Assembly (NCBI RefSeq): GCF_014647375.1
Contig: NZ_BMPB01000003.1
Span: forward strand, 62,001 to 126,000
From: Parabacteroides faecis
GTDB lineage: Bacteria; Bacteroidota; Bacteroidia; Bacteroidales; Tannerellaceae
Reading direction: 5' to 3'
DNA: 64,000 nt
The notes beneath the pieces were generated by a model that saw nothing but the letters and a program-made list of their open reading frames with translations, searched no databases and was not told the origin of the DNA. Positions 1 to 64,000 of the stretch are shown in pieces. The position numbers and the translations under genes were made by a program. Positions within the stretch are counted from its first letter, which is position 1. Each line of letters begins with the position of its first letter.

Positions 1-1356
1 CCTATCGAGACACTGCCCACCAAGGAAGTAAAGTCGGTAACCAAAGAAATCGAATACACGATCGCCAAGAAAGAAACGATGTACCGCATCTGCCGGAAAT
101 TCAACATATCGAGCACGGAACTGATCAAACGAAACCCCGAACTGAAGAACGGGGTAAAGGCCGGAATGGTCATCAAAATACCGGTGGAAACCAAAGAGAC
201 AGTTACGGAAACAGCTCCGGTCATGCATGAAAGAGACGTAAATGCGTTGCTATCGACCCCGAAAAAGATCGAACGGGTCAACATGATCAAAGTAGCTTTA
301 TTGTTGCCCTTCATGACAAATGAGGCAAAACCATCCTCCAACACGCAACGTTTCATCGAATATTATGAAGGTCTGTTACTGGCCGTCGACAGTCTGCGTA
401 ACAGCGGCTGTTCGATCGAACTCTCCGTATTCGATACAGGCAACGGCACCAAAAAGGTGAAAGAAATCCTGAAAGAAGATGTCTTGAAAGAAGCCAACCT
501 GATCATCGGAGCCGTACAGAACGACCAGATCGCGCCGGTCGCCGAATTTGCCGAAAAGAATAATATCAAATATGTGATACCGTTCACCTCCAAAAACGAT
601 GATGTATTGTCCAATGCAAATATATTCCAGGTAAACACCCCTCACTCCTACTTGTATGCCAAAGCATCACAAGCTGGTTGCGACCTATTTGCCAACGACA
701 ACATCATCCTGTTGAAAGTGCCCGGTACCGAAGAAAAGACCGACTTCGTCAAAGCCCTGCAAGGAGAGATGAAGCAACGCAACATCTCCTGGCGCGAACT
801 AACTTATTCGAGCGAGACATTCCCGGTCGAAATGGAAGCGATGCTCAGCACAGACAAACGCAGTGTCATTATCCCTACTTCAGGCAGCCTGGAAGCATTG
901 AACAAGTTCAAAGCGCCTTTGCGTATGCTGGCAGAGACAAAACCGGAATACAACATCACGATGTTCGGTTATCCGGAATGGCAAACTTATACCAACGAAT
1001 GCCTCGACGACTTCTTTGCATTGAATACCTATATATATAGTTTCTTCTATGCTGACAACCTCTCGCCGGAAGTCTCCGACTTTTATTCCAAATATAAGAC
1101 ATGGTATAGCAAGACCCTGATTAACATATTCCCTAAATATGGTATATTAGGTTTCGACACAGGTATGTTCTTTTTCGATGCCATCCGGAAATACGGTTCC
1201 AACTTCGAGAACAACCTGGGCAATATTCGTTACAAGGGCATACAGACCTGTTTCGATTTTGAACGGGTAAACAACTGGGGCGGATTCATCAATACCAGCA
1301 CATTTATCGTTCATTACCAGAGTGACTATAACGTAACACGTAGCGAAGTAAGATGA
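1..1356 (+). CDS. LysM domain protein with type 1 periplasmic-binding-like domain (5' partial)
   Basis: The reading frame is open from base 1, so the true start lies upstream of the window. The first ~60 visible residues include a LysM repeat (around 'TMYRICRKFNIS' and 'NPELKNGVKAGMVIKIP'), the peptidoglycan-binding fold. From about visible residue 95 the protein looks like a type 1 periplasmic-binding (leucine-binding-protein-like) domain, with alternating hydrophobic strands such as 'KVALLLPFM' and 'LIIGAVQNDQIAPVAEFA'. LysM plus a binding-protein fold suggests a cell-wall-associated envelope protein; no ligand can be assigned. Its stop overlaps the start of the next gene by 4 bp (ATGA), so the two are probably translationally coupled. 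ABC-transporter annotations given to such proteins would be by fold only, since no permease or ATPase genes are nearby. Confidence 0.85.
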   Translation, partial: PIETLPTKEVKSVTKEIEYTIAKKETMYRICRKFNISSTELIKRNPELKNGVKAGMVIKIPVETKETVTETAPVMHERDVNALLSTPKKIERVNMIKVALLLPFMTNEAKPSSNTQRFIEYYEGLLLAVDSLRNSGCSIELSVFDTGNGTKKVKEILKEDVLKEANLIIGAVQNDQIAPVAEFAEKNNIKYVIPFTSKNDDVLSNANIFQVNTPHSYLYAKASQAGCDLFANDNIILLKVPGTEEKTDFVKALQGEMKQRNISWRELTYSSETFPVEMEAMLSTDKRSVIIPTSGSLEALNKFKAPLRMLAETKPEYNITMFGYPEWQTYTNECLDDFFALNTYIYSFFYADNLSPEVSDFYSKYKTWYSKTLINIFPKYGILGFDTGMFFFDAIRKYGSNFENNLGNIRYKGIQTCFDFERVNNWGGFINTSTFIVHYQSDYNVTRSEVR

Positions 1357-2021
1357 TCAGAAAGATAACAATCATATCCTTTTTATACCTGGCCGTCATA
1401 ACCGGCGTTATGGCACAAAATAAATTTCCCCAGGAAGTATCCGTAGGTGCCTCTTTCGGCATGAACTTCTCATCTGTCAGCTTCAACCCGAAGGTCTACA
1501 CCAAGATGAAACAGGGATACAACGGGGGCCTGGTACTGCGTTGGAACACGGAAAAGAATCTGGGGCTACAGACGGAACTGAATTTCAGCCAGCAGGGTTG
1601 GGACGAGCAATTCGACGAGAACCCGACTTACAAATATACACGTACGATCAATTACCTGGAGATACCGTTCTTCACCCATATTTATTTCGGTAGTAACAAG
1701 TTCAAGTTCTACGTAAACCTAGGGCCGAAGGTCGGCTTCGCTATCAGCGAAAAGACCGATCAGAACCCCAATGAGAAAAACCAGAATGCAGGAGCCAACA
1801 ACCAGCACGACATGCCTATCGAACAAAAGTTCGACTGGGGATTATGTGGTGGTCCCGGTATCGAACTGCGTACCGGCATCGGTTATTTCCTGCTCGAAGG
1901 ACGTTATTACTATGCGTTGGGAGACATCTTCCACAATCGTAAAACGGATTATTTCAACAAATCGGCCAGCCAGGTTTTCTCCGCACGTATCATTTATCTG
2001 CTACCTATCCGGAAAAAATAG
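1353..2021 (+). CDS. PorT-family outer-membrane beta-barrel protein
   Basis: The 222-residue protein has a signal peptide (residues 1-21, ending 'GVMAQ'). The mature part is rich in alternating aromatic and polar strands ('GLVLRWNTEKNLGLQTELNF', 'FKFYVNLGPKVGFAIS'), with 'GPGIELRTGIGYFLLEGRYY' near the C-terminus. This is the pattern of the small outer-membrane barrel family (PorT / OMP_b-brl_2) common in Bacteroidetes. It begins inside the stop codon of the LysM gene (ATGA overlap), so the two form one transcriptional unit. PorT itself takes part in type IX secretion in Porphyromonas, but most family members have no known role, and that function should not be transferred here. Confidence 0.85.
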   Translation: MIRKITIISFLYLAVITGVMAQNKFPQEVSVGASFGMNFSSVSFNPKVYTKMKQGYNGGLVLRWNTEKNLGLQTELNFSQQGWDEQFDENPTYKYTRTINYLEIPFFTHIYFGSNKFKFYVNLGPKVGFAISEKTDQNPNEKNQNAGANNQHDMPIEQKFDWGLCGGPGIELRTGIGYFLLEGRYYYALGDIFHNRKTDYFNKSASQVFSARIIYLLPIRKK

Positions 2022-2082
2022 GAATCGGACAAATATTGAACTTTTTTGTACAAAACCGGACATTCGACCACACACATACATA

Positions 2083-2090
2083 TAAATTTG
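2083..2090 (+). promoter_or_regulatory. candidate -7 box (TAAATTTG) for the GH20/GH2 operon
   Basis: TAAATTTG fits the Bacteroidetes -7 consensus TAnnTTTG and lies 26 nt before the ATG at 2117. No good -33 TTTG sits at the usual 19-21 nt spacing, so this is a modest prediction. Confidence 0.4.
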
Positions 2091-2116
2091 TCTTCCGGAT
2101 AATCTAATTAACACGG

Positions 2117-7572
<5,456 letters not shown>

Positions 7573-7593
7573 TCGTTACGACTTCCGTATCAT

Positions 7594-7634
7594 AAAAAAC
7601 GCAGCCATGTAATGATAACATGGCTGCGTTTTTT
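7594..7634. terminator. bidirectional Rho-independent terminator
   Basis: Perfect 17-bp inverted repeat: A6, then CGCAGCCATGT, a 7-nt loop and the complementary arm ending in T6. The A-run and T-run let it work for the plus-strand GH2 gene and for the convergent minus-strand DUF4293 gene. Confidence 0.92.
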
Positions 7635-7665
7635 ATGTTTTTCCGAGATTTGAATCTCCGGATAC

Positions 7666-8127
7666 TTATCTCAAACGGTCGAGCGAACGAACCAGAGCCT
7701 CGTCGGCACCGATATTACGGATAGCCAGGTAATCCAGGATCAAGGCAATTACCGGGAAAGACAAGGCGATCTTTACACTCAGAGCGACACCTGCCAGTTC
7801 TTCTTTCAGTATCCATACAAAAAAAACGAACAAAGCATAGAAACCCAACATCAGGATGGCATTAAATACACACAGACGGATCTGCAGGATTCTTTTCTTG
7901 AATAAAAAGATGGTGAGCAACGCCAGGATAGAGATCACCGCCGTCAATGCAAAAAGTCCCCACGTCGGATAAACCAACTCCGCTTCAGCGGCGATCGTGC
8001 TGACACCCGTCGCATCGAAAGAGTAAAACTGATCTCCCGCCTGCAACAAGGCAAGAGGTAAAAACAGCGTGGCTACCATCAGGCCCACGATAATAAGTAA
8101 ATAAACTGTTTGTATTCTTTGTAACAT
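7666..8127 (-). CDS. DUF4293 family membrane protein
   Basis: A 153-residue integral membrane protein of the DUF4293 family, widespread in Bacteroidetes and of unknown function. The N-terminus 'MLQRIQTVYLLIIVGLMVAT' is typical of the family. Four hydrophobic segments are visible, at about residues 7-30, 55-76, 85-112 and 118-138, separated by short charged loops. It is the last gene of the bamD-omega-DUF4293 unit, an arrangement of housekeeping envelope and transcription genes. A hairpin in the gap before it may lower its expression relative to omega. Confidence 0.88.
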   Translation of the reverse strand: MLQRIQTVYLLIIVGLMVATLFLPLALLQAGDQFYSFDATGVSTIAAEAELVYPTWGLFALTAVISILALLTIFLFKKRILQIRLCVFNAILMLGFYALFVFFVWILKEELAGVALSVKIALSFPVIALILDYLAIRNIGADEALVRSLDRLR

Positions 8128-8150
8128 GGTTATTAGTTCATTTTAAATGG

Positions 8151-8179
8151 AAAGGCCGACTCTATCAGGGTCAGCCTTT
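8151..8179 (-). terminator. intergenic hairpin between omega and DUF4293 genes
   Basis: The 10-bp arms AAAGGCCGAC and GTCAGCCTTT contain one C-A mismatch on the plus strand that becomes a G-U pair on the minus transcript, pointing to function in the minus RNA. No long U-tract follows in that direction, so partial termination or mRNA stabilisation is as likely as full termination. Confidence 0.5.
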
Positions 8180-8203
8180 TCATATCTTACACAATATTTC
8201 TTC

Positions 8204-8536
8204 TTAGAAGTTATTCTTTTCTTTAGCAGGGTTCTTATAATAAACCTTACCTTCTTCATATTCCTGTGCTGCGATCAGCGTCGACTTCGGAAGTTTTTCA
8301 TAATAACGGGAGATCTCGATCTGCTCTCTGTTTTCGAAAACTTCTTCCAGGTTATCGTTGTATGATGCAAACTCCTGCAGTTTCTTTTCCAGGTCCTGCT
8401 TCATTTCAACACTAATCTGATTAGCTCGTTTACCGATGATCATTACTGTTTCATACACATTTCCCGTGTCGGCTGACAACTTCATCATGTCACGGGTAAC
8501 CGTATTCGAAGGAGCGTTAGACTTTCTGTAATCCAT
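8204..8536 (-). CDS. rpoZ: DNA-directed RNA polymerase omega subunit (Bacteroidetes type)
   Basis: A 110-residue protein of the RpoZ/Rpb6 family, the small subunit that wraps the C-terminus of beta' and helps assemble RNA polymerase. The diagnostic stretch is 'NVYETVMIIGKRANQISVE', matching the conserved omega core in which an arginine-alanine pair packs on beta'. The lysine- and glutamate-rich tail ('EEGKVYYKNPAKEKN') is usual in Bacteroidetes. It lies 25 bp downstream of bamD on the same strand, a conserved neighbourhood. Confidence 0.9.
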   Translation of the reverse strand: MDYRKSNAPSNTVTRDMMKLSADTGNVYETVMIIGKRANQISVEMKQDLEKKLQEFASYNDNLEEVFENREQIEISRYYEKLPKSTLIAAQEYEEGKVYYKNPAKEKNNF

Positions 8537-8561
8537 TTTACTTTATTGTTAAATAATATCG

Positions 8562-9374
8562 TTAATACGTATCTGTTATTCTCTTGTTGGCGTAATCGTA
8601 GAACTTTTGTGCCTGTTTTACGTATTTGCCTTCCGGATATTCGTTCATGTAAGTGTAGTATTCATCCACAACCTCACGATAACGACCCTGTAACTTCTCT
8701 TCCACACTATTTATAGCCTGTTCATACTTCGAGCGTAATACGTAGAACATGAACTCTTCCCTATATTTGGAATAAGGATAGTTCTTCAACGCGTTCTCGG
8801 CAGTGATCACGGCAGACAAATAGTTATTGTCGCGCATGTAAGTACCCAGGTTATAATACAATCTTACAGCCAGCAGTTCCTTGTAAGCCAGTTTCTCCTG
8901 CAATTCGAACATGATCTTCTGGGCTTCGGCAGCACGTTCGCTCTGCGGATAATACTCCAGATAGAGCTGCAACTGGTTGATAGCTTCATACGTCTGTGTC
9001 TGGTCTAACCGCGGATCGGGCGAATCCAGATACAAGCCATATCCTGAATAATAACGGGCCAATTCAGTGTATTCGCCCTTCGGATAGGTGGTATAATACG
9101 TATTAAAGTATTGCGAAGCCGTCTGATAATCTTTCTGTCCGTAATAGCTCTGGGCCAGCAGGTACAAGGATTCTTCGGCATAAGCAGTTCCTTTAAAGAT
9201 TGTAACCAGTTCATCCAGCAGGGTAGCGGACTTGTTATATTGCTTTGCATTGAAGTACTTCTTTGCATACGAATATTTCAGCTCATAGTCCGTACTTTTC
9301 AGTATCTTGTTGTACTCCCCGCAAGAGGATAACAAGACCGTAATCATCATCAATAAAAATACAACCTTTTTCAT
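8562..9374 (-). CDS. bamD: outer membrane assembly lipoprotein BamD
   Basis: Essential lipoprotein partner of BamA in outer-membrane protein insertion. The N-terminus is a lipoprotein signal with lipobox 'VLLSSC' (Cys18). The rest is tetratricopeptide-like helical repeats: 'YAKKYFNAKQYNKSATLLDE', then 'YLLAQSYYGQKDYQTASQYF', then 'EAINQLQLYLEYYPQSERAA', and so on to the C-terminus. A length of 270 residues is normal for BamD. A TAACTTTG box just upstream probably drives the bamD-omega-DUF4293 unit. Confidence 0.93.
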   Translation of the reverse strand: MKKVVFLLMMITVLLSSCGEYNKILKSTDYELKYSYAKKYFNAKQYNKSATLLDELVTIFKGTAYAEESLYLLAQSYYGQKDYQTASQYFNTYYTTYPKGEYTELARYYSGYGLYLDSPDPRLDQTQTYEAINQLQLYLEYYPQSERAAEAQKIMFELQEKLAYKELLAVRLYYNLGTYMRDNNYLSAVITAENALKNYPYSKYREEFMFYVLRSKYEQAINSVEEKLQGRYREVVDEYYTYMNEYPEGKYVKQAQKFYDYANKRITDTY

Positions 9375-9392
9375 TCACATACTTTTAGCGCG

Positions 9393-9400
9393 CAAAGTTA
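9393..9400 (-). promoter_or_regulatory. candidate -7 box (TAACTTTG) for bamD operon
   Basis: On the minus strand TAACTTTG lies 18 nt before the bamD start and matches TAnnTTTG exactly. A clear -33 element was not found at the expected spacing. Confidence 0.5.
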
Positions 9401-9441
9401 CATTATTTTCGGTAAAATAACGAAGCGCATAACGTTAATAT

Positions 9442-9867
9442 TTACAACTTATATAAATCGCTGGCAGCAATCAGCTCCAGTTTATTGGCTTTCAGCACCT
9501 CTGCACACTTCTCCACATTGTCGGGACGGATGATCACATTCGCCGCCTCTCCCTGCGAGAAAGCATACATATATTCGACAAAAATACCTGCAGAAGTAAT
9601 GATCTCCATCGCCTTAGCCAGCGCACCCGGCTGATTGGGACAATGAAGGCATACAACATCGGCCACACTCACCGCATATAGTTTTTCACGAAGAACCTGA
9701 ATAGCTTTCTCCGTATCCGACACGATCAGACGCAGAATACCGAAATCCGAATTTTCTGCCACCGTAAAGGCCGACATATTCACTCCGGCTTCACCTAAAA
9801 TCTTTGCTACTTCCGTAAAACGGCCTTTCTTATTTTCTAGAAAGATGGATAATTGTTTAATTAGCAT
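9442..9867 (-). CDS. tandem ACT-domain protein
   Basis: A 141-residue protein made of two ACT modules, the small-ligand (often amino acid) sensing fold. The first begins 'KQLSIFLENKKGRFTEVAKI' and continues 'GVNMSAFTVAENSDFGILRL'; the second starts near residue 70 ('VVCLHCPNQPGALAKAMEII'). There is no catalytic domain, so it is probably regulatory. It lies 22 bp after the phenylacetate-CoA ligase gene; in many Bacteroides the same pair sits beside indolepyruvate ferredoxin oxidoreductase genes. The pairing suggests a sensor for aromatic amino or aryl acids; the ligand is not known. Confidence 0.85.
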   Translation of the reverse strand: MLIKQLSIFLENKKGRFTEVAKILGEAGVNMSAFTVAENSDFGILRLIVSDTEKAIQVLREKLYAVSVADVVCLHCPNQPGALAKAMEIITSAGIFVEYMYAFSQGEAANVIIRPDNVEKCAEVLKANKLELIAASDLYKL

Positions 9868-9889
9868 AGCATTTTACTCTTTTAAGGGG

Positions 9890-11191
9890 TTAAACTAATT
9901 TACGATTGTCGATCACATGTTTAGCCTTGCCCTGACTGCGTTCAAGGCTACGCGGTTCGACGATCTTTATATCAGGCTGAATACCGATCACGCTCTGCAT
10001 GCGGGCGGCGATCTTCTTCTTCAGCGCGATCATCTTGTTCATCTCGTCCGAATAATAGTCCGGACGTACTTCCACCTGGATCTGGAAAGTATCGGTGTTG
10101 TTCACACGATCTACCACAATCAGGTAATGCGGTTCAAATTCCGGCATTTCCAGCAATACGGACTCTACCTGCGACGGGAATACGTTCACACCGCGGATGA
10201 TCATCATATCGTCGCTACGTCCGAGGATACGGCCCATGCGGACAGCCGTACGGCCGCATTCGCATTTTTCGTAGATCAGATGTGTCAGGTCACGTGTACG
10301 GTAACGGATCATCGGCATACCTTCCTTGGTCAATGTCGTGAACACCAGTTCGCCTTGTTCGCCCGGAGCAACCGGCTGCAGGGTTACCGGATCGACGATT
10401 TCCGGGAAGAAATGATCTTCCCACAGGTGTGTCCCGTTCTGGCATTCGCATTCGCCGCCGACACCGGGACCGCAGATCTCCGTCAGTCCGTAGATATCGT
10501 ATGCCTTGATGTTCAGTTTATCTTCCAGTTCCTTACGCATGTTTTCCGTCCAGGGTTCGGCACCGAAGGCTCCTACTCTCAGCTGAAATTCTTCCAAAGG
10601 GATACCAGAACTGTGGATCGTCTCCGCCAGATACAAGGCATACGAAGGCGTACATGCCAGTCCTTTCGCACCGAAATCGTGCATCAGCTGGATTTGTTTC
10701 TGCGTATTACCGCTACTCATCGGGATCACTGTCCCGCCGATATTTTCCACGCCGCCATGAGCCCCCAGACCTCCGGTAAACAAACCGTAGCCATAGGAAA
10801 CCTGCACGGAGTCATTCTTTGTAATACCATAAGCCGTCAGGCAGCGTGCCACCACTTCCGACCAGATGGACAAGTCCTTGCGGGTATATCCTACAACGAT
10901 CGGTTTTCCGGTCGTACCCGAAGAGGCATGCAAACGAACAATCTCGGACATCGGTACAGCCATCAGTCCGAAGGGATAATTATCGCGTAAATCCTGCTTA
11001 ACCGTGAACGGCAGCTTGGATATATCTTCAATAGATTGAATATCATCCGGAGTAATACCCATCTCCTGCATTTTCTTGCGGTAAAAGGGGGTATTATGAT
11101 AAACGTGTTCGACAACCCGTTTCAACCGGATGCTCTGTAATTTCCGCATTTCTTCGCGGTCCATACATTCAATAGTTTCGTTCCAAATCAT
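9890..11191 (-). CDS. paaK: phenylacetate-CoA ligase
   Basis: ATP-dependent enzyme that joins phenylacetate (or a related aryl acid) to CoA through an acyl-adenylate. The 433 residues match the family length. Motifs: the P-loop-like 'ASSGTTGKPIVVGYT' near residue 90, 'YGLTEICGPG' near 235, 'RYRTRDLTHLI' near 300, and the C-terminal hinge 'GRSDDMMIIRGVNVFPSQVE'. The C-terminal AMP-binding_C_2 domain is complete. It is cytoplasmic, with no signal peptide. It is followed by a tandem ACT gene 22 bp away, probably in one operon. In anaerobic gut Bacteroidales it may act on aryl acids produced from aromatic amino acids, or in the reverse direction with oxidoreductases; the usual iorAB partners are not adjacent here. 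Confidence 0.92.
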   Translation of the reverse strand: MIWNETIECMDREEMRKLQSIRLKRVVEHVYHNTPFYRKKMQEMGITPDDIQSIEDISKLPFTVKQDLRDNYPFGLMAVPMSEIVRLHASSGTTGKPIVVGYTRKDLSIWSEVVARCLTAYGITKNDSVQVSYGYGLFTGGLGAHGGVENIGGTVIPMSSGNTQKQIQLMHDFGAKGLACTPSYALYLAETIHSSGIPLEEFQLRVGAFGAEPWTENMRKELEDKLNIKAYDIYGLTEICGPGVGGECECQNGTHLWEDHFFPEIVDPVTLQPVAPGEQGELVFTTLTKEGMPMIRYRTRDLTHLIYEKCECGRTAVRMGRILGRSDDMMIIRGVNVFPSQVESVLLEMPEFEPHYLIVVDRVNNTDTFQIQVEVRPDYYSDEMNKMIALKKKIAARMQSVIGIQPDIKIVEPRSLERSQGKAKHVIDNRKLV

Positions 11192-11284
11192 GGTATCAGT
11201 TTGTTATCATTTAATTGTTAGTAGTATAAAACTGTCGCAAAGTAATAACTTTTTTACTAACTAACAATAAATAATAACGTCAAA

Positions 11285-12466
11285 TCAATCGAGATCGACT
11301 TCCATAAGGATCAGATTCTCGTCTTCGTCCAATGTTTTGGTTATCTCCGCCAGCTCTCCGGAGAGTTCTCCTTTTTCCATCGCTTCGAGTAACGTGAAAG
11401 GATATAAGATGTAATAAAGCTTGTTATTATTGAATACAAAATTCATCATGTCTCCGTTCTTCCAATCTTTATTCGCCAGTTTGACGTGAGAGAAGGTATT
11501 TTCTTTTACTGTATATAGATAAAGCTCGTTCCGTAATGTCATTTGGCCTTCGTCTTTCAAGAAAACAGCGTTGACAAGCATCTTATCCGGTGTCAAAGCC
11601 CTGATCTCGCAAGCGATCTTGCCGTCTTTCTCGGTCGATAGCGGGAGCTTGGCAAAGACCGGTTTCAGTTGGCGGTCGGGGGATAACAAATAAAGCGTAT
11701 CGGCTGCCGGTTCACTGATCACACAACCTCCTCCGTCGCAGGCAAGCAGGTTTCTCATACGATTCAACAAGACAAAAGGACGTCCGTCACGCGTGGTCAC
11801 GATCATACTGCGGTAACGCTCGTTCGAAACAAGAGGAAGACGTTCTATCTTTTCTCCGGTATCTTTATCCATTACGACAAAAGGCTGGTTGTTTGCTTCC
11901 GGATTATCATCTATCCGGGTTGTCTCCCCTTCTTTCACGAAGAGAGCGCCTTGCATATCCAGAAAAACCATCGTATTCTCGTCCACAGACTCCACGACAT
12001 CCATCTGATAAGATTCCGGAATTTTTAATGTTCTTTTAAAGTTCCCCTCCGGATCATATACCTGCATTTGGGTGATTGCATCCAGAAAGATTTCCTGCCG
12101 TTTTGCATCATACAGGATATGGCGTATCCTGACATATTCTTCACCTCCCTGCCCTTTCCGGTTAAAACGGCAAATCATCTCCCCCTTCTTATCAAAGCCT
12201 ATCACATCTCCGCTGGATGGCCCAAAGAAGAACAAACCGTGCTCACCCGGTGCCAACTTCATCTGATCGCCCAGCAACACATCCCCTGGTGTATGCAAAC
12301 GAAAATAACGCACCTTGCCTAAATCCTGCAAGGCTACTTCCTGATCCGGTATATCTGCACGAAAGTCGAGCACCGGCAAAGGTCCTTCACTTCCCGCACG
12401 ATCTTTACACCCATTCATCCCCGTCAACAACATCACAGTAGCCAAACATAGTCCTATCTTTTTCAT
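11285..12466 (-). CDS. 6-bladed beta-propeller lipoprotein
   Basis: A 393-residue lipoprotein (signal 'LCLATVMLLTGMNGC') with repeats typical of the Bacteroidetes 6-bladed propeller family (DUF4934/BF3164-like). Examples are 'GDVIGFDKKGEMICRFNRKG', 'YVRIRHILYDAKRQEIFLDA' and 'MQVYDPEGNFKRTLKIPES'. Such propellers bind ligands or sense them and have no proven enzyme activity. The gene appears to be transcribed alone: 93 bp separates it from paaK and a divergent MFS gene lies upstream. Confidence 0.82.
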   Translation of the reverse strand: MKKIGLCLATVMLLTGMNGCKDRAGSEGPLPVLDFRADIPDQEVALQDLGKVRYFRLHTPGDVLLGDQMKLAPGEHGLFFFGPSSGDVIGFDKKGEMICRFNRKGQGGEEYVRIRHILYDAKRQEIFLDAITQMQVYDPEGNFKRTLKIPESYQMDVVESVDENTMVFLDMQGALFVKEGETTRIDDNPEANNQPFVVMDKDTGEKIERLPLVSNERYRSMIVTTRDGRPFVLLNRMRNLLACDGGGCVISEPAADTLYLLSPDRQLKPVFAKLPLSTEKDGKIACEIRALTPDKMLVNAVFLKDEGQMTLRNELYLYTVKENTFSHVKLANKDWKNGDMMNFVFNNNKLYYILYPFTLLEAMEKGELSGELAEITKTLDEDENLILMEVDLD

Positions 12467-12656
12467 AACCTTATTAATTTAATATAACACATCGCAAATA
12501 AAAGGATTATATTTCAAAGCGGCAAGACAAATACGATTATTTCGTAATATTTTAAATATATTCGTAAAAAGAAGATAGTTAAAGAGAAATCACTTAGAAA
12601 GATCTGAACTTATTGCTATCTCCATTGGCAGATTAGCTCTTTATTGAAAAAATATA

Positions 12657-12664
12657 TACTTTTG
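12657..12664 (+). promoter_or_regulatory. candidate -7 box (TACTTTTG) for MFS gene
   Basis: TACTTTTG matches TAnnTTTG and sits 29 nt before the ATG at 12694. No TTTG at 19-21 nt upstream was seen. Confidence 0.4.
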
Positions 12665-12693
12665 TCAGGAGATCCCAGAGAAGAAACTCCCGA

Positions 12694-13863
12694 ATGAAAC
12701 GAAACATACTTGCACTATACATTATTAAATTATCCAAATGGTTCACCCTGGTCATGCCGATCATCGTGCTCTTCTATGAAGATCACGGACTGGGACTGCA
12801 GGACGTATTCATCCTGAAAAGCGTTTATTCGATTGCTGCCGTAGCGCTGGAGATACCGTCGGGATATCTTGCCGATGTGTGGGGACGGCGCAAATGCTTG
12901 ATAGTCGGATGTATTCTTTTCTTCTTCGGATATCTTTGCTATTCTTTTACGTCCACGTTCGCTGCTTTCGTTATCGCCGAAATACTACTGGGTACAGGGC
13001 AAACGCTGGTCAACGGGGCAGACTCCGCCTTGCTGTACGATACGACCGTGCAATATAAAAAAGAGAATCTGTATCTGCGTTACGAGGGACGTATCACCAT
13101 GATCGGAAACTTTGCGGAAGCCGTTGCCGGTATCTTCGGCGGATTGCTGGCCGCCTATTCCCTACGCTATCCTTTTTATGCCCAAGCGGTGATCGCCTTC
13201 AGCGGCATTCCTGCCGCTTTTGCACTGCGGGAGCTGAATATCAAGAGTAAGATACAAAGCCCGATACAGGAGATCATGCGGATCATCAAATACTCGCTGG
13301 TTACGAATAAGAGACTATGCTATAATATCATGTTTTCAGGTATCATCGGGGCTGCGACTCTGACGATGGCCTGGTTCGTGCAACCCTACCTGATGTATAT
13401 GAATACGCCAACCTCCTGGTTCGGGGTGATCTGGACGGTACTGAACCTGACTGTCGGCATCGCCGCCCTTTATTCAGACCGTGTGGACCGCTATTTCGGA
13501 CCTAAGAAGATGGGGATACTAATCCTGACATTCGTAGCAGGCGGTTACGTGGCACTGGCGTTCAACCTGACGTATGCCGGGTTGGCTATCCTGCTCGTCT
13601 TCTACGTGATCAGAGGGTTTGCTACGCCGATATTAAAAGGGTATATCAACCAGATGACATTCTCGGAGATGCGGGCGACGGTCCTGTCTATCCGTAACTT
13701 CATCATCCGGCTGATGTTTGCCGCCATTGCCCCGTTTATCGGCTGGTTGAACGACGTCTATTCACTGCGTACCGCGTTGCTGGTATCAGCCGCTATTATT
13801 CTGGTTCCGGGAGCATTGTTCCTTTGGTTACAATTGGCCTCAAAAGCGAAAGAAGAGAAATAA
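12694..13863 (+). CDS. MFS transporter
   Basis: A 389-residue inner-membrane transporter with about 12 hydrophobic segments. The loop between helices 2 and 3 carries the major facilitator signature 'GYLADVWGRRKCLIVG'. The second half is a symmetric repeat of the first, with a weaker loop at 'DRVDRYFGPKKMG'. No substrate can be inferred: neighbours on both sides are on the opposite strand and unrelated. The gene ends 53 bp before an array of 22-bp palindromic repeats that separates it from the convergent phosphoesterase gene. Confidence 0.88.
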   Translation: MKRNILALYIIKLSKWFTLVMPIIVLFYEDHGLGLQDVFILKSVYSIAAVALEIPSGYLADVWGRRKCLIVGCILFFFGYLCYSFTSTFAAFVIAEILLGTGQTLVNGADSALLYDTTVQYKKENLYLRYEGRITMIGNFAEAVAGIFGGLLAAYSLRYPFYAQAVIAFSGIPAAFALRELNIKSKIQSPIQEIMRIIKYSLVTNKRLCYNIMFSGIIGAATLTMAWFVQPYLMYMNTPTSWFGVIWTVLNLTVGIAALYSDRVDRYFGPKKMGILILTFVAGGYVALAFNLTYAGLAILLVFYVIRGFATPILKGYINQMTFSEMRATVLSIRNFIIRLMFAAIAPFIGWLNDVYSLRTALLVSAAIILVPGALFLWLQLASKAKEEK

Positions 13864-13916
13864 GCTTACCTAACTAACTGACAAGAGATTACAGTTTCCT
13901 CGTAATTCCCCGGTCT

Positions 13917-14009
13917 GGAAACTCCAGTTTCCTGCGGAGGGAACCGGAGTTTCCTAGGCAAGAAACGCGAGTTTCCCAGGCAGGGAACTGGAGTTTCCTA
14001 CCGGGGAAA
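13917..14009. repeat. four tandem 22-bp palindromic repeats
   Basis: Four exact-length units run head to tail at 13917-13938, 13939-13960, 13961-13982 and 13983-14004, with a partial fifth (GGAAA) to 14009. Each unit has the form GGAAACnnnAGTTTCC plus a 6-nt linker, so each can fold into its own small hairpin. Linker and central bases vary while the GGRAAC and GTTTCC arms are kept. The block lies between convergent genes and may end transcription from both sides or be a small repeat family. A degenerate half unit (AGTTTCCT) is visible at 13893. Confidence 0.85.
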
Positions 14010-14023
14010 TTATACGGACACAC

Positions 14024-15136
14024 TCAGGTAAAGGGATTACTGTCCCCACCTTTTACAAAATCCGCCGGGTAGTGGATCGATGAAATCACTTGATTATTTT
14101 TCAGTCGTATCCAGGATTTGAAAGAACGCTCGCCTTCGGTTAATTCGAATACACGTGCTCCGTTTCCTCCGGGTACGTCATGGTAGACCGTCTTGCCTCC
14201 TGTGAAACGTCCGTACCCCAAGAGAAGTCCTTTCCAGCGGGCAACATAATCGTTCACATGGTCATGGCCGACAAACGTAGCCATCACATCCCCGGCTTCG
14301 AGCATAGCCGTGAATAACCCGGAATTGATTACCGGTGCACAAGCTTTCTCTTTACGGATACCGATTAGCAACGTATTCTCGTCGGAAGCCGCCTGGTTAT
14401 ATTCAGGCACAGGGATATGGAAAAAGGCGAGTGCCGGAAGCGGCTTACCCCCATTCTTCGCCGTCAGCGCAGTACTGCATTTCCTGTACCAGTCGATCTG
14501 ATCCGGCTTGATCCAGTCGTAACCCTTGGTTTCCTCCTTCCGCGAATAAGCCAGGCTGTCGAAGCCGTACAGGATAAAAGCCTCTTTCGCATCTTTCGAG
14601 CTTCGTATCGGCAAGATGAAATTGGTAACACCGCTCAACCCTTCCACCGTGCCGGTCAGACTGCCCGGCATATCCTTGATGAACGTATAGATCTCCTGAC
14701 GCGTCATGTCATGTTCGTCATCGTGATTACCCAAAGTTACGGCAAACGGGATATTGCGGGAGATAACAGGCTCGAACGCCTTCCGAAACCCTTCCGCTGC
14801 CGGCTTGGCAAACACGATATCACCCGTATAGATCACGAAATCAGGCTTTTCGGCATCCAGTACTTCATTCATGCGTTCGGCAGCCTCTTCCGAAGCCGGG
14901 TTGCCCGGAACCCAGTGCACGTCGGTAAACTGTACGATCTTGAATTTACCGTCCGCATTAAACTTCAACTTGTCCGCATGCGCTTTATAAGACGCACTAT
15001 CCAGGTAAGACGCTCCGGTAGCCGTTTCTGCAACCTCTTTCATCGTACCCTTTCCGATTGCTTCTGCGCCGGAAACTCCTAAAAAAGACACCGGAAGCAA
15101 AAGCCCCGATGTCCGTAAAAACTCCTTTCTATTCAT
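14024..15136 (-). CDS. secreted calcineurin-like metallophosphoesterase
   Basis: A 370-residue protein with an N-terminal export signal ('MNRKEFLRTSGLLLPVSFLG', somewhat Tat-like but without a twin arginine). The metal-binding motifs of the calcineurin-like family are all present in order: 'VQFTDVHW', 'YTGDIVF', 'TLGNHDDEHD', 'FFHIPVPEY' and 'FVGHDHVNDY'. It should cleave a phosphomonoester or phosphodiester using two metal ions in the periplasm or at the surface. It follows the SusD-like gene by 11 bp and ends an operon with susC, suggesting uptake of a phosphorylated compound or phosphate release during uptake. Confidence 0.9.
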   Translation of the reverse strand: MNRKEFLRTSGLLLPVSFLGVSGAEAIGKGTMKEVAETATGASYLDSASYKAHADKLKFNADGKFKIVQFTDVHWVPGNPASEEAAERMNEVLDAEKPDFVIYTGDIVFAKPAAEGFRKAFEPVISRNIPFAVTLGNHDDEHDMTRQEIYTFIKDMPGSLTGTVEGLSGVTNFILPIRSSKDAKEAFILYGFDSLAYSRKEETKGYDWIKPDQIDWYRKCSTALTAKNGGKPLPALAFFHIPVPEYNQAASDENTLLIGIRKEKACAPVINSGLFTAMLEAGDVMATFVGHDHVNDYVARWKGLLLGYGRFTGGKTVYHDVPGGNGARVFELTEGERSFKSWIRLKNNQVISSIHYPADFVKGGDSNPFT

Positions 15137-15147
15137 GCCATTTCTTT

Positions 15148-16635
15148 TTATTTAATCCACCAAAGAGGATCAGATGTCCTGTCGTTTCCTCCGAACTGCG
15201 ACTGAAGGGCAGCCTGTACGCTGGCTGCATTATTATTATACTCGTCCTGCGGATACATCCAGCGGTATGGCAGACTCACTCCGGATGCCCGGCGAAATTC
15301 AGGATACCCCGTACGCAACTGGTCATAGTAAGGCATCCACATGCTGCCTTGCAGGAAAGTAGGGATATACTTTTGCAGGATGATACGCTCTATCTTCTGC
15401 TCTTTTGTCAGCGAAGAAGCATAAGCCACCTTGTCGCCCTGCAGATAGGTATCAGCAGCATCTTCCCCCAAATACTGGGCTACGGAAGAGGCATATTTCT
15501 CATAAAAGCGGAAAGAAGCCCTGACCGCCGATTCGTAAAACTCCTTGTCATCTCCGGAAATCCAGCCGCGAACCACCGCCTCCGCCAGAAGCAACTGCTG
15601 CTCGGTATATCCCAGCAGAATCATCGGCTCGTTAGTCGGATGCTGGTAATAACGGGTAGCCGGTTTGGAACAACCACCCAATGAGACTTTATCGTTCACT
15701 AGGCTGTAAGGGATTGCCGGATCGCCGCCATCATAGGAGGCGAAATCGTCCACGGCTAGTCCCGCCTTTTCCGCAGCAGGGGTCTGCGTACAGAAAGCAA
15801 ACAAACGGGGATCTTTACGGGTAGCCAGGACAGCCACATAAGTAGAATCCATATAACGCCCCGAACCGAAGTCGCTGTCATTGAAATAAGGATAGCGGTC
15901 ATCCTGCTGATCGAGGAATACCAGCTGGCCATTGTCGGCTTCGCCGGTCATCAGCGGTTCGTCCCGGAAGATACGGGCAAAGGTTGACTTCACATCTATC
16001 CCGCCTACGGTCTGTTTGTTCGACAAGGACATCAGGACCCGCAGCCGGTAGGCATTGATCAGGCGGCGCCATTTCAGCAGGTCGCCTCCATAGATAATAT
16101 CGCCGCTGATAATGCTATTATTGTCGGTCAACAACGTATTTGCTTCATCCAGTTTGGCCAGCACGGTAGACAGTACCGTCTCCTGCGAGTCATATTTGGG
16201 TTGGTACAATTCGTTCGTTTCGCCCTGCAAGGCTTCGCTGCAAGGCACATCACCGAACATCATCGTCAACATATAATAATAATGTGCTTCAAAGAAAAGA
16301 GCCAAAGCCTCATAAGCCGTCTCGTTACTCTTCTCCGCTTCCTCTTTCATCTTCGTCACATCGCGCAGGCTACTGTAGTAACCGAAGCCGCCGCGTGTCC
16401 ATTTATACACCTGGTAAGGACTTTCGCCGGAGGTCAGCACCAACTGTTTCGTAGCGTGGCAAACCTGTGCATCCGATTCTTCGAATGTTTTGAAAGACAA
16501 TCCGGTAAGCAAGAGTGCCGGATCGGTGGTCGTCGGGTTGTTCGGATCGACATTCATCTCTTCCAGGTCGATACACGAGTTGCAGGTGAATGCCAGAGCG
16601 GCACCGGCTGCTATATATTTCAGATATTTCTTCAT
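15148..16635 (-). CDS. SusD/RagB-family lipoprotein (SusD-like_2 type)
   Basis: Surface substrate-binding lipoprotein that caps a SusC channel. The lipobox is 'FTCNSC', and the mature N-terminus 'IDLEEMNVDPNNPTTTDPAL' is characteristic of the SusD-like_2 subgroup. The 495 residues are helical-repeat rich, with the conserved 'PMILLGYTEQQLLLAEAVVRGW' segment in the C-terminal half. It lies 15 bp after its susC partner and 11 bp before the metallophosphoesterase gene. This subgroup is less well characterised than starch-type SusD, so its ligand need not be a glycan. Confidence 0.92.
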   Translation of the reverse strand: MKKYLKYIAAGAALAFTCNSCIDLEEMNVDPNNPTTTDPALLLTGLSFKTFEESDAQVCHATKQLVLTSGESPYQVYKWTRGGFGYYSSLRDVTKMKEEAEKSNETAYEALALFFEAHYYYMLTMMFGDVPCSEALQGETNELYQPKYDSQETVLSTVLAKLDEANTLLTDNNSIISGDIIYGGDLLKWRRLINAYRLRVLMSLSNKQTVGGIDVKSTFARIFRDEPLMTGEADNGQLVFLDQQDDRYPYFNDSDFGSGRYMDSTYVAVLATRKDPRLFAFCTQTPAAEKAGLAVDDFASYDGGDPAIPYSLVNDKVSLGGCSKPATRYYQHPTNEPMILLGYTEQQLLLAEAVVRGWISGDDKEFYESAVRASFRFYEKYASSVAQYLGEDAADTYLQGDKVAYASSLTKEQKIERIILQKYIPTFLQGSMWMPYYDQLRTGYPEFRRASGVSLPYRWMYPQDEYNNNAASVQAALQSQFGGNDRTSDPLWWIK

Positions 16636-16650
16636 TGCTTTATCGTAGGA

Positions 16651-19600
16651 TTATAATTTGATGGTTGCACTGATACCGATATAACGGGCGGAAGGGTCCT
16701 GCAGGTCCGAGTCGCTGGCACCGAAGTCGGGATCGAGGTAAGGCGTTTTCTTCCAGACAGCCAGGTTGTTGCCGAACAGGGTCAGATCCAGTCCCTTGAT
16801 CACATTCGACTCGAAGAGGTTCTTCAGGTCGTAAGACACAGCCACACGGCGCAGCTTCAAGTAAGAGCGGTTGAAAGTGTTGGCGAACAACTCGTTCTCG
16901 CTGGTACGGACCACGGCACGATACGGATAGTTCTGTGCCCAGGTCTGGATATTGACAGCCGTTTCATTCTTCTTGTACACACGGGTATCTGTCAGGATAT
17001 TCCCGTTCACATCATAGGTAACCTCACCGCTGACGATGTTTACGCCTTCCGGCACATAGATCGCCTTGCCACCGTTCTCATATTCTTCCTGACGGTACAT
17101 GGTCGACTTCGGATGTTTTCCGCCCCACCACATCTTCTGGGTGGTAGTCGAGACCAATGTGCCGCCGATCGCTCCGTCCATATCGATATTGACGGTAAAC
17201 TTTTTGATCTTAAACGTATTCTGAAGTCCGTAGCGAACATCGGGTGACTGGTTACCGATATGGGTGGTAAACGCGCTCTGGGTCGGCATGCCGTTAGCAT
17301 CCAGTATCAGCTGGCCGTCCGGAGTCTTTTCCCATTCGGTAGCGTACATGGCATCCGCCCGGTCGCCCACCTTCAGGTCGCCGAATTTATCCTGACCGCC
17401 GTAAATCTTTGTCAGCTTGCGGATATTACTGCTCCAGTTGGTCGACACATTCCAGGTGAAGTTCTTATTCTGTACAGGTGTGGCGTTCACGATCAGTTCA
17501 AAACCGTTCGTCGTATATTCATTGCCGTTCACAAAGCGGTAAGGGAAACCGGAAGCCTCGGAGATAGGCAGCTTGATGATACTGTTCTGGTCGAGCATAC
17601 GGTAGTAAGTCAGATCCAACCCCAGACGGTTATGCAGGAACGAAGTCGACATACCGACTTCAAAGGAAGAGGTCTTCTGAGGCAGGATATCCGGATTCAC
17701 CAGGGCTGTCACCGTTCCGGAGCCGGAAGGATCGGTCACGTCATTCGGATACGTCACCGAAGGCGTACTGCCATAGAGGATACCTTTTGCATAGGTCGCC
17801 TGCAAGGCGTACGGATCGAGGTCGCTGGATACCTGTGCCCAGGCAGCATTGACCTTCAGATAATCCATCCACGAAGGCAGCTTCACATATTCGTTCACCA
17901 GTGTACTGGCAGAAACAGAGGGATAGAAATAAGAATTGTTGGCAGCCGAAAGCGTAGACGACCAGTCGTTACGTCCGGTGAAGGTCAGGAAAAGCGCTTC
18001 AAACAGGTCGATGTTCACAGAGCCATAGACACTCTCGATTGCCTTCTCGTTCATCAGGTTGGTTGCACTGACCGGGTTCAGGCTGTTTCCCATATTATAT
18101 ACTTTCGGAACGATCAGTCCGTCGGTAGCCTGTGTTTCCTTGCGTATCTGGCGGTAGTAGAGTGAAGTTCCGAGATTGGCCGTAAAGGCGAAATCCTTGC
18201 TGACTGCCTGTGTATAAGTAGCCAACGCATCCGCATTGATATCCAGCTGATCGCTGTTCCAGGTCTTATAATCACCGTTACGTGAATCGCCGTAGTTCAT
18301 ATACGACTTCGGGCTTTTCATATCTTCAAACGTACTTTCCAGACGACCGGCGGCACGTCCCTGCAGGGTCAGTCCGGGCAATACATCCCAGTTGAGTTTC
18401 ACCTGCCCGTTCACTGTATTGCGGTCGTGTTTCTGTGTCAGCTCATTGGCTGCAAAATAAGGGTTGTTATACCAGGCATAGTTATAGTTTGCCTGCCGGG
18501 TTCCTTCCGAATCCGGACGATACAGATGTTGTGACAGTTCCTTCCCGTTCACATCGTTACCCATCCACAATAGGATCGTGTACATGTGATTCTTCGGTCC
18601 GTAGCCATAGCGGGGATAGTTTGGGGAATAAACCTTATTATATGACAGGTTGGAAGAAAGAGTCACCGTATTGCTCAGGTTGAACATACTGTTAAAGTTC
18701 AGGCCGCCCGTATAGATCGAGGTATTCGGAACCTGTCCGCGTTGTTTGGAGAAATCGCCGTTGAAGTTGTAATTGGCTTTCTTTGTCTTATTTGCCACGG
18801 AGAAAGTCGCTTTGGTGATCACACCCGTACGAAGGAAATCCTTCAGGTTGTCGTGTGCCTCCCAGGTGATCGGAACACGTTCGTAGCGTGTACGGTCGTC
18901 GTAGACAGAGCCGGAGACATCGCCCCACCAGGGGATCACTTCACCTGTTTGCTTGTCACGGATCGGGCTGTTCCACTGGGCTATCTTCTGCCCTTCAAAA
19001 CGGGGCCCCCACGTCATATCCCCATCGGAGATACCGCCGTCGGCACCGTCCCAGAACTCATACTGTCCGTTTGAACCGGAACCGAACTCATTCTGTGTCT
19101 CGGGAAACACGGTGAAACCAGCCGTTACCATGCTGGATATGCCGGCTGTTACCACCAGACCCTCTTCTTTCGCCAGCCTGGTCGTGATCAGGATCGCACC
19201 GTCCTTTCCCCGCGAACCGTACAGAGCTGCGGCGGCCGTACCTTTCAGCACGTTGATACTTTCGATATTCTCCGGAGAGACATCGAACAGGTCTGACTCC
19301 ACCGGAATACCGTCCACTACCATCAGCGGTGTTTTACCCCGCAGAGAAAAACTCGGTGCCTGGAAGATACCTGTCGGGTTATTAACGGTCAGACCGGCGA
19401 CTTGACCGGAGAGGGCATTACCCACGTTCACCGTACCCGGTTGTTCAAGGGCTTCCGTGCTCACTTGCTGGGTGGTATAACCTAGTTTCTTTTTCTGTTG
19501 TTTGATACCGATGGCTGTTACCACCACCTCGTCGATTAGCTTGACGTCGTCGGACATCTCTACATTGATAACCTTCAGATCGCCTATCGGGCGTTCCACC

Positions 19601-19833
19601 GTTTCGTATCCGACAAAAGAGAATATCAGGGTAGCGTTCTTCGGCGCTTCAATCTCGTAGTTACCGTCTATATCGGTTACTGTACCGACCGTAGAGTTCT
19701 TCACGACTACTGCAGCTCCAATCACAGGACCCAGCTTGTCCGTTACCGTACCGGTCACTTTCACCGACTGGGCAAAAGCCAGGGAGGTGCAGATAAGGAG
19801 TCCGCAAATCATTAAGTAAAATTTGTTCTTCAT
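16651..19833 (-). CDS. SusC/RagA-family TonB-linked outer-membrane transporter
   Basis: A 1060-residue TonB-dependent channel. The signal peptide ends 'CTSLAFAQ'. A carboxypeptidase-regulatory-like domain follows ('VTGTVTDKLGPVIGAAVVVK', 'VTDIDGNYEIEAP'). Next come the TonB box region 'IDEVVVTAIG', the plug ('LSGQVAGLTVNNPTG', 'INVLKGTAAAALYGSRGKDG') and a long beta-barrel. It lacks the N-terminal STN signalling domain seen in the other three SusC proteins here, and no sigma/FecR pair is adjacent, so regulation differs. It works with the SusD-like protein encoded 15 bp downstream. An unknown secreted protein gene lies 103 bp upstream on the same strand. Confidence 0.95.
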   Translation of the reverse strand: MKNKFYLMICGLLICTSLAFAQSVKVTGTVTDKLGPVIGAAVVVKNSTVGTVTDIDGNYEIEAPKNATLIFSFVGYETVERPIGDLKVINVEMSDDVKLIDEVVVTAIGIKQQKKKLGYTTQQVSTEALEQPGTVNVGNALSGQVAGLTVNNPTGIFQAPSFSLRGKTPLMVVDGIPVESDLFDVSPENIESINVLKGTAAAALYGSRGKDGAILITTRLAKEEGLVVTAGISSMVTAGFTVFPETQNEFGSGSNGQYEFWDGADGGISDGDMTWGPRFEGQKIAQWNSPIRDKQTGEVIPWWGDVSGSVYDDRTRYERVPITWEAHDNLKDFLRTGVITKATFSVANKTKKANYNFNGDFSKQRGQVPNTSIYTGGLNFNSMFNLSNTVTLSSNLSYNKVYSPNYPRYGYGPKNHMYTILLWMGNDVNGKELSQHLYRPDSEGTRQANYNYAWYNNPYFAANELTQKHDRNTVNGQVKLNWDVLPGLTLQGRAAGRLESTFEDMKSPKSYMNYGDSRNGDYKTWNSDQLDINADALATYTQAVSKDFAFTANLGTSLYYRQIRKETQATDGLIVPKVYNMGNSLNPVSATNLMNEKAIESVYGSVNIDLFEALFLTFTGRNDWSSTLSAANNSYFYPSVSASTLVNEYVKLPSWMDYLKVNAAWAQVSSDLDPYALQATYAKGILYGSTPSVTYPNDVTDPSGSGTVTALVNPDILPQKTSSFEVGMSTSFLHNRLGLDLTYYRMLDQNSIIKLPISEASGFPYRFVNGNEYTTNGFELIVNATPVQNKNFTWNVSTNWSSNIRKLTKIYGGQDKFGDLKVGDRADAMYATEWEKTPDGQLILDANGMPTQSAFTTHIGNQSPDVRYGLQNTFKIKKFTVNIDMDGAIGGTLVSTTTQKMWWGGKHPKSTMYRQEEYENGGKAIYVPEGVNIVSGEVTYDVNGNILTDTRVYKKNETAVNIQTWAQNYPYRAVVRTSENELFANTFNRSYLKLRRVAVSYDLKNLFESNVIKGLDLTLFGNNLAVWKKTPYLDPDFGASDSDLQDPSARYIGISATIKL

Positions 19834-19936
19834 ATCTAAATTAATTGGTGTACATAGAAAGCCGGAGGCAGGAAACAGACCTGCCCTAAAACTTTATTTA
19901 TCAACAAAACTTATCAGGGGAAAGAGGGGGGGGAAA

Positions 19937-20473
19937 TTAATAGAGGTTCTTCAGTTTAACGTTGTCGAAGATAGCCAGTAGGCGGGATGAATCTTTTTTA
20001 TTACCCTGGAGGGCTTCTTCAAAGGTGTTGGTATCGGAGTCGATAGCAGCCAGGGCGATCTTCAGGACATTCGCGAACTCGTCTGCTGCAGCTTCCTTCG
20101 TCATTTTATTGCTTTTCACATCCTTGTTCAACTGCTTTTCGATGGAACGGACCGCATTGTAGATACCCGGTTTGCGGATCACCGTGCGGCGGGCAGGATC
20201 ACCCGGAACCACTTCCTCTTTCACCACATACATATCCATAAACGCATTATACAAGCATCCGACCTCCTTACCGAACTTATGATTGTTTGCGTTAGCCAGT
20301 TCTTCAGCAGTAGGTTCCTGTTGGGTGGAATAGAACTCCCATGTTTCGACAGGAGCAGCTTCCACACTTGTTTTGCCAGCCTTGTCATTATCTCCATCGG
20401 CAACTGTCACGGCATGCAACATGGAGAACGAAGTACCTAATAAAACAACTAATAACACTAAACTCTTTTTCAT
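19937..20473 (-). CDS. secreted protein of unknown function
   Basis: I do not recognise this 178-residue protein. It has a clear signal peptide ('LVLLVVLLGTSFSMLHAV'). The mature part is hydrophilic and mostly helical, with no cysteine pairs of note beyond 'GCLYNAF' and no catalytic motif that I can name. The gene precedes susC by 103 bp on the same strand, after a -7 box, so it may be the first gene of the susC-susD-phosphoesterase operon. The gap to susC holds a GGCAGG/CCTGCC hairpin (19867-19885). An accessory binding or maturation role for the uptake system is possible but unproven. Confidence 0.75.
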   Translation of the reverse strand: MKKSLVLLVVLLGTSFSMLHAVTVADGDNDKAGKTSVEAAPVETWEFYSTQQEPTAEELANANNHKFGKEVGCLYNAFMDMYVVKEEVVPGDPARRTVIRKPGIYNAVRSIEKQLNKDVKSNKMTKEAAADEFANVLKIALAAIDSDTNTFEEALQGNKKDSSRLLAIFDNVKLKNLY

Positions 20474-20505
20474 AACTGTTTTTCTTTTTCTATTAAATTA
20501 CGCTG

Positions 20506-20513
20506 CAAATGTA
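20506..20513 (-). promoter_or_regulatory. candidate -7 box (TACATTTG)
   Basis: On the minus strand TACATTTG lies 32 nt before the start of the unknown secreted protein gene and matches TAnnTTTG. It probably starts the transcript of this gene and perhaps of the susC operon. The -33 element is not convincing. Confidence 0.45.
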
Positions 20514-20635
20514 GAGGAGGCATGTTACAAAACAGATACAAAGGAATTAAGTTATATTTACCTTTCTATTACAAAGCAGGAACCCTATTTAATGGGGAAA
20601 CCCTGTCCTATAACCGGTTTGTAAAGAAATTATCC

Positions 20636-20643
20636 TATATTTG
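20636..20643 (+). promoter_or_regulatory. candidate -7 box (TATATTTG)
   Basis: TATATTTG lies 31 nt before the ATG of the oxidoreductase gene. A TTTG at 20618-20621 is 14 nt upstream, shorter than the usual 19-21 nt, so the -33 assignment is uncertain. Confidence 0.45.
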
Positions 20644-20674
20644 AAGAAAATTAATCTTTTATGCTTTTTATACT

Positions 20675-21946
20675 ATGAATACAGAGAAAACTACTCCCGT
20701 CACCGCGATCGTACTGGGAGCCAGCGGACGAGGAAAATTGTACGGTGACTATTCACTGGAACATCCGGATGATCTACAAATAACAGGTATCGCCGAATTA
20801 GTCGAACTGCGGTGTAACATATACGGCGACAAATACCATGTCCCAAAGGAAAACCGTGTCGCCACCTGGGAAGAGCTGCTCAGCCGTCCCAAGTTTGCCG
20901 ACGCCGTGATCATTGCTACCCCCGACCATCTGCACTATGCCCCCTGCATGAGAGCACTCGACCTGGGATACGATATCCTGCTCGAAAAACCGATTGCACA
21001 GACCGACGAAGAGTGTCGCCGTCTGGTGGCTTATGCCAGGGAGAAAGGTAAGATCGTAGGTCTTACCCATGTGCTCCGTTATTCGCCTTATTTCCTGATG
21101 CTGAAAGAGATGATCAGCAGCAAGGCGATCGGCGAGCTGGTCAGCATCCAGCATTTCGAGCCAGTAGAACATGTGCATATGTGCCATTCGTATGTACGCG
21201 GAAGCTGGCGCGATTCGGAAAAGAGCACGCCGCTGGTACTGGCGAAATCGAGCCACGACCTCGATATCCTGCACTGGATGATCGGCAAGCCCTGTAAGAA
21301 GGTAGTCGCCTTCGGTGAGCTGACGCACTTCAAAGCGGAGAATGCTCCGGAAGGTGCCCCGGCACGTTGTACCGACGGTTGTCCGGCAGAAGCGACCTGC
21401 CCCTACTCCGCCCTGAAGATTTATCACCGCGACCGTACCTGGCTCTATGTGTTCGACCTTCCGGAAGACCCGGACAAACAGGGTGACGTCATCCTGGAGA
21501 ACCTGCAGACGGGCCCGTACGGCAAATGCGTTTACCACTGCCAAAACAACCAGCCGGATCATTATATGATGTTGATGGAGTTTGAAGGAGGCGTTACGGT
21601 CAACTTCTCGATCGAGGCTTTCACCTCCTATGGCGGACGCCGCACCCGTATCATGGGGACACGGGGCGATATCGTCGGCGATATGGAAGAGTTCACCCAT
21701 ACCGATTTCGCCACCGGCCTGTCCAAAACATACAACGCCAACGCTGAAGATGCCCTCAACTACGAAGGTGTCGGCCACGGAGGAGGCGATGCCGGCATGA
21801 TCCGCGATTGGATAGAGGCCATCCGCCGCCAGGATGCCAGCCTGATGAGCACACCGCTCGACGAGTCGCTGGAAAGCCACCTGATAGCGTTTGCAGCCGA
21901 AAGAAGTAGGAAGGAGGGAAAAGTGGTAACTCTCCCAAACCCTTAG
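20675..21946 (+). CDS. Gfo/Idh/MocA-family NAD(P)-dependent oxidoreductase
   Basis: A 423-residue cytoplasmic enzyme. The N-terminal Rossmann fold starts at 'TAIVLGASGRGKLYGDYS'. The family motif 'EKPIAQT' holds the catalytic-region lysine ('DILLEKPIA', near residue 105). The C-terminal domain includes 'SSHDLDILHWMIG', where the conserved histidine sits. Such enzymes oxidise or reduce sugars or cyclitols. There is an unusual cysteine-rich insertion ('ARCTDGCPAEATCPYSALKI'), with a further Cys pair near 'GKCVYHCQNNQ', that could bind a metal. There is no signal peptide, so it is not a secreted GH109-type glycosidase. It stands alone: the next gene is convergent only 10 bp away. Confidence 0.88.
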   Translation: MNTEKTTPVTAIVLGASGRGKLYGDYSLEHPDDLQITGIAELVELRCNIYGDKYHVPKENRVATWEELLSRPKFADAVIIATPDHLHYAPCMRALDLGYDILLEKPIAQTDEECRRLVAYAREKGKIVGLTHVLRYSPYFLMLKEMISSKAIGELVSIQHFEPVEHVHMCHSYVRGSWRDSEKSTPLVLAKSSHDLDILHWMIGKPCKKVVAFGELTHFKAENAPEGAPARCTDGCPAEATCPYSALKIYHRDRTWLYVFDLPEDPDKQGDVILENLQTGPYGKCVYHCQNNQPDHYMMLMEFEGGVTVNFSIEAFTSYGGRRTRIMGTRGDIVGDMEEFTHTDFATGLSKTYNANAEDALNYEGVGHGGGDAGMIRDWIEAIRRQDASLMSTPLDESLESHLIAFAAERSRKEGKVVTLPNP

Positions 21947-21956
21947 GCAAGAGTCT

Positions 21957-22628
21957 CTAGCAGATCAATTTATATCCGATCCCCCGTACATTCAATAGTT
22001 TGATACGGGGGTCTTTTTCCAGTTTATGCCGGAGTTTGGTGATGAAGACATGCAAGCTGCGGGTATTGTAAAAACTGTCATTTCCCCACAGTTCAAGTAG
22101 AATATCCTTGGTATTGACCGGAAAATTACCGCTCTCGCAAAGCAACCGGAGCAACTCCGACTCTTTGAAGGAAAGCTCGACTGATTCCCCCCCTGCCTCC
22201 AAGGTCTGTGTAGACGGATAAAACGTGTACAACCCGATTTCGTGATACGCAACGGCGATAGGCTCAGCCTTGCTTTTGACGATCAAGGCCTTCACACGGA
22301 CAATCAGTTCGCGCAGGCTGAAAGGCTTCCGCAGGTAATCGTTCGCCCCCAGTTCGAACCCTTGCACGATATCGTCTACCGACGAGCGGGCACTGAGGAA
22401 CAGGACGGGCACCTCCTTATCCATCCGACGGATGCGGCGCACCATCTCGAAACCATCCACCTCCGGCATCATCACATCGGCAATGATCAGTGCCGGATGC
22501 TCTTTAAAATAATGCTCTATCCCATCCAGTCCGTCACGTGCTACCGCCACTTCATAGCCTTCCTCCTCCAATGCGTCTTTGACGATCATGGCCAGGGAGA
22601 TTTCGTCTTCTACTAATAAAATATCCAT
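21957..22628 (-). CDS. OmpR-family response regulator
   Basis: A 223-residue transcription factor. The receiver domain has the acidic pair in 'LLVEDE', the phospho-acceptor Asp51 in 'IADVMMPEVDG' and the conserved lysine in 'DYLRKPFSLREL'. The C-terminal winged-helix DNA-binding domain ends 'ITKLRHKLEKDPRIKLLNVR', followed by the typical 'GIGYKL' end. The cognate kinase gene is 10 bp upstream in the same operon. The pair lies divergent to an outer-membrane barrel gene, a plausible target. Confidence 0.93.
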   Translation of the reverse strand: MDILLVEDEISLAMIVKDALEEEGYEVAVARDGLDGIEHYFKEHPALIIADVMMPEVDGFEMVRRIRRMDKEVPVLFLSARSSVDDIVQGFELGANDYLRKPFSLRELIVRVKALIVKSKAEPIAVAYHEIGLYTFYPSTQTLEAGGESVELSFKESELLRLLCESGNFPVNTKDILLELWGNDSFYNTRSLHVFITKLRHKLEKDPRIKLLNVRGIGYKLIC

Positions 22629-22638
22629 AAGCTTGGGG

Positions 22639-24111
22639 TTATTGCGGTAATGTAACTATAAAACAGGAACCCTGACCGGACACGCTCTCTACGGTGACCG
22701 TCCCGCCATGCTTCTCCACCATTGTCTTCACGTAAAAGAGTCCGATGCCGTAGCCCTTCACCTGCGAATGGCGGCTGGAAGGTAACCGGTAGAACTTATC
22801 GAAGAGATGCCGGCGGTACTCTTCGGGAATACCGGGGCCGTTGTCCTGCACACGCAGCTGCACCTTTCCTCCGGCAGCCTCCACCCGTATCGTTATCTCC
22901 GGTTCCTTGTCCGCATATTTGACGGCATTATCCACCAGATTGCTGATGATACTGTACAAATGTACACGGTCGGCTTTCAGAGTTATTTCCTCCGGGACAG
23001 ACTCCACGCGGATACGGAAAGGGTGTGACGACTTGATCTTCTGCTGTTCCAGAATCTTGCCGATCAGGGCATTCAACGAGATATCCTCCATCACCAGACG
23101 GATCTCTTTCCGTTTTTCCAGGCTAAGGGTCAGGATCTGTTCGACCATTCCGCCCAGCCGCTCCAGTTCCTCATGGCAGAGGTGGAGGTATTTATCAGCC
23201 TTCTCCTTATTTCCCAGAAGATTATAATGGATGATCGACTCGATGGCGGCATAGGATATGGCGATGGGGGTCTTCAACTCATGCGTCACGTTATGGGTGA
23301 AATCGTCTTTCAGTTGCTCCACCGTCTTCTGGTGGAGCAGGAACCAGATCATGTAGGCGAACGACAATACCAGGATCAACAGGATCAGGAACGAAGAGAC
23401 CAGGATACCCGTCATTCCCGCCAGCGAAGCCAGCCGGGTCGGTTCCACATAGACATAATAGGCTTTCGGATGATAGGTGGTATACTCCCAGGTATAACGG
23501 TCGTAATGCGCCGGGTCTTCCCCAGTGGGGACGGAAGAGGTGACCACCGTACTGTCGGTAAGCGACCGTATCTCCGTGAAATGGCGGAGGTGCAGGTTTT
23601 TCTCCCGGAGACCGGCCGTCAGCAGGCTGTCGAACTTCGCCAGGTCGACGGGAAAGATCGTATCGATCACCTCGTGGAGGCTGCGTTGCATCTGCAACCC
23701 CAGCTGACCCAGTGAACTAAAATCATCGCCTACCCTGACCTTGCCGCTTTCGAGAACTTTCTTCATCTCGGCATCCACCTCGGGCATAAGAGGGAGTCCG
23801 GCTTCTTTCTCAACGATCCGGACGGTCGCCGGCACCGAGTCCTTACTCCGGAAACGGGTGGTCAGGGCGATACCTCCCCGGTCGTCGGCCTGCGAGAAGG
23901 TCTCCCGCCGCTTGTTCGCCAACCGGCTGATGGTGTCGGCACGGCTGAACAGTTCGATATGGTCGGCATTGCGGATTGCTTCGATGATATATTCCCTGTT
24001 CTGCTGCTGGTGGGAATGATACAGCCGGTTGATCCAGAACAACTGGTAGGCGAATATCCCGGATAACGACACGATCACCAGTGCAATGATATATTTCATG
24101 GATGATTTCAT
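22639..24111 (-). CDS. sensor histidine kinase
   Basis: Membrane-bound kinase partner of the adjacent OmpR-type regulator. I place the start at 24111 ('MKSSMKYIIALV') because the longer frame to 24267 would prepend ~52 non-signal residues; 24099 ('MKYIIALV') is also possible. The protein has a first membrane segment at ~residues 6-24, a periplasmic sensor region of ~230 residues, and a second segment around 'GILVSSFLILLILVLSFAYM'. The H-box 'THNVTHELKTPIAIS' has the phosphorylated His. The ATP-binding domain has N-box 'LVDNAVKYAD', G1 'DNGPGIPEEY' and G2 'GYGIGLFYVK'. All kinase motifs are intact. The signal is unknown. Confidence 0.92.
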   Translation of the reverse strand: MKSSMKYIIALVIVSLSGIFAYQLFWINRLYHSHQQQNREYIIEAIRNADHIELFSRADTISRLANKRRETFSQADDRGGIALTTRFRSKDSVPATVRIVEKEAGLPLMPEVDAEMKKVLESGKVRVGDDFSSLGQLGLQMQRSLHEVIDTIFPVDLAKFDSLLTAGLREKNLHLRHFTEIRSLTDSTVVTSSVPTGEDPAHYDRYTWEYTTYHPKAYYVYVEPTRLASLAGMTGILVSSFLILLILVLSFAYMIWFLLHQKTVEQLKDDFTHNVTHELKTPIAISYAAIESIIHYNLLGNKEKADKYLHLCHEELERLGGMVEQILTLSLEKRKEIRLVMEDISLNALIGKILEQQKIKSSHPFRIRVESVPEEITLKADRVHLYSIISNLVDNAVKYADKEPEITIRVEAAGGKVQLRVQDNGPGIPEEYRRHLFDKFYRLPSSRHSQVKGYGIGLFYVKTMVEKHGGTVTVESVSGQGSCFIVTLPQ

Positions 24112-24116
24112 GCAAA

Positions 24117-24124
24117 CAAATATA
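24117..24124 (-). promoter_or_regulatory. candidate -7 box (TATATTTG) for kinase/regulator operon
   Basis: On the minus strand TATATTTG ends only 5 nt before the ATG at 24111. If used, the transcript would start at about that ATG, giving a nearly leaderless mRNA or favouring the internal start at 24099. No clear -33 element. Confidence 0.35.
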
Positions 24125-24273
24125 GGGATTCTCCGGCTTGCCGCCTGCCGCTTTAAACCAAAATAACACAGTTTCGGACGAATGTTATTTAGTCTTACCA
24201 AATGCAGGCGTTTTTTGGAACTGTTCAGGGCCCTTTCTACCTTTCGTATAAAAATCACGAAAAGCACAAGAAC

Positions 24274-26418
24274 ATGAAAAGAATCTATTACCTGTTATTG
24301 ATAGCCAGCCTGCTCCCACTACCCGCCCGGTTATCGGCACAAAAGCAGACTGACGGCAAAGGTACGATCCTGGTGAACGACAGCATCACACTGGAACTGC
24401 CGGAGATATTCGTCAAAGCCGAACGCCCGCTGGTGAAGATGATCGAAGGAAAACTCCAGTACGACATTCCCAACCTGATGAAAAGCAAACCGGTGGACAA
24501 TGCGTTCGATGTCCTGGGCGAACTGCCGGGCGTAGAAAAGAAAGGCGACAATATCTCGCTGCTCGGCACATCGGGCACGACGATCATCATCAACGGCCGG
24601 AAAAGCAGCATGACACCGGAACAGCTGGCCGACATGCTGAAGTCGACCTCTTCCGATAAGGTGAAAAAAGTGGAAGTGATGTACAGTACGCCGCCGCAAT
24701 ACGGTGTACAGGGCGCCTCCATCAACCTGGTCACCGAGAACGACAAGAGCCTGAAAGATATCCTGAAAGGGGAAGTGTCGCTGACGGGGGAACAGGGGTA
24801 TTATTTCTCTCCTTCGGGACGGATGAACCTGTCGTACACGGGAAAGAAATATACGACGGACTTCTCCTACTCGACGGGCTACCGACACAGCCGCTCGACG
24901 GAAGATATGCATGCGGAACCGACCGTCGGCGGACAGCGGTACGATATCCTGCAAAAGAACTGGTCGGAGAACAAAAGCATCGCCCACAACCTGCGGGGTG
25001 CTTTCGAATATGACTTCGACAACAAGGACAAGCTCTCGGCTTCCTACACGGGACGGTATGTACAGGACGGCCCCGCTTCCCACCGGGGAGGACGGACGGA
25101 GTTCACAGGCATCGAAACGGTAAACACCGCCAGCCGGACGACCGGACCGACCTCCCTGCACAGTGCACGCATCGATTACAACGGCCATAAGAACCTGAAC
25201 GCGGGTATCGACTATACCTTCTACAAAGATAAATCGTTGCAGGAGCTGGTCAACAATTTTGAAGACGACACCGACCAGGACAGGCGCAACGAAAGCCGTC
25301 AGCAGACGCAACGGGCCAATATATACCTGAACCATTTCGTCGTTACCGCGAACAAATGGAAACTGTCCTACGGGCTGGAGGCTTCGTTGTCGGGGACGGA
25401 CAACAAGGCGGAAGCGTTGCTCGACAATACGGAAGAACGCGAAGGGACATTCGACCTGACGCAGAGGGAACATTCGGTCGGCGCTTTCGGCGGTTTCTCG
25501 CGTTCGTTCGGGAAGAAGCTGACACTGGATGCTTCGCTGACCGTCCGGTATTACAAGGCTTCGATCGACTCAGCGGGAAAGAAAAGTACGTTATGGGACA
25601 AGGCGGACCTCTTCCCTGCCCTGTCGCTCGTTTACCGGATCGATCCTGCCAACATGTTGCAGTTCTCCTTATCGAGCAACCGGAAATATCCTTCTTATTG
25701 GGCGACTACGCCGAATACTTATTATATGAATGTTTACAGCGTAATCAAAGGCAATCCGGAACTGAAACCGGAGTTGAATTATTCGGTGCAACTGACCTAT
25801 ATCCTCAAAAACAAGTATGTGTTGGGAGCCTTCGCCAATTTCCAGCCGGATAAGATACAACAGATGTCGTACCAGTCGCCCGACCGCCTGCAATCGGTCT
25901 TCCATACGATCAACCTGGATACGCACAATATGTTCGGACTGATGGCGATCGTTCCTTTCCGTGCCGGCGAGGTGCTTAGTTCGCGGCTGACGCTGATGGG
26001 CTTCAGTATCCACGACAAAGGGACGCTGGTCGATGTCCGTTTCGACCGGAAGAAGCTCTTCGGGCGGGCCATGCTGACCAACACGATCTTCCTGACCCGC
26101 GACAAAAACCTCTCCCTCGACCTCACCGGCGATTACTGTACGAAGGTGATACAGGGCCTTTACGATATCGACCCGCTCTACAGCCTGGATGCCGCCCTGG
26201 TATGGACGCTTCCCAAACAGAAGCTCCGCCTGACTCTCAAAGGCAACGACCTGCTGAACAGTCAAAAGCCGCTCACCCATATCGACCAGCAGGGTCAGAA
26301 GAGCCGCATGGAACTGTTCCAGGACAACCGTTCGATCTTGCTGACAATCCGTTACAGCTTCGGCGGCTACAAGGAGAAGAAGGTAAAGGCGGTAGATACG
26401 TCACGGTTCGGAACGTAA
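24274..26418 (+). CDS. outer-membrane beta-barrel protein (TonB-receptor-like, OMP_b-brl_3)
   Basis: The start at 24274 gives a proper signal peptide ('RIYYLLLIASLLPLPARLSA', cleaved near 'AQKQ'); a longer frame to 24202 lacks one. A plug-like segment follows ('DVLGELPGVEKKGDNISLLG', 'GTTIIINGRKSSMTPEQLAD', 'VEVMYSTPPQYGVQGASINL'), then a ~550-residue barrel. There is no carboxypeptidase-regulatory repeat at the N-terminus and no SusD neighbour, unlike SusC. It belongs to the outer-membrane barrel family PF14905, often controlled by a two-component system. The kinase/regulator operon is immediately divergent, suggesting control by it. Substrate unknown. Confidence 0.88.
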   Translation: MKRIYYLLLIASLLPLPARLSAQKQTDGKGTILVNDSITLELPEIFVKAERPLVKMIEGKLQYDIPNLMKSKPVDNAFDVLGELPGVEKKGDNISLLGTSGTTIIINGRKSSMTPEQLADMLKSTSSDKVKKVEVMYSTPPQYGVQGASINLVTENDKSLKDILKGEVSLTGEQGYYFSPSGRMNLSYTGKKYTTDFSYSTGYRHSRSTEDMHAEPTVGGQRYDILQKNWSENKSIAHNLRGAFEYDFDNKDKLSASYTGRYVQDGPASHRGGRTEFTGIETVNTASRTTGPTSLHSARIDYNGHKNLNAGIDYTFYKDKSLQELVNNFEDDTDQDRRNESRQQTQRANIYLNHFVVTANKWKLSYGLEASLSGTDNKAEALLDNTEEREGTFDLTQREHSVGAFGGFSRSFGKKLTLDASLTVRYYKASIDSAGKKSTLWDKADLFPALSLVYRIDPANMLQFSLSSNRKYPSYWATTPNTYYMNVYSVIKGNPELKPELNYSVQLTYILKNKYVLGAFANFQPDKIQQMSYQSPDRLQSVFHTINLDTHNMFGLMAIVPFRAGEVLSSRLTLMGFSIHDKGTLVDVRFDRKKLFGRAMLTNTIFLTRDKNLSLDLTGDYCTKVIQGLYDIDPLYSLDAALVWTLPKQKLRLTLKGNDLLNSQKPLTHIDQQGQKSRMELFQDNRSILLTIRYSFGGYKEKKVKAVDTSRFGT

Positions 26419-26424
26419 AAACGC

Positions 26425-27786
26425 TTACTCCGGTATCACATAATAAGGTATCCCTTGAGCTATATCGATGACCATTTTTGCATTAGCTATATGGATCTTC
26501 CGGGGTTCCTGCAAACCTTCGGCCGTCACCTTATAGACGGTTGCCGATTTGGGGTTACCCCATAAATAAGGAATATCGAAAGAGGTCTTGCCATTCGTGT
26601 CCCGGCTGTAGACGATCACACCTTCATCGTCACGCCATACGGCCGGGATGCAGAGGGTGTTTTTATTACGCAGGAGACGGTCTTTTTGCCGGACTGTGCT
26701 GTCGGAAAGCGAAACGCTGACCTGGTCGCTGAACAGGGAGATACGGTTTTTCCCCTCTCCTTCCACAGAAAGGCGCTTCAGACTGTTCAGATAAAAATAT
26801 TGCGGACATTTCAACATGAAGTCTTCGGAGAGAAGAGGTTGCCAGGAATAATTCTCTGCTATCTTCCAGATGGGCTCGCCATAACTGGAAGTGCCGAAAA
26901 GAAATCCCAGGTCATGGTCGTTGCTGCGGATATCCGGGTTAAGGCCCGTGCCGGTATAGACATTGGCGGGGATACGCAGGTAATCGTCCTGGGTAGCTGC
27001 ATTAAAATGCCAGGCGTAAGGAACGCAGCCGACCATGTAATCCATCATCCATTCGCTGGTGATGTCCAGCCCCTTGGCCTGCCAGTATGCAGCGGCTTTC
27101 TTCTGATATTCAGCCTCTACGATGACCGTTTCGTTATGTCCTTCGCTCGGACGTGCAATCCAGGCATCGGCGTGGATCGTGCCACTATCCTCCAATTCGG
27201 GCAGCAAAGCCAGCAGGCGGTCGATACGCATCTGGGTATAGCCGGACTCCCACTCGTTGCGGTAGTTGATCTGGTAGGCATTGCGACCGTTATATACGCC
27301 GATCACTTTCAGGCTGCCGTCGGCATTCTTCGAGATCAGGTCGTTCGCTACGTATTCAGGCCATAAAGGGCTGTCGTCGTAGGCATCGGTCATATTGATA
27401 TGCAAGCTTACGACCGTATTATATTTCCGTGCTTCACGCATCAGCCAGCGCAGGCTCTCACGGGCGGAGGTATCGGCTTCCCTTTTCAGATGCTCGTTCA
27501 CTTCAAAGAAGGCAGGATATTTATCGTCATGCCCGTTATATTGCCAGCCAACCAGATAAACGATCTTCGGCACACCCAGCGAAAGGTTATCCGACTGGCG
27601 GATCATTTCCAGTGCTTGCTCAAAAGTGAGGCGCACTATACAATCGCCGCGCTCGTCGAGTGAAGCCAACGCCATTTTCGTCACCCATGTCTGCGAGTAA
27701 TCATGGTTGAACTGTGCCCGTACCAAAGAGGTACAGGCATACAGACAAATAAAAAGTACTAACAATCTTTTCATGTTTATTTTCAT
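26425..27786 (-). CDS. GH101-like endo-alpha-N-acetylgalactosaminidase family protein, copy 3
   Basis: A 453-residue secreted protein (signal peptide ending 'SLVRAQ'). It resembles the catalytic core of GH101, which releases Gal-GalNAc from Ser/Thr. Shared features are 'LVGWQYNGHDDKYPAF', 'SLHINMTDAYDDSP', then 'TIHADAW' (candidate nucleophile D207) and 'DITSEW' (candidate acid/base E245). The 38-residue spacing is close to that of characterised GH101 enzymes, where Asp and Glu are about 32 apart. It is much shorter than the >1000-residue GH101 enzymes of bifidobacteria and streptococci, because the flanking binding modules are absent. It is last in module A and 15 bp after its paralogue. Exact activity is inferred, not shown. 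Confidence 0.78.
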   Translation of the reverse strand: MKINMKRLLVLFICLYACTSLVRAQFNHDYSQTWVTKMALASLDERGDCIVRLTFEQALEMIRQSDNLSLGVPKIVYLVGWQYNGHDDKYPAFFEVNEHLKREADTSARESLRWLMREARKYNTVVSLHINMTDAYDDSPLWPEYVANDLISKNADGSLKVIGVYNGRNAYQINYRNEWESGYTQMRIDRLLALLPELEDSGTIHADAWIARPSEGHNETVIVEAEYQKKAAAYWQAKGLDITSEWMMDYMVGCVPYAWHFNAATQDDYLRIPANVYTGTGLNPDIRSNDHDLGFLFGTSSYGEPIWKIAENYSWQPLLSEDFMLKCPQYFYLNSLKRLSVEGEGKNRISLFSDQVSVSLSDSTVRQKDRLLRNKNTLCIPAVWRDDEGVIVYSRDTNGKTSFDIPYLWGNPKSATVYKVTAEGLQEPRKIHIANAKMVIDIAQGIPYYVIPE

Positions 27787-27801
27787 ATTATTTTAATCAG
27801 T

Positions 27802-29529
27802 TTATCTGGTAAGCGACTGTCCTGCCGGAACGATCGAAACAGCCTCTCCTTTCCCTAACGCCAGCTTGAGAAGTCCGTTGTCCACAGGTATTGCCGATAG
27901 TTTCCGTGCCGGTTCGTTCATGGAGATAGAATAAACATCTACGGCACCGACCTTCTCCCACCCTTCCGGCATCAGCCAGCTATGGCTTTCGTATCCGTCG
28001 CCGGAATAGGCGATGATCTCGTTGTCGTTCCAAAGTGCCGGAACGAACAGGTTGTCGTTCTCACGCAGGATGAAATCGCCTTTACGGATGATGTTCTTTC
28101 CGTCTTCCACACGGGCAATGACCCCCTCGCTGTAATACAGGGCCTCATCGACAAAGGCAACCCGCTCCAGGCGGCTCAGGTAATACCAGGGCAATGTCAT
28201 GGTACAGAACTGGGACAGGAAGCCGGGTAGATTGGCCAGATCTTTCTGGAAAATCTCCTCTCCCTGCATGCTGGAACCGAAACGGAAATCGCCCTGCCCT
28301 TCCCGGTGGGTACGCCCCCTTGCCGACAGACGTTCGGGAATCTCCATCTGGAAGTTCTTATCGTCCGGGAACCACCACGACATCGGTTGAAGACCGACAA
28401 AGCCTTCGCCGGCAGGATGAGCCCAGAAAATGCCCTCGCCCGTCACGTCGAAGCCCTTTTCCCGCCAGTATTTGAATATCTTCCGTTGTGTTTCCACCTC
28501 TTTGTAGATGTCGATGCCTCCGTTTTCGGGCTTGGCATGCCAGGGGCTAAGCGGACGGTTCTCCGGTTGCCAGTACGCCATAAAAGCGTCGATATGGATG
28601 GTATGGCCGTCTTTCAGTTCGGGAATCATGTCGATCAGATGGTCGATACGGGGTTTGGCAAAGCCTTTCTCCCACTCTTTCGTATAGCTTAGATGATAAG
28701 CTTTATGGCCTTTGACGTATTCCCAGATAGATTTCAGGTTGCCGTTGGCATCGCGGGCGATAATATCGTTCTTGATGTAAGTATCCCACAGGGGGCTTTC
28801 CTCAAAAGCATCGACCATATTGATGTGCAGGCTGATCGTTGTGTTATAGGCACGCGCTTCACGGATCAGCCAGCGGAGGCTTTCAAGGGCGGTGGCATCT
28901 TCTTCCCGTTTCAGCTTGGGGTTGACGATACTCCAGTCAGGATAGAGATGGTCGTGACCACCCCGTTGCCAACCGACCAGGTAGATGATCTTGGGAATAC
29001 CGCGTGTCAGATTATCCACTCGTTTCACGACATCGAGCGCGTGGCCGAATGTACAAAGGCGGGATGGGTCTTCATGCTGGAAAATCACGTTGTTCGGATC
29101 GGGTTCGTTCAGTTCGCCGTCGTACCCCATAAAGAGTTTCAATACCAGTGTCTGGTGATAGTCGCGGTAATACGGAGCGACAACGACTCTCTTCTTCGCC
29201 TGGTAAGTCGCGCCGTCTTTCTGGTAGACGGCAGTCACTTCTGCCAGTCCGCCGTCCTTCGGGATCAACTGATCGCCGGATAAAGCGATAACCTCGACAT
29301 TTCCGCTGGCACTGACCGTACGTACGGACAAAGCAATATCGGACAAAGGAAGATCGGTGGTCTTTCCATTGGAATAACGACCGGTAACATGAAGAGTTCC
29401 CCGTTCACCCGGATTACGGACAGGGTTCAGGGTTTCCTTATCCAGCCGGATAGTGATCTCCTCCAGTTTGTTCTGCATACTACAGGACAGACAGAACAGG
29501 GTTATTAGAATATAGAAAAGTGTTTTCAT
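27802..29529 (-). CDS. GH101-like lipoprotein with N-terminal Ig-like domain, copy 2
   Basis: A 575-residue lipoprotein (lipobox 'LFCLSC'). Residues ~22-118 form a bacterial Ig-like domain ('EITIRLDKETLNPVRNPGER' to 'YQAKKRVVVAPY') that the two paralogues lack. The catalytic-type region has 'YLVGWQRGGHDHLYP', 'SLHINMVDAFEESP', 'TIHIDAF' (candidate nucleophile D314) and 'DVTGEGIF' (candidate acid/base E365). The flexible surface anchor and Ig spacer suggest that it acts on large substrates outside the cell, while the other two are probably periplasmic or released. The gene lies 50 bp after the DUF6067 gene in the same operon. Confidence 0.78.
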   Translation of the reverse strand: MKTLFYILITLFCLSCSMQNKLEEITIRLDKETLNPVRNPGERGTLHVTGRYSNGKTTDLPLSDIALSVRTVSASGNVEVIALSGDQLIPKDGGLAEVTAVYQKDGATYQAKKRVVVAPYYRDYHQTLVLKLFMGYDGELNEPDPNNVIFQHEDPSRLCTFGHALDVVKRVDNLTRGIPKIIYLVGWQRGGHDHLYPDWSIVNPKLKREEDATALESLRWLIREARAYNTTISLHINMVDAFEESPLWDTYIKNDIIARDANGNLKSIWEYVKGHKAYHLSYTKEWEKGFAKPRIDHLIDMIPELKDGHTIHIDAFMAYWQPENRPLSPWHAKPENGGIDIYKEVETQRKIFKYWREKGFDVTGEGIFWAHPAGEGFVGLQPMSWWFPDDKNFQMEIPERLSARGRTHREGQGDFRFGSSMQGEEIFQKDLANLPGFLSQFCTMTLPWYYLSRLERVAFVDEALYYSEGVIARVEDGKNIIRKGDFILRENDNLFVPALWNDNEIIAYSGDGYESHSWLMPEGWEKVGAVDVYSISMNEPARKLSAIPVDNGLLKLALGKGEAVSIVPAGQSLTR

Positions 29530-29579
29530 AAAATAATTTGTTTACACAGAGTAATATGATAAAAGAGAAAAAGGTGAGT

Positions 29580-32500
29580 CTAAATTTCAGATACAATGAT
29601 CAGCCATCCGTGTTTCGGATCGACCGGGATCAGATCGGCTGGCGTAAACTCCTGTGCTTCCTGAAAGTCGGTAACAGCCGGAGCCTGCATACGGACAGAC
29701 GACGGATTCAGACCTAATTGCTTCCAGTCGATATTCAGTTTAACCTCTTTCTTTGCTCCGGAATAGTTACCGATCGAGAGAAGCGTTTTGCCTTTATTCA
29801 CGTACGCCGTTACTTTCACCTCTTTATCCGAAGTGGTTACAGCTGGATTCTTTTCCCAAAAACCGATCATCTGTGCATCCATGATCCCGAAGTCATCCCA
29901 TAACCTCCAGATATACCGAGGATCGCAGGATACCCCTTCCGTCAGCCAGGGTTGACGAACGGTCATGCCGTACTGCATGCCCAGCCATTTATTACCGCCG
30001 CCATGCAACATATCCCCCATCAGACCGAACGGGATACCGGAGACTTCCACCAGCCAGTTTGCCGGAGACATCTCGTCATACATAAAGCTTTCGCCGAACC
30101 AAACCTTATCCACATAAGGGAAATATTCCGCATACTGGGTAGCCGGTCCGCGTGAGAAACCAGTATTTGAATGCAGGTCGATGATACAACCCGGCTTCAC
30201 TTCTTCCATCGCATGACGCATCCGTTTCAGCATATCGCGACCGAAAGCGACATCATCCAGGTACAGCCCGTCGATACCGGTATGCTCCACCAGCCAGGCT
30301 AGTCCTTCCACATAATAATTATACCAGCGGGAATCGCCCGTTGCTGTCAGGACGGAAGCATCGGCTGCCACGCCCAGCTGCTGGTCTTCCAGATGCTGAT
30401 ACCATTGAGGAGTATAATCGGTTACATAATGCTCCCGGCACCAGGGGAAACCGCCACCGTTACCACCTTGCAGTATCTCGTCTCCCAGACTGCGTAAGGC
30501 CCATATCTCAGGGACTACATTCGTCAGTTCACGGATCGTATAATAAAGTTTCACCTTACAACCTTTGCCGTGCCATTCATCCACAAAGTCTTTTATCTTG
30601 TCGGCCGTAATGAACGGATAGTTGATGAACGGGTTCAGCGCGTTGGCATGGTGTACGTTGATGATCTTAATACCGGCGTCGAGGTTCTCCTGTCCCGGGG
30701 TAGGTGCTCCGCCGTTATGGTAATAACGGTCGGTAAACTGGCTATGGCTATTCACTTTCTTTACCGGGGTGATCAATAAGGCAAAATCGAACGTCAGGTT
30801 CTCGCCGGCTTTGAGGGTACGCTCGCCGCTGTATGCAGTAGCCGTTGTCCGGTTTCCGCTACGGTTGATGCGGAAACCACCCTTGCCGTTGTTATACCAG
30901 CTTTCGGGATAAGCAGGACGATAGAGGTTCAGCAAAGGGCCGGTATAACTCGCTCCGCGTAATTCGCAATGAATACCGGCTTTTTCGGAACCACACCAGA
31001 AACTGTCGAAAGGCCATAACCAGGAAGTACTTTTGGAGGTAGGGATAGATACGGCGTAATCATGTACCGTCTTTCCCTGTGTCTCCCAGCCTCCGGAATA
31101 GTTGGCAGGGGTCTCCTGTCCGGGTAGGCCCAATCCCATAAAATAAGGGGCTGCTTCGCTTTTCATCGGTATCTCCAGCCGGATATCTTCGATCTGTAAA
31201 TCCTTTTTGGGAGTGACGGAATAAACGTAGTTGATCCAGCCGTCAAACTCCATCGTACCGTTGCAGGTCAGTGTCAGATCATCGTCTTCAGCTTTCCAGC
31301 TACCCGACATTTTTCCTTCGGATTGCCCGGTCAGGTCGACGGTTCCGTTCAGTTTCTTTTCTCCCGAAGAAGTACGGATGATAAAGCGTACGGGAGAAGC
31401 CAGCAGTTCATGCCCCCAGGAGTCGACAGAGGTCGGCAGGGCGGTCTGCATATCGAGCGATACCGTACGCCCCAGACAGGAAATACGATTGTCGGACAGA
31501 GACATATCGGTATATCCCTCTGTCGGTTTGTCACTGATTCCTCGGGTAGAATTGAGCCAGCGCAGGCGGCTATGACGCCAGAGTTCGTTATCTCCGCGGT
31601 CTGCCAGCATTTTACCGGACACTTTCAATTCGATATCCACAGGGACAGCATATCCTGTTTCGTCTGAAACAACAATAACGCCTTTATAAGTGCCGCCGGG
31701 TTGGTCTGCTTTCAGATCCACCCCGAACCACAACGGCTGGACCGCATCGGGTGCTACGCTCACCTTTTTGGTAAAAGGTTTTCCCAACGGATTCACTCCG
31801 TTTATATTAAAACAGGTAATAGCTTCCGCCGGGATCACATTGTTTCCGCTTTTTAGGCCGGATGTTTCATAAGTAATGCTTTTCAGTTCCTGGTTTCCCG
31901 CCCATATACCCAACTGGAACGCATAATATTCGTTGGGCATGGCAGCTCCTTTAAACAAAGAACGGTCCTGACCTTGCAGCCATTTGTAAGGTACATTCGT
32001 TTTCATCCGCACAGGGAAAGAACGATCCTCCGGAAAGACCAGGAAACGGCCGGGATTGGCTTGCCTGTATTGCTCTTTCTCGCCTGCTGAGGCCGTTACT
32101 TCCATCGGGAAGAAGCTGTCGAACTGCGTACGCGATTCCACGCGGGCGATCGTAGCTTCCGGAAACTGTCCGGCAGAAGAGGCGGACGATGTAGCAGACA
32201 GCCATTGCCGGTCAGGTGCATCTTCCTTCGGATAGTATCCCCGGTGATAGTTCCCCCAGCCTTCCTGTACGCGGTAAGGCAGATAATAGAAGAAATAGGT
32301 TCCCTTCCTGCTGACGGGACCGAACAAGAGTTCACATTGTTCATTATCCACTCTCAGCCGTTGGATATTGGGGATCGTATCCCCTGTCTCCGCATCGATT
32401 ATCAGAAAACAGCGATCCTCCACCTCTTTATCCGGACGCCGCCAGTCGAAAGAAAGTCTGACGGCATCGGCCGGGGCGGCAACGGTCAATACTGCACGGT

Positions 32501-32624
32501 GATTACCCAGAGCCTCGTTCCACGGAGTCTCCGCTACGGCATAAGAATATGGAGCCTGAACGGTATTCCCACCACAGGAAAATCCGAGACAGGCAAATAA
32601 GATAGACAGTAATATATGTTTCAT
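29580..32624 (-). CDS. DUF6067 / GH123-like glycoside hydrolase lipoprotein
   Basis: A 1014-residue lipoprotein (lipobox 'CLGFSC'). The N-terminal ~600 residues look like beta-sandwich domains ('GTYKGVIVVSDETGYAVPVD', 'WGHELLASPVRFIIRTSSGE'). The C-terminal half is a barrel-like catalytic region with 'INVHHANALNPFINYPF', 'CKVKLYYTIRELTNV', 'IDGLYLDDVAFGRD' and 'IIDLHSNTGF'. This is the DUF6067 family, related to the GH123 beta-N-acetylgalactosaminidases. The Asp pair in 'LYLDDVAF' is a candidate active-site feature. Its place among three GH101-like genes supports a GalNAc-containing substrate. Family activity is only partly known, so the substrate is inferred. Confidence 0.72.
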   Translation of the reverse strand: MKHILLSILFACLGFSCGGNTVQAPYSYAVAETPWNEALGNHRAVLTVAAPADAVRLSFDWRRPDKEVEDRCFLIIDAETGDTIPNIQRLRVDNEQCELLFGPVSRKGTYFFYYLPYRVQEGWGNYHRGYYPKEDAPDRQWLSATSSASSAGQFPEATIARVESRTQFDSFFPMEVTASAGEKEQYRQANPGRFLVFPEDRSFPVRMKTNVPYKWLQGQDRSLFKGAAMPNEYYAFQLGIWAGNQELKSITYETSGLKSGNNVIPAEAITCFNINGVNPLGKPFTKKVSVAPDAVQPLWFGVDLKADQPGGTYKGVIVVSDETGYAVPVDIELKVSGKMLADRGDNELWRHSRLRWLNSTRGISDKPTEGYTDMSLSDNRISCLGRTVSLDMQTALPTSVDSWGHELLASPVRFIIRTSSGEKKLNGTVDLTGQSEGKMSGSWKAEDDDLTLTCNGTMEFDGWINYVYSVTPKKDLQIEDIRLEIPMKSEAAPYFMGLGLPGQETPANYSGGWETQGKTVHDYAVSIPTSKSTSWLWPFDSFWCGSEKAGIHCELRGASYTGPLLNLYRPAYPESWYNNGKGGFRINRSGNRTTATAYSGERTLKAGENLTFDFALLITPVKKVNSHSQFTDRYYHNGGAPTPGQENLDAGIKIINVHHANALNPFINYPFITADKIKDFVDEWHGKGCKVKLYYTIRELTNVVPEIWALRSLGDEILQGGNGGGFPWCREHYVTDYTPQWYQHLEDQQLGVAADASVLTATGDSRWYNYYVEGLAWLVEHTGIDGLYLDDVAFGRDMLKRMRHAMEEVKPGCIIDLHSNTGFSRGPATQYAEYFPYVDKVWFGESFMYDEMSPANWLVEVSGIPFGLMGDMLHGGGNKWLGMQYGMTVRQPWLTEGVSCDPRYIWRLWDDFGIMDAQMIGFWEKNPAVTTSDKEVKVTAYVNKGKTLLSIGNYSGAKKEVKLNIDWKQLGLNPSSVRMQAPAVTDFQEAQEFTPADLIPVDPKHGWLIIVSEI

Positions 32625-32644
32625 GTTATTAGAATTTTAATAGG

Positions 32645-34159
32645 CTAAAAACCTGATTTATGACATCCGGTAGAAGGAAACACAGAGACAGCCTCATCCG
32701 GTTCGAGCGACAGGCGGACAGATCCGTCAGTGCAGACCTCGCTGGTTTTATAAAAGATACCGGAAGGCGTTATCTTATAAATATCCACGCTGTGTACGTC
32801 CGACCAGTCGGGTGGCAACTGCCAGGATTTACCGGAGTAGCCTTTTACGGAATAGGCCATATACTCACGACCGTCACGCCAGAGAACCGGTATAAAAAGA
32901 TCGTCCTTATCCCTCAACAAACGTTTGTGATGAATGATAGTCGAATCCTTAAGCGAAGCGGTCAGGTCATCGTTATAATAAACGACACGATTCTCGCCTT
33001 TCCCTGTCAGTTTTTCCGGTTTGTAACGGTTCAGATAGACGTAAGGTAACGTTCCCGTATAAAACTGGTAACGGTATTTATCTATCCAGTTGACGTCAGG
33101 TAAAGAACCGTTTTCCAGATTACCGAAGCAATCTTCGCCACGTCCGCTCATACCGAAAAGGAAACCCAGCTGGAGCTGTTCTTTCGTCAGGTCCGGGAAT
33201 TGTTTGGCAAAGAGATAAGATGCACCGCCGGTTGTCAGATAAGCGGGATATTTCATATAGTCTGCTTCGGTCGCTTCAAACCACAGATACCAGGGAGTCA
33301 GCCCGATGAACAGGTCTTTGCCTTCCCGCAAGCGGTTAAAACTTTCGTGAGTGACGTCGATACCTTTTCCCCTGAAATAACGGAATATTCTTCGCTGATA
33401 GCTCTCTTCCTCTTCCCACGAGATCTTTTTATACGGGTTGTCCCGCACGAAGAAAGCATCGATCATGATCGAACCGGCCTCCCCGATACAAGGCAGTAAT
33501 TCCAGTAAGGCATCGATCCGCCTGACAGCATAGCCGCTCTCCCACTCGTTTTTATAACAGATCTGGTAGGCTTTACGGTTGTTCCATACGCCGATCTGCA
33601 TCGGTGTCCCGTCGGTATTCCGGGAGATAAAACCCTTGGAGAGGTATTCATCCCAAAGCGGACTGTCATCATAAGCGTCCGTCATATTCACATGGACACT
33701 GATACAGGTACTATATTTCCTTGCCTCTTTAGCCAGCCAGAGCAAAGATTCCCGCCCGGTAGCATCGCATTCCCTTTTCAGTGCGTTATTCACTTCAAAC
33801 CAGGCCGGATATTTATCGTCGTGCCCGTTATATTGCCATCCTACCAGGTAAAGCGTCTTCGGGAGTCCCCGTGTGACAGCATCCATCTGTTTTACCAGGG
33901 ACAGGACCTGTTCAAAGGTATAACAAATAACCGGATTGCCTTTCTCATCCGGATAAGACAACATGATCTTCATCAGCTGCATCTGATGATAGGCATGCAT
34001 ATAAGGCTGTTCGGGACGCATCGTTTTCGTCCAGTCATATTTCTCTCCGGAGATATTCCGCCACGATTCCGGGGAAGTGCCCTGGGAGAATAAAGAATGC
34101 GTGGCCAACAAAAAGGCTAAACACAATAATCCGAAATGAGTTTTCTTCTTCATATTCAT
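32645..34159 (-). CDS. GH101-like endo-alpha-N-acetylgalactosaminidase family protein, copy 1
   Basis: A 504-residue secreted protein (signal ending 'THSLFSQ'). Core motifs match its two paralogues: 'LVGWQYNGHDDKYPAW', 'SVHVNMTDAYDDSP', 'SIMIDAFF' (candidate nucleophile D234) and 'DVTHESF' (candidate acid/base E272). The C-terminal ~100 residues form a beta-sandwich with 'VVYYNDDLTASLKD'. It is the first enzyme gene of module A, after a hairpin that separates it from the surface lipoprotein gene. Residues around the acid/base differ in each copy (SEW, GEG, HES), which suggests that the three enzymes prefer different glycans. Confidence 0.78.
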   Translation of the reverse strand: MNMKKKTHFGLLCLAFLLATHSLFSQGTSPESWRNISGEKYDWTKTMRPEQPYMHAYHQMQLMKIMLSYPDEKGNPVICYTFEQVLSLVKQMDAVTRGLPKTLYLVGWQYNGHDDKYPAWFEVNNALKRECDATGRESLLWLAKEARKYSTCISVHVNMTDAYDDSPLWDEYLSKGFISRNTDGTPMQIGVWNNRKAYQICYKNEWESGYAVRRIDALLELLPCIGEAGSIMIDAFFVRDNPYKKISWEEEESYQRRIFRYFRGKGIDVTHESFNRLREGKDLFIGLTPWYLWFEATEADYMKYPAYLTTGGASYLFAKQFPDLTKEQLQLGFLFGMSGRGEDCFGNLENGSLPDVNWIDKYRYQFYTGTLPYVYLNRYKPEKLTGKGENRVVYYNDDLTASLKDSTIIHHKRLLRDKDDLFIPVLWRDGREYMAYSVKGYSGKSWQLPPDWSDVHSVDIYKITPSGIFYKTSEVCTDGSVRLSLEPDEAVSVFPSTGCHKSGF

Positions 34160-34181
34160 TCTACATTAGTTGATAGAGAAA

Positions 34182-34216
34182 AGGCTGTCCGTCCCCATAC
34201 AGGTAGCGGACAGCCT
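34182..34216 (-). terminator. attenuating hairpin between binding and enzyme genes of module A
   Basis: Perfect 10-bp stem (AGGCTGTCCG / CGGACAGCCT) with a 15-nt loop, followed on the minus strand by TTTTC. The short U-tract suggests partial termination, so the enzyme genes would be expressed less than susC-susD. Confidence 0.65.
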
Positions 34217-34247
34217 CAGGATTTCAGATCTAAGGGTATAAATATAG

Positions 34248-34736
34248 TTACTTATTCAATGCAGTAACCTGGATTGTCCAATCTTTTTTCGTACCGTTGG
34301 CAGCTGTCACCAGATACCTGCGTGTGGCAGAAAAATCACCGGGTGTACCTAATGTCGGGGCACCGTCCTGCGGAGCAATAACTGCCGCAGTGGAAAGGTT
34401 GAACTTTCCGACCAGGTTAGTCAGGGTAACCGTATTACGGATCGCTTCCGTAAAAGGACCGTCGGCTGGAGGTACCGTGACCGTACAGGTGATCGTACCG
34501 GTTTCGGCGTTGATAACCTTATCGGATACAGTCAGAGTGACTACTTTCACGATCGGTTCTCCGTTGATCCATTCATCTGTCGTATCTTTATAACGAAAGT
34601 CGAACTTCACATCCGTGATATTGGCCTCTTCAAAAGCAGGCAGATCATCCAGGTTGCCTTTCAGACAGGAAGAACATACCAGGACAAACATTAACAACAG
34701 ACTACTCTTCATCAGTTTTATCATATTCTTTTTCAT
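34248..34736 (-). CDS. surface lipoprotein, DUF5018-like (putative glycan-binding)
   Basis: A 162-residue lipoprotein (lipobox 'VCSSC'). The mature part is two Ig-like beta segments: 'ITDVKFDFRYKDTTDEW' to 'ITCTVTVPPADGPFTEA', then 'VTLTNLVGKFNLSTAAVIAP' to 'YLVTAANGTKKDWTIQVTAL'. The ending 'TKKDWTIQV' is typical of DUF5018-related Bacteroidetes lipoproteins. It follows susD by 30 bp, the usual place for a surface glycan-binding protein. No enzymatic motif. Binding of a carbohydrate is inferred from position. Confidence 0.75.
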   Translation of the reverse strand: MKKNMIKLMKSSLLLMFVLVCSSCLKGNLDDLPAFEEANITDVKFDFRYKDTTDEWINGEPIVKVVTLTVSDKVINAETGTITCTVTVPPADGPFTEAIRNTVTLTNLVGKFNLSTAAVIAPQDGAPTLGTPGDFSATRRYLVTAANGTKKDWTIQVTALNK

Positions 34737-34766
34737 ACTTCATTTGTATTAATGATTAATCATCTA

Positions 34767-36626
34767 TTACCAACCCGGATTCTGAGGACCTAAATTAGCG
34801 TTACGGTCGATCTGTCCCTGTGGGATAGGAAGGAGATAACGACGGTCTTCACGGAACTCGCGGATATCATTGTCACCATGAGTCACCTTACCAACATAGA
34901 ATGATTTACGGTCATTCTTAATTTCAACATAAGTCGGTATTTCTGTAAATCCGGCAATCTTACCACCCGGTGCCACACCGTTATTGGCATATCCTCCGTG
35001 TTTACCCCAACGTAGCAGGGTCCAGTAATAATCGTTTTCCATCGTCAACTCACAACGGCGTTCCTGTTTGTAGAACTTCCAGGCCTCTTCCAGGCTATTC
35101 ACCTGTTTAGCCGGTAATTTACCATGAACGGTACGGGTCTGGTTGCAGATAGCTACAGCATCGGCATAGTTGCCCTCTCCCATTCCTGCCAGCCACAAGA
35201 TGGCCTCGGCTTTGTTCAGCAGGACGCGACCATAACGAGTTACCACATAATGGTAATTAGTCGGGGTTCCGGCCAGAACACGAGGTTCAACATTATACAC
35301 GCCTTTACGCCAGTAATAATTGGTCAATCCCATATGAGGCCCTAAACCACCGTTCACCTTACGCCACAAGTTACCATTCACAGTCAAATGGATATCTTCA
35401 TTCCACCAGGTCGTCCCATCGTACACGAAAGTATCATAGAAACGGGCATCACGGTTGCTATACATAAGCTCGTTGATAAGCTTATCACCTTTCGTATTTC
35501 CATAAAACAATACTTCTGCCTTTTCCTGATCGATCGCCCAATCAGGAGCTGAACCCTGAACAAGCGTCACATTATTTTTGAACTGGGTCGATTCGTTCCA
35601 AACCACCCCCTGTCCGGTCGCTTCATCGATAACATCATAGCCATCCACCAAATTTTGTGTAGGAGCCCACCATAACCAACCGATAAAGGGTTGTCCGCCA
35701 TTTGTCTGGAACAACGGACCACAGCCATTCTTTACAAGGTTGTCATTATTGGTATTAGGCATCACATTCTGTAACGGTGCTATGGCATCCGTATTCGTAT
35801 TAGCTTTATCCCGGTAGATAGCAAAAATAATCTCACTGGAATAAGGATCTTTTTCATTGAAGATATTTCCGTAACTGGTTCCTAAAGAAGCACCTTCCAC
35901 AGCATCAGCTGCAGCAATGGAGGCTTTCAGCCATTCCTTCTTTTTTGCAGCGTCCGCTTCGTAAGCGGCAGCCTGCAACGCTATTTCCGACTTAAAGGCA
36001 TAAGCCATATTACGAGACAATTCCCCTGCTTTTACAGAAGTAGGTAAATCAGGAATAGCAGCATCCAGATCGTTCAAGATATAAGTATAACTTTCCGTTG
36101 TTGTTTTTGTAGTAGGCATCATCATTCCATTACTAGCCGTATCAGCCGGAGCCAATACGCGATCGACCCATACAAAACGTCCCATCGTACGAGCCTGACG
36201 GTAATAGAGCAATGCACGTAATAACTTGCCTTTCGCTATCAGATCTTTAGAATCTGCATCCGAAAGACCTTGCCCTGTATATTCAGTCGCTTTCTCGATA
36301 ATCAGATTGCAACGGCGAATATTCCCGAAGTCCCCTAATCCTCCATCACCACTGTACCGGTCCATCTGTTCACGAACGAAACCTATTCCTCCGTTGGAAT
36401 GAACAGCATTACCTGTACGTTCTTCCCAAGTTGTCTGGTTTCCGTTCACATAACCATACATCACATTACTTATCGTTCCCGTAACAAAAGCATCGGCTGT
36501 CGATTTAGATCCCCATACGGTTGCTTCATCATACGTTTCAAAGGGTTGAGTATCCAACACATTACAAGAAGCAACTCCCAGTAAAAGCGATAAGGATACC
36601 AATGATACTATATTCTTTAGTTTCAT
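34767..36626 (-). CDS. SusD/RagB-family lipoprotein, module A
   Basis: A 619-residue surface lipoprotein (lipobox 'GVASC', mature start 'NVLDTQPFETYDEATVW'). It has the SusD helical scaffold ('LLRALLYYRQARTMGRFVWV', 'RYGRVLLNKAEAILWLAGMG') and the usual C-terminal end 'YLLPIPQGQIDRNANLGPQN'. It pairs with the SusC encoded 22 bp upstream. It is more distant from the SusD proteins of modules B and C than those are from each other, which fits a different glycan. Binding residues cannot be named without a structure. Confidence 0.93.
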   Translation of the reverse strand: MKLKNIVSLVSLSLLLGVASCNVLDTQPFETYDEATVWGSKSTADAFVTGTISNVMYGYVNGNQTTWEERTGNAVHSNGGIGFVREQMDRYSGDGGLGDFGNIRRCNLIIEKATEYTGQGLSDADSKDLIAKGKLLRALLYYRQARTMGRFVWVDRVLAPADTASNGMMMPTTKTTTESYTYILNDLDAAIPDLPTSVKAGELSRNMAYAFKSEIALQAAAYEADAAKKKEWLKASIAAADAVEGASLGTSYGNIFNEKDPYSSEIIFAIYRDKANTNTDAIAPLQNVMPNTNNDNLVKNGCGPLFQTNGGQPFIGWLWWAPTQNLVDGYDVIDEATGQGVVWNESTQFKNNVTLVQGSAPDWAIDQEKAEVLFYGNTKGDKLINELMYSNRDARFYDTFVYDGTTWWNEDIHLTVNGNLWRKVNGGLGPHMGLTNYYWRKGVYNVEPRVLAGTPTNYHYVVTRYGRVLLNKAEAILWLAGMGEGNYADAVAICNQTRTVHGKLPAKQVNSLEEAWKFYKQERRCELTMENDYYWTLLRWGKHGGYANNGVAPGGKIAGFTEIPTYVEIKNDRKSFYVGKVTHGDNDIREFREDRRYLLPIPQGQIDRNANLGPQNPGW

Positions 36627-36648
36627 AAGTCTATTCTTTATTTAATGA

Positions 36649-39600
36649 TTAAAATCCAAGGTTCAAACTAATGGCATATACACGTTGCATCGGATAATCA
36701 TAGTTGTTTGTACTACCATTTTCCGGGTCAAAGCCATATTTCGTAGCAGGTGAAATCGTAAATAAATTCTGACCACTCAACACTACCTGACATTTATAAA
36801 GCCATTTGATGTTCTTCAACAATACTGAACGAAAATCATAACCCAACTGAAGCGATTTCAAACGGATATAACGTCCGTTGACCAACCAGAAGTCGGAGGT
36901 AACATAGTTATTATTTCCATTCACACTCGAGTTCATCGCTATTCTCGGAAATTTAGCATTCGTATTATCCGGCATCCAATAATCCAGCTGATAAGGATAC
37001 ACCATAGTATAACCACCGGTTGATTGTCCGCGTACCACATCTTCAATATACATGTCACGTGAAGTTGCTCCCTGGAATAAGATATTGGCAGAAAATCCCT
37101 TCCAGGAAAGATTGGCATATATACCATAGTTGCCGCGCGGAAAACTGTTTTTCCCGATACGCCACTGGTCGGCACCGTCAATGAATCCGTCACCATTCAT
37201 ATCTTTATAAATGATATCACCGGCAACCAGATTGGAAGAACCGTCGCGACGGGGTAAATTCAATGTCTGATCAGAGTTCTGGTAATATCCCTGGTTCGTA
37301 TAACCCGTACCATAATATCCGGTCTGCTGAACAGCTCTCAGATAGGGATTCTTCTGATTTGCCAGGTCTTCGTCCCAGGCAACGGCTACCAACTGATCGA
37401 AATAAGTAAAGTTAGCACCTACCTCATAATTGAAATCACCCGCATGGTCTTTCCAGGAAAGATTAAATTCATAACCGGCACGGCGGTGTTCGCCATTAGA
37501 CTTCACTTTCGGAAGAGATAATCCCAACGGATCTGCATAGCCGACATTAGAAGGTGATGTTAGAAAACCTGTCGTTTTCATATAAAAATAGTCAAAGCTA
37601 CCAGACAGACGTTCTCCCAATGTATTAAAGTCGAAACCAATATCAGTAGAGTTAATCGTATACCAGGTTATATCGTCACTGATCAAATCTCCCTCACTGA
37701 AAGTCGGAACAATTTTACCATCCAATACATAACCGCGTTCTGTCAAACCATAAGATGTCAAATAGCTAAACCGGCTTACATCTGCCATCCCGACCTGGCC
37801 ATAACTGGCACGAAGTTTCAGGAAATTCAATATATTACGTTCTTTCAACGGCCTGAAAAAACTCTCTTCCGATACAGCCCAGGCTGCAGATCCGGAAAAG
37901 AAATTACCCCAGCGGCGATCTTTCGGAAACAAGTCACTGCCATCATGGCGTAAAGAACCTTCTATATAATATTTTTTCTTATAATTATAAGAAGCCCTGG
38001 CCACCAAGCCGGCACTTCCTCTTTCCCATTCATTACCACCGTTTTCCATTGTATCAGAAGGTCCGGCCCCCATCTGGTCGATCATAAAAACATAATTTTT
38101 ACGTTTGGCATCGAAACCTCGTCCAAAAGCGTAACTTTGCTCATATCCCAATGTGGCTGACACGTTATGCGTTTCGTCCAAAAAGGAACGATTGTAATCT
38201 ACAAAGTACTGCATTGTCCACATACGATTGTTGGAAGTTGTATATTGCAAGCTAACAGGAAAATCCGGCCCTTTATTTCCCTCTAAATCATATTGGGGAG
38301 CAGTCTTGTTCCATTCTTTGGTATCATACATTCCAAAACGGTAATTACCTCCCACTTTTACCTTCAATCCTTCCACACCGTATACATTCCATTCGGCATT
38401 AAAAAGACCGGTAATCATCTTGTTATCAAACTTAAAATAACCGGATTCAGAAGAGACTTCAGCAACGGGATTGTCGTACCCTACATAGATCTGTCCGTCT
38501 TTATTATATGCTAATCCCATAGGTCCCTGATTCTGGATGTGTCCCCAGGTTTGCCAGTAGCCGGTTGAATATTGGGAACGTGGAGTTTGCATAGTCGAAA
38601 TATAACCATCCAAACCAAACGTCAGTTTCAATCCCAGATCCTTAAACTCCGATACTTCATTCATTCTGACATTGTATCTTTTAAACCATTCCGTATCGGC
38701 TTTGTACATCGACTTCTGGTCGTATGCCTGAAAAGAAACATAATACTTATTAAATTCCGAACCACCACGTACTGCCAGCGAATGCTTAGTTTCCGGAGTT
38801 AAATTACGCAGCATGATCTTTTGCCAGTCCGTATTCGGATAATTATACGGATCAGATCCCGTACGGTATTTTTCGATTTCCTCATCTGTCCAGCGAGGTT
38901 CCAAACCATACAGATTACGTACAGTATTATCGAATGATGCCCGTTCGTATGAATCCAGTTTCTTTTCCAAATAAGTCGGTTCACTCCAACTCTGGTTAAA
39001 ACTATAATCTACACGAAGACCTTTCAAACCATTCTTCGTCTTCACCACCAATACGCCATTTCCGGCACGTTGTCCGTATACGGCAGCAGCAGCGGCATCT
39101 TTCAAAATAGACATTGATTCGATATCGTCTGAGTTTAAATTAACAAAGTCATTATACTCTGAAACAAATCCATCGATAACAACAATAGGCGTTCCGCCAC
39201 CACGAATAGAAACCGTGGATTGTTTATTCAAACCACCACCGGCTGAAGTAACGATCAAACCTGTAGCACGCCCCGCCAACGCATCTGTTACGTTAGCTAC
39301 CGGTACGTTTTTCATTTTCTCAGCATTCACAGTCGAAACCGCTGAAGTAAGATTACGTTTTGAGTTGGTACCGTAACCGATCACAACGACTTCTTCCAGT
39401 GCTTTCGAGTCTTCCTTTAGTGTGATATTCAATGTTGTTTTATTACCTACAACCACTTCCTGTGTTGTGTAACCGATAAAAGAGACGACTAAAACCGGAG
39501 ACTTTAGATCTCTCAGATCCAGGGAGAATTTTCCGTTCATATCGGTCGTTGTACCTATACCTGCCTGATCTTTTACCAGGACATTGGCACCGATAACTGG

Positions 39601-40062
39601 CTCGCCGAAGTCGTCGAGAATCGTTCCGGTAACAATCGTATTAGGTTGTGACTGTTGCTTTACTTCTTCTTTCTTAAATAAAACGATATGTCTGTCCGTT
39701 ATTTTGTATCCCAACGATTTGTTACGGAGCAATACTTCCAATACTTCATCTATGGATTTGTTCTTCAGATCGACGGAGACTTTCTCATCCAGGTTCACCT
39801 CATTCAGTTTATACACGAAGGTAAACTCTGACTGGCTCTCTATGGAATTTAACACCTGAAGGATCGTTCCATTCATTTCAAGGTTCAATTTTGTTACCTG
39901 GGAATAGGATAATGCGGCTGTGGCTTCCCATAAACAAACAAAGAGGAACAATAAGGCTAATTTCGTTACTTTTAAAACTTGATTGCGTGTCTTATGAGAA
40001 ATATTTCCCTCATTCATAGAGCTTTTTGCCCCATGAAACACTCTAATTAAATGTTTATTCAT
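36649..40062 (-). CDS. SusC/RagA-family TonB-linked transporter with STN domain, module A
   Basis: A 1137-residue outer-membrane channel. A long basic region precedes the hydrophobic export segment ('KLALLFLFVCLWEATAALSY'), as in the other two STN-type SusC proteins here. Residues ~58-112 are a secretin/TonB short N-terminal (STN) domain ('TILQVLNSIESQSEFTFVYK'), which passes a signal to FecR. A carboxypeptidase-regulatory-like domain ('VTGTILDDFGEPVIGANVLV') follows, then 'LEEVVVIGYGTNSKRNLTSA' and the plug and barrel. The fecR gene lies 167 bp upstream, with a predicted antisense RNA between them. An internal start at 40017 is also possible. Confidence 0.95.
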   Translation of the reverse strand: MNKHLIRVFHGAKSSMNEGNISHKTRNQVLKVTKLALLFLFVCLWEATAALSYSQVTKLNLEMNGTILQVLNSIESQSEFTFVYKLNEVNLDEKVSVDLKNKSIDEVLEVLLRNKSLGYKITDRHIVLFKKEEVKQQSQPNTIVTGTILDDFGEPVIGANVLVKDQAGIGTTTDMNGKFSLDLRDLKSPVLVVSFIGYTTQEVVVGNKTTLNITLKEDSKALEEVVVIGYGTNSKRNLTSAVSTVNAEKMKNVPVANVTDALAGRATGLIVTSAGGGLNKQSTVSIRGGGTPIVVIDGFVSEYNDFVNLNSDDIESMSILKDAAAAAVYGQRAGNGVLVVKTKNGLKGLRVDYSFNQSWSEPTYLEKKLDSYERASFDNTVRNLYGLEPRWTDEEIEKYRTGSDPYNYPNTDWQKIMLRNLTPETKHSLAVRGGSEFNKYYVSFQAYDQKSMYKADTEWFKRYNVRMNEVSEFKDLGLKLTFGLDGYISTMQTPRSQYSTGYWQTWGHIQNQGPMGLAYNKDGQIYVGYDNPVAEVSSESGYFKFDNKMITGLFNAEWNVYGVEGLKVKVGGNYRFGMYDTKEWNKTAPQYDLEGNKGPDFPVSLQYTTSNNRMWTMQYFVDYNRSFLDETHNVSATLGYEQSYAFGRGFDAKRKNYVFMIDQMGAGPSDTMENGGNEWERGSAGLVARASYNYKKKYYIEGSLRHDGSDLFPKDRRWGNFFSGSAAWAVSEESFFRPLKERNILNFLKLRASYGQVGMADVSRFSYLTSYGLTERGYVLDGKIVPTFSEGDLISDDITWYTINSTDIGFDFNTLGERLSGSFDYFYMKTTGFLTSPSNVGYADPLGLSLPKVKSNGEHRRAGYEFNLSWKDHAGDFNYEVGANFTYFDQLVAVAWDEDLANQKNPYLRAVQQTGYYGTGYTNQGYYQNSDQTLNLPRRDGSSNLVAGDIIYKDMNGDGFIDGADQWRIGKNSFPRGNYGIYANLSWKGFSANILFQGATSRDMYIEDVVRGQSTGGYTMVYPYQLDYWMPDNTNAKFPRIAMNSSVNGNNNYVTSDFWLVNGRYIRLKSLQLGYDFRSVLLKNIKWLYKCQVVLSGQNLFTISPATKYGFDPENGSTNNYDYPMQRVYAISLNLGF

Positions 40063-40069
40063 ACATTTG
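40062..40069 (+). promoter_or_regulatory. antisense -7 box (TACATTTG) on the susC start codon, module A
   Basis: TACATTTG reads on the plus strand and its first base is the complement of the A of the susC ATG. The same placement is seen in modules B and C. A -33 TTTG at normal spacing was not found. Confidence 0.55.
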
Positions 40070-40074
40070 CAAAA

Positions 40075-40173
40075 TCTAGTTGATTATTTATGGCAATTGG
40101 TAGTTGCCTTTTACTTAAATGATCTGCGCTTAGAGCATAAATTGGGGATGTTGGTAGCATTCCCAATTTTTTT
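40075..40173 (+). ncRNA. predicted antisense sRNA over the susC leader, module A (DonS-like)
   Basis: A transcript from the TACATTTG box would start near 40075 and end at a strong terminator (12-bp stem 40139-40150 / 40158-40169, then T-run to 40173). The ~99-nt RNA is complementary to the susC leader. A 5' hairpin, GGCAA / TTGCC (40092-40108), has the same loop, TTGGTAG, as the terminator. Position and size resemble the DonS class of cis-antisense RNAs that repress Bacteroides polysaccharide loci. The start point is estimated as ~6 nt past the box. Confidence 0.65.
40139..40173 (+). terminator. Rho-independent terminator of antisense RNA, module A
   Basis: AAATTGGGGATG pairs with CATTCCCAATTT (one G-U pair) across a 7-nt loop, followed by a T-run on the plus strand. 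There is no plus-strand protein gene for it to end, which implies a non-coding transcript. Confidence 0.75.
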
Positions 40174-40229
40174 AACTGTTTTACGTACTGTTCATGGTCT
40201 TCAATTAATTTTTAAGGTTCAACAATCGT

Positions 40230-41114
40230 TTATCTGATATACACATCCCTATCCTTTATCTCAAATTTATATCTCATCGAGATTTGAAGGATAGACAATA
40301 TTTCCTCCAGCGACTCCTTATGCGTAAATTGTGCCGTCAGGAATACATCTTTCATTGATTCGTTTTTCAAATGAAACTTCACACTAAAAGAACGTTCCAG
40401 TACACTGAGGATTTCTCCGAATGTGATTTTTTCGAAAAAGAAGTCACCTGTCATCCACGAAGTATAGGAAGAGGTCCTTACCGGACGTACTTCGATACTT
40501 CCACTCTGCTTATCGAACAGGGCCTGTTCACCCGGAATCAAAATCTCATCGGGTGTCGGGGTACTGTTTGTATCAGTATATAATGCAACCGAGCCTTTAA
40601 CCAGCGTCGTTTCGATCAAATCCGAATCCGGATCTGCCCAGATATTGAATTCTGTTCCCAGAACTCTCACATGCATGCCCTCCAGGTTTACAATAAAAGG
40701 TTTCTCTTTATTCTCGGTTACATCAAAGAACGCTTCACCCGTCAACTCAATCTGCCTTGTTTTACTATCAAACACTTCAGGATACCGGATATGTGAATTT
40801 CCATTCAGCCAGACAACGGTACTATCCGGCAACAAAACCTGTGTCTTTGAACCTATCATGGAAGTAACCTCCAGATAAGCCAACGGCCTCGGTTCCGTAT
40901 ACATCTTATATAAGAAAGAAGAAACGACCAGCAAGGCAACCGAAGCAGCGATCGATGCATATTTCCAGACGGAAGAAACACCCATTATGATCGTATCCGA
41001 ATTCATTACCCGCTGCCATAGTCTATCGTAGACAACATCCGGTTCTGTTTTAACCGGTTTAAACCGAATGCGTCCTATAATCTCTTCGTCTCTTCTATTT
41101 TTTATATCCGACAT
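40230..41114 (-). CDS. FecR-family anti-sigma factor, module A
   Basis: A 294-residue inner-membrane regulator. The cytoplasmic N-terminus (~residues 1-45) would hold the ECF sigma factor, followed by one membrane helix ('YASIAASVALLVVSSFLYKM'). The periplasmic part contains the FecR domain ('VLLPDSTVVWLNGNSHIRYP', 'GEAFFDVTENKEKPFIVN', 'HVRVLGTEFNIWA') and a C-terminal DUF4974 domain ('FEKITFGEILSVLERSF'). It receives the signal from the STN domain of SusC. The sigma gene lies divergently, 660 bp away, not directly upstream in the same direction. Confidence 0.93.
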   Translation of the reverse strand: MSDIKNRRDEEIIGRIRFKPVKTEPDVVYDRLWQRVMNSDTIIMGVSSVWKYASIAASVALLVVSSFLYKMYTEPRPLAYLEVTSMIGSKTQVLLPDSTVVWLNGNSHIRYPEVFDSKTRQIELTGEAFFDVTENKEKPFIVNLEGMHVRVLGTEFNIWADPDSDLIETTLVKGSVALYTDTNSTPTPDEILIPGEQALFDKQSGSIEVRPVRTSSYTSWMTGDFFFEKITFGEILSVLERSFSVKFHLKNESMKDVFLTAQFTHKESLEEILSILQISMRYKFEIKDRDVYIR

Positions 41115-41774
41115 CTTTTTTTATTATGATAATTATCCTGTTCACTTATATAGATGACAGCTTCCGGAAAAAACCCTAATAAAGAATTTCATTTTTAACA
41201 TTTTAATGAAAGGGGCAGAAAATTATATATACGGATATACACCTTTCGGCTTTTTTATATATATTTGTTTCGTGCTTAAAAAGCAAAGCGTTGCGGCACA
41301 TTCACATGTTAAAAACATAAGCGTTAATGATATTATCCTAAATACGAAATCTAGACAATTTCATAGTAACCGGGTAGTAGACAACAAACGCTCATGTTCT
41401 TTATCTTGTTATATACGTACGTATACCCATGGGTGTACCTATATATCAAATAAAGAGCGTGGGTATGTTGTTTGTATCGGTTACTAAGGTAGTCTAGAAC
41501 CTCGTATTTAGGTACATTCAGCAGTTCCCACGCTTTCTTTATGTTCAATCCGGACAGGGAATTTTCGGATAAGCAAATAGGTCTACCTTATGAAAAGCAA
41601 ACGTCCATCATTGATTCATCCTATATATCCATTTGATTTACAGGAACATTACTCTGCCATTTATTTTATTAAAAACACAGAGAACAAACTGCACGTAAAA
41701 GAAAAGCCGTATATTTACTCCTGTAAAAACTGCTTTTTCCTTAGTATCGAGATAAACCACTGAACGCAGTACGT
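41115..41774. other. 660-bp AT-rich gap between divergent fecR and sigma genes
   Basis: No convincing protein gene is present. The gap holds a lone plus-strand -7 box (TATATTTG, 41260-41267) and the long degenerate palindrome at 41337-41512. Short reading frames here cross the palindrome and have no protein-like composition. Confidence 0.7.
41337..41512. repeat. 176-bp degenerate inverted repeat
   Basis: Matching blocks occur in mirror order on both arms: CCTAAATACGA (41337) with TCGTATTTAGG (41502-41512), CTAGAC (41351) with GTCTAG (41492), GTAACCG (41366) with CGGTTAC (41478), CGCTC (41389) with GAGCG (41455), TTTAT (41400) with ATAAA (41450), and TATATA (41410) with TATATA (41440). The centre is ACCCATGGGT. 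No target-site duplication is apparent. It could be a decayed MITE-like element, a cruciform control site or a structured leader RNA. Confidence 0.8.
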
Positions 41775-42335
41775 ATGAAATTCAAAATGAGCGGATACAC
41801 GAAATCATCCTTGATTGATAAAATCACCAAGGGAGACGAAAAAGCCTTTCGTCTGCTTTTTGACATGTACTATCAGCAGTTGTTCCATCAAGCTTTTTAT
41901 TACCTGTCATCCAAGGAACAAGCTGAAGAAGCGGTATCCGACGTATTCTTTATTATATGGAAGAAAAGAGAGACGCTGGATAAAATAGAAAATATTGAAA
42001 GCTACCTGTATACCTCCGTAAAACATCAGGCATTACATTATATCCGCCGGACGAACGAGCCGGAAAAAGCTCCGTTGGATCTGTACCATATCGAAGTGAT
42101 ACCGGACAACAATAATCCTGAATCCAAACTACTGGATGAGGAACAACGGGAACTGATACAAAAAGCGATCAACTCTTTACCGGAAAAGTGCAGGGAAGTA
42201 TTCAGATTGTTTCTTTCCGATAAACTTAAACAGAAAGAAATCGCCACTTTGCTGGAAATATCACAAAAAACAGTGGAAGCCCATATTGCTACCGGCTATA
42301 AGAAAATACATGCTTATCTGAAGAAAAGGTATTGA
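41775..42335 (+). CDS. ECF RNA polymerase sigma factor, module A
   Basis: A 186-residue ECF sigma factor. Region 2 is 'DEKAFRLLFDMYYQQLFHQA' with 'SDVFFIIWKKRETLDKIENI', which recognises the -10 element. Region 4 is 'ALNSLPEKCREVF'-type sequence, here 'INSLPEKCREVFRLFLSDKL', followed by helix-turn-helix 'KQKEIATLLEISQKTVEAHI', which contacts the -35 element. It belongs to the large Bacteroidetes ECF group linked to FecR and SusC with STN. Its gene runs opposite to fecR, leaving room for separate control. It probably activates the module A susC operon. Confidence 0.93.
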   Translation: MKFKMSGYTKSSLIDKITKGDEKAFRLLFDMYYQQLFHQAFYYLSSKEQAEEAVSDVFFIIWKKRETLDKIENIESYLYTSVKHQALHYIRRTNEPEKAPLDLYHIEVIPDNNNPESKLLDEEQRELIQKAINSLPEKCREVFRLFLSDKLKQKEIATLLEISQKTVEAHIATGYKKIHAYLKKRY

Positions 42336-42709
42336 CTCATGAAATATAATATACATACAACTCTCATTCATTCCGACAGGCAAAATGTCAAATGTGTCAA
42401 AATGCTATTTCAACCTATGTCTGGAGCGATTATACCAGCAAGGGATGGAACTGATGAATTTTACTGTATTCTCCGAGGGTTTAGGTTTATCAAACAGGAT
42501 GCTTTATGACAAAATAACAGAACAGATAGATAACATTTACCCCTATATTATATCCATTTATTTTACAAATCAGATATTTCCATTACTTATAACGCTCTAT
42601 TTTCTAACTTTTTCACAGACACTCCAGAGATAAATACTGCTAGAAAACATACTATTCAAGCTAAAAAAAGCATCAGTCTATCCTTCGCGCAACCACTTTT
42701 AACACTTTT

Positions 42710-42767
42710 TTCGTCTTAAACGAATCACCTACTCATTTAAAATGAAAAAAAATTCGTTTTAAACGAA
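42710..42767. promoter_or_regulatory. two 15-bp palindromic operator-like sites
   Basis: TTCGTCTTAAACGAA (42710-42724) and TTCGTTTTAAACGAA (42753-42767) differ by one base and are 43 bp apart, about four helical turns, so a dimeric regulator could bind both on one face of the DNA. They lie just upstream of a near-consensus promoter. Confidence 0.6.
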
Positions 42768-42785
42768 CTGACTATTTTTCCAAAA

Positions 42786-42818
42786 TTTGTTTTAGAAAAC
42801 GATTCCGGGGTATATTTG
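42786..42818 (+). promoter_or_regulatory. near-consensus Bacteroidetes promoter (TTTG-N21-TATATTTG)
   Basis: TTTG at 42786-42789, a 21-nt spacer, and TATATTTG at 42811-42818. This is the best match to the -33/-7 consensus noticed in the window. Transcription would start near 42825, 15 nt before a short ORF, and would run into the 3' end of the opposite-strand GH43-like gene. Confidence 0.65.
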
Positions 42819-42839
42819 TTAATTATTGTAACAAAAAAA

Positions 42840-43004
42840 ATGTCTAAAAGCACTCTTCCGGAAGATCACCCGTTACCCATTCAGCAATATATCAGACATA
42901 TTAATACAGAAATAGGAAATACGAAATCATTTTGCCAAGATCAATTTTCAGTAAACAGAATAACCTATGGCTATATTCAAAATAAACTCATTCAACCGGG
43001 GTAG
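42840..43004 (+). CDS. possible 54-residue small protein
   Basis: The frame starts 15 nt after the predicted start point of a strong promoter. The product ('MSKSTLPEDHPLPIQQYIRH...') is hydrophilic, mildly basic, has one cysteine and no signal peptide, and I do not recognise it. The frame overlaps the end of the opposite-strand GH43-like gene by 17 bp. An in-frame ATG at 42816 lies inside the -7 box and so is unlikely. It may instead be a non-coding transcript or a truncated regulator. Confidence 0.3.
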   Translation: MSKSTLPEDHPLPIQQYIRHINTEIGNTKSFCQDQFSVNRITYGYIQNKLIQPG

Positions 43005-44643
43005 TCTGAAAAGTGAAAGTGGATACGACATCGTCCGACGTACGGATAGTCAGGACAAAATCGTATGCTTTTCCTTTCTCAAACTTTATTTTAGGGGTTA
43101 GTGTCACATTTGTTTTGCCATAAGGGGACAGAGAGGTCAGTTTTGTTTGCCCGATCTCCTTCCTGTTTCCATCCTGAAGCTGTTCCAGTTTCAGAACGGC
43201 AGGTCCGGAAGCTACCTGACCAAAATTCTCCACCACTACATGTATATCCTGACTGTCAGAAGCAAATACCGGCAGACGGGCAGAAAGGATCGGGTCGTTA
43301 TAGCTGATCCAGGGCAAACGGGCATATCCGTAAAGTAATTTACCGGAAGTCGTTTTTCCCAATAATTTTGGGGCGAACTCTTCGGCCGTTATGCCGTTAC
43401 CCTTTGCATCGAAAGTGACGATCAGGTCTTTCCCGTCATTCTTCGTGCTCTGCACCCGGCAACCTCTGCCATGATTGACCTCGGTAGATGCGCCGAAACG
43501 CAAAGAAGCCAAGTCGATATCCGTCTGTGGGTTAAAACCTTCCTCGGCAGTGATCTTTACACGGATCGTTTTTGTTTTATCCGTAACGGGAGCAGCATCG
43601 AGAACGGTCAGCAACAGACCCGGATTCAACGGGATGCTTATATTCTTGGAACTATGATTGTCATTTGGCAAGTCTTCATTTTTCAAGGTATCGATCACAG
43701 CGAAATTAGCCTGAATGGCACGGCCGTATTTATCCTGCAATATCTTGATACGCTCGTACTTGAACCAATTTTCCACCTTACCGTCCTCATGTACGGATAT
43801 GCCCGGTAGATAAGCTTCCCCCGGATCGGTTACCCAGTTCACACCGTCTTTTGAACGAAGATAAAAGGCGATACGGCCCAGCCAGTCGTTTACGATCAAG
43901 TGATACTGGATATGGTCGCGCCACACGACAGGATCTTCAAACTCACCCTTTACCGGAGGATATACCCGTTTATCCGTAATCTGGTTGTAAGGGGAAAGTC
44001 CGGTTTGGCTGATCCATACGCCCCCTCCCCGGCAGACCATCAGGTAAGAGCCGTCCTCACGCCGGGCGAATGTCAGGTTTGAAAGGCCCTCTATGATCCG
44101 GCGGTCGCGGTTGTCGAAATCAAACTTCTTACGGGTCCACGGACCGTTCAGGTCATCCGCCAGATAATAACCGTCGATGACATAGACGACCACACGCCCG
44201 TCTTTCAGGCGGAAGGCTTCCGGATTATGTCCCGGTCCGATCGTATCTTTGATGATGAAAGGGCCTGTCGAATTGTCGCATACAGCATGATAGACTGTCG
44301 AGTTAGGCCAGAACATATGCCCTTTCGGCGAGTTCTCCGGCCATCCGCAGACATACAGATGGTATTTGTTATCCTTCTCTTTCAGGATATTACCACCCCA
44401 ATAGGAACGAACATTGTCTTCAATCCCGTTATCCACATAACGCGGAACCACTTCTTTGGCTCCCCAGACATCGGCACTCAGTTTTCCGGCAGGCATGGGA
44501 AGAAAGCGGTCTATGAACCGGGCACCTTCCACCAGGTTATCCCATTCGGCAGGACGCGGCCTTTCGGTTATCTGCGCAGTCAGACTTTGCGTTCCGATAC
44601 AGAGAGCGGCAGATGTACACAATAATAAAGAATAGAGTTTCAT
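42988..44643 (-). CDS. secreted GH43-like five-bladed propeller glycoside hydrolase
   Basis: A 551-residue secreted protein (signal ending 'SLTAQ'). The first ~330 residues look like a five-bladed propeller of the GH43/GH32 type: 'NKYHLYVCGWPENSPKGH', 'TGPFIIKDTIGPGHNPEAFR', 'LNGPWTRKKFDF', 'NLTFARREDGSYLMVCRGGG' and 'KGEFEDPVVWRDHIQYHLIV'. The 'GHNPEAF' and 'FEDPVVW' strands sit where the family has catalytic acidic residues. The C-terminal ~200 residues are beta-sandwich domains. The gene follows the FAD oxidoreductases after a full terminator, so it may have its own promoter. Substrate unknown; hydrolase activity is inferred by fold. Confidence 0.75.
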   Translation of the reverse strand: MKLYSLLLCTSAALCIGTQSLTAQITERPRPAEWDNLVEGARFIDRFLPMPAGKLSADVWGAKEVVPRYVDNGIEDNVRSYWGGNILKEKDNKYHLYVCGWPENSPKGHMFWPNSTVYHAVCDNSTGPFIIKDTIGPGHNPEAFRLKDGRVVVYVIDGYYLADDLNGPWTRKKFDFDNRDRRIIEGLSNLTFARREDGSYLMVCRGGGVWISQTGLSPYNQITDKRVYPPVKGEFEDPVVWRDHIQYHLIVNDWLGRIAFYLRSKDGVNWVTDPGEAYLPGISVHEDGKVENWFKYERIKILQDKYGRAIQANFAVIDTLKNEDLPNDNHSSKNISIPLNPGLLLTVLDAAPVTDKTKTIRVKITAEEGFNPQTDIDLASLRFGASTEVNHGRGCRVQSTKNDGKDLIVTFDAKGNGITAEEFAPKLLGKTTSGKLLYGYARLPWISYNDPILSARLPVFASDSQDIHVVVENFGQVASGPAVLKLEQLQDGNRKEIGQTKLTSLSPYGKTNVTLTPKIKFEKGKAYDFVLTIRTSDDVVSTFTFQTTPVE

Positions 44644-44713
44644 AGTATTAATTATTAAGCTTTTAATACCTCAAATGTATAACTTTTATATATTGTATAC
44701 AGCCGGTTATATG

Positions 44714-44742
44714 AAAAAAAACTACGCAAAGGTTTGCGTAGT
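44714..44742 (-). terminator. Rho-independent terminator after the FAD oxidoreductase operon
   Basis: ACTACGCAAA / TTTGCGTAGT forms a 10-bp stem with a 2-base gap on top, realistically an 8-9 bp stem with a small loop. It is followed on the minus strand by a run of seven T. It separates the oxidoreductase operon from the GH43-like gene. Confidence 0.8.
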
Positions 44743-44786
44743 TCCTTCTCCCGGTACACCTGAGACAGGTGAGCAGCATAACTAAG

Positions 44787-44820
44787 CCAGCCACCTGACA
44801 GAACTATATCAGGTGGCTGG
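44787..44820. other. 12-bp perfect-stem hairpin downstream of FAD oxidoreductase
   Basis: CCAGCCACCTGA / TCAGGTGGCTGG with a 10-nt loop, 20 bp past the stop of the oxidoreductase gene. There is no T-run; it may protect the 3' end or act with the terminator at 44714-44742. Confidence 0.6.
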
Positions 44821-44840
44821 GAATATATAGCTAAGAAATA

Positions 44841-46700
44841 CTATTTGACAACCGGTTTCTCCTTCAATGTTCCTCCTTCATTATACGTTTGGTTATTAGG
44901 CAAACCTTTCTTTCCGGTACCGTCTTCCATCAGTTTCTTCAACTCATCCAAATGGGATTGATAGACGTTTCTGGGCTTGACACCATATTTCTTGCAGATA
45001 GAGGTAGCCATTCCGACCACTTCCCCCATCATTCCCGTTGTACGCATAACACGGACAGTTCCCAAAGCAACATGAGTCACGCTTATATTACGGCCTGCCA
45101 TAAACAGATTGTCGATATTCCGGGAATACAGGCAGCGGTAAGGAATCGGATACGGATAAATATTGATGTGTTTGGCAATCGATTTGAATTCCTGCCCCGG
45201 GAAGTTCTTCGTGTTAGCGGGATCGGGATAGTGTAAATCGATACTCCAGGTCGTAGCGGCTGTCCCGTCTTCATGCATCACGTATTTACGGAGGTCGTCT
45301 TCCTTCAATATATAATCTCCCATCAGACGGCGGGACTCACGTTTGCCGGACACATAGGCGACCCAACCCAACTTACGGTTACGGTATTGGGAGTTATCCT
45401 TCATACGGTTCTTCAGGTAGTTCCAGTTGGAATATACGACCAATAATCCGTAATCACGTATGCGTTCGAAATCTTTTATCTGGTCATAATTCATTCCTGT
45501 CTCCCAGGTCCATTCTCCCATCATCACCTTTTCGCAATTCTCTTCGTTAAATTCCACACCGTAGTTGAAGTGAGAAAATGCAGAAGGCTTTTTATTATCG
45601 ACCGAATACCATTGGACCGATGCACCCATTGTCATTTTATCCGGCTTCTCCGGTGCGGTATTTTCACCGAATTCTTCCCGGCTCTCACGACCCATACGAT
45701 AATCGGCACCTGCCAGGTAACCGATCGTTCCGTCACCTGTACAATCCGAGAATAAAGGAGCCTTAAATTCGAGTTCTTTGCCGCTTTCAATATGTTTGGC
45801 CACGACCGAAGTAATATTATTGCCATCCTTCGCGACACCGATAGCACGATAATTGAGGAAAAGAGTTATATTCTTTTCGTTTGCCAGCCAGTCCAGCTTC
45901 TTCCGGTCTTCATAATAATCCGCCGGTTGTGCATTTCCTCCGCGGGTCGGTCCAAATTCTTTCTGCAGGTTTCCCAGTTCTTTGTAAGGACCTGCCTCGA
46001 TACGGCCACCCAGATGTACACGTATCTCCGAACTGTTGTTACCTCCGACAACGGGACGGTCGTTGATCAACGCGACCTTGCATCCGAGCCGGGCAGCGGA
46101 TACCGCCGCACTCATCCCTGCAATCCCGGCCCCTATGACAACCAGGTCATACTGTCCTGCGAGGGCAGGCGTATCAGGCAAACCCAATGCCTCGCGCCGG
46201 AAAGCTTCCAGCTCTTTTACATCTGAAGGCGGCACTTTCCCCTCTTCCGTCGTAAAATAGATTGCATCGCAACGGCCGTCGAAACCGGTCAGGTCCTGCA
46301 GCTTCAGGACAGTCTTCCGATCCTTGACGGATATTTTCCCGGCAACCTGCCACATCCAGGCTGAACCTTCGGCTCCCAGGGGAGAAATCAACTTTTTGTT
46401 TCCGACAGACAGACTGAACTTGCCGGGGCCTTCCCCGTCTTTCCAGGGAGAAGTCCAGTTATACGTCCGGACATAAGCATAATAGGTTCCTGTTTCAGGG
46501 AAAGTAACTTCCGTATAAGCATCCTCCACCGGTTCACCCATGCCATGTGCCAGCAGGTAAGGCGACCCCATCAGGTCCATGAACTGCTGGTCGACAACCC
46601 AACCGCCTTTATGGGTGAAGCTCTCGGCTTCGACGAACAGATCGGCGGCACGTATCGTTCCAAAACTCAATAATAAAAAGAATGTCAGTACTGTTTTCAT
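44841..46700 (-). CDS. secreted FAD-dependent oxidoreductase with N-terminal beta-sandwich, copy 2
   Basis: A 619-residue protein with a signal peptide ending near 'GTIRAAD'. Residues ~20-152 form a beta-sandwich resembling a carbohydrate-binding module ('DLFVEAESFTHKGGWVVDQQ', 'GTYYAYVRTYNWTSPW'). From ~183 it is a flavoprotein of the FAD_oxidored family: the dinucleotide motif 'VVIGAGIAGMSAAVSAARLG', 'RPVVGGNNSSEIRVHLGG', 'FSDCTGDGTIGYLAGA' and a C-terminal FAD motif 'NLFMAGRNISVTHVALG'. The reaction is unknown. A flavoenzyme exported with a sugar-binding-type domain suggests oxidation of a glycan or a released sugar in the periplasm. It follows its paralogue by 16 bp. Confidence 0.85.
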   Translation of the reverse strand: MKTVLTFFLLLSFGTIRAADLFVEAESFTHKGGWVVDQQFMDLMGSPYLLAHGMGEPVEDAYTEVTFPETGTYYAYVRTYNWTSPWKDGEGPGKFSLSVGNKKLISPLGAEGSAWMWQVAGKISVKDRKTVLKLQDLTGFDGRCDAIYFTTEEGKVPPSDVKELEAFRREALGLPDTPALAGQYDLVVIGAGIAGMSAAVSAARLGCKVALINDRPVVGGNNSSEIRVHLGGRIEAGPYKELGNLQKEFGPTRGGNAQPADYYEDRKKLDWLANEKNITLFLNYRAIGVAKDGNNITSVVAKHIESGKELEFKAPLFSDCTGDGTIGYLAGADYRMGRESREEFGENTAPEKPDKMTMGASVQWYSVDNKKPSAFSHFNYGVEFNEENCEKVMMGEWTWETGMNYDQIKDFERIRDYGLLVVYSNWNYLKNRMKDNSQYRNRKLGWVAYVSGKRESRRLMGDYILKEDDLRKYVMHEDGTAATTWSIDLHYPDPANTKNFPGQEFKSIAKHINIYPYPIPYRCLYSRNIDNLFMAGRNISVTHVALGTVRVMRTTGMMGEVVGMATSICKKYGVKPRNVYQSHLDELKKLMEDGTGKKGLPNNQTYNEGGTLKEKPVVK

Positions 46701-46716
46701 GATACATATATTTACA

Positions 46717-48636
46717 TTAGTCTAATTTATCAGCATCGGGAAAGCCGGGTTTACCCACACCCTGCCGCATCAACGTCTGCAAAGCCGGCAAATACATTTC
46801 ATATATCCCTCTGGGATACGTGTCGAACTTTTTACACAACGAAGCCGCCATGCCAACCACTTCTCCCATCATTCCCCCGGTACGCATCACCCGTACCGTT
46901 CCGAGTGCGACATGAGTCACGCTTATATTCCGGCCTGCCATGAACAAATTTCCGACATTTCTCGAATACAGGCAACGGTACGGAACTGCATAGGGTTTTA
47001 TCTCCTGCACATCACAATAGGACAGGAACGGTTCTTCGTCCATTCCCGCTATCGGTTTAGGATAATGCAGGTCTACTCCCCAGGTCGTCGTAAAGGTAGC
47101 ATCTTCATAAGAAATATTCTCCAGCAAATCCTGTTCACGCAAAACGATATCTCCCAGCAAACGACGGGACTCACGTTTTCCGCCGATATAAGCGACCCAT
47201 GCCAATTTCTTTCCGGCAAACTGTTCTTTCTTACTGCTTTGATTTTTCAGAAAGGCCCAATTACCATAAACGGCACGAAGGGCATGGTCCCTGATATATT
47301 CAATCTCCGTGATCTGATCTCTGTCGAGACCAGCTTCCCAATCCCAGTCGCCCCGCGTGGCGGGAACACAGGTTTCCTCTGTGAAGCGGATAGCCCACGG
47401 GCAATCAGGGAACCCGGAACGGTCAGGCGCATCCTCCGCATACCATTGCACAGACGTTCCCATGACCAACCGGTCGGCTTTTAAGGGAGCTCTGGGTTCA
47501 CCCGTTTCATCCTTGCTTTCCCTGCCTACCCGATAATCGGCTCCGGCAAGGAATCCTACTTCACCATCCCCCGTACAATCAGCAAATAATCGTCCTCTAA
47601 AGATATATTCTTTTCCGGAAATAATGCTTTTCCCGATCACAAAAGTAATCCTATCCCCTTCTTTTCTAAGATCATACACCTGCATATTCAGGAATAAGCT
47701 GAGGTTTTCCTGCCCCTGCAACAAAGATTGCTTTTTCTCATCCTCATAATTTGTCGCCGGACCTGCATTATGGATTTTCTTTTCCGGGTGACGCTGTAAA
47801 ATCTCCCGGATCTGTTTACTTCTTGCCGACGATGGGTCTTGTTTCGCTTCCCAGTCGTTCCAATGCCCCACAACGCCGAACTCATCAAGCAAATTGCCCA
47901 GGTTAGGGTACGGCTGGCTGGCAATCAGGCCGGAAAGACCGACACGGACTTCCGAGCTATTGTTCCCGCCCAACACCGGACGATTCTGTATCAATGCGAC
48001 CTTACAACCCAGACGGGCAGCACTGAGAGCTGCACAGCATCCGGCCATACCGCCGCCAACGACAACCAGATCATATTCACCGGCCTCTTCCGGTTCAGCA
48101 GGCAACCCCGACATCTTCCGGCGAAAATCAGCCAATTCATTTCCTCCGTCCGGGGGTAGTAAATCCAGCGAAGATGTCAGAAAAACAGCGTCGCACCGGC
48201 CTTCAAAACCTGTCAGGTCATGAAGTTCCAGACTGTTTTCACCGACCTTCAGCAGAACTGTTCCTCCATCCTGCCAATGCCAGACCGCCTTTTCCGTCCC
48301 GAAGGTCGTACGCAAAGCTTTTCCATTCAACAGCACTTCAAAACGTCCCGGAGAACCGGGCTTATCCCATTGCTTCACCCAATCCCTGGTTCGTACCCAG
48401 ACACGATACTCACCAGCCTCCCGGACCTGCAGGAGAGTCGAGGCATTTTCCACCGGGACTCCCATCCCGTGTGCCAGCAGATAGGGAGACCCCATTTGCC
48501 CCATAGACTGGTTATCCAGAACCCATCCGCCTTTTTTGTCAAAGCTTTCCGCTTCTATGAAAAGGTTATCCGCTTTTAAACAAGGAGAGAGTATCATGCA
48601 TATTATAATCCACCATTGTTTCATAAAAATCGACAT
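46717..48636 (-). CDS. secreted FAD-dependent oxidoreductase with N-terminal beta-sandwich, copy 1
   Basis: A 639-residue paralogue of the next gene, with the same plan: signal peptide (ending near 'SPCLKAD'), beta-sandwich ('NLFIEAESFDKKGGWVLDNQ'), then the FAD domain ('VVGGGMAGCCAALSAARLGC', 'RPVLGGNNSSEVRVGLSGLI', 'FADCTGDGEVGFLAGADYRV'). It has an extra segment after the FAD entry region ('WNDWEAKQDPSSARSKQIRE') that the other copy lacks. The middle of the two proteins differs more than the FAD-binding parts, so they may act on related but distinct substrates or in sequence. It is the first gene after susD of module B. Confidence 0.85.
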   Translation of the reverse strand: MSIFMKQWWIIICMILSPCLKADNLFIEAESFDKKGGWVLDNQSMGQMGSPYLLAHGMGVPVENASTLLQVREAGEYRVWVRTRDWVKQWDKPGSPGRFEVLLNGKALRTTFGTEKAVWHWQDGGTVLLKVGENSLELHDLTGFEGRCDAVFLTSSLDLLPPDGGNELADFRRKMSGLPAEPEEAGEYDLVVVGGGMAGCCAALSAARLGCKVALIQNRPVLGGNNSSEVRVGLSGLIASQPYPNLGNLLDEFGVVGHWNDWEAKQDPSSARSKQIREILQRHPEKKIHNAGPATNYEDEKKQSLLQGQENLSLFLNMQVYDLRKEGDRITFVIGKSIISGKEYIFRGRLFADCTGDGEVGFLAGADYRVGRESKDETGEPRAPLKADRLVMGTSVQWYAEDAPDRSGFPDCPWAIRFTEETCVPATRGDWDWEAGLDRDQITEIEYIRDHALRAVYGNWAFLKNQSSKKEQFAGKKLAWVAYIGGKRESRRLLGDIVLREQDLLENISYEDATFTTTWGVDLHYPKPIAGMDEEPFLSYCDVQEIKPYAVPYRCLYSRNVGNLFMAGRNISVTHVALGTVRVMRTGGMMGEVVGMAASLCKKFDTYPRGIYEMYLPALQTLMRQGVGKPGFPDADKLD

Positions 48637-48703
48637 TTATTATTACTAAATAGCATAAGAAGACTATAAGATCAACTGTCCTTCTTCTTTCAATCTTTTC
48701 CTC

Positions 48704-48772
48704 AGATACGAAGTATCTATCAGGAAAGAAAAGGTATTTTATCTTCCTTTTACGAAAAATAAAATACCTTTT
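48704..48772 (-). other. paired hairpins between susD and FAD oxidoreductase genes, module B
   Basis: A 14-bp perfect stem (AAAAGGTATTTTAT / ATAAAATACCTTTT, 48729-48772) is met first by the minus transcript, then a small hairpin AGATAC / GTATCT (48704-48718). They sit directly after the susD stop and could limit read-through into the enzyme genes or stabilise susC-susD mRNA. Confidence 0.65.
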
Positions 48773-48782
48773 ACCTTTCTGA

Positions 48783-50495
48783 TCAATAATCCGGATTTTG
48801 TTTCATATTCGGATTGATCAGAATCTCAGTCGTAGGTATCGGCCACAAATACTGGCGATTGTCCCACTTCTTCTGTGCCACAACAGCAATCTTACCCGCT
48901 GCCTCTATTTTGGAAAAATCGGCCAGGCCATTCTCGTCGATCTCCGGAGCAAAAGGCCAGAACCAGTCACCCTGGCTGACTACTTTCTCTATCAGCAGTG
49001 AAGCCGGATAAAGCATCATATAGACCTTCTTGCTCATTACTTTATCCATCAGCTTCCAACGCATCAGGTCCATGTAACGAAGTCCTTCCTTGGCAAACTC
49101 CACCCGTCTTTCCATACGCAACTGAGACCTCAACGTATTCCGGTCGGTAGAAGTAAACGCCGGATATTGACCTACGGCAGATTTATCGACACCGTAGGCT
49201 CTTGCCCGAACTTCATTCATGGCATCCAGTACAGACTGATCGATCTGATTCAATTCGATCTTTGCTTCCGCATACATCAACAAGACATCCGCATAGCGAA
49301 CGATTATCTTATCAGGATCAATATTATAAGCATTTTCCAGGCAACTTTCATCCATTCCCTTTTTCCATACCAGGCCATTGTAGGAAGCATACTGAGCGAC
49401 TGCACGGCTATCGTTGTTCTTGATCATCGTACCTGTGTTATAATTCATTACTTCCAACGCTTCCGGATGGGGGTTGAACTCTATCCCCAGAAAAGTCTCA
49501 CCAAACGGAACGATCGTCATGGACAAGCGGGGATCACGGTTCTTAAACGGGTCATGGGGATCGAACAACGGAGATTCATCAATCGGCAATCCGTCCGTAC
49601 AGGTATACGAAGCGAACAATTCCCAGGTCGGATTCGGGACCGCATATCCGCCGGAATTCCGGGGCAACCAGCCTCTCACATTCATTACGACATTATATTC
49701 AACGGAACGGGGAATCAGGAAAACAGACTCTTCCGCATTTTTAGTACTTGTCAGGAATAAGTTCCTGTAATCTTTATGCAAAGAATACACTCCTAAATCC
49801 ATAACAGCCTTCGTTGCAGCAACGACCACCTCGTAATCACCCATATAAAGTGCATACCTGGCCTTCATTGCCAGAGCCGCGCCTTTCGTGGCCCGCTGGA
49901 CTCCGGAATAGGAAACGGGCAAGGTTTCCGCAGCGGTATCGAACTCGTCATACACAAATTGTTTTACAAGGGCAATATCCGTGCGTCCCATCGCCATCCC
50001 TTCCTCTATGTCGATATCGGTCTCTACCAGAGGGATATCTCCGAACTTCGAGGACAATTTCGCATAGGCACATGCCCTGTGAAAATGGGCTTCAGCAACA
50101 AAACCATTGATCTTCGATTCAGAAGCTCCGGCCTCGACGGCACGGTGTGCTTTCAGAATAACCCCGTTGGCACGGGAAACGACTTTATATTGTTTGGACC
50201 ACAAGTCCGTCACCTTATCCGTCTGCCCGTTCAAGGTCGCATTCTGAAAAGGAGTCAGGGACTCGCGATAGATATTATCGTCAGACCAATCGGTATTACC
50301 CTCTTCATCCAACGGCCAGAATGCATCTCTATACAATTCGTTGACAGCCATTTCTATCTCTATCTCATTGGAATACCAGGTTTCTGTCGAACCATAAGAC
50401 AACGGGTTCAAATCCAAATCATGGCAGGCAGTAAGCAGCGTGATACCGCTGAATAAGCAAACTATTATATTATTTCGTTTCATGGTCTTTTTCAT
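48783..50495 (-). CDS. SusD/RagB-family lipoprotein, module B
   Basis: A 570-residue surface lipoprotein (lipobox 'TLLTAC', mature start 'HDLDLNPLSYGSTETWYSNE'). Conserved segments include 'RATKGAALAMKARYALYMGD' and 'YADVLLMYAEAKIELNQIDQ'. The module C SusD shares very similar runs, such as the aligned 'DESPLFDPHDPFKNRDPR' stretch, so the two are close paralogues. The start at 50495 lies directly beside the stop of susC, giving tight coupling; 'MKRNN' at 50483 is an alternative start. Confidence 0.94.
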   Translation of the reverse strand: MKKTMKRNNIIVCLFSGITLLTACHDLDLNPLSYGSTETWYSNEIEIEMAVNELYRDAFWPLDEEGNTDWSDDNIYRESLTPFQNATLNGQTDKVTDLWSKQYKVVSRANGVILKAHRAVEAGASESKINGFVAEAHFHRACAYAKLSSKFGDIPLVETDIDIEEGMAMGRTDIALVKQFVYDEFDTAAETLPVSYSGVQRATKGAALAMKARYALYMGDYEVVVAATKAVMDLGVYSLHKDYRNLFLTSTKNAEESVFLIPRSVEYNVVMNVRGWLPRNSGGYAVPNPTWELFASYTCTDGLPIDESPLFDPHDPFKNRDPRLSMTIVPFGETFLGIEFNPHPEALEVMNYNTGTMIKNNDSRAVAQYASYNGLVWKKGMDESCLENAYNIDPDKIIVRYADVLLMYAEAKIELNQIDQSVLDAMNEVRARAYGVDKSAVGQYPAFTSTDRNTLRSQLRMERRVEFAKEGLRYMDLMRWKLMDKVMSKKVYMMLYPASLLIEKVVSQGDWFWPFAPEIDENGLADFSKIEAAGKIAVVAQKKWDNRQYLWPIPTTEILINPNMKQNPDY

Positions 50496-53400
50496 TTAAA
50501 AATTAACAGATACACCTAACAGCACCGACATCGTAATAGGATAGCCCGTCGTACTTACTTCAGGGTCCCAGCCGCGAGGGTATTTACTCAGGCAGAACAG
50601 ATCATTGCCGGAGAGATAGAACCGGACAGACTCCATGCTTATCTTCTTCGTCCATACGCCAGGAAGCGTATAACCTACCGTCAGGTTCTTCATTCTCAAA
50701 TAACGTCCGTTGAACATCCAATAATCTGACATGCTCATATTGGCATCCACGCTATTACGTGTCAGGCGGGGATACTTCACCCCTGCATTTTCCGCAGCCG
50801 TATTGTTCGTACTCCAATAATCGCCTTCCAGGATGGAGGGGAATCCGCCCCAGTTCGTATTCAATCCTTCGATCATATTTCTGCTGATACGGGAATTCTG
50901 ACTGCCTACTCCCTGGAACATCATTGAAAAATCAAAGCCTTTATAGGAAGCCGAGAAATTCACGCCGAACATGTAGCGGGGAAGAGAACCTCCCAACAAT
51001 ACGCGGTCGTATTCAGAAGATATTTTACCATCGGGCACGCCGTCCGGACCGGAAATATCTTTATATTTGATATCGCCAACCGTCACGTTATTATTCAGTT
51101 TCGGTGAATTATCCACCTCTTCCTGTGTCTGGAACAATCCGTCGCTGATATAACCATACCATTCGTCGAACTGGCTGCCTTCCATCTTCACCTTCTCTCC
51201 CAGAAATTCAGTACCTCCCAGATTACCCATCTTCGAGATGAAATCAGATAAATTGGCCGAAACGGAATATCTGAAATCGCCCACCTGGTCACGCCATCCT
51301 ATTTCCAGATCATAACCGGTCGTATGCATATTGCCCGTATTCACACTCGGGTTGTCGTATCCGATGAACTTGGGTATTTCGAGGGCCAGCAGCATGTCTT
51401 TGGTCTTTTTCTTATAGAAGTCTCCGGAAAAATGTAAACGTCCATCCAGGAAATTAGCGTCCAGACCGATGTCCCATGTCTCTGTCGTTTCCCAGGAGAT
51501 ATTGCGGACAGCATAATATTGCTGGGCGGCACTCAACAGGGAGTTCAGGGAATTTCCGCTATAGAACAAGGCTGAACCAAAATTCAGAGCAGACTGATAC
51601 GGATAATAATTCTGTACGGTGCTGCTGTTTTTAGTCATCGTGATACGTTCGTTGCCCAACGTACCCCACGAACCTCTTAACTTCAGGAACGAGAGCCAGT
51701 TCCAGTTCAGGTTCTTCATAAACTGTTCTTCGCTGACAACCCATCCTGCCGAAAGCGAAGGGAAGTTAGCCCACCGGCTGTCAGGGGCAAAGCGGGACGA
51801 ACCGTCACGACGGAAATTCACCTGCAACAGATAACGGCTCGCATAACTATATGCTATACGGCCAAAGAAAGAACGATAGGCATATTCTTCGGCGTTGCCT
51901 CCATTGTCTCTCAAATTCTCCGGACCAATATCCAGATAAGGGAAATTCATCAGTTCATACTGGTCGCGGGATGCGCTCAGGTTTTCCCAGAATGCGTAAT
52001 AATCTTCATAACCAATCATGGCGGAAAGATCATGTTGTCCGAATGATTTATTATAATTAGCGAAAAACTGGGTGGTTACATCGTAACTGTCATTCCTGTT
52101 CTCGGTCAACTTGGTCGTCGTAAAACCATTCATATATCCCTTTACTGTATTAGGATCGTTGGCATAAGTAAAAGGAACCTGTTTACGGAAACTTTTTACT
52201 TTATCGAAGTTATAGGTCGGGGCGATCACGCCAGATATCTTCAGTCCTTCGATCGGAGAGATATCGATAGCCGCCTTACCGCCCAAACGGTTATACCAGG
52301 AAGTCTTCAGACCTCCGTCGGTGATCATAGCCAATGTGTTCTCGCCGTCTTTCACATCTCCCCACATCCCGTTGCTCCACCGGGCCGCATAAATAGGCGG
52401 AGTAGCACGATATTGCAGGTCCATCGGGTTTCTATGCGGTTCCTCTGACTTGGAGCGTTTGAAATTCACATCTAAATGAGCTTCTATATATTTGTTGATC
52501 TTAAAGTCGTTATTGACCCGGATCATGTAACGCTCATAGTTCCGGTTCACATAGATACCGTCTGTTTTATCATACCGGAAAGAGGCTTTTGTCTGGACGA
52601 CTTTACTACCGCCGGCGATATTGATCGAATGCGTCTGGCGGGGTGCTGAGTTCTTCAGGATCTCATCCTGCCAGTCGGTGATTGGATAGGCATCCGGATC
52701 GGTCGCATTGTTTTTTATCCAGTTGTTGACCTGGTCTTCCGAATAGGTCTGATACCAACCTCCTGCATTATTATCGTTATAACGCAGTTCATTGACCATT
52801 TCCATAAACCTTTGGGCACCTACATATTCAGGTAGCCGCGTAGGCATCTCCCAGCCATATTCAAAATTATAATTGAGTGACAGATCGTTTTCTTTTGCCC
52901 GTTTCGTCGTGATCACAATCACACCTGCCGCAGCCCGCGAACCGTAAATAGAAGCGGAAGCCGCATCCTTCAATACGGACATGCTTTCCACGTCATCCGG
53001 ATTTACCTGGTTGATATCGCCGGGAACCCCGTCGACAATGACCAACGGACTCGATTCGCCGATAGTTGTCACACCACGTATCTTGATAGATGCCGTAGCT
53101 CCCGGAGCACTGTTGTCACGCGTAACCAGAACGCCAGAGGTCGCCCCTTGCAAAGCGGTGGACAACTGCGTTGTCTTCCGTGCAGACAAGGACTCTCCCT
53201 TCAGGGTTCCGACAGCTCCCGTCAGGTCTTTCTTTTTCATGGTTCCATATCCGACAACGACTACCTCATCCAATAATTCGGAGTCTTCCTCCAGAGAGAT
53301 GGTAAAGCTGGATCTGTCTTTCACCTGAATATCTTTTGAGACATACCCTATATAGGAAACGCTCAACACGGCATTCGGGTTAACGGACAAAACAAAATTA

Positions 53401-53897
53401 CCGCTCATATCGGTAATCGTACCGTTCGTTGTTTCCTTTTCTACGACGTTCGCCCCAATGACCGGGTCGCCGTTTGCATCGATCACTTTTCCGCTGATCT
53501 TCTTTTGCTGGTTCACATTTTCCGCCAATAACGGCCTATTGGATAACACGATCTGTTTATCGACAATACGGTATTGCACGTTGGTCCCTCCAAACAAGAT
53601 ATCTAATAGTTCATTTATATTCTTATCGTGCACATCTACATTCACTTTCCAGTCAATATCCACAGACTTATCCGTGAACAGGAACGAGAAATCCGTTTCT
53701 TTTTCTATCTTGTCCAACACTTGCTCTACAGTAGCATTCTCCAGCTTCAGATTGATAACCGTATTCTGTGAATACAAATTTTCTGCATGTAGCTGGGCGA
53801 TCATGACAAATAACAAGAACAGACCGATTCTCATAACACGCATTGATTTAGGTATACATCGGGGGATATCCCCATTGGATTGTTTTAGAATTTTCAT
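50496..53897 (-). CDS. SusC/RagA-family TonB-linked transporter with STN domain, module B
   Basis: A 1133-residue outer-membrane channel. A long N-region is followed by the export segment 'IGLFLLFVMIAQLHAENLYS'. STN domain at ~47-110 ('ATVEQVLDKIEKETDFSFLF'), carboxypeptidase-regulatory-like domain ('ISGKVIDANGDPVIGANVVE'), 'LDEVVVVGYGTMKKKDLTGA', plug with 'VLKDAASASIYGSRAAAGVI', then the barrel. The end 'YPRGWDPEVSTTGYPITMSV' is nearly the same in module C. With FecR and the divergent sigma gene it forms a trans-envelope switch. susD starts at the next base after its stop. Confidence 0.95.
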   Translation of the reverse strand: MKILKQSNGDIPRCIPKSMRVMRIGLFLLFVMIAQLHAENLYSQNTVINLKLENATVEQVLDKIEKETDFSFLFTDKSVDIDWKVNVDVHDKNINELLDILFGGTNVQYRIVDKQIVLSNRPLLAENVNQQKKISGKVIDANGDPVIGANVVEKETTNGTITDMSGNFVLSVNPNAVLSVSYIGYVSKDIQVKDRSSFTISLEEDSELLDEVVVVGYGTMKKKDLTGAVGTLKGESLSARKTTQLSTALQGATSGVLVTRDNSAPGATASIKIRGVTTIGESSPLVIVDGVPGDINQVNPDDVESMSVLKDAASASIYGSRAAAGVIVITTKRAKENDLSLNYNFEYGWEMPTRLPEYVGAQRFMEMVNELRYNDNNAGGWYQTYSEDQVNNWIKNNATDPDAYPITDWQDEILKNSAPRQTHSINIAGGSKVVQTKASFRYDKTDGIYVNRNYERYMIRVNNDFKINKYIEAHLDVNFKRSKSEEPHRNPMDLQYRATPPIYAARWSNGMWGDVKDGENTLAMITDGGLKTSWYNRLGGKAAIDISPIEGLKISGVIAPTYNFDKVKSFRKQVPFTYANDPNTVKGYMNGFTTTKLTENRNDSYDVTTQFFANYNKSFGQHDLSAMIGYEDYYAFWENLSASRDQYELMNFPYLDIGPENLRDNGGNAEEYAYRSFFGRIAYSYASRYLLQVNFRRDGSSRFAPDSRWANFPSLSAGWVVSEEQFMKNLNWNWLSFLKLRGSWGTLGNERITMTKNSSTVQNYYPYQSALNFGSALFYSGNSLNSLLSAAQQYYAVRNISWETTETWDIGLDANFLDGRLHFSGDFYKKKTKDMLLALEIPKFIGYDNPSVNTGNMHTTGYDLEIGWRDQVGDFRYSVSANLSDFISKMGNLGGTEFLGEKVKMEGSQFDEWYGYISDGLFQTQEEVDNSPKLNNNVTVGDIKYKDISGPDGVPDGKISSEYDRVLLGGSLPRYMFGVNFSASYKGFDFSMMFQGVGSQNSRISRNMIEGLNTNWGGFPSILEGDYWSTNNTAAENAGVKYPRLTRNSVDANMSMSDYWMFNGRYLRMKNLTVGYTLPGVWTKKISMESVRFYLSGNDLFCLSKYPRGWDPEVSTTGYPITMSVLLGVSVNF

Positions 53898-53904
53898 AAC
53901 TTTG
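53897..53904 (+). promoter_or_regulatory. antisense -7 box (TAACTTTG) on the susC start codon, module B
   Basis: TAACTTTG on the plus strand begins at the first base of the susC ATG complement. A TTG at 53875-53877 is 19 nt upstream, so this copy also has a fair -33 match. Confidence 0.6.
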
Positions 53905-53910
53905 TACTTG

Positions 53911-54007
53911 GATTTTTAATTAAACTAATTAGGCCCGATTGGTCTCGGACTTAATTTTTTGATTTGGGGACAGGTATAAGTTGGCGCTTATGCTTGTCCT
54001 TTTTTTT
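53911..54007 (+). ncRNA. predicted antisense sRNA over the susC leader, module B (DonS-like)
   Basis: Start estimated ~6 nt past the TAACTTTG box; end set by a terminator with a 13-bp stem (53968-53980 / 53987-53999) and T8. The ~97-nt RNA has a 5' hairpin at 53931-53952 (AGGCCCGA / TCGGACTT, loop TTGGTC). It lies antisense to the susC leader, as in modules A and C. Confidence 0.65.
53968..54007 (+). terminator. Rho-independent terminator of antisense RNA, module B
   Basis: GGACAGGTATAAG pairs fully with CTTATGCTTGTCC (two G-U pairs) across a 6-nt loop, followed by T8 on the plus strand. No plus-strand protein gene precedes it. Confidence 0.82.
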
Positions 54008-54057
54008 ACATGGATCTTTTTCTTATATAACCTCCTTTCTTTAATCGGTTTATAGCT

Positions 54058-54990
54058 TCATTTTAACCAAATATCTATACGCTGACGCGGATAGGTTGAG
54101 TCCAGCAACTGTTTTGTTTCCGCTATTTTCCATTTCATCGGAGCAACCAGTTTCAGGTAATCGAGTATCTGGGTTATACTTTCCGTAGAGAACGATGCCC
54201 GGCATTTATAATCGATATTCGTTCTCTTATGCATAACTATATCTACATTATAACGGCGTGAGAGCTGTTTCACCACCTCATCCAGCGAAGTGTTCCGGAA
54301 TATCAGACGTCCGTCTTTCCAGGCCGTCTTTTCATCCACATTGACCGGGCGGATCGATAACTTCTGGTTCGATCTGTCATAATAGGCCAACTCACTCGGT
54401 TCCAGCAATACGGATTGCTTATTCATAATGACATCGACCAATCCCGTCTCGAGCGTCGTTTCAATCCACTGTTCATCGCCATAGGCATTTACATTGAACT
54501 TCGTCCCGTGTGCCATTATTTTCATATTGTCATTTACAGATACATAAAAAGGGTTCTGTTTATCCGACTGTACTTCAAAATATCCTTCTCCCGACAAATA
54601 AACATTTCGCTCATTTCCCGTGAAACGGGACGGATAACGGAGTGAACTACCGGCATTGAGCCATACCTTCGATTTATCCGGCAATTCCATTTTCGTTATA
54701 ACTCCCGGAGCAGAAACGACCTCCAGGTAAGATACCTCTTTATCATTTTGCATCTGGCCGATATACAAATAAGATAATATCCCCGTCGACAAAATAAAGG
54801 GTAATAACAAGACTGCCGCAATCCGTAAGGCACTCCTGACAAGTCTTTGTTTTCGGGAACCGGAGGCTATTCTCCGCTGATTCCTCAGAAAGGCCCTTCC
54901 TATATTATAATTCTCATAATCAACAATATCGTCATTGATCGCTTTTGCGAGAAGGAGGTATTCTTTTATATCTTTGTTATCTGGTTCCAT
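54058..54990 (-). CDS. FecR-family anti-sigma factor, module B
   Basis: A 310-residue inner-membrane regulator, taking the start at 54990 ('MEPDNKDIKEYLLL'); the frame extends to 55020 with a weaker start. The cytoplasmic N-region ends at the membrane helix 'IAAVLLLPFILSTGILSYLY'. The FecR domain ('MELPDKSKVWLNAGSSLRYP', 'GEGYFEVQSDKQNPFYVS', 'MKIMAHGTKFNVNAYG') and DUF4974 ('NTSLDEVVKQLSRRYNVDIV') follow. The sigma gene lies divergently ~140 bp away, so both promoters share one short control region. Confidence 0.93.
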   Translation of the reverse strand: MEPDNKDIKEYLLLAKAINDDIVDYENYNIGRAFLRNQRRIASGSRKQRLVRSALRIAAVLLLPFILSTGILSYLYIGQMQNDKEVSYLEVVSAPGVITKMELPDKSKVWLNAGSSLRYPSRFTGNERNVYLSGEGYFEVQSDKQNPFYVSVNDNMKIMAHGTKFNVNAYGDEQWIETTLETGLVDVIMNKQSVLLEPSELAYYDRSNQKLSIRPVNVDEKTAWKDGRLIFRNTSLDEVVKQLSRRYNVDIVMHKRTNIDYKCRASFSTESITQILDYLKLVAPMKWKIAETKQLLDSTYPRQRIDIWLK

Positions 54991-55087
54991 TTTATTTCTG
55001 TTTATTACTAGACACACCAAAAGGGAAAAGAGGACACCCGAATTCTATTTTTCTTTCAAAAAAGTAAGGTTTATATTTTCTCATTGC

Positions 55088-55095
55088 TATCTTTG
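55088..55095 (+). promoter_or_regulatory. candidate -7 box (TATCTTTG) for sigma gene, module B
   Basis: TATCTTTG matches TAnnTTTG. It lies just after the ATG at 55084, so if real it excludes that start and favours GTG at 55132. No clear -33 element. Confidence 0.4.
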
Positions 55096-55131
55096 TTTGA
55101 CAAAAGAAAGAGATTCAACGCATATTTATCC

Positions 55132-55725
55132 GTGGAAAAAGCTGTAACTGAAAACATAGACTATCTCTTATGGAGTATCTCCAATAACGATGACCAGGTC
55201 GCATACCGTTCATTATTCGAACAGTATTACGTTTCGTTATGCCAATTCGCCAGACGATATATCGACGATCAGGAAACGCGGGAGGATATTGTACAGGATG
55301 TGTTTTTCACCATCTGGGATAAAAGAAAAACGATCACCCCTTCCGTCTCCGCCAAGAACTTTCTGATAACATGTGTCAAGAACCACAGCCTGAACTACCT
55401 GCGTAACCAGGGATACAAACGGGAATATGAAACAGTTATCCAAAAGAACATCCCTATATATTTCGAGAATCAGGATGATCTTTATACATTGCAGGAACTG
55501 CAGCACCTGCTGAACAAAACGCTCGAAAAACTTCCTCCCGAATACAGACTGGCTTTCGAGCTGAATCGTTTCGAGAATAAAAACATTGAAGAAATAGCAG
55601 AAATAATGGGCGTCTCCACCCGGACTGTAAAAAGATATAAGAGCAAGGCGATAGAAATACTGAAGGAAGAGTTAAAAGATTATTTGCCTTTGTTCATGTT
55701 GTTCACTTCTATTTTCGACAAATAG
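55132..55725 (+). CDS. ECF RNA polymerase sigma factor, module B
   Basis: ECF sigma factor of ~197 residues. I prefer the GTG start at 55132 ('VEKAVTENIDYLLWSISNND'), because it gives the usual short N-terminus before region 2 and avoids a start within the putative promoter; the ATG at 55084 would add 16 residues. Region 2: 'QVAYRSLFEQYYVSLCQFAR' and 'EDIVQDVFFTIWDKRKTITP'. Region 4: 'LEKLPPEYRLAFELNRFENK' and helix-turn-helix 'NIEEIAEIMGVSTRTVKRYK'. The partner FecR gene is divergent. It probably drives the module B susC operon. Confidence 0.9.
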   Translation: MEKAVTENIDYLLWSISNNDDQVAYRSLFEQYYVSLCQFARRYIDDQETREDIVQDVFFTIWDKRKTITPSVSAKNFLITCVKNHSLNYLRNQGYKREYETVIQKNIPIYFENQDDLYTLQELQHLLNKTLEKLPPEYRLAFELNRFENKNIEEIAEIMGVSTRTVKRYKSKAIEILKEELKDYLPLFMLFTSIFDK

Positions 55726-55790
55726 CCGGGAACCGGACTCAATAATTTACTGAGACTGTACTCATGCATTCACTGGCACTGACTCCATAC

Positions 55791-55833
55791 ATTCCCTACC
55801 GGTAACTCCATACCGGAGTTAACAGCAGGGAAT
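55791..55833. other. compound hairpin between convergent genes
   Basis: An outer stem ATTCCCT / AGGGAAT encloses CCGGTA / TACCGG (55799-55816). An alternative stem AACTCC / GGAGTT (55804-55820) uses the same bases and is mutually exclusive. No U-tract. It lies between the sigma gene and the propeller lipoprotein gene. Confidence 0.5.
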
Positions 55834-55866
55834 ATAAAAGAACAAACTGATTTTTAAATTATACGT

Positions 55867-58353
55867 TTATTTATACTCCAGCCAGGCCGTAGCTTTCGTA
55901 TCCGCATCCGTGGAGAAGCGAATCCAACGCCCCTGGAACTCTTCCGGAAATTCATACGCCCATTTTTCTCCAGCCTTCACCTGCTGTAATTTATATTCCA
56001 TCCAGTCTCCATTTCCTGTCGGGTCTACCTCGATAGAAAACGTCACATCCTTATCAGATTGATGGGATAAAACTAACTGCTTCCTGTCATAGAGGCCGAT
56101 CAGATAAGGATCGGACGGGATACCGGCCTTTACATCCGTATCTTTCCACGGGCCACCTTTACCTACCGGTTTACCCAGCTGCCACAGATCGTCGATAACT
56201 CCGACCCATACGGCAGCCTTACCGTCATCGGAAACGAGAATGTGTTCATTATCTTTTCCTTCTTCCGGCTTTACTCCTGTAAGAATAAGCATTCCGCGAT
56301 AAGAGGCGTAGTCGTTGATGCGATAGTTATGAGTCGATACCGGGCGTATTTTGGCATAGCCATCCGCATTCTCGGCCGGAAGTTCATAGAACGTTCCCAT
56401 ACAAGAGAACAGGTCACGCTCAGTAGCCACTTCCCGGCAAACACGGAGTTCTCCCCGATTAGTCAACGATGCATAGGCCTCATCACCCAAAGGCAAACGC
56501 CATCTGCGTCCTAAATCGTCGACAATTAAAACGGAACTGTTCTCTATTGAAACGACCTGTTGCGGAATGGCAAATTTAGTTCGGATGAAATCAGCAACAA
56601 CAGGATCGTCCTTACGGACCAGTTCGAGCTTCTCTCCCATTTCATAATAACCGGTTTCCGCAACCCGGCCATTCGTAACGGTATTTGCCAATACTCCCAG
56701 GGCACGACGGTTATCTCCCAGACCGTACAATAATCCGCCCGTCAGGTTTGTTTCCGCAGCAGAAGCCAGGCCCTTATACATAGCAGCAGGTTGCGAAGAA
56801 CGGGTATCGGGTGTGGTATATGAGAAACTTACCGTCGCCAACGTATTCTTATCCGTTTTTACACGGATCCATTCTCCTTTATCTGTAGCGGTAAATAGTA
56901 CACAGGCCGCTTTACCCGGCTTCACGGTTACAGCCCTTAACCTTTTCCATTCGTTCGTACCTGTTGCATCGACTTCATAGGTAAAGGTCACCGGTTCTTT
57001 TCCTTCATTTTTGATCCAACCGGTACGATTCGCCCAACCGGCAAACAGGAAGGGTTCGGAAGCCTCATTCGCTTTGATACTTTCTTTGGCCCAGACAGCC
57101 CCTTCAGCCGTAGCCGGACCCAGTTCATCCGGTTTTGTGAAAGAGGTAAACCATAAATTGGAGTTGGATTGTCCCGGTCCTTCTATATTTCCTTTTGCTT
57201 TTCGTTTATTCAGAAATTCCTTTTGAGCGGAGTCGTCACAACCAAATACCAACCGGTCATTCCATCGGGTAAAATCACCGATTACTTTGAGATAGGCTGA
57301 CCGCGGACGGATACCGACACTGTTTTCCGCAGTAAACTGTCCGGGAAAACGCCAGAACAGACCATGCATCGTCATCAGGTAATCCGGATTGGTTTCCGTC
57401 CCGACATTGCGGATTCGCGGCCATTCTGTATTCCATCCGTGAGCCCCGTCATAACTATGGCTTGCTTTCGGAAGACGGTAGAACGACCAGCCTTTCTTCG
57501 CATCGCGTACTCCCAGTATAACTGATTTATGATCCCAGCCGGTCGCCCATAACGGATCGGTCTCTGGATTCGTATTTCCGTAAATGCCGCCCGGCCCCGT
57601 CACTTCCACGAACTGATTCCGGCGAACTGTTTTCCAGTCTTTGCCATCCCATTCCGCCAGGACACCGGCTTCCACGTCAAACTTTTTCAACGCTTCCTGG
57701 GTGCCTTCCCCGTTATTGGTAAAGAGCATGACACCCTGGCCGGAATAGAGCCCTTTCCCATGTACTCCGGGTAATAAGGCGTTGATCGGACCGGCATCCG
57801 TATCATTCTTTTTCTGTTTCTTGTTATTTCCATCCTGATACAGTTCTTTTACCTCCAGCGTATTGACATCTACTTCATAAAAGCCTTCTTCCATCGTCCC
57901 GTAATAGATTTTACCTGCCGGGTCCGTCAGATGACGAGCATTTCCGGTATGGCGTCCCGGCATCGTCTGGTAAGGTATCACACGAACTTTTCCGGTTTTA
58001 TCAATGGCATACGGACCTATGAATAACTGATCGCTTTCTTTATGTATCATACGGTTCGCCGGGGTTCCCCCTATGCTCTCGTCACGTACGATCTGCCGGA
58101 AATCCGGTGTCACTTCATACAATTTGTCGGATGATCCGTTCGGCAAATGAGGTCCATAGGTTATGACCCACAAGCGGTCTGCCCAGGGAACAACTGCCCC
58201 GGTTCCACACTCTCCCTCATTGTTATAATATGCCAGACGCGGATAAATGCCGGAAACGGAATCCGGGATTCTTTTGGTTTCTTTCTGCGCTGAACAACTC
58301 ATCACCGATAGTACAGCCATCAGACCTATCGTACTGTTTAATTTCATCTTCAT
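55867..58353 (-). CDS. large beta-propeller lipoprotein of unknown function, module C
   Basis: An 828-residue lipoprotein (lipobox 'LSVMSC'). The first ~430 residues have propeller-like repeats ('RLWVITYGPHLPNGSSDKLY', 'KIYYGTMEEGFYEVDVNTLE', 'RNVGTETNPDYLMTMHGLFW'). The rest alternates beta-sandwich segments with two related endings, 'VTFTYEVDATGTNEWKRLRA' and 'VTFSIEVDPTGNGDWMEYKL', about 320 residues apart, suggesting an internal repeat. No catalytic motif that I recognise. It follows susD of module C after a hairpin and may be a glycan-binding or lyase-like surface protein. Confidence 0.7.
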   Translation of the reverse strand: MKMKLNSTIGLMAVLSVMSCSAQKETKRIPDSVSGIYPRLAYYNNEGECGTGAVVPWADRLWVITYGPHLPNGSSDKLYEVTPDFRQIVRDESIGGTPANRMIHKESDQLFIGPYAIDKTGKVRVIPYQTMPGRHTGNARHLTDPAGKIYYGTMEEGFYEVDVNTLEVKELYQDGNNKKQKKNDTDAGPINALLPGVHGKGLYSGQGVMLFTNNGEGTQEALKKFDVEAGVLAEWDGKDWKTVRRNQFVEVTGPGGIYGNTNPETDPLWATGWDHKSVILGVRDAKKGWSFYRLPKASHSYDGAHGWNTEWPRIRNVGTETNPDYLMTMHGLFWRFPGQFTAENSVGIRPRSAYLKVIGDFTRWNDRLVFGCDDSAQKEFLNKRKAKGNIEGPGQSNSNLWFTSFTKPDELGPATAEGAVWAKESIKANEASEPFLFAGWANRTGWIKNEGKEPVTFTYEVDATGTNEWKRLRAVTVKPGKAACVLFTATDKGEWIRVKTDKNTLATVSFSYTTPDTRSSQPAAMYKGLASAAETNLTGGLLYGLGDNRRALGVLANTVTNGRVAETGYYEMGEKLELVRKDDPVVADFIRTKFAIPQQVVSIENSSVLIVDDLGRRWRLPLGDEAYASLTNRGELRVCREVATERDLFSCMGTFYELPAENADGYAKIRPVSTHNYRINDYASYRGMLILTGVKPEEGKDNEHILVSDDGKAAVWVGVIDDLWQLGKPVGKGGPWKDTDVKAGIPSDPYLIGLYDRKQLVLSHQSDKDVTFSIEVDPTGNGDWMEYKLQQVKAGEKWAYEFPEEFQGRWIRFSTDADTKATAWLEYK

Positions 58354-58387
58354 CTTCTTTTAATTATTTCTGAAAATAATGTTTATA

Positions 58388-58437
58388 CAGAGGCTCTCCG
58401 GCCAGGTTTTCATTTGAAAAGCAGAGAAGAGCCTCTG
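58388..58437 (-). other. hairpin between susD and propeller lipoprotein genes, module C
   Basis: Perfect 10-bp stem (CAGAGGCTCT / AGAGCCTCTG) with an inner TTTTC / GAAAA helix, 28 bp past the susD stop. No U-tract, so more likely mRNA processing or stability than full termination. Confidence 0.6.
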
Positions 58438-58464
58438 GTATTTAATAGTGCTAACCTATTCTTA

Positions 58465-60165
58465 TCAATATCCCGGATTCTGTTTCAGGTTTTCATTGAT
58501 CAGAACCTCTTTCGTCGGGATCGGCCAGAGATACTGGCGGTCGTTCCACATACGCTGAGACATCGGGGCTATCAATCCGGCTTTCTCCATAGCGGAAAAG
58601 TCAGGGATTCCATCTTCGTCTACCTGTGGAATGCCGGGCCAGAACCACAAACCTTTATTCACCACTTTCTCCTGTAACAGATTAACAGGATACAACATGC
58701 CATAATTCGGTCGTGTCAAAGCCTTGCCTGCAATCTTCCATCTGACCAGGTCCATATAACGCAATCCTTCTTTTGCAAACTCCACACGCCGTTCCGTGCG
58801 CAGGATCGTCCGTAGTTTCTGCTGGCTGGTCGTAGTTACTGCCGGGTAGGCACTTATATTGGTATAGTCGACACCATACGCTCTTGCACGTACCCGGTTG
58901 ATCGCATCCAGAACCGATTGATCGATCTGATTCAATTCGATCTTTGCCTCCGCATACATTAACAGAACGTCCGCATAACGGATAATAATCTTATCCGGGG
59001 CCACATCCTTCCCGTTTTCCAGCCATGTTTCATCAATTCCTTTTTTCCATAATAATCCGTTGAAAGAAGCGAACTGGGCATTCACACGGGCATCATTGTT
59101 CTTTTGCATTTTGCCGGTATTATAGTTCATTACTTCCACGGCATCCGGATGAGGGTTATATTCAAATCCCAGATGCGGAGTTCCAAATTCGACAATAGTA
59201 GCCGTACAACGGGGATCACGATTCTTGAACGGATCATGCGGATCGAATAAAGGAGATTCATCGACAGGCAATCCATCCGTACAATCATACGCTGCAAGCA
59301 AATCCCATGAAGGGGCGAAAGCTCCCCAGCCTCCGGTATTTCTCGATACCTCATTCATCACCGTCCAGTTACCCAATGTTACTTTATATTCGATAGAACG
59401 GGGAAGTAAGAATATGGATTCCTCCGCATTTTTTGTCGAGGTCAGGAAAAGGCCGGCATAATCCGGATACAACTTGTAAATATTCAAATCCATACATTTC
59501 TTTGTAGCGTCTGCTACAATATCCCAGTCTCCCATATACAAGGCAAAGCGGGCTTTCAATGCCAATGCAGCCCCTTTTGTGGCACGTTGGGAAGAGACAC
59601 CTGTATATTTTTCAGGTAATCCCTCGATCGCCTTATCATAATCGGCATAAATCTTCGGTATAATTTCTGATTTCGGAGTACGTCCGAGCTTGAATGCCTC
59701 CTCTATATCGACCACTTCCGTCACATAAACGACATCTCCGAAATAAGTGACCAGCCTCGCATAACAGGAAGCCCGCTGGAATAAGGCTTCGGCTTCGTAT
59801 TGTTTCAGCTTTACCTCCGATATTCCCATACTTGCCGCCTTATCCATATTTGCCAGGATCGTATTTGCCCGGGCAATCGATTTATACTGGTTGGCCCATA
59901 AGGTCGTTACGTCGCCACTCTGCCCATTAAAAGTACCTTTTATGATCTCCGAAGGAGTCTCCCGATAAATGAAATTGTCCGTTTTATCTTCATTGTCCAA
60001 CGGCCAGAAGTCATCGCGGTAGAACCCCTTGACAGACATTTCTATTTCCGTTTCATTGGAATACCAATTTTCACTGGAAGCCTGTGAAAGAGGATTCAGA
60101 TCCAGGTCATTGCAAGAGTTTAATCCCAAACAACATCCTAATAATATAATCAATGTATGTTTCAT
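58465..60165 (-). CDS. SusD/RagB-family lipoprotein, module C
   Basis: A 566-residue surface lipoprotein (lipobox 'GLNSC', mature start 'NDLDLNPLSQASSENWYSNE'). Close paralogue of the module B SusD: both contain 'YADVLLMYAEAKIELNQIDQ' and 'RRVEFAKEGLRYMDL', and both end with the 'WPIPT.E.LIN' pattern. Differences cluster in the segments before 'CTDGLP' and around residue 290, where SusD proteins often bind ligand. It lies 12 bp after its susC. Confidence 0.94.
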   Translation of the reverse strand: MKHTLIILLGCCLGLNSCNDLDLNPLSQASSENWYSNETEIEMSVKGFYRDDFWPLDNEDKTDNFIYRETPSEIIKGTFNGQSGDVTTLWANQYKSIARANTILANMDKAASMGISEVKLKQYEAEALFQRASCYARLVTYFGDVVYVTEVVDIEEAFKLGRTPKSEIIPKIYADYDKAIEGLPEKYTGVSSQRATKGAALALKARFALYMGDWDIVADATKKCMDLNIYKLYPDYAGLFLTSTKNAEESIFLLPRSIEYKVTLGNWTVMNEVSRNTGGWGAFAPSWDLLAAYDCTDGLPVDESPLFDPHDPFKNRDPRCTATIVEFGTPHLGFEYNPHPDAVEVMNYNTGKMQKNNDARVNAQFASFNGLLWKKGIDETWLENGKDVAPDKIIIRYADVLLMYAEAKIELNQIDQSVLDAINRVRARAYGVDYTNISAYPAVTTTSQQKLRTILRTERRVEFAKEGLRYMDLVRWKIAGKALTRPNYGMLYPVNLLQEKVVNKGLWFWPGIPQVDEDGIPDFSAMEKAGLIAPMSQRMWNDRQYLWPIPTKEVLINENLKQNPGY

Positions 60166-60177
60166 CTTTTTATTCTT

Positions 60178-63100
60178 TTAAAATTTAACGGATAATCCAA
60201 ACAACACAGATGTAGTGATCGGATAGGAAGAACTGCCCATTTCAGGATCCCATCCTTTCGGATACTTACTTATACAGAACAGGTCGTTCGCTGCAACATA
60301 AACACGGGCCCGTTTAATCATCACCTTTTCTGTCCAGGCAGCAGGCAACGTGTATCCCAAAGTCAGATTCTTCAGACGGAAATAACGCCCATTGAACATC
60401 CAAAAGTCTGACATGGCATAATTAATAGCGTTATTGGCATACGATAAACGAGGATAAAGAGCCTGTGCATTCTGAGCTTCCGTATTTTTCTCCGACCAAT
60501 AATAACCATCGATAATAGCCGGAGTATTTCCCCAATTGGACTGAAGAGGTTGTACCATAGCCGGAGACAAACGTGTATTTCTCCGACCGATTCCCTGGAA
60601 AGCTACAGAAAAATCAATTCCTTTATACCCCAGGTTCAATGTCCCGCCATACTGGAAACGGGGTAAAGAGCCACCCAACAGAACACGGTCATACTCCGGT
60701 GAAATCTTTCCGTCGGGAACACCGTCCGGTCCGGATATGTCTTTATATTTAATGTCTCCCAACTGAACATTATCGTTTAGCTTCGGGCCTTTCAAATCCT
60801 CATCCGTCAACATCAGGCCGTCACTCAGGTAACCATACCATTCGTTGAACTCACTGCCTTTGATCTTCACTTGATCACCCAGGAATTCGGTACCGCCCAG
60901 ATCTCCCATTTTAGAAACAAAGTCTGAGAAGTTAGCCGATATACCATAGGTCAGATCACCGATCCGGTCATTCCATGCCAACTCGAGATCGTAGCCGTTG
61001 GTATACATCTTTCCTGTATTTCTCTGAGGGTTATCGAATCCTACATAATCAGGAATTTCCAACGCCAGTAACATATCTTTGGTTTGCTTGTTGTAATAAT
61101 CGCCGCTAAAGCGCAGACGGTTATTAAAGAAAGTAGCATCCAGACCGACATCGACAGAACGGGTAGTCTCCCAGGAAATATTCTCGACGGCATAAGCCCA
61201 TTGTGCTGCCGATAACTCCGGCACAACATTTCCATTCTGATAAAACAGCACGTCACTAAAGTTAATAAATGCCTGATACGGATAATAAAGGGCATTTCCG
61301 TCCTTATCGGTAATCCGCTCATTTCCCAGAGTACCGTAAGAAGCTCTCAACTTGAGGAAAGATAACCAATCGATGTCCGCATTTTTCATAAAAGCCTCTT
61401 CACTCATCACCCAACCGGCGGAGAAAGAAGGAAAAAATCCCCAGCGATAATCGGAATGGAACCGTGAAGATCCGTCGTAGCGGACATTCGCCTGCAACAA
61501 ATACCTGTTATCAAAATTATAGGCAACCCGTCCGAACCACGAACGATAAGATAATTCCGTAGCACTACCGCTGTTATCACGGAGGTCTAACGGACCGACA
61601 TTCAGATAAGGGAAGTTTATCAACTCATACTGATCACGGGAAGCTCCCAGGTTTTCCGCAAAAGAGTTATACATTTCATAACCTGCCATCAGGTTCAGAT
61701 CGTGCTTGCCGAAGGTTTTCATATAATTCGCTATGCCCTGGATGGTCACATTGTAACTGTCATTTCTATCTTCAGACAATTTTGTCGTATTATAACCTTC
61801 CATATAACCGCCAACCGTATTCGGGTCGTCAGCCAAAGAATAAGAGACTGCCTTACGGAAATGTTTCTTTTTCTCAAACGTATAATTCGGAGCAATTACA
61901 CCCGAGATCTTTAAACCGTCGAGCGGAGTAATATTGATTGCAGCACGTCCTCCAAGCTGGTTATACCACTCATCCTTAAAACCTCCCGAATTTACATTTG
62001 CGTAAGGGTTGTTGCCATTCTTTCCGTCTGCATATTCCCCATTGGCCCATACAGCCGGATAGATCATAGGAGCCAGACGCATGTTAGCGAAAGGAGAGTA
62101 ATGGGGCTGGTGATTCTTGGTCCGTTTAAAATTAAAGTCCAACGTTGCCCCCAGATATTTATTTACCGTAAAGTCATTATTGGAACGAATCATAAAGCGT
62201 TCGTAATAACGATCGGCATACAGGCCATCCACTTTGTCATAAACGAACGAAGCATTCGATTTTACAGCTTTGGAACCTCCCGCCACGCTGATCGTATGGG
62301 TCTGGCGCGGAGCCGATCCTTTCAGGATCATCCCTACCCAATCCGTCATCGGATATTTATCAGGGTTCGTCAGATAATTTTTCTCCCAGTTGTTTATGTC
62401 TTCTTCCGAATAGGCCTGGTTCCAACCTCCGGATTTGTTGTCGTTATAACGCAGTTCATTGGTTGTTTCCAGAAAACGTTTGACACCGACATATTCAGGT
62501 TGTTTTGTCGGGATCTCCAACCCGTATTCAAAATTGTAATCAATCGACAGGCTCTTTTCCTGGGCACGTTTGGTTGTGATCAAAATAACACCGGCAGCGG
62601 CACGTGAACCGTAAATAGAAGCGGATGCAGCATCTTTCAATACCGACATACTTTCTACATCATTCGGGTTCACGTCATTAATACCCCCCGGAACACCATC
62701 TATTATCACCAGCGGACTGGTATCACCGATAGTCGTAATACCACGGACCCTGATACTACCGGCAGCAGCTCCCGGTGCACTATTATCGCGGGTCACCATC
62801 ACTCCGGCAACAGAACCTTGCAAAGCCGTCGATAACTGTGTGGTTTTACGAGATGCCAGGTCATCACCTTTCACGGCAGCAACCGCTCCCGTCAAATCCC
62901 TCTTTTTCATTGTACCATACCCAACGACAACAACCTCATCCAACATTTCCGAATCTTCTTTCAAAGTAACGGTTACCGTATTTTTACCGGCTACGGATAT
63001 TTCATTTGTCACATATCCTATATAAGTAATCACTAATGTTGCGTCAGACGCAACATGAAGGGAGAAGCTCCCTTCGGCATTGGTAATGGTACCATTGGTC

Positions 63101-63573
63101 GTTCCTTTCTCCACGACATTCGCACCGATAACCGGCAGTCCTTCTTCGTCGTAAATGACACCGGAAACCGACTTTGTATTTTGCTGGTCCACAAGAGCAT
63201 TCAAACGCCCCCCGGCAGCCACTTTGATCAGCACCTGGCGATCTATGATCTGATACTCATATCCGGTATTCCTGAAAACTTGTGCAAGCACCTCTTCCAA
63301 AGAAACATCTTTCGCTTTTACGCTCACTTTCCTGTTTACATTTACATGGTTATCATTGAAAAAGAATGTAAACTCACTGTTTTTTTCAATCTCTTTCAGA
63401 ATCTCAATTATACTACTGTTCTGTTTGTTTATTGAGACTTTGTAATCCTGCGCGTAGGTAGAAGCAGAAATACAACAGGCTACAGCCAGTGAAAATAAAA
63501 CTGTGATCCTCATAATACGAATTGTTTTTCTGAATAACGGGACACAACAATCCCTGTCATTGTTTTTTTTCAT
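60178..63573 (-). CDS. SusC/RagA-family TonB-linked transporter with STN domain, module C
   Basis: A 1131-residue outer-membrane channel, clearly paralogous to the module B SusC. A basic N-region ('MKKNNDRDCCVPLFRKTIRI') precedes the export segment. STN domain at ~46-112 ('SIIEILKEIEKNSEFTFFFN'), carboxypeptidase-regulatory-like domain ('VSGVIYDEEGLPVIGANVVE'), 'LDEVVVVGYGTMKKRDLTGA', plug 'VLKDAASASIYGSRAAAGVI', barrel to the end. fecR lies 169 bp upstream; its sigma gene would be beyond the window. susD follows 12 bp downstream. Confidence 0.95.
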   Translation of the reverse strand: MKKNNDRDCCVPLFRKTIRIMRITVLFSLAVACCISASTYAQDYKVSINKQNSSIIEILKEIEKNSEFTFFFNDNHVNVNRKVSVKAKDVSLEEVLAQVFRNTGYEYQIIDRQVLIKVAAGGRLNALVDQQNTKSVSGVIYDEEGLPVIGANVVEKGTTNGTITNAEGSFSLHVASDATLVITYIGYVTNEISVAGKNTVTVTLKEDSEMLDEVVVVGYGTMKKRDLTGAVAAVKGDDLASRKTTQLSTALQGSVAGVMVTRDNSAPGAAAGSIRVRGITTIGDTSPLVIIDGVPGGINDVNPNDVESMSVLKDAASASIYGSRAAAGVILITTKRAQEKSLSIDYNFEYGLEIPTKQPEYVGVKRFLETTNELRYNDNKSGGWNQAYSEEDINNWEKNYLTNPDKYPMTDWVGMILKGSAPRQTHTISVAGGSKAVKSNASFVYDKVDGLYADRYYERFMIRSNNDFTVNKYLGATLDFNFKRTKNHQPHYSPFANMRLAPMIYPAVWANGEYADGKNGNNPYANVNSGGFKDEWYNQLGGRAAINITPLDGLKISGVIAPNYTFEKKKHFRKAVSYSLADDPNTVGGYMEGYNTTKLSEDRNDSYNVTIQGIANYMKTFGKHDLNLMAGYEMYNSFAENLGASRDQYELINFPYLNVGPLDLRDNSGSATELSYRSWFGRVAYNFDNRYLLQANVRYDGSSRFHSDYRWGFFPSFSAGWVMSEEAFMKNADIDWLSFLKLRASYGTLGNERITDKDGNALYYPYQAFINFSDVLFYQNGNVVPELSAAQWAYAVENISWETTRSVDVGLDATFFNNRLRFSGDYYNKQTKDMLLALEIPDYVGFDNPQRNTGKMYTNGYDLELAWNDRIGDLTYGISANFSDFVSKMGDLGGTEFLGDQVKIKGSEFNEWYGYLSDGLMLTDEDLKGPKLNDNVQLGDIKYKDISGPDGVPDGKISPEYDRVLLGGSLPRFQYGGTLNLGYKGIDFSVAFQGIGRRNTRLSPAMVQPLQSNWGNTPAIIDGYYWSEKNTEAQNAQALYPRLSYANNAINYAMSDFWMFNGRYFRLKNLTLGYTLPAAWTEKVMIKRARVYVAANDLFCISKYPKGWDPEMGSSSYPITTSVLFGLSVKF

Positions 63574-63580
63574 AACTTTG
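63573..63580 (+). promoter_or_regulatory. antisense -7 box (TAACTTTG) on the susC start codon, module C
   Basis: TAACTTTG on the plus strand starts on the susC ATG complement, the same 8-mer and placement as in module B. No convincing -33 element. Confidence 0.55.
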
Positions 63581-63586
63581 TATTGT

Positions 63587-63692
63587 TTTTGATAAATAAT
63601 GAATGCAAGTCATCGGCTTGGACTCCTTAAGACATGCATTTGGTCTAAAACATTCTGATTGGAAGGTACTTGCAGGTATCTTCCAATTTTTT
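63587..63692 (+). ncRNA. predicted antisense sRNA over the susC leader, module C (DonS-like)
   Basis: Start estimated ~6 nt past the TAACTTTG box; end at a terminator with a 12-bp stem (63658-63669 / 63676-63687) and T6. About 106 nt, antisense to the susC leader. A weak 5' stem (AGTC / GACT, 63608-63624) has a CTTGG-containing loop that resembles the TTGGT loops of modules A and B. Confidence 0.65.
63658..63692 (+). terminator. Rho-independent terminator of antisense RNA, module C
   Basis: ATTGGAAGGTAC pairs with GTATCTTCCAAT (one G-U pair) across a 6-nt loop, followed by T6 on the plus strand. No plus-strand protein gene precedes it. Confidence 0.8.
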
Positions 63693-63742
63693 AGGTTAAC
63701 TGTTTATCCATCCATACGTATTTGTTTTAAGTTATTAATTAT

Positions 63743-64000
63743 TTACTTGAGAATCAATTGATAATTCCCGTTACTTGTTTCCTTGTACTTTAACGGGGAT
63801 GAGGCTCCCATCATAAAAAGAATTCTTTCAAGAGATTCATCCCTGATCTTAAATGTAAACCGGTATTTATCAGCCAGATCCTGCTGGCACATGATCTTAC
63901 GCCCATACCATTGTTCCAGACGGGGAATGATCATCGATAACTTTTCATTCTCGAAACTCAGTATCCGTTGCTTTCGCCAGGCTGTATATTTATCCGCATC
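63743..64000 (-). CDS. FecR-family anti-sigma factor, module C (C-terminal part only)
   Basis: The frame is open to the right edge, so only the last 85 residues are visible. They match the FecR/DUF4974 C-terminus: 'YTAWRKQRILSFENEKLSMI', 'IPRLEQWYGRKI', 'ESLERILFMMGASSPLKY' and the ending 'NYQLILK'. The position upstream of susC equals that of fecR in modules A and B. The rest of the gene and the expected sigma gene lie outside the window. Confidence 0.88.
   Translation of the reverse strand, partial: DADKYTAWRKQRILSFENEKLSMIIPRLEQWYGRKIMCQQDLADKYRFTFKIRDESLERILFMMGASSPLKYKETSNGNYQLILK

Follow-up and report, generated by a model that had tools for sequence, protein, structure and literature searches.

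A predicted DonS-type cis-antisense RNA at a FecR-linked susC leader, with its promoter box on the susC start codon

Introduction

DonS-type RNAs have been described as RNAs of 78-128 nt that lie divergent to susC and are repressive in B. fragilis (PMC7366714, PMC10994844, PMC11697453), and their mechanism is described as unknown in PMC11697453. In B. thetaiotaomicron, ten and later 32 PUL-associated antisense RNAs (asRNAs) were reported as transcribed, some of them on northern blots (PMC7366714, PMC10994844), and the correlations between these asRNAs and their PULs were inverse and, for some pairs, positive (PMC10994844). A housekeeping promoter accompanies 52% of the cis-antisense RNAs of B. 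thetaiotaomicron, and the consensus of its -7 box is TAnnTTTG (PMC7366714). Antisense RNAs have also been listed for Flavobacterium psychrophilum, where the authors point to the Bacteroides case as the model to follow in further work (PMC9723704).

Other RNAs with related features act in different settings. The FopS/GibS sRNAs form a multicopy family that acts in trans. They have a single-stranded seed and a single terminator hairpin, and repress the translation of susC-like mRNAs by binding close to the start codon (PMC11697453). The antisense RNAs that control plasmid copy number have stem-loops, a YUNR motif on one of two partner loops and a complementary leader as target, as stated for YUNR in PMC4485353. 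For pIP501, U-turn kissing through two loop pairs is named in the title of a reference listed in PMC4485353.

The RNA predicted here at the susC leader of a locus called module A resembles DonS in that it is divergent to the susC gene of a host-glycan PUL, is noncoding and has a housekeeping -7 box, and its predicted length of about 100 nt lies within the 78-128 nt given in PMC7366714. It differs from DonS (Cao 2016, compared here through the citing papers PMC7366714, PMC10994844, PMC11697453 and PMC9723704 only) in belonging to a Parabacteroides-like genus; relative to the description of DonS in those citing papers, it is further marked by a box locked to the start codon and by candidate U-turn loops that are identical in both hairpins. 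Unlike FopS/GibS, the module A RNA would act in cis and has two hairpins. An Rfam family is said to be deposited for FopS/GibS, and module A is without an Rfam match at the gathering threshold in a release that may not include FopS. Unlike the plasmid RNAs, it concerns chromosomal PUL control in another phylum, its promoter overlaps the start codon of the target, and kissing is predicted. In the literature searched, work on the loops, structure or kissing of DonS-type RNAs, or on such RNAs in Parabacteroides, was not found beyond PMC7366714, PMC10994844, PMC11697453 and PMC9723704, and the U-turn papers found concern other systems. DonS-type RNAs are already known; the start-codon register, the folded-strand evidence and the recognition model were not found in print in that literature.

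Results and Discussion

A predicted antisense unit at the start of the module A susC gene

The DNA analysed is a stretch of 64,000 nucleotides, referred to as the window. The original prediction had claimed that a plus-strand TAnnTTTG box lies on the start codon of the module A susC gene, that a strong plus-strand terminator with no coding gene before it follows, and that both hairpins have the loop TTGGTAG in common. All of these features are present (Table 1). The first T of TACATTTG is the complement of the A in the susC ATG, the whole strong terminator spans 40139-40173 on the plus strand, and the longest plus-strand ORF within the unit has 10 aa. Within the window, plus-strand TTGGTAG occurs at 40097 and 40151 only, which are the two module A loops. 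The unit had also been expected to be overlooked by gene callers, and it is indeed absent from the ORF listing as well as from the Rfam matches. The likeness to the DonS type, which completed the prediction, is supported by the location, the direction, the predicted size of about 100 nt, the -7 box, the terminator and the mucin-type PUL context, and it is further backed by the covariation, the wobble asymmetry and the excess conservation described below.

Compared with shuffled sequences, the unit (40073-40176) folds with z = -3.27 and the terminator (40139-40176) with z = -4.54. The two hairpins show covariation, and the unit is fully complementary to the opposite-strand leader. A scan for tRNA and tmRNA genes gave none, and Rfam at the gathering threshold gave no match in the window. 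A -33 element (TTTG/TTG) was not evident in 49 aligned leaders, nor by eye in module A, and a -33 motif was likewise not identified in the Flavobacterium johnsoniae data quoted in PMC7366714. A scan of 39000-43000 for E. coli-type promoters gave 13 sites, compared to 12.6 in shuffles, with none inside the module A unit.

Table 1. Coordinates of the features of modules A, B and C, numbered from the first letter of the window.
Feature	Position	Strand	Remarks
Module A susC-like TonB-dependent transporter with STN domain, presumed target mRNA	36649-40062	-	Pfam STN, Plug, CarbopepD_reg_2, TonB barrel
Module A -7 box of predicted antisense promoter	40062-40069	+	TACATTTG; consensus TAnnTTTG
Module A predicted antisense RNA, ~100 nt	40073-40173	+	5' end predicted from box, 3' end from T run
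Module A hairpin 1, GGCAA-UUGGUAG-UUGCC	40092-40108	+	loop UUGGUAG at 40097-40103
Module A hairpin 2 of intrinsic terminator, AAAUUGGGGAUG-UUGGUAG-CAUUCCCAAUUU	40139-40169	+	loop UUGGUAG at 40151-40157
Module A terminator T run, seven T	40167-40173	+	
Module A predicted ECF-sigma susC promoter	40193-40222	-	GACCATG (variant of recurring GCCTATG) behind AACCTTAAAAA-like stretch; putative promoter role
Module A FecR anti-sigma factor	40230-41114	-	Pfam FecR, FecR_C
Module A ECF sigma factor, divergent	41775-42335	+	Pfam Sigma70_r2, Sigma70_r4_2, Sigma70_ECF
Module B equivalent unit	53897-54008	+	box TAACTTTG at 53897-53904
Module B hairpin 1, UUGGUC apex	~53918-53964	+	
Module B terminator, loop UUGGCG then T run	53966-54001	+	
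Module C equivalent unit	63573-63694	+	box TAACTTTG at 63573-63580
Module C hairpin 1	63602-63640	+	
Module C terminator, loop UUGCAG then T run	63658-63687	+	

Target gene, predicted susC promoter and proposed mechanism

The SusC protein of module A has 1137 aa, and the nearest named relative of the adjacent FecR is from Parabacteroides gordonii at 83% identity, in a search that may omit the window's own species. SusD, three GH101-like enzymes and one GH123 enzyme are encoded 3' of susC, with the GH101-like and GH123 genes at 26425-34159 on the minus strand behind susC/susD. Module A is likely a mucin-type (O-glycan) PUL.

A short element recurs on the far side of the antisense terminators. 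CATAGGC or near variants (antisense orientation) lie past the terminator in 34 of 57 leaders, and 29 of these lie 17-39 nt beyond the stem, with the module A variant CATGGTC (40193-40199) having been entered into the search pattern only after it was seen. The CATARGC form was found 0 times before the antisense terminator, compared to 31 times after it. The CATAGGC-type pattern was not matched in modules B and C. On the susC strand, the GCCTATG element has a AACCTTTAA-like stretch upstream. The element is probably the -10 part of a FecR/ECF susC promoter. The susC mRNA would start near 40185. Its 5' UTR would thus include a full-length complementary copy of the antisense RNA, and the 5' end of the antisense RNA is predicted some 11-14 nt upstream of the susC ATG.

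The DNA at 40062-40173 very probably encodes a cis-antisense RNA of the DonS type, about 100 nt long, which would cover nearly the whole susC 5' UTR and probably represses susC. In plain terms, a gut bacterium seems to silence a sugar-importer gene with a short antisense RNA over the beginning of that gene until the sugar arrives. The sequence evidence for this reading consists of the signals, the strand that folds, the recurrence and the selection acting on both stems and loops; from it we infer transcription, the pairing route and repression.

The mechanism proposed is as follows. A housekeeping-type promoter with its -7 box fixed on the susC start codon would drive the antisense RNA away from susC, and the terminator beside the susC promoter would end it. 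Almost the entire susC 5' UTR would thus have its complement in the antisense RNA. The antisense RNA would be made steadily, and susC would be made through the FecR/ECF-sigma switch. First contact may occur through the loops, UUGGUAG against CUACCAA, by U-turn kissing, and twice. After kissing, the RNAs would zipper up, and translation initiation would be blocked or decay triggered. Leaky susC transcripts would be mopped up in this way and a threshold set; once the FecR/ECF switch is on, there would be more susC mRNA than antisense RNA and the system would turn on. Such a threshold suits an autoinducing transporter, because SusC, via its STN domain, is presumably itself the sensor of the inducer.

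Recurrence at FecR-susC junctions of the genome

The genome of the window (6.66 Mb) has 112 FecR_C matches, 82 of them in FecR-sized frames; the other 30 were dropped because their frames were SusC-sized. The FecR-susC junctions used come from 81 of the 82 FecR loci, modules A, B and C included, and L080 was dropped as it had no FecR-susC pair. An antisense TAnnTTTG box in the exact register of the start codon was found in 49 of the 81 leaders, compared to a mean of 0.12 at other offsets, and on the sense strand TAnnTTTG occurred 7 times in all in the 81 leaders. Five further leaders have the box on an in-frame ATG located 12 or 27 nt further inside, which gives 54 in all. The box is missing in exact register in 32 leaders, or in 27 when the two in-frame offsets are allowed. 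Among 37 genes of the window, picked by hand from 98 ORFs, only the three FecR-linked susC genes have TAnnTTTG at the start codon.

Terminators were counted at junctions with an intergenic distance of at least 60 nt (78 of 81 kept), and were called strong at E of -12 or lower. Strong terminators facing the antisense direction were present in 57 of 78 leaders and sense-facing ones in 2 of 78, with 0-2 per set in 20 shuffled sets; 21 of the 78 leaders are without a strong antisense terminator. The terminator tracks the box (47 of 54 leaders with the box, 10 of 27 without), and both signals in their exact form are found in 44 of 78 leaders. The antisense layout is confirmed as real and lies well above chance.

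Modules B and C have this layout in common with module A (Table 1), and their units fold with z = -5.07 and z = -3.47, respectively. Beside susD/susC of module B, two adjacent genes for FAD_oxidored proteins lie on the same strand (44841-48636, minus).

Conservation and covariation

In two relatives (leaders L097 and L098), the module A antisense unit is identical in 101/104 and 102/104 bases (97-98%), and the adjacent susC and FecR coding DNA is 80-82% identical. The first 101 bases of the susC frame are 95% and 91% identical in the same relatives, a level to be expected if part of the antisense promoter lies within them. The module B unit in L192 has an identity of 0.87, compared to 0.71 for susC and 0.75 for FecR. 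For the module C unit in six relatives the values are 0.73-0.86, compared to 0.60-0.65 for susC and 0.73-0.77 for the FecR end; L204 is an exception, with 0.73 for the unit and 0.76 for the FecR end. At 39962-40062 and in other leaders, many SusC proteins seem, by eye, to be N-terminally extended before the signal peptide, and the DNA of the module A extension is more conserved than the remaining susC, perhaps as part of the antisense promoter.

Covariation was scored for the two named helices in an alignment of 8 A-type leaders. Since the aligned rows are related, the counts that follow are not counts of independent events. In the module A helices 98.6% of cells pair, double-sided changes are found in 7 of 18 pairs (1 of 500 shuffles was as high), and the covariation score is higher than in any of the 500 shuffles and any of the slid versions. 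The number of further pair types shows no excess, as 492 of the 500 shuffles reached it. In hairpin 1, both sides have changed in 4 of 6 aligned pairs over the 8 sequences: GGCAA/UUGCC is replaced by GGUAG/CUACC or GAUAG/CUAUC, with the loop kept except in L002. For module C, 9 sequences were used, with L206 left out as it aligned badly, probably owing to the coordinates used for it; pairing is seen in 88.9% of cells, and double-sided changes in 8 of 22 pairs, a count that 0 of 500 shuffles reached. Within module C, all cells of the upper terminator stem pair, compared to 77.8% of those of hairpin 1.

These changes bear on a different account of repression, in which antisense transcription is real and represses through colliding polymerases or interference between promoters, while the RNA as such has no role. 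The convergent promoters do face each other, with predicted starts about 110 nt apart, and interference of this kind could act together with pairing. However, collision alone needs no selection on the RNA, such as is seen in the covariation, in the bias of G.U over A.C and in the constraints on the loops, and we consider it an unlikely explanation.

Loop sequences

UUGGUAG is found in both loops of module A and of the related leaders L150, L151, L153 and L154. The paralog L002 (same place as L007) has UUAGUAG in both; in L152 the loops UUGGUAG and UCGGUAG are one base apart, and in L171 (UUGGUAG and CGGGAGG) loop 1 is kept and loop 2 is not. The twin loops are thus equal in 5 of 7 aligned homologs of module A. 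L159 and L164, which have the box and a similar terminator with only short similarity, stand outside the A alignment; their loops differ (UGCAA is common by eye), and counting both, the tally is 5 of 9. Among the short, chance-like matches, L155-L157, L159 and L161-L164 were inspected, and L158, L160, L165-L170 and L172-L175 were left out. Twin loops with other letters are also found, UGCGUCAACA in L052 and L109 and CGCCAA in L058, L071 and L076. In a permutation test at a length of at least 7 bases, twinning was found at 3 of 57 loci compared to 0.54 expected (p 0.016). In a larger set at the same length it was found at 5 of 89 compared to 1.07 (p 0.0045), where one of the five (L106) is a stem-arm match as read from the sequence. 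That both loops are always alike is rejected, since only a subset is alike and L171 breaks the pattern. Loop twinning is a subclass and not a rule, with moderate support from the permutations.

The terminator loops are 6-7 nt long at 81 of 97 loci, compared to 6 of 16 control terminators of the window. A YUNR motif at the 5' end of the terminator loop, on either strand, was found at 42 of 97 loci, on the antisense strand at 19 and on the sense strand at 23, compared to 11.0 in shuffled loops, under a loop definition (innermost pair Watson-Crick) that was chosen after the first definition. Under that first definition the count was 25 of 86 compared to 9.7, with 2 of 16 among the window control terminators. 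Distinct loops gave 28 of 68 compared to 7.8 shuffled. The terminator loops of modules A and B begin with UUGG and so have the motif; that of module C, UUGCAG, does not. The excess of YUNR in terminator loops points to loop-loop recognition, and the either-strand pattern agrees with the statement on U-turns in PMC4485353.

Loops that recur between loci raise the question of partners other than the gene's own leader. The terminator loop CGCCAA is found at five leaders of the window's genome (L010, L058, L061, L071 and L076), some of which look like close paralogs, so that cross-talk is possible, and the UUGGUAG terminator loop is also found at L003. An antisense RNA acting mainly in trans on other leaders with the same loop would form a network of cross-silencing PULs. 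The stems, however, differ between loci, and complementarity beyond the loops is complete only in cis; we hold such a network to be very unlikely as the main role of the RNA.

Strand asymmetry of the stems

Where one strand forms a G.U pair, the opposite strand has an A.C mismatch, so the two strands of a hairpin can be told apart by their wobble pairs. Using a strand-symmetric hairpin search, the inner 8 pairs of the best hairpins of 63 leaders of the window's genome were read as antisense, and 69 G.U pairs were found compared to 4 A.C; 47 leaders favour the antisense strand and 2 the sense strand. The control with shuffled sequences gave 47 to 32. Among 34 leaders from other genomes, the inner 8 pairs gave 22 to 7, with 18 leaders to 5, and with the inner 6 pairs 15 leaders to 6 (p 0.08). 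The bias indicates that the selected structure in the window's genome is that of the antisense RNA. The folded and selected strand there is clearly the antisense strand as judged from these pairs, and the bias is weaker elsewhere.

That the hairpins instead serve the susC mRNA as an element of its 5' UTR (a stability hairpin, an attenuator or a protein site), with the antisense signals incidental, is very unlikely: the sense leader of module A folds somewhat better than shuffles (z = -1.80), with mirrored hairpins, but the antisense strand folds better (z = -3.27), no Rfam family matches, and the sense-strand reading is rejected by the orientation of the terminators (57 of 78 antisense, 2 of 78 sense) together with the wobble bias of 69 to 4.

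Coding explanations were also rejected. The longest small plus-strand ORF, MAIGSCLLLK at 40090, has one change in L150 and L151, and its start is not ATG in L152, L002, L153, L154 and L171. The antisense RNA of a type I toxin-antitoxin system would have a small toxin ORF as its target; the target here is a SusC of 1137 aa, and the antisense ORFs have at most 10 aa.

Occurrence in other genomes and wider significance

The antisense signals were also counted at FecR-susC leaders of other genomes. These loci were the best FecR_C matches or pattern matches with usable gaps, and are a non-random sample. In six genomes from other genera of the family, 24 leaders gave 6 boxes in register, 13 antisense terminators and 1 sense-facing terminator. 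The order-level set of 13 leaders gave 5, 11 and 2, respectively, and the phylum-level set of 19 leaders gave 4, 8 and 2. The set L034-L045, from which L034 was dropped as it had no FecR-susC pair, gave 7, 7 and 1 in 11 leaders; it includes Flagellimonas, Zhouia and Galbibacter, which we take to be Flavobacteriia. Some of these loci pair FecR with a doubtful ORF (e.g. L114, L115 and L120) and stay counted, which lowers the box frequency in the other-genome sets.

The 44 of 78 leaders with both signals, and examples that reach Flagellimonas, Zhouia and Galbibacter, suggest that antisense control is common at FecR-linked susC genes. A broader proposal, which we advance tentatively and with somewhat less than even confidence, is that FecR-controlled susC genes across the Bacteroidota have a hard-wired antisense switch, with a promoter locked to the start codon and locus-variable U-turn loops on either strand, and that in a subclass including module A one loop is used twice, its copies co-evolving. 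If true, this switch would supply the missing mechanism of DonS-type repression. Now that the folded strand, the anchor of the promoter and candidate loops for the contact are named, exchanging a few bases in the loops would put the mechanism of a DonS-type RNA to the test.

The number of FecR_C matches varies widely between genomes, with 2-49 in the six other genomes compared to the 112 found here.
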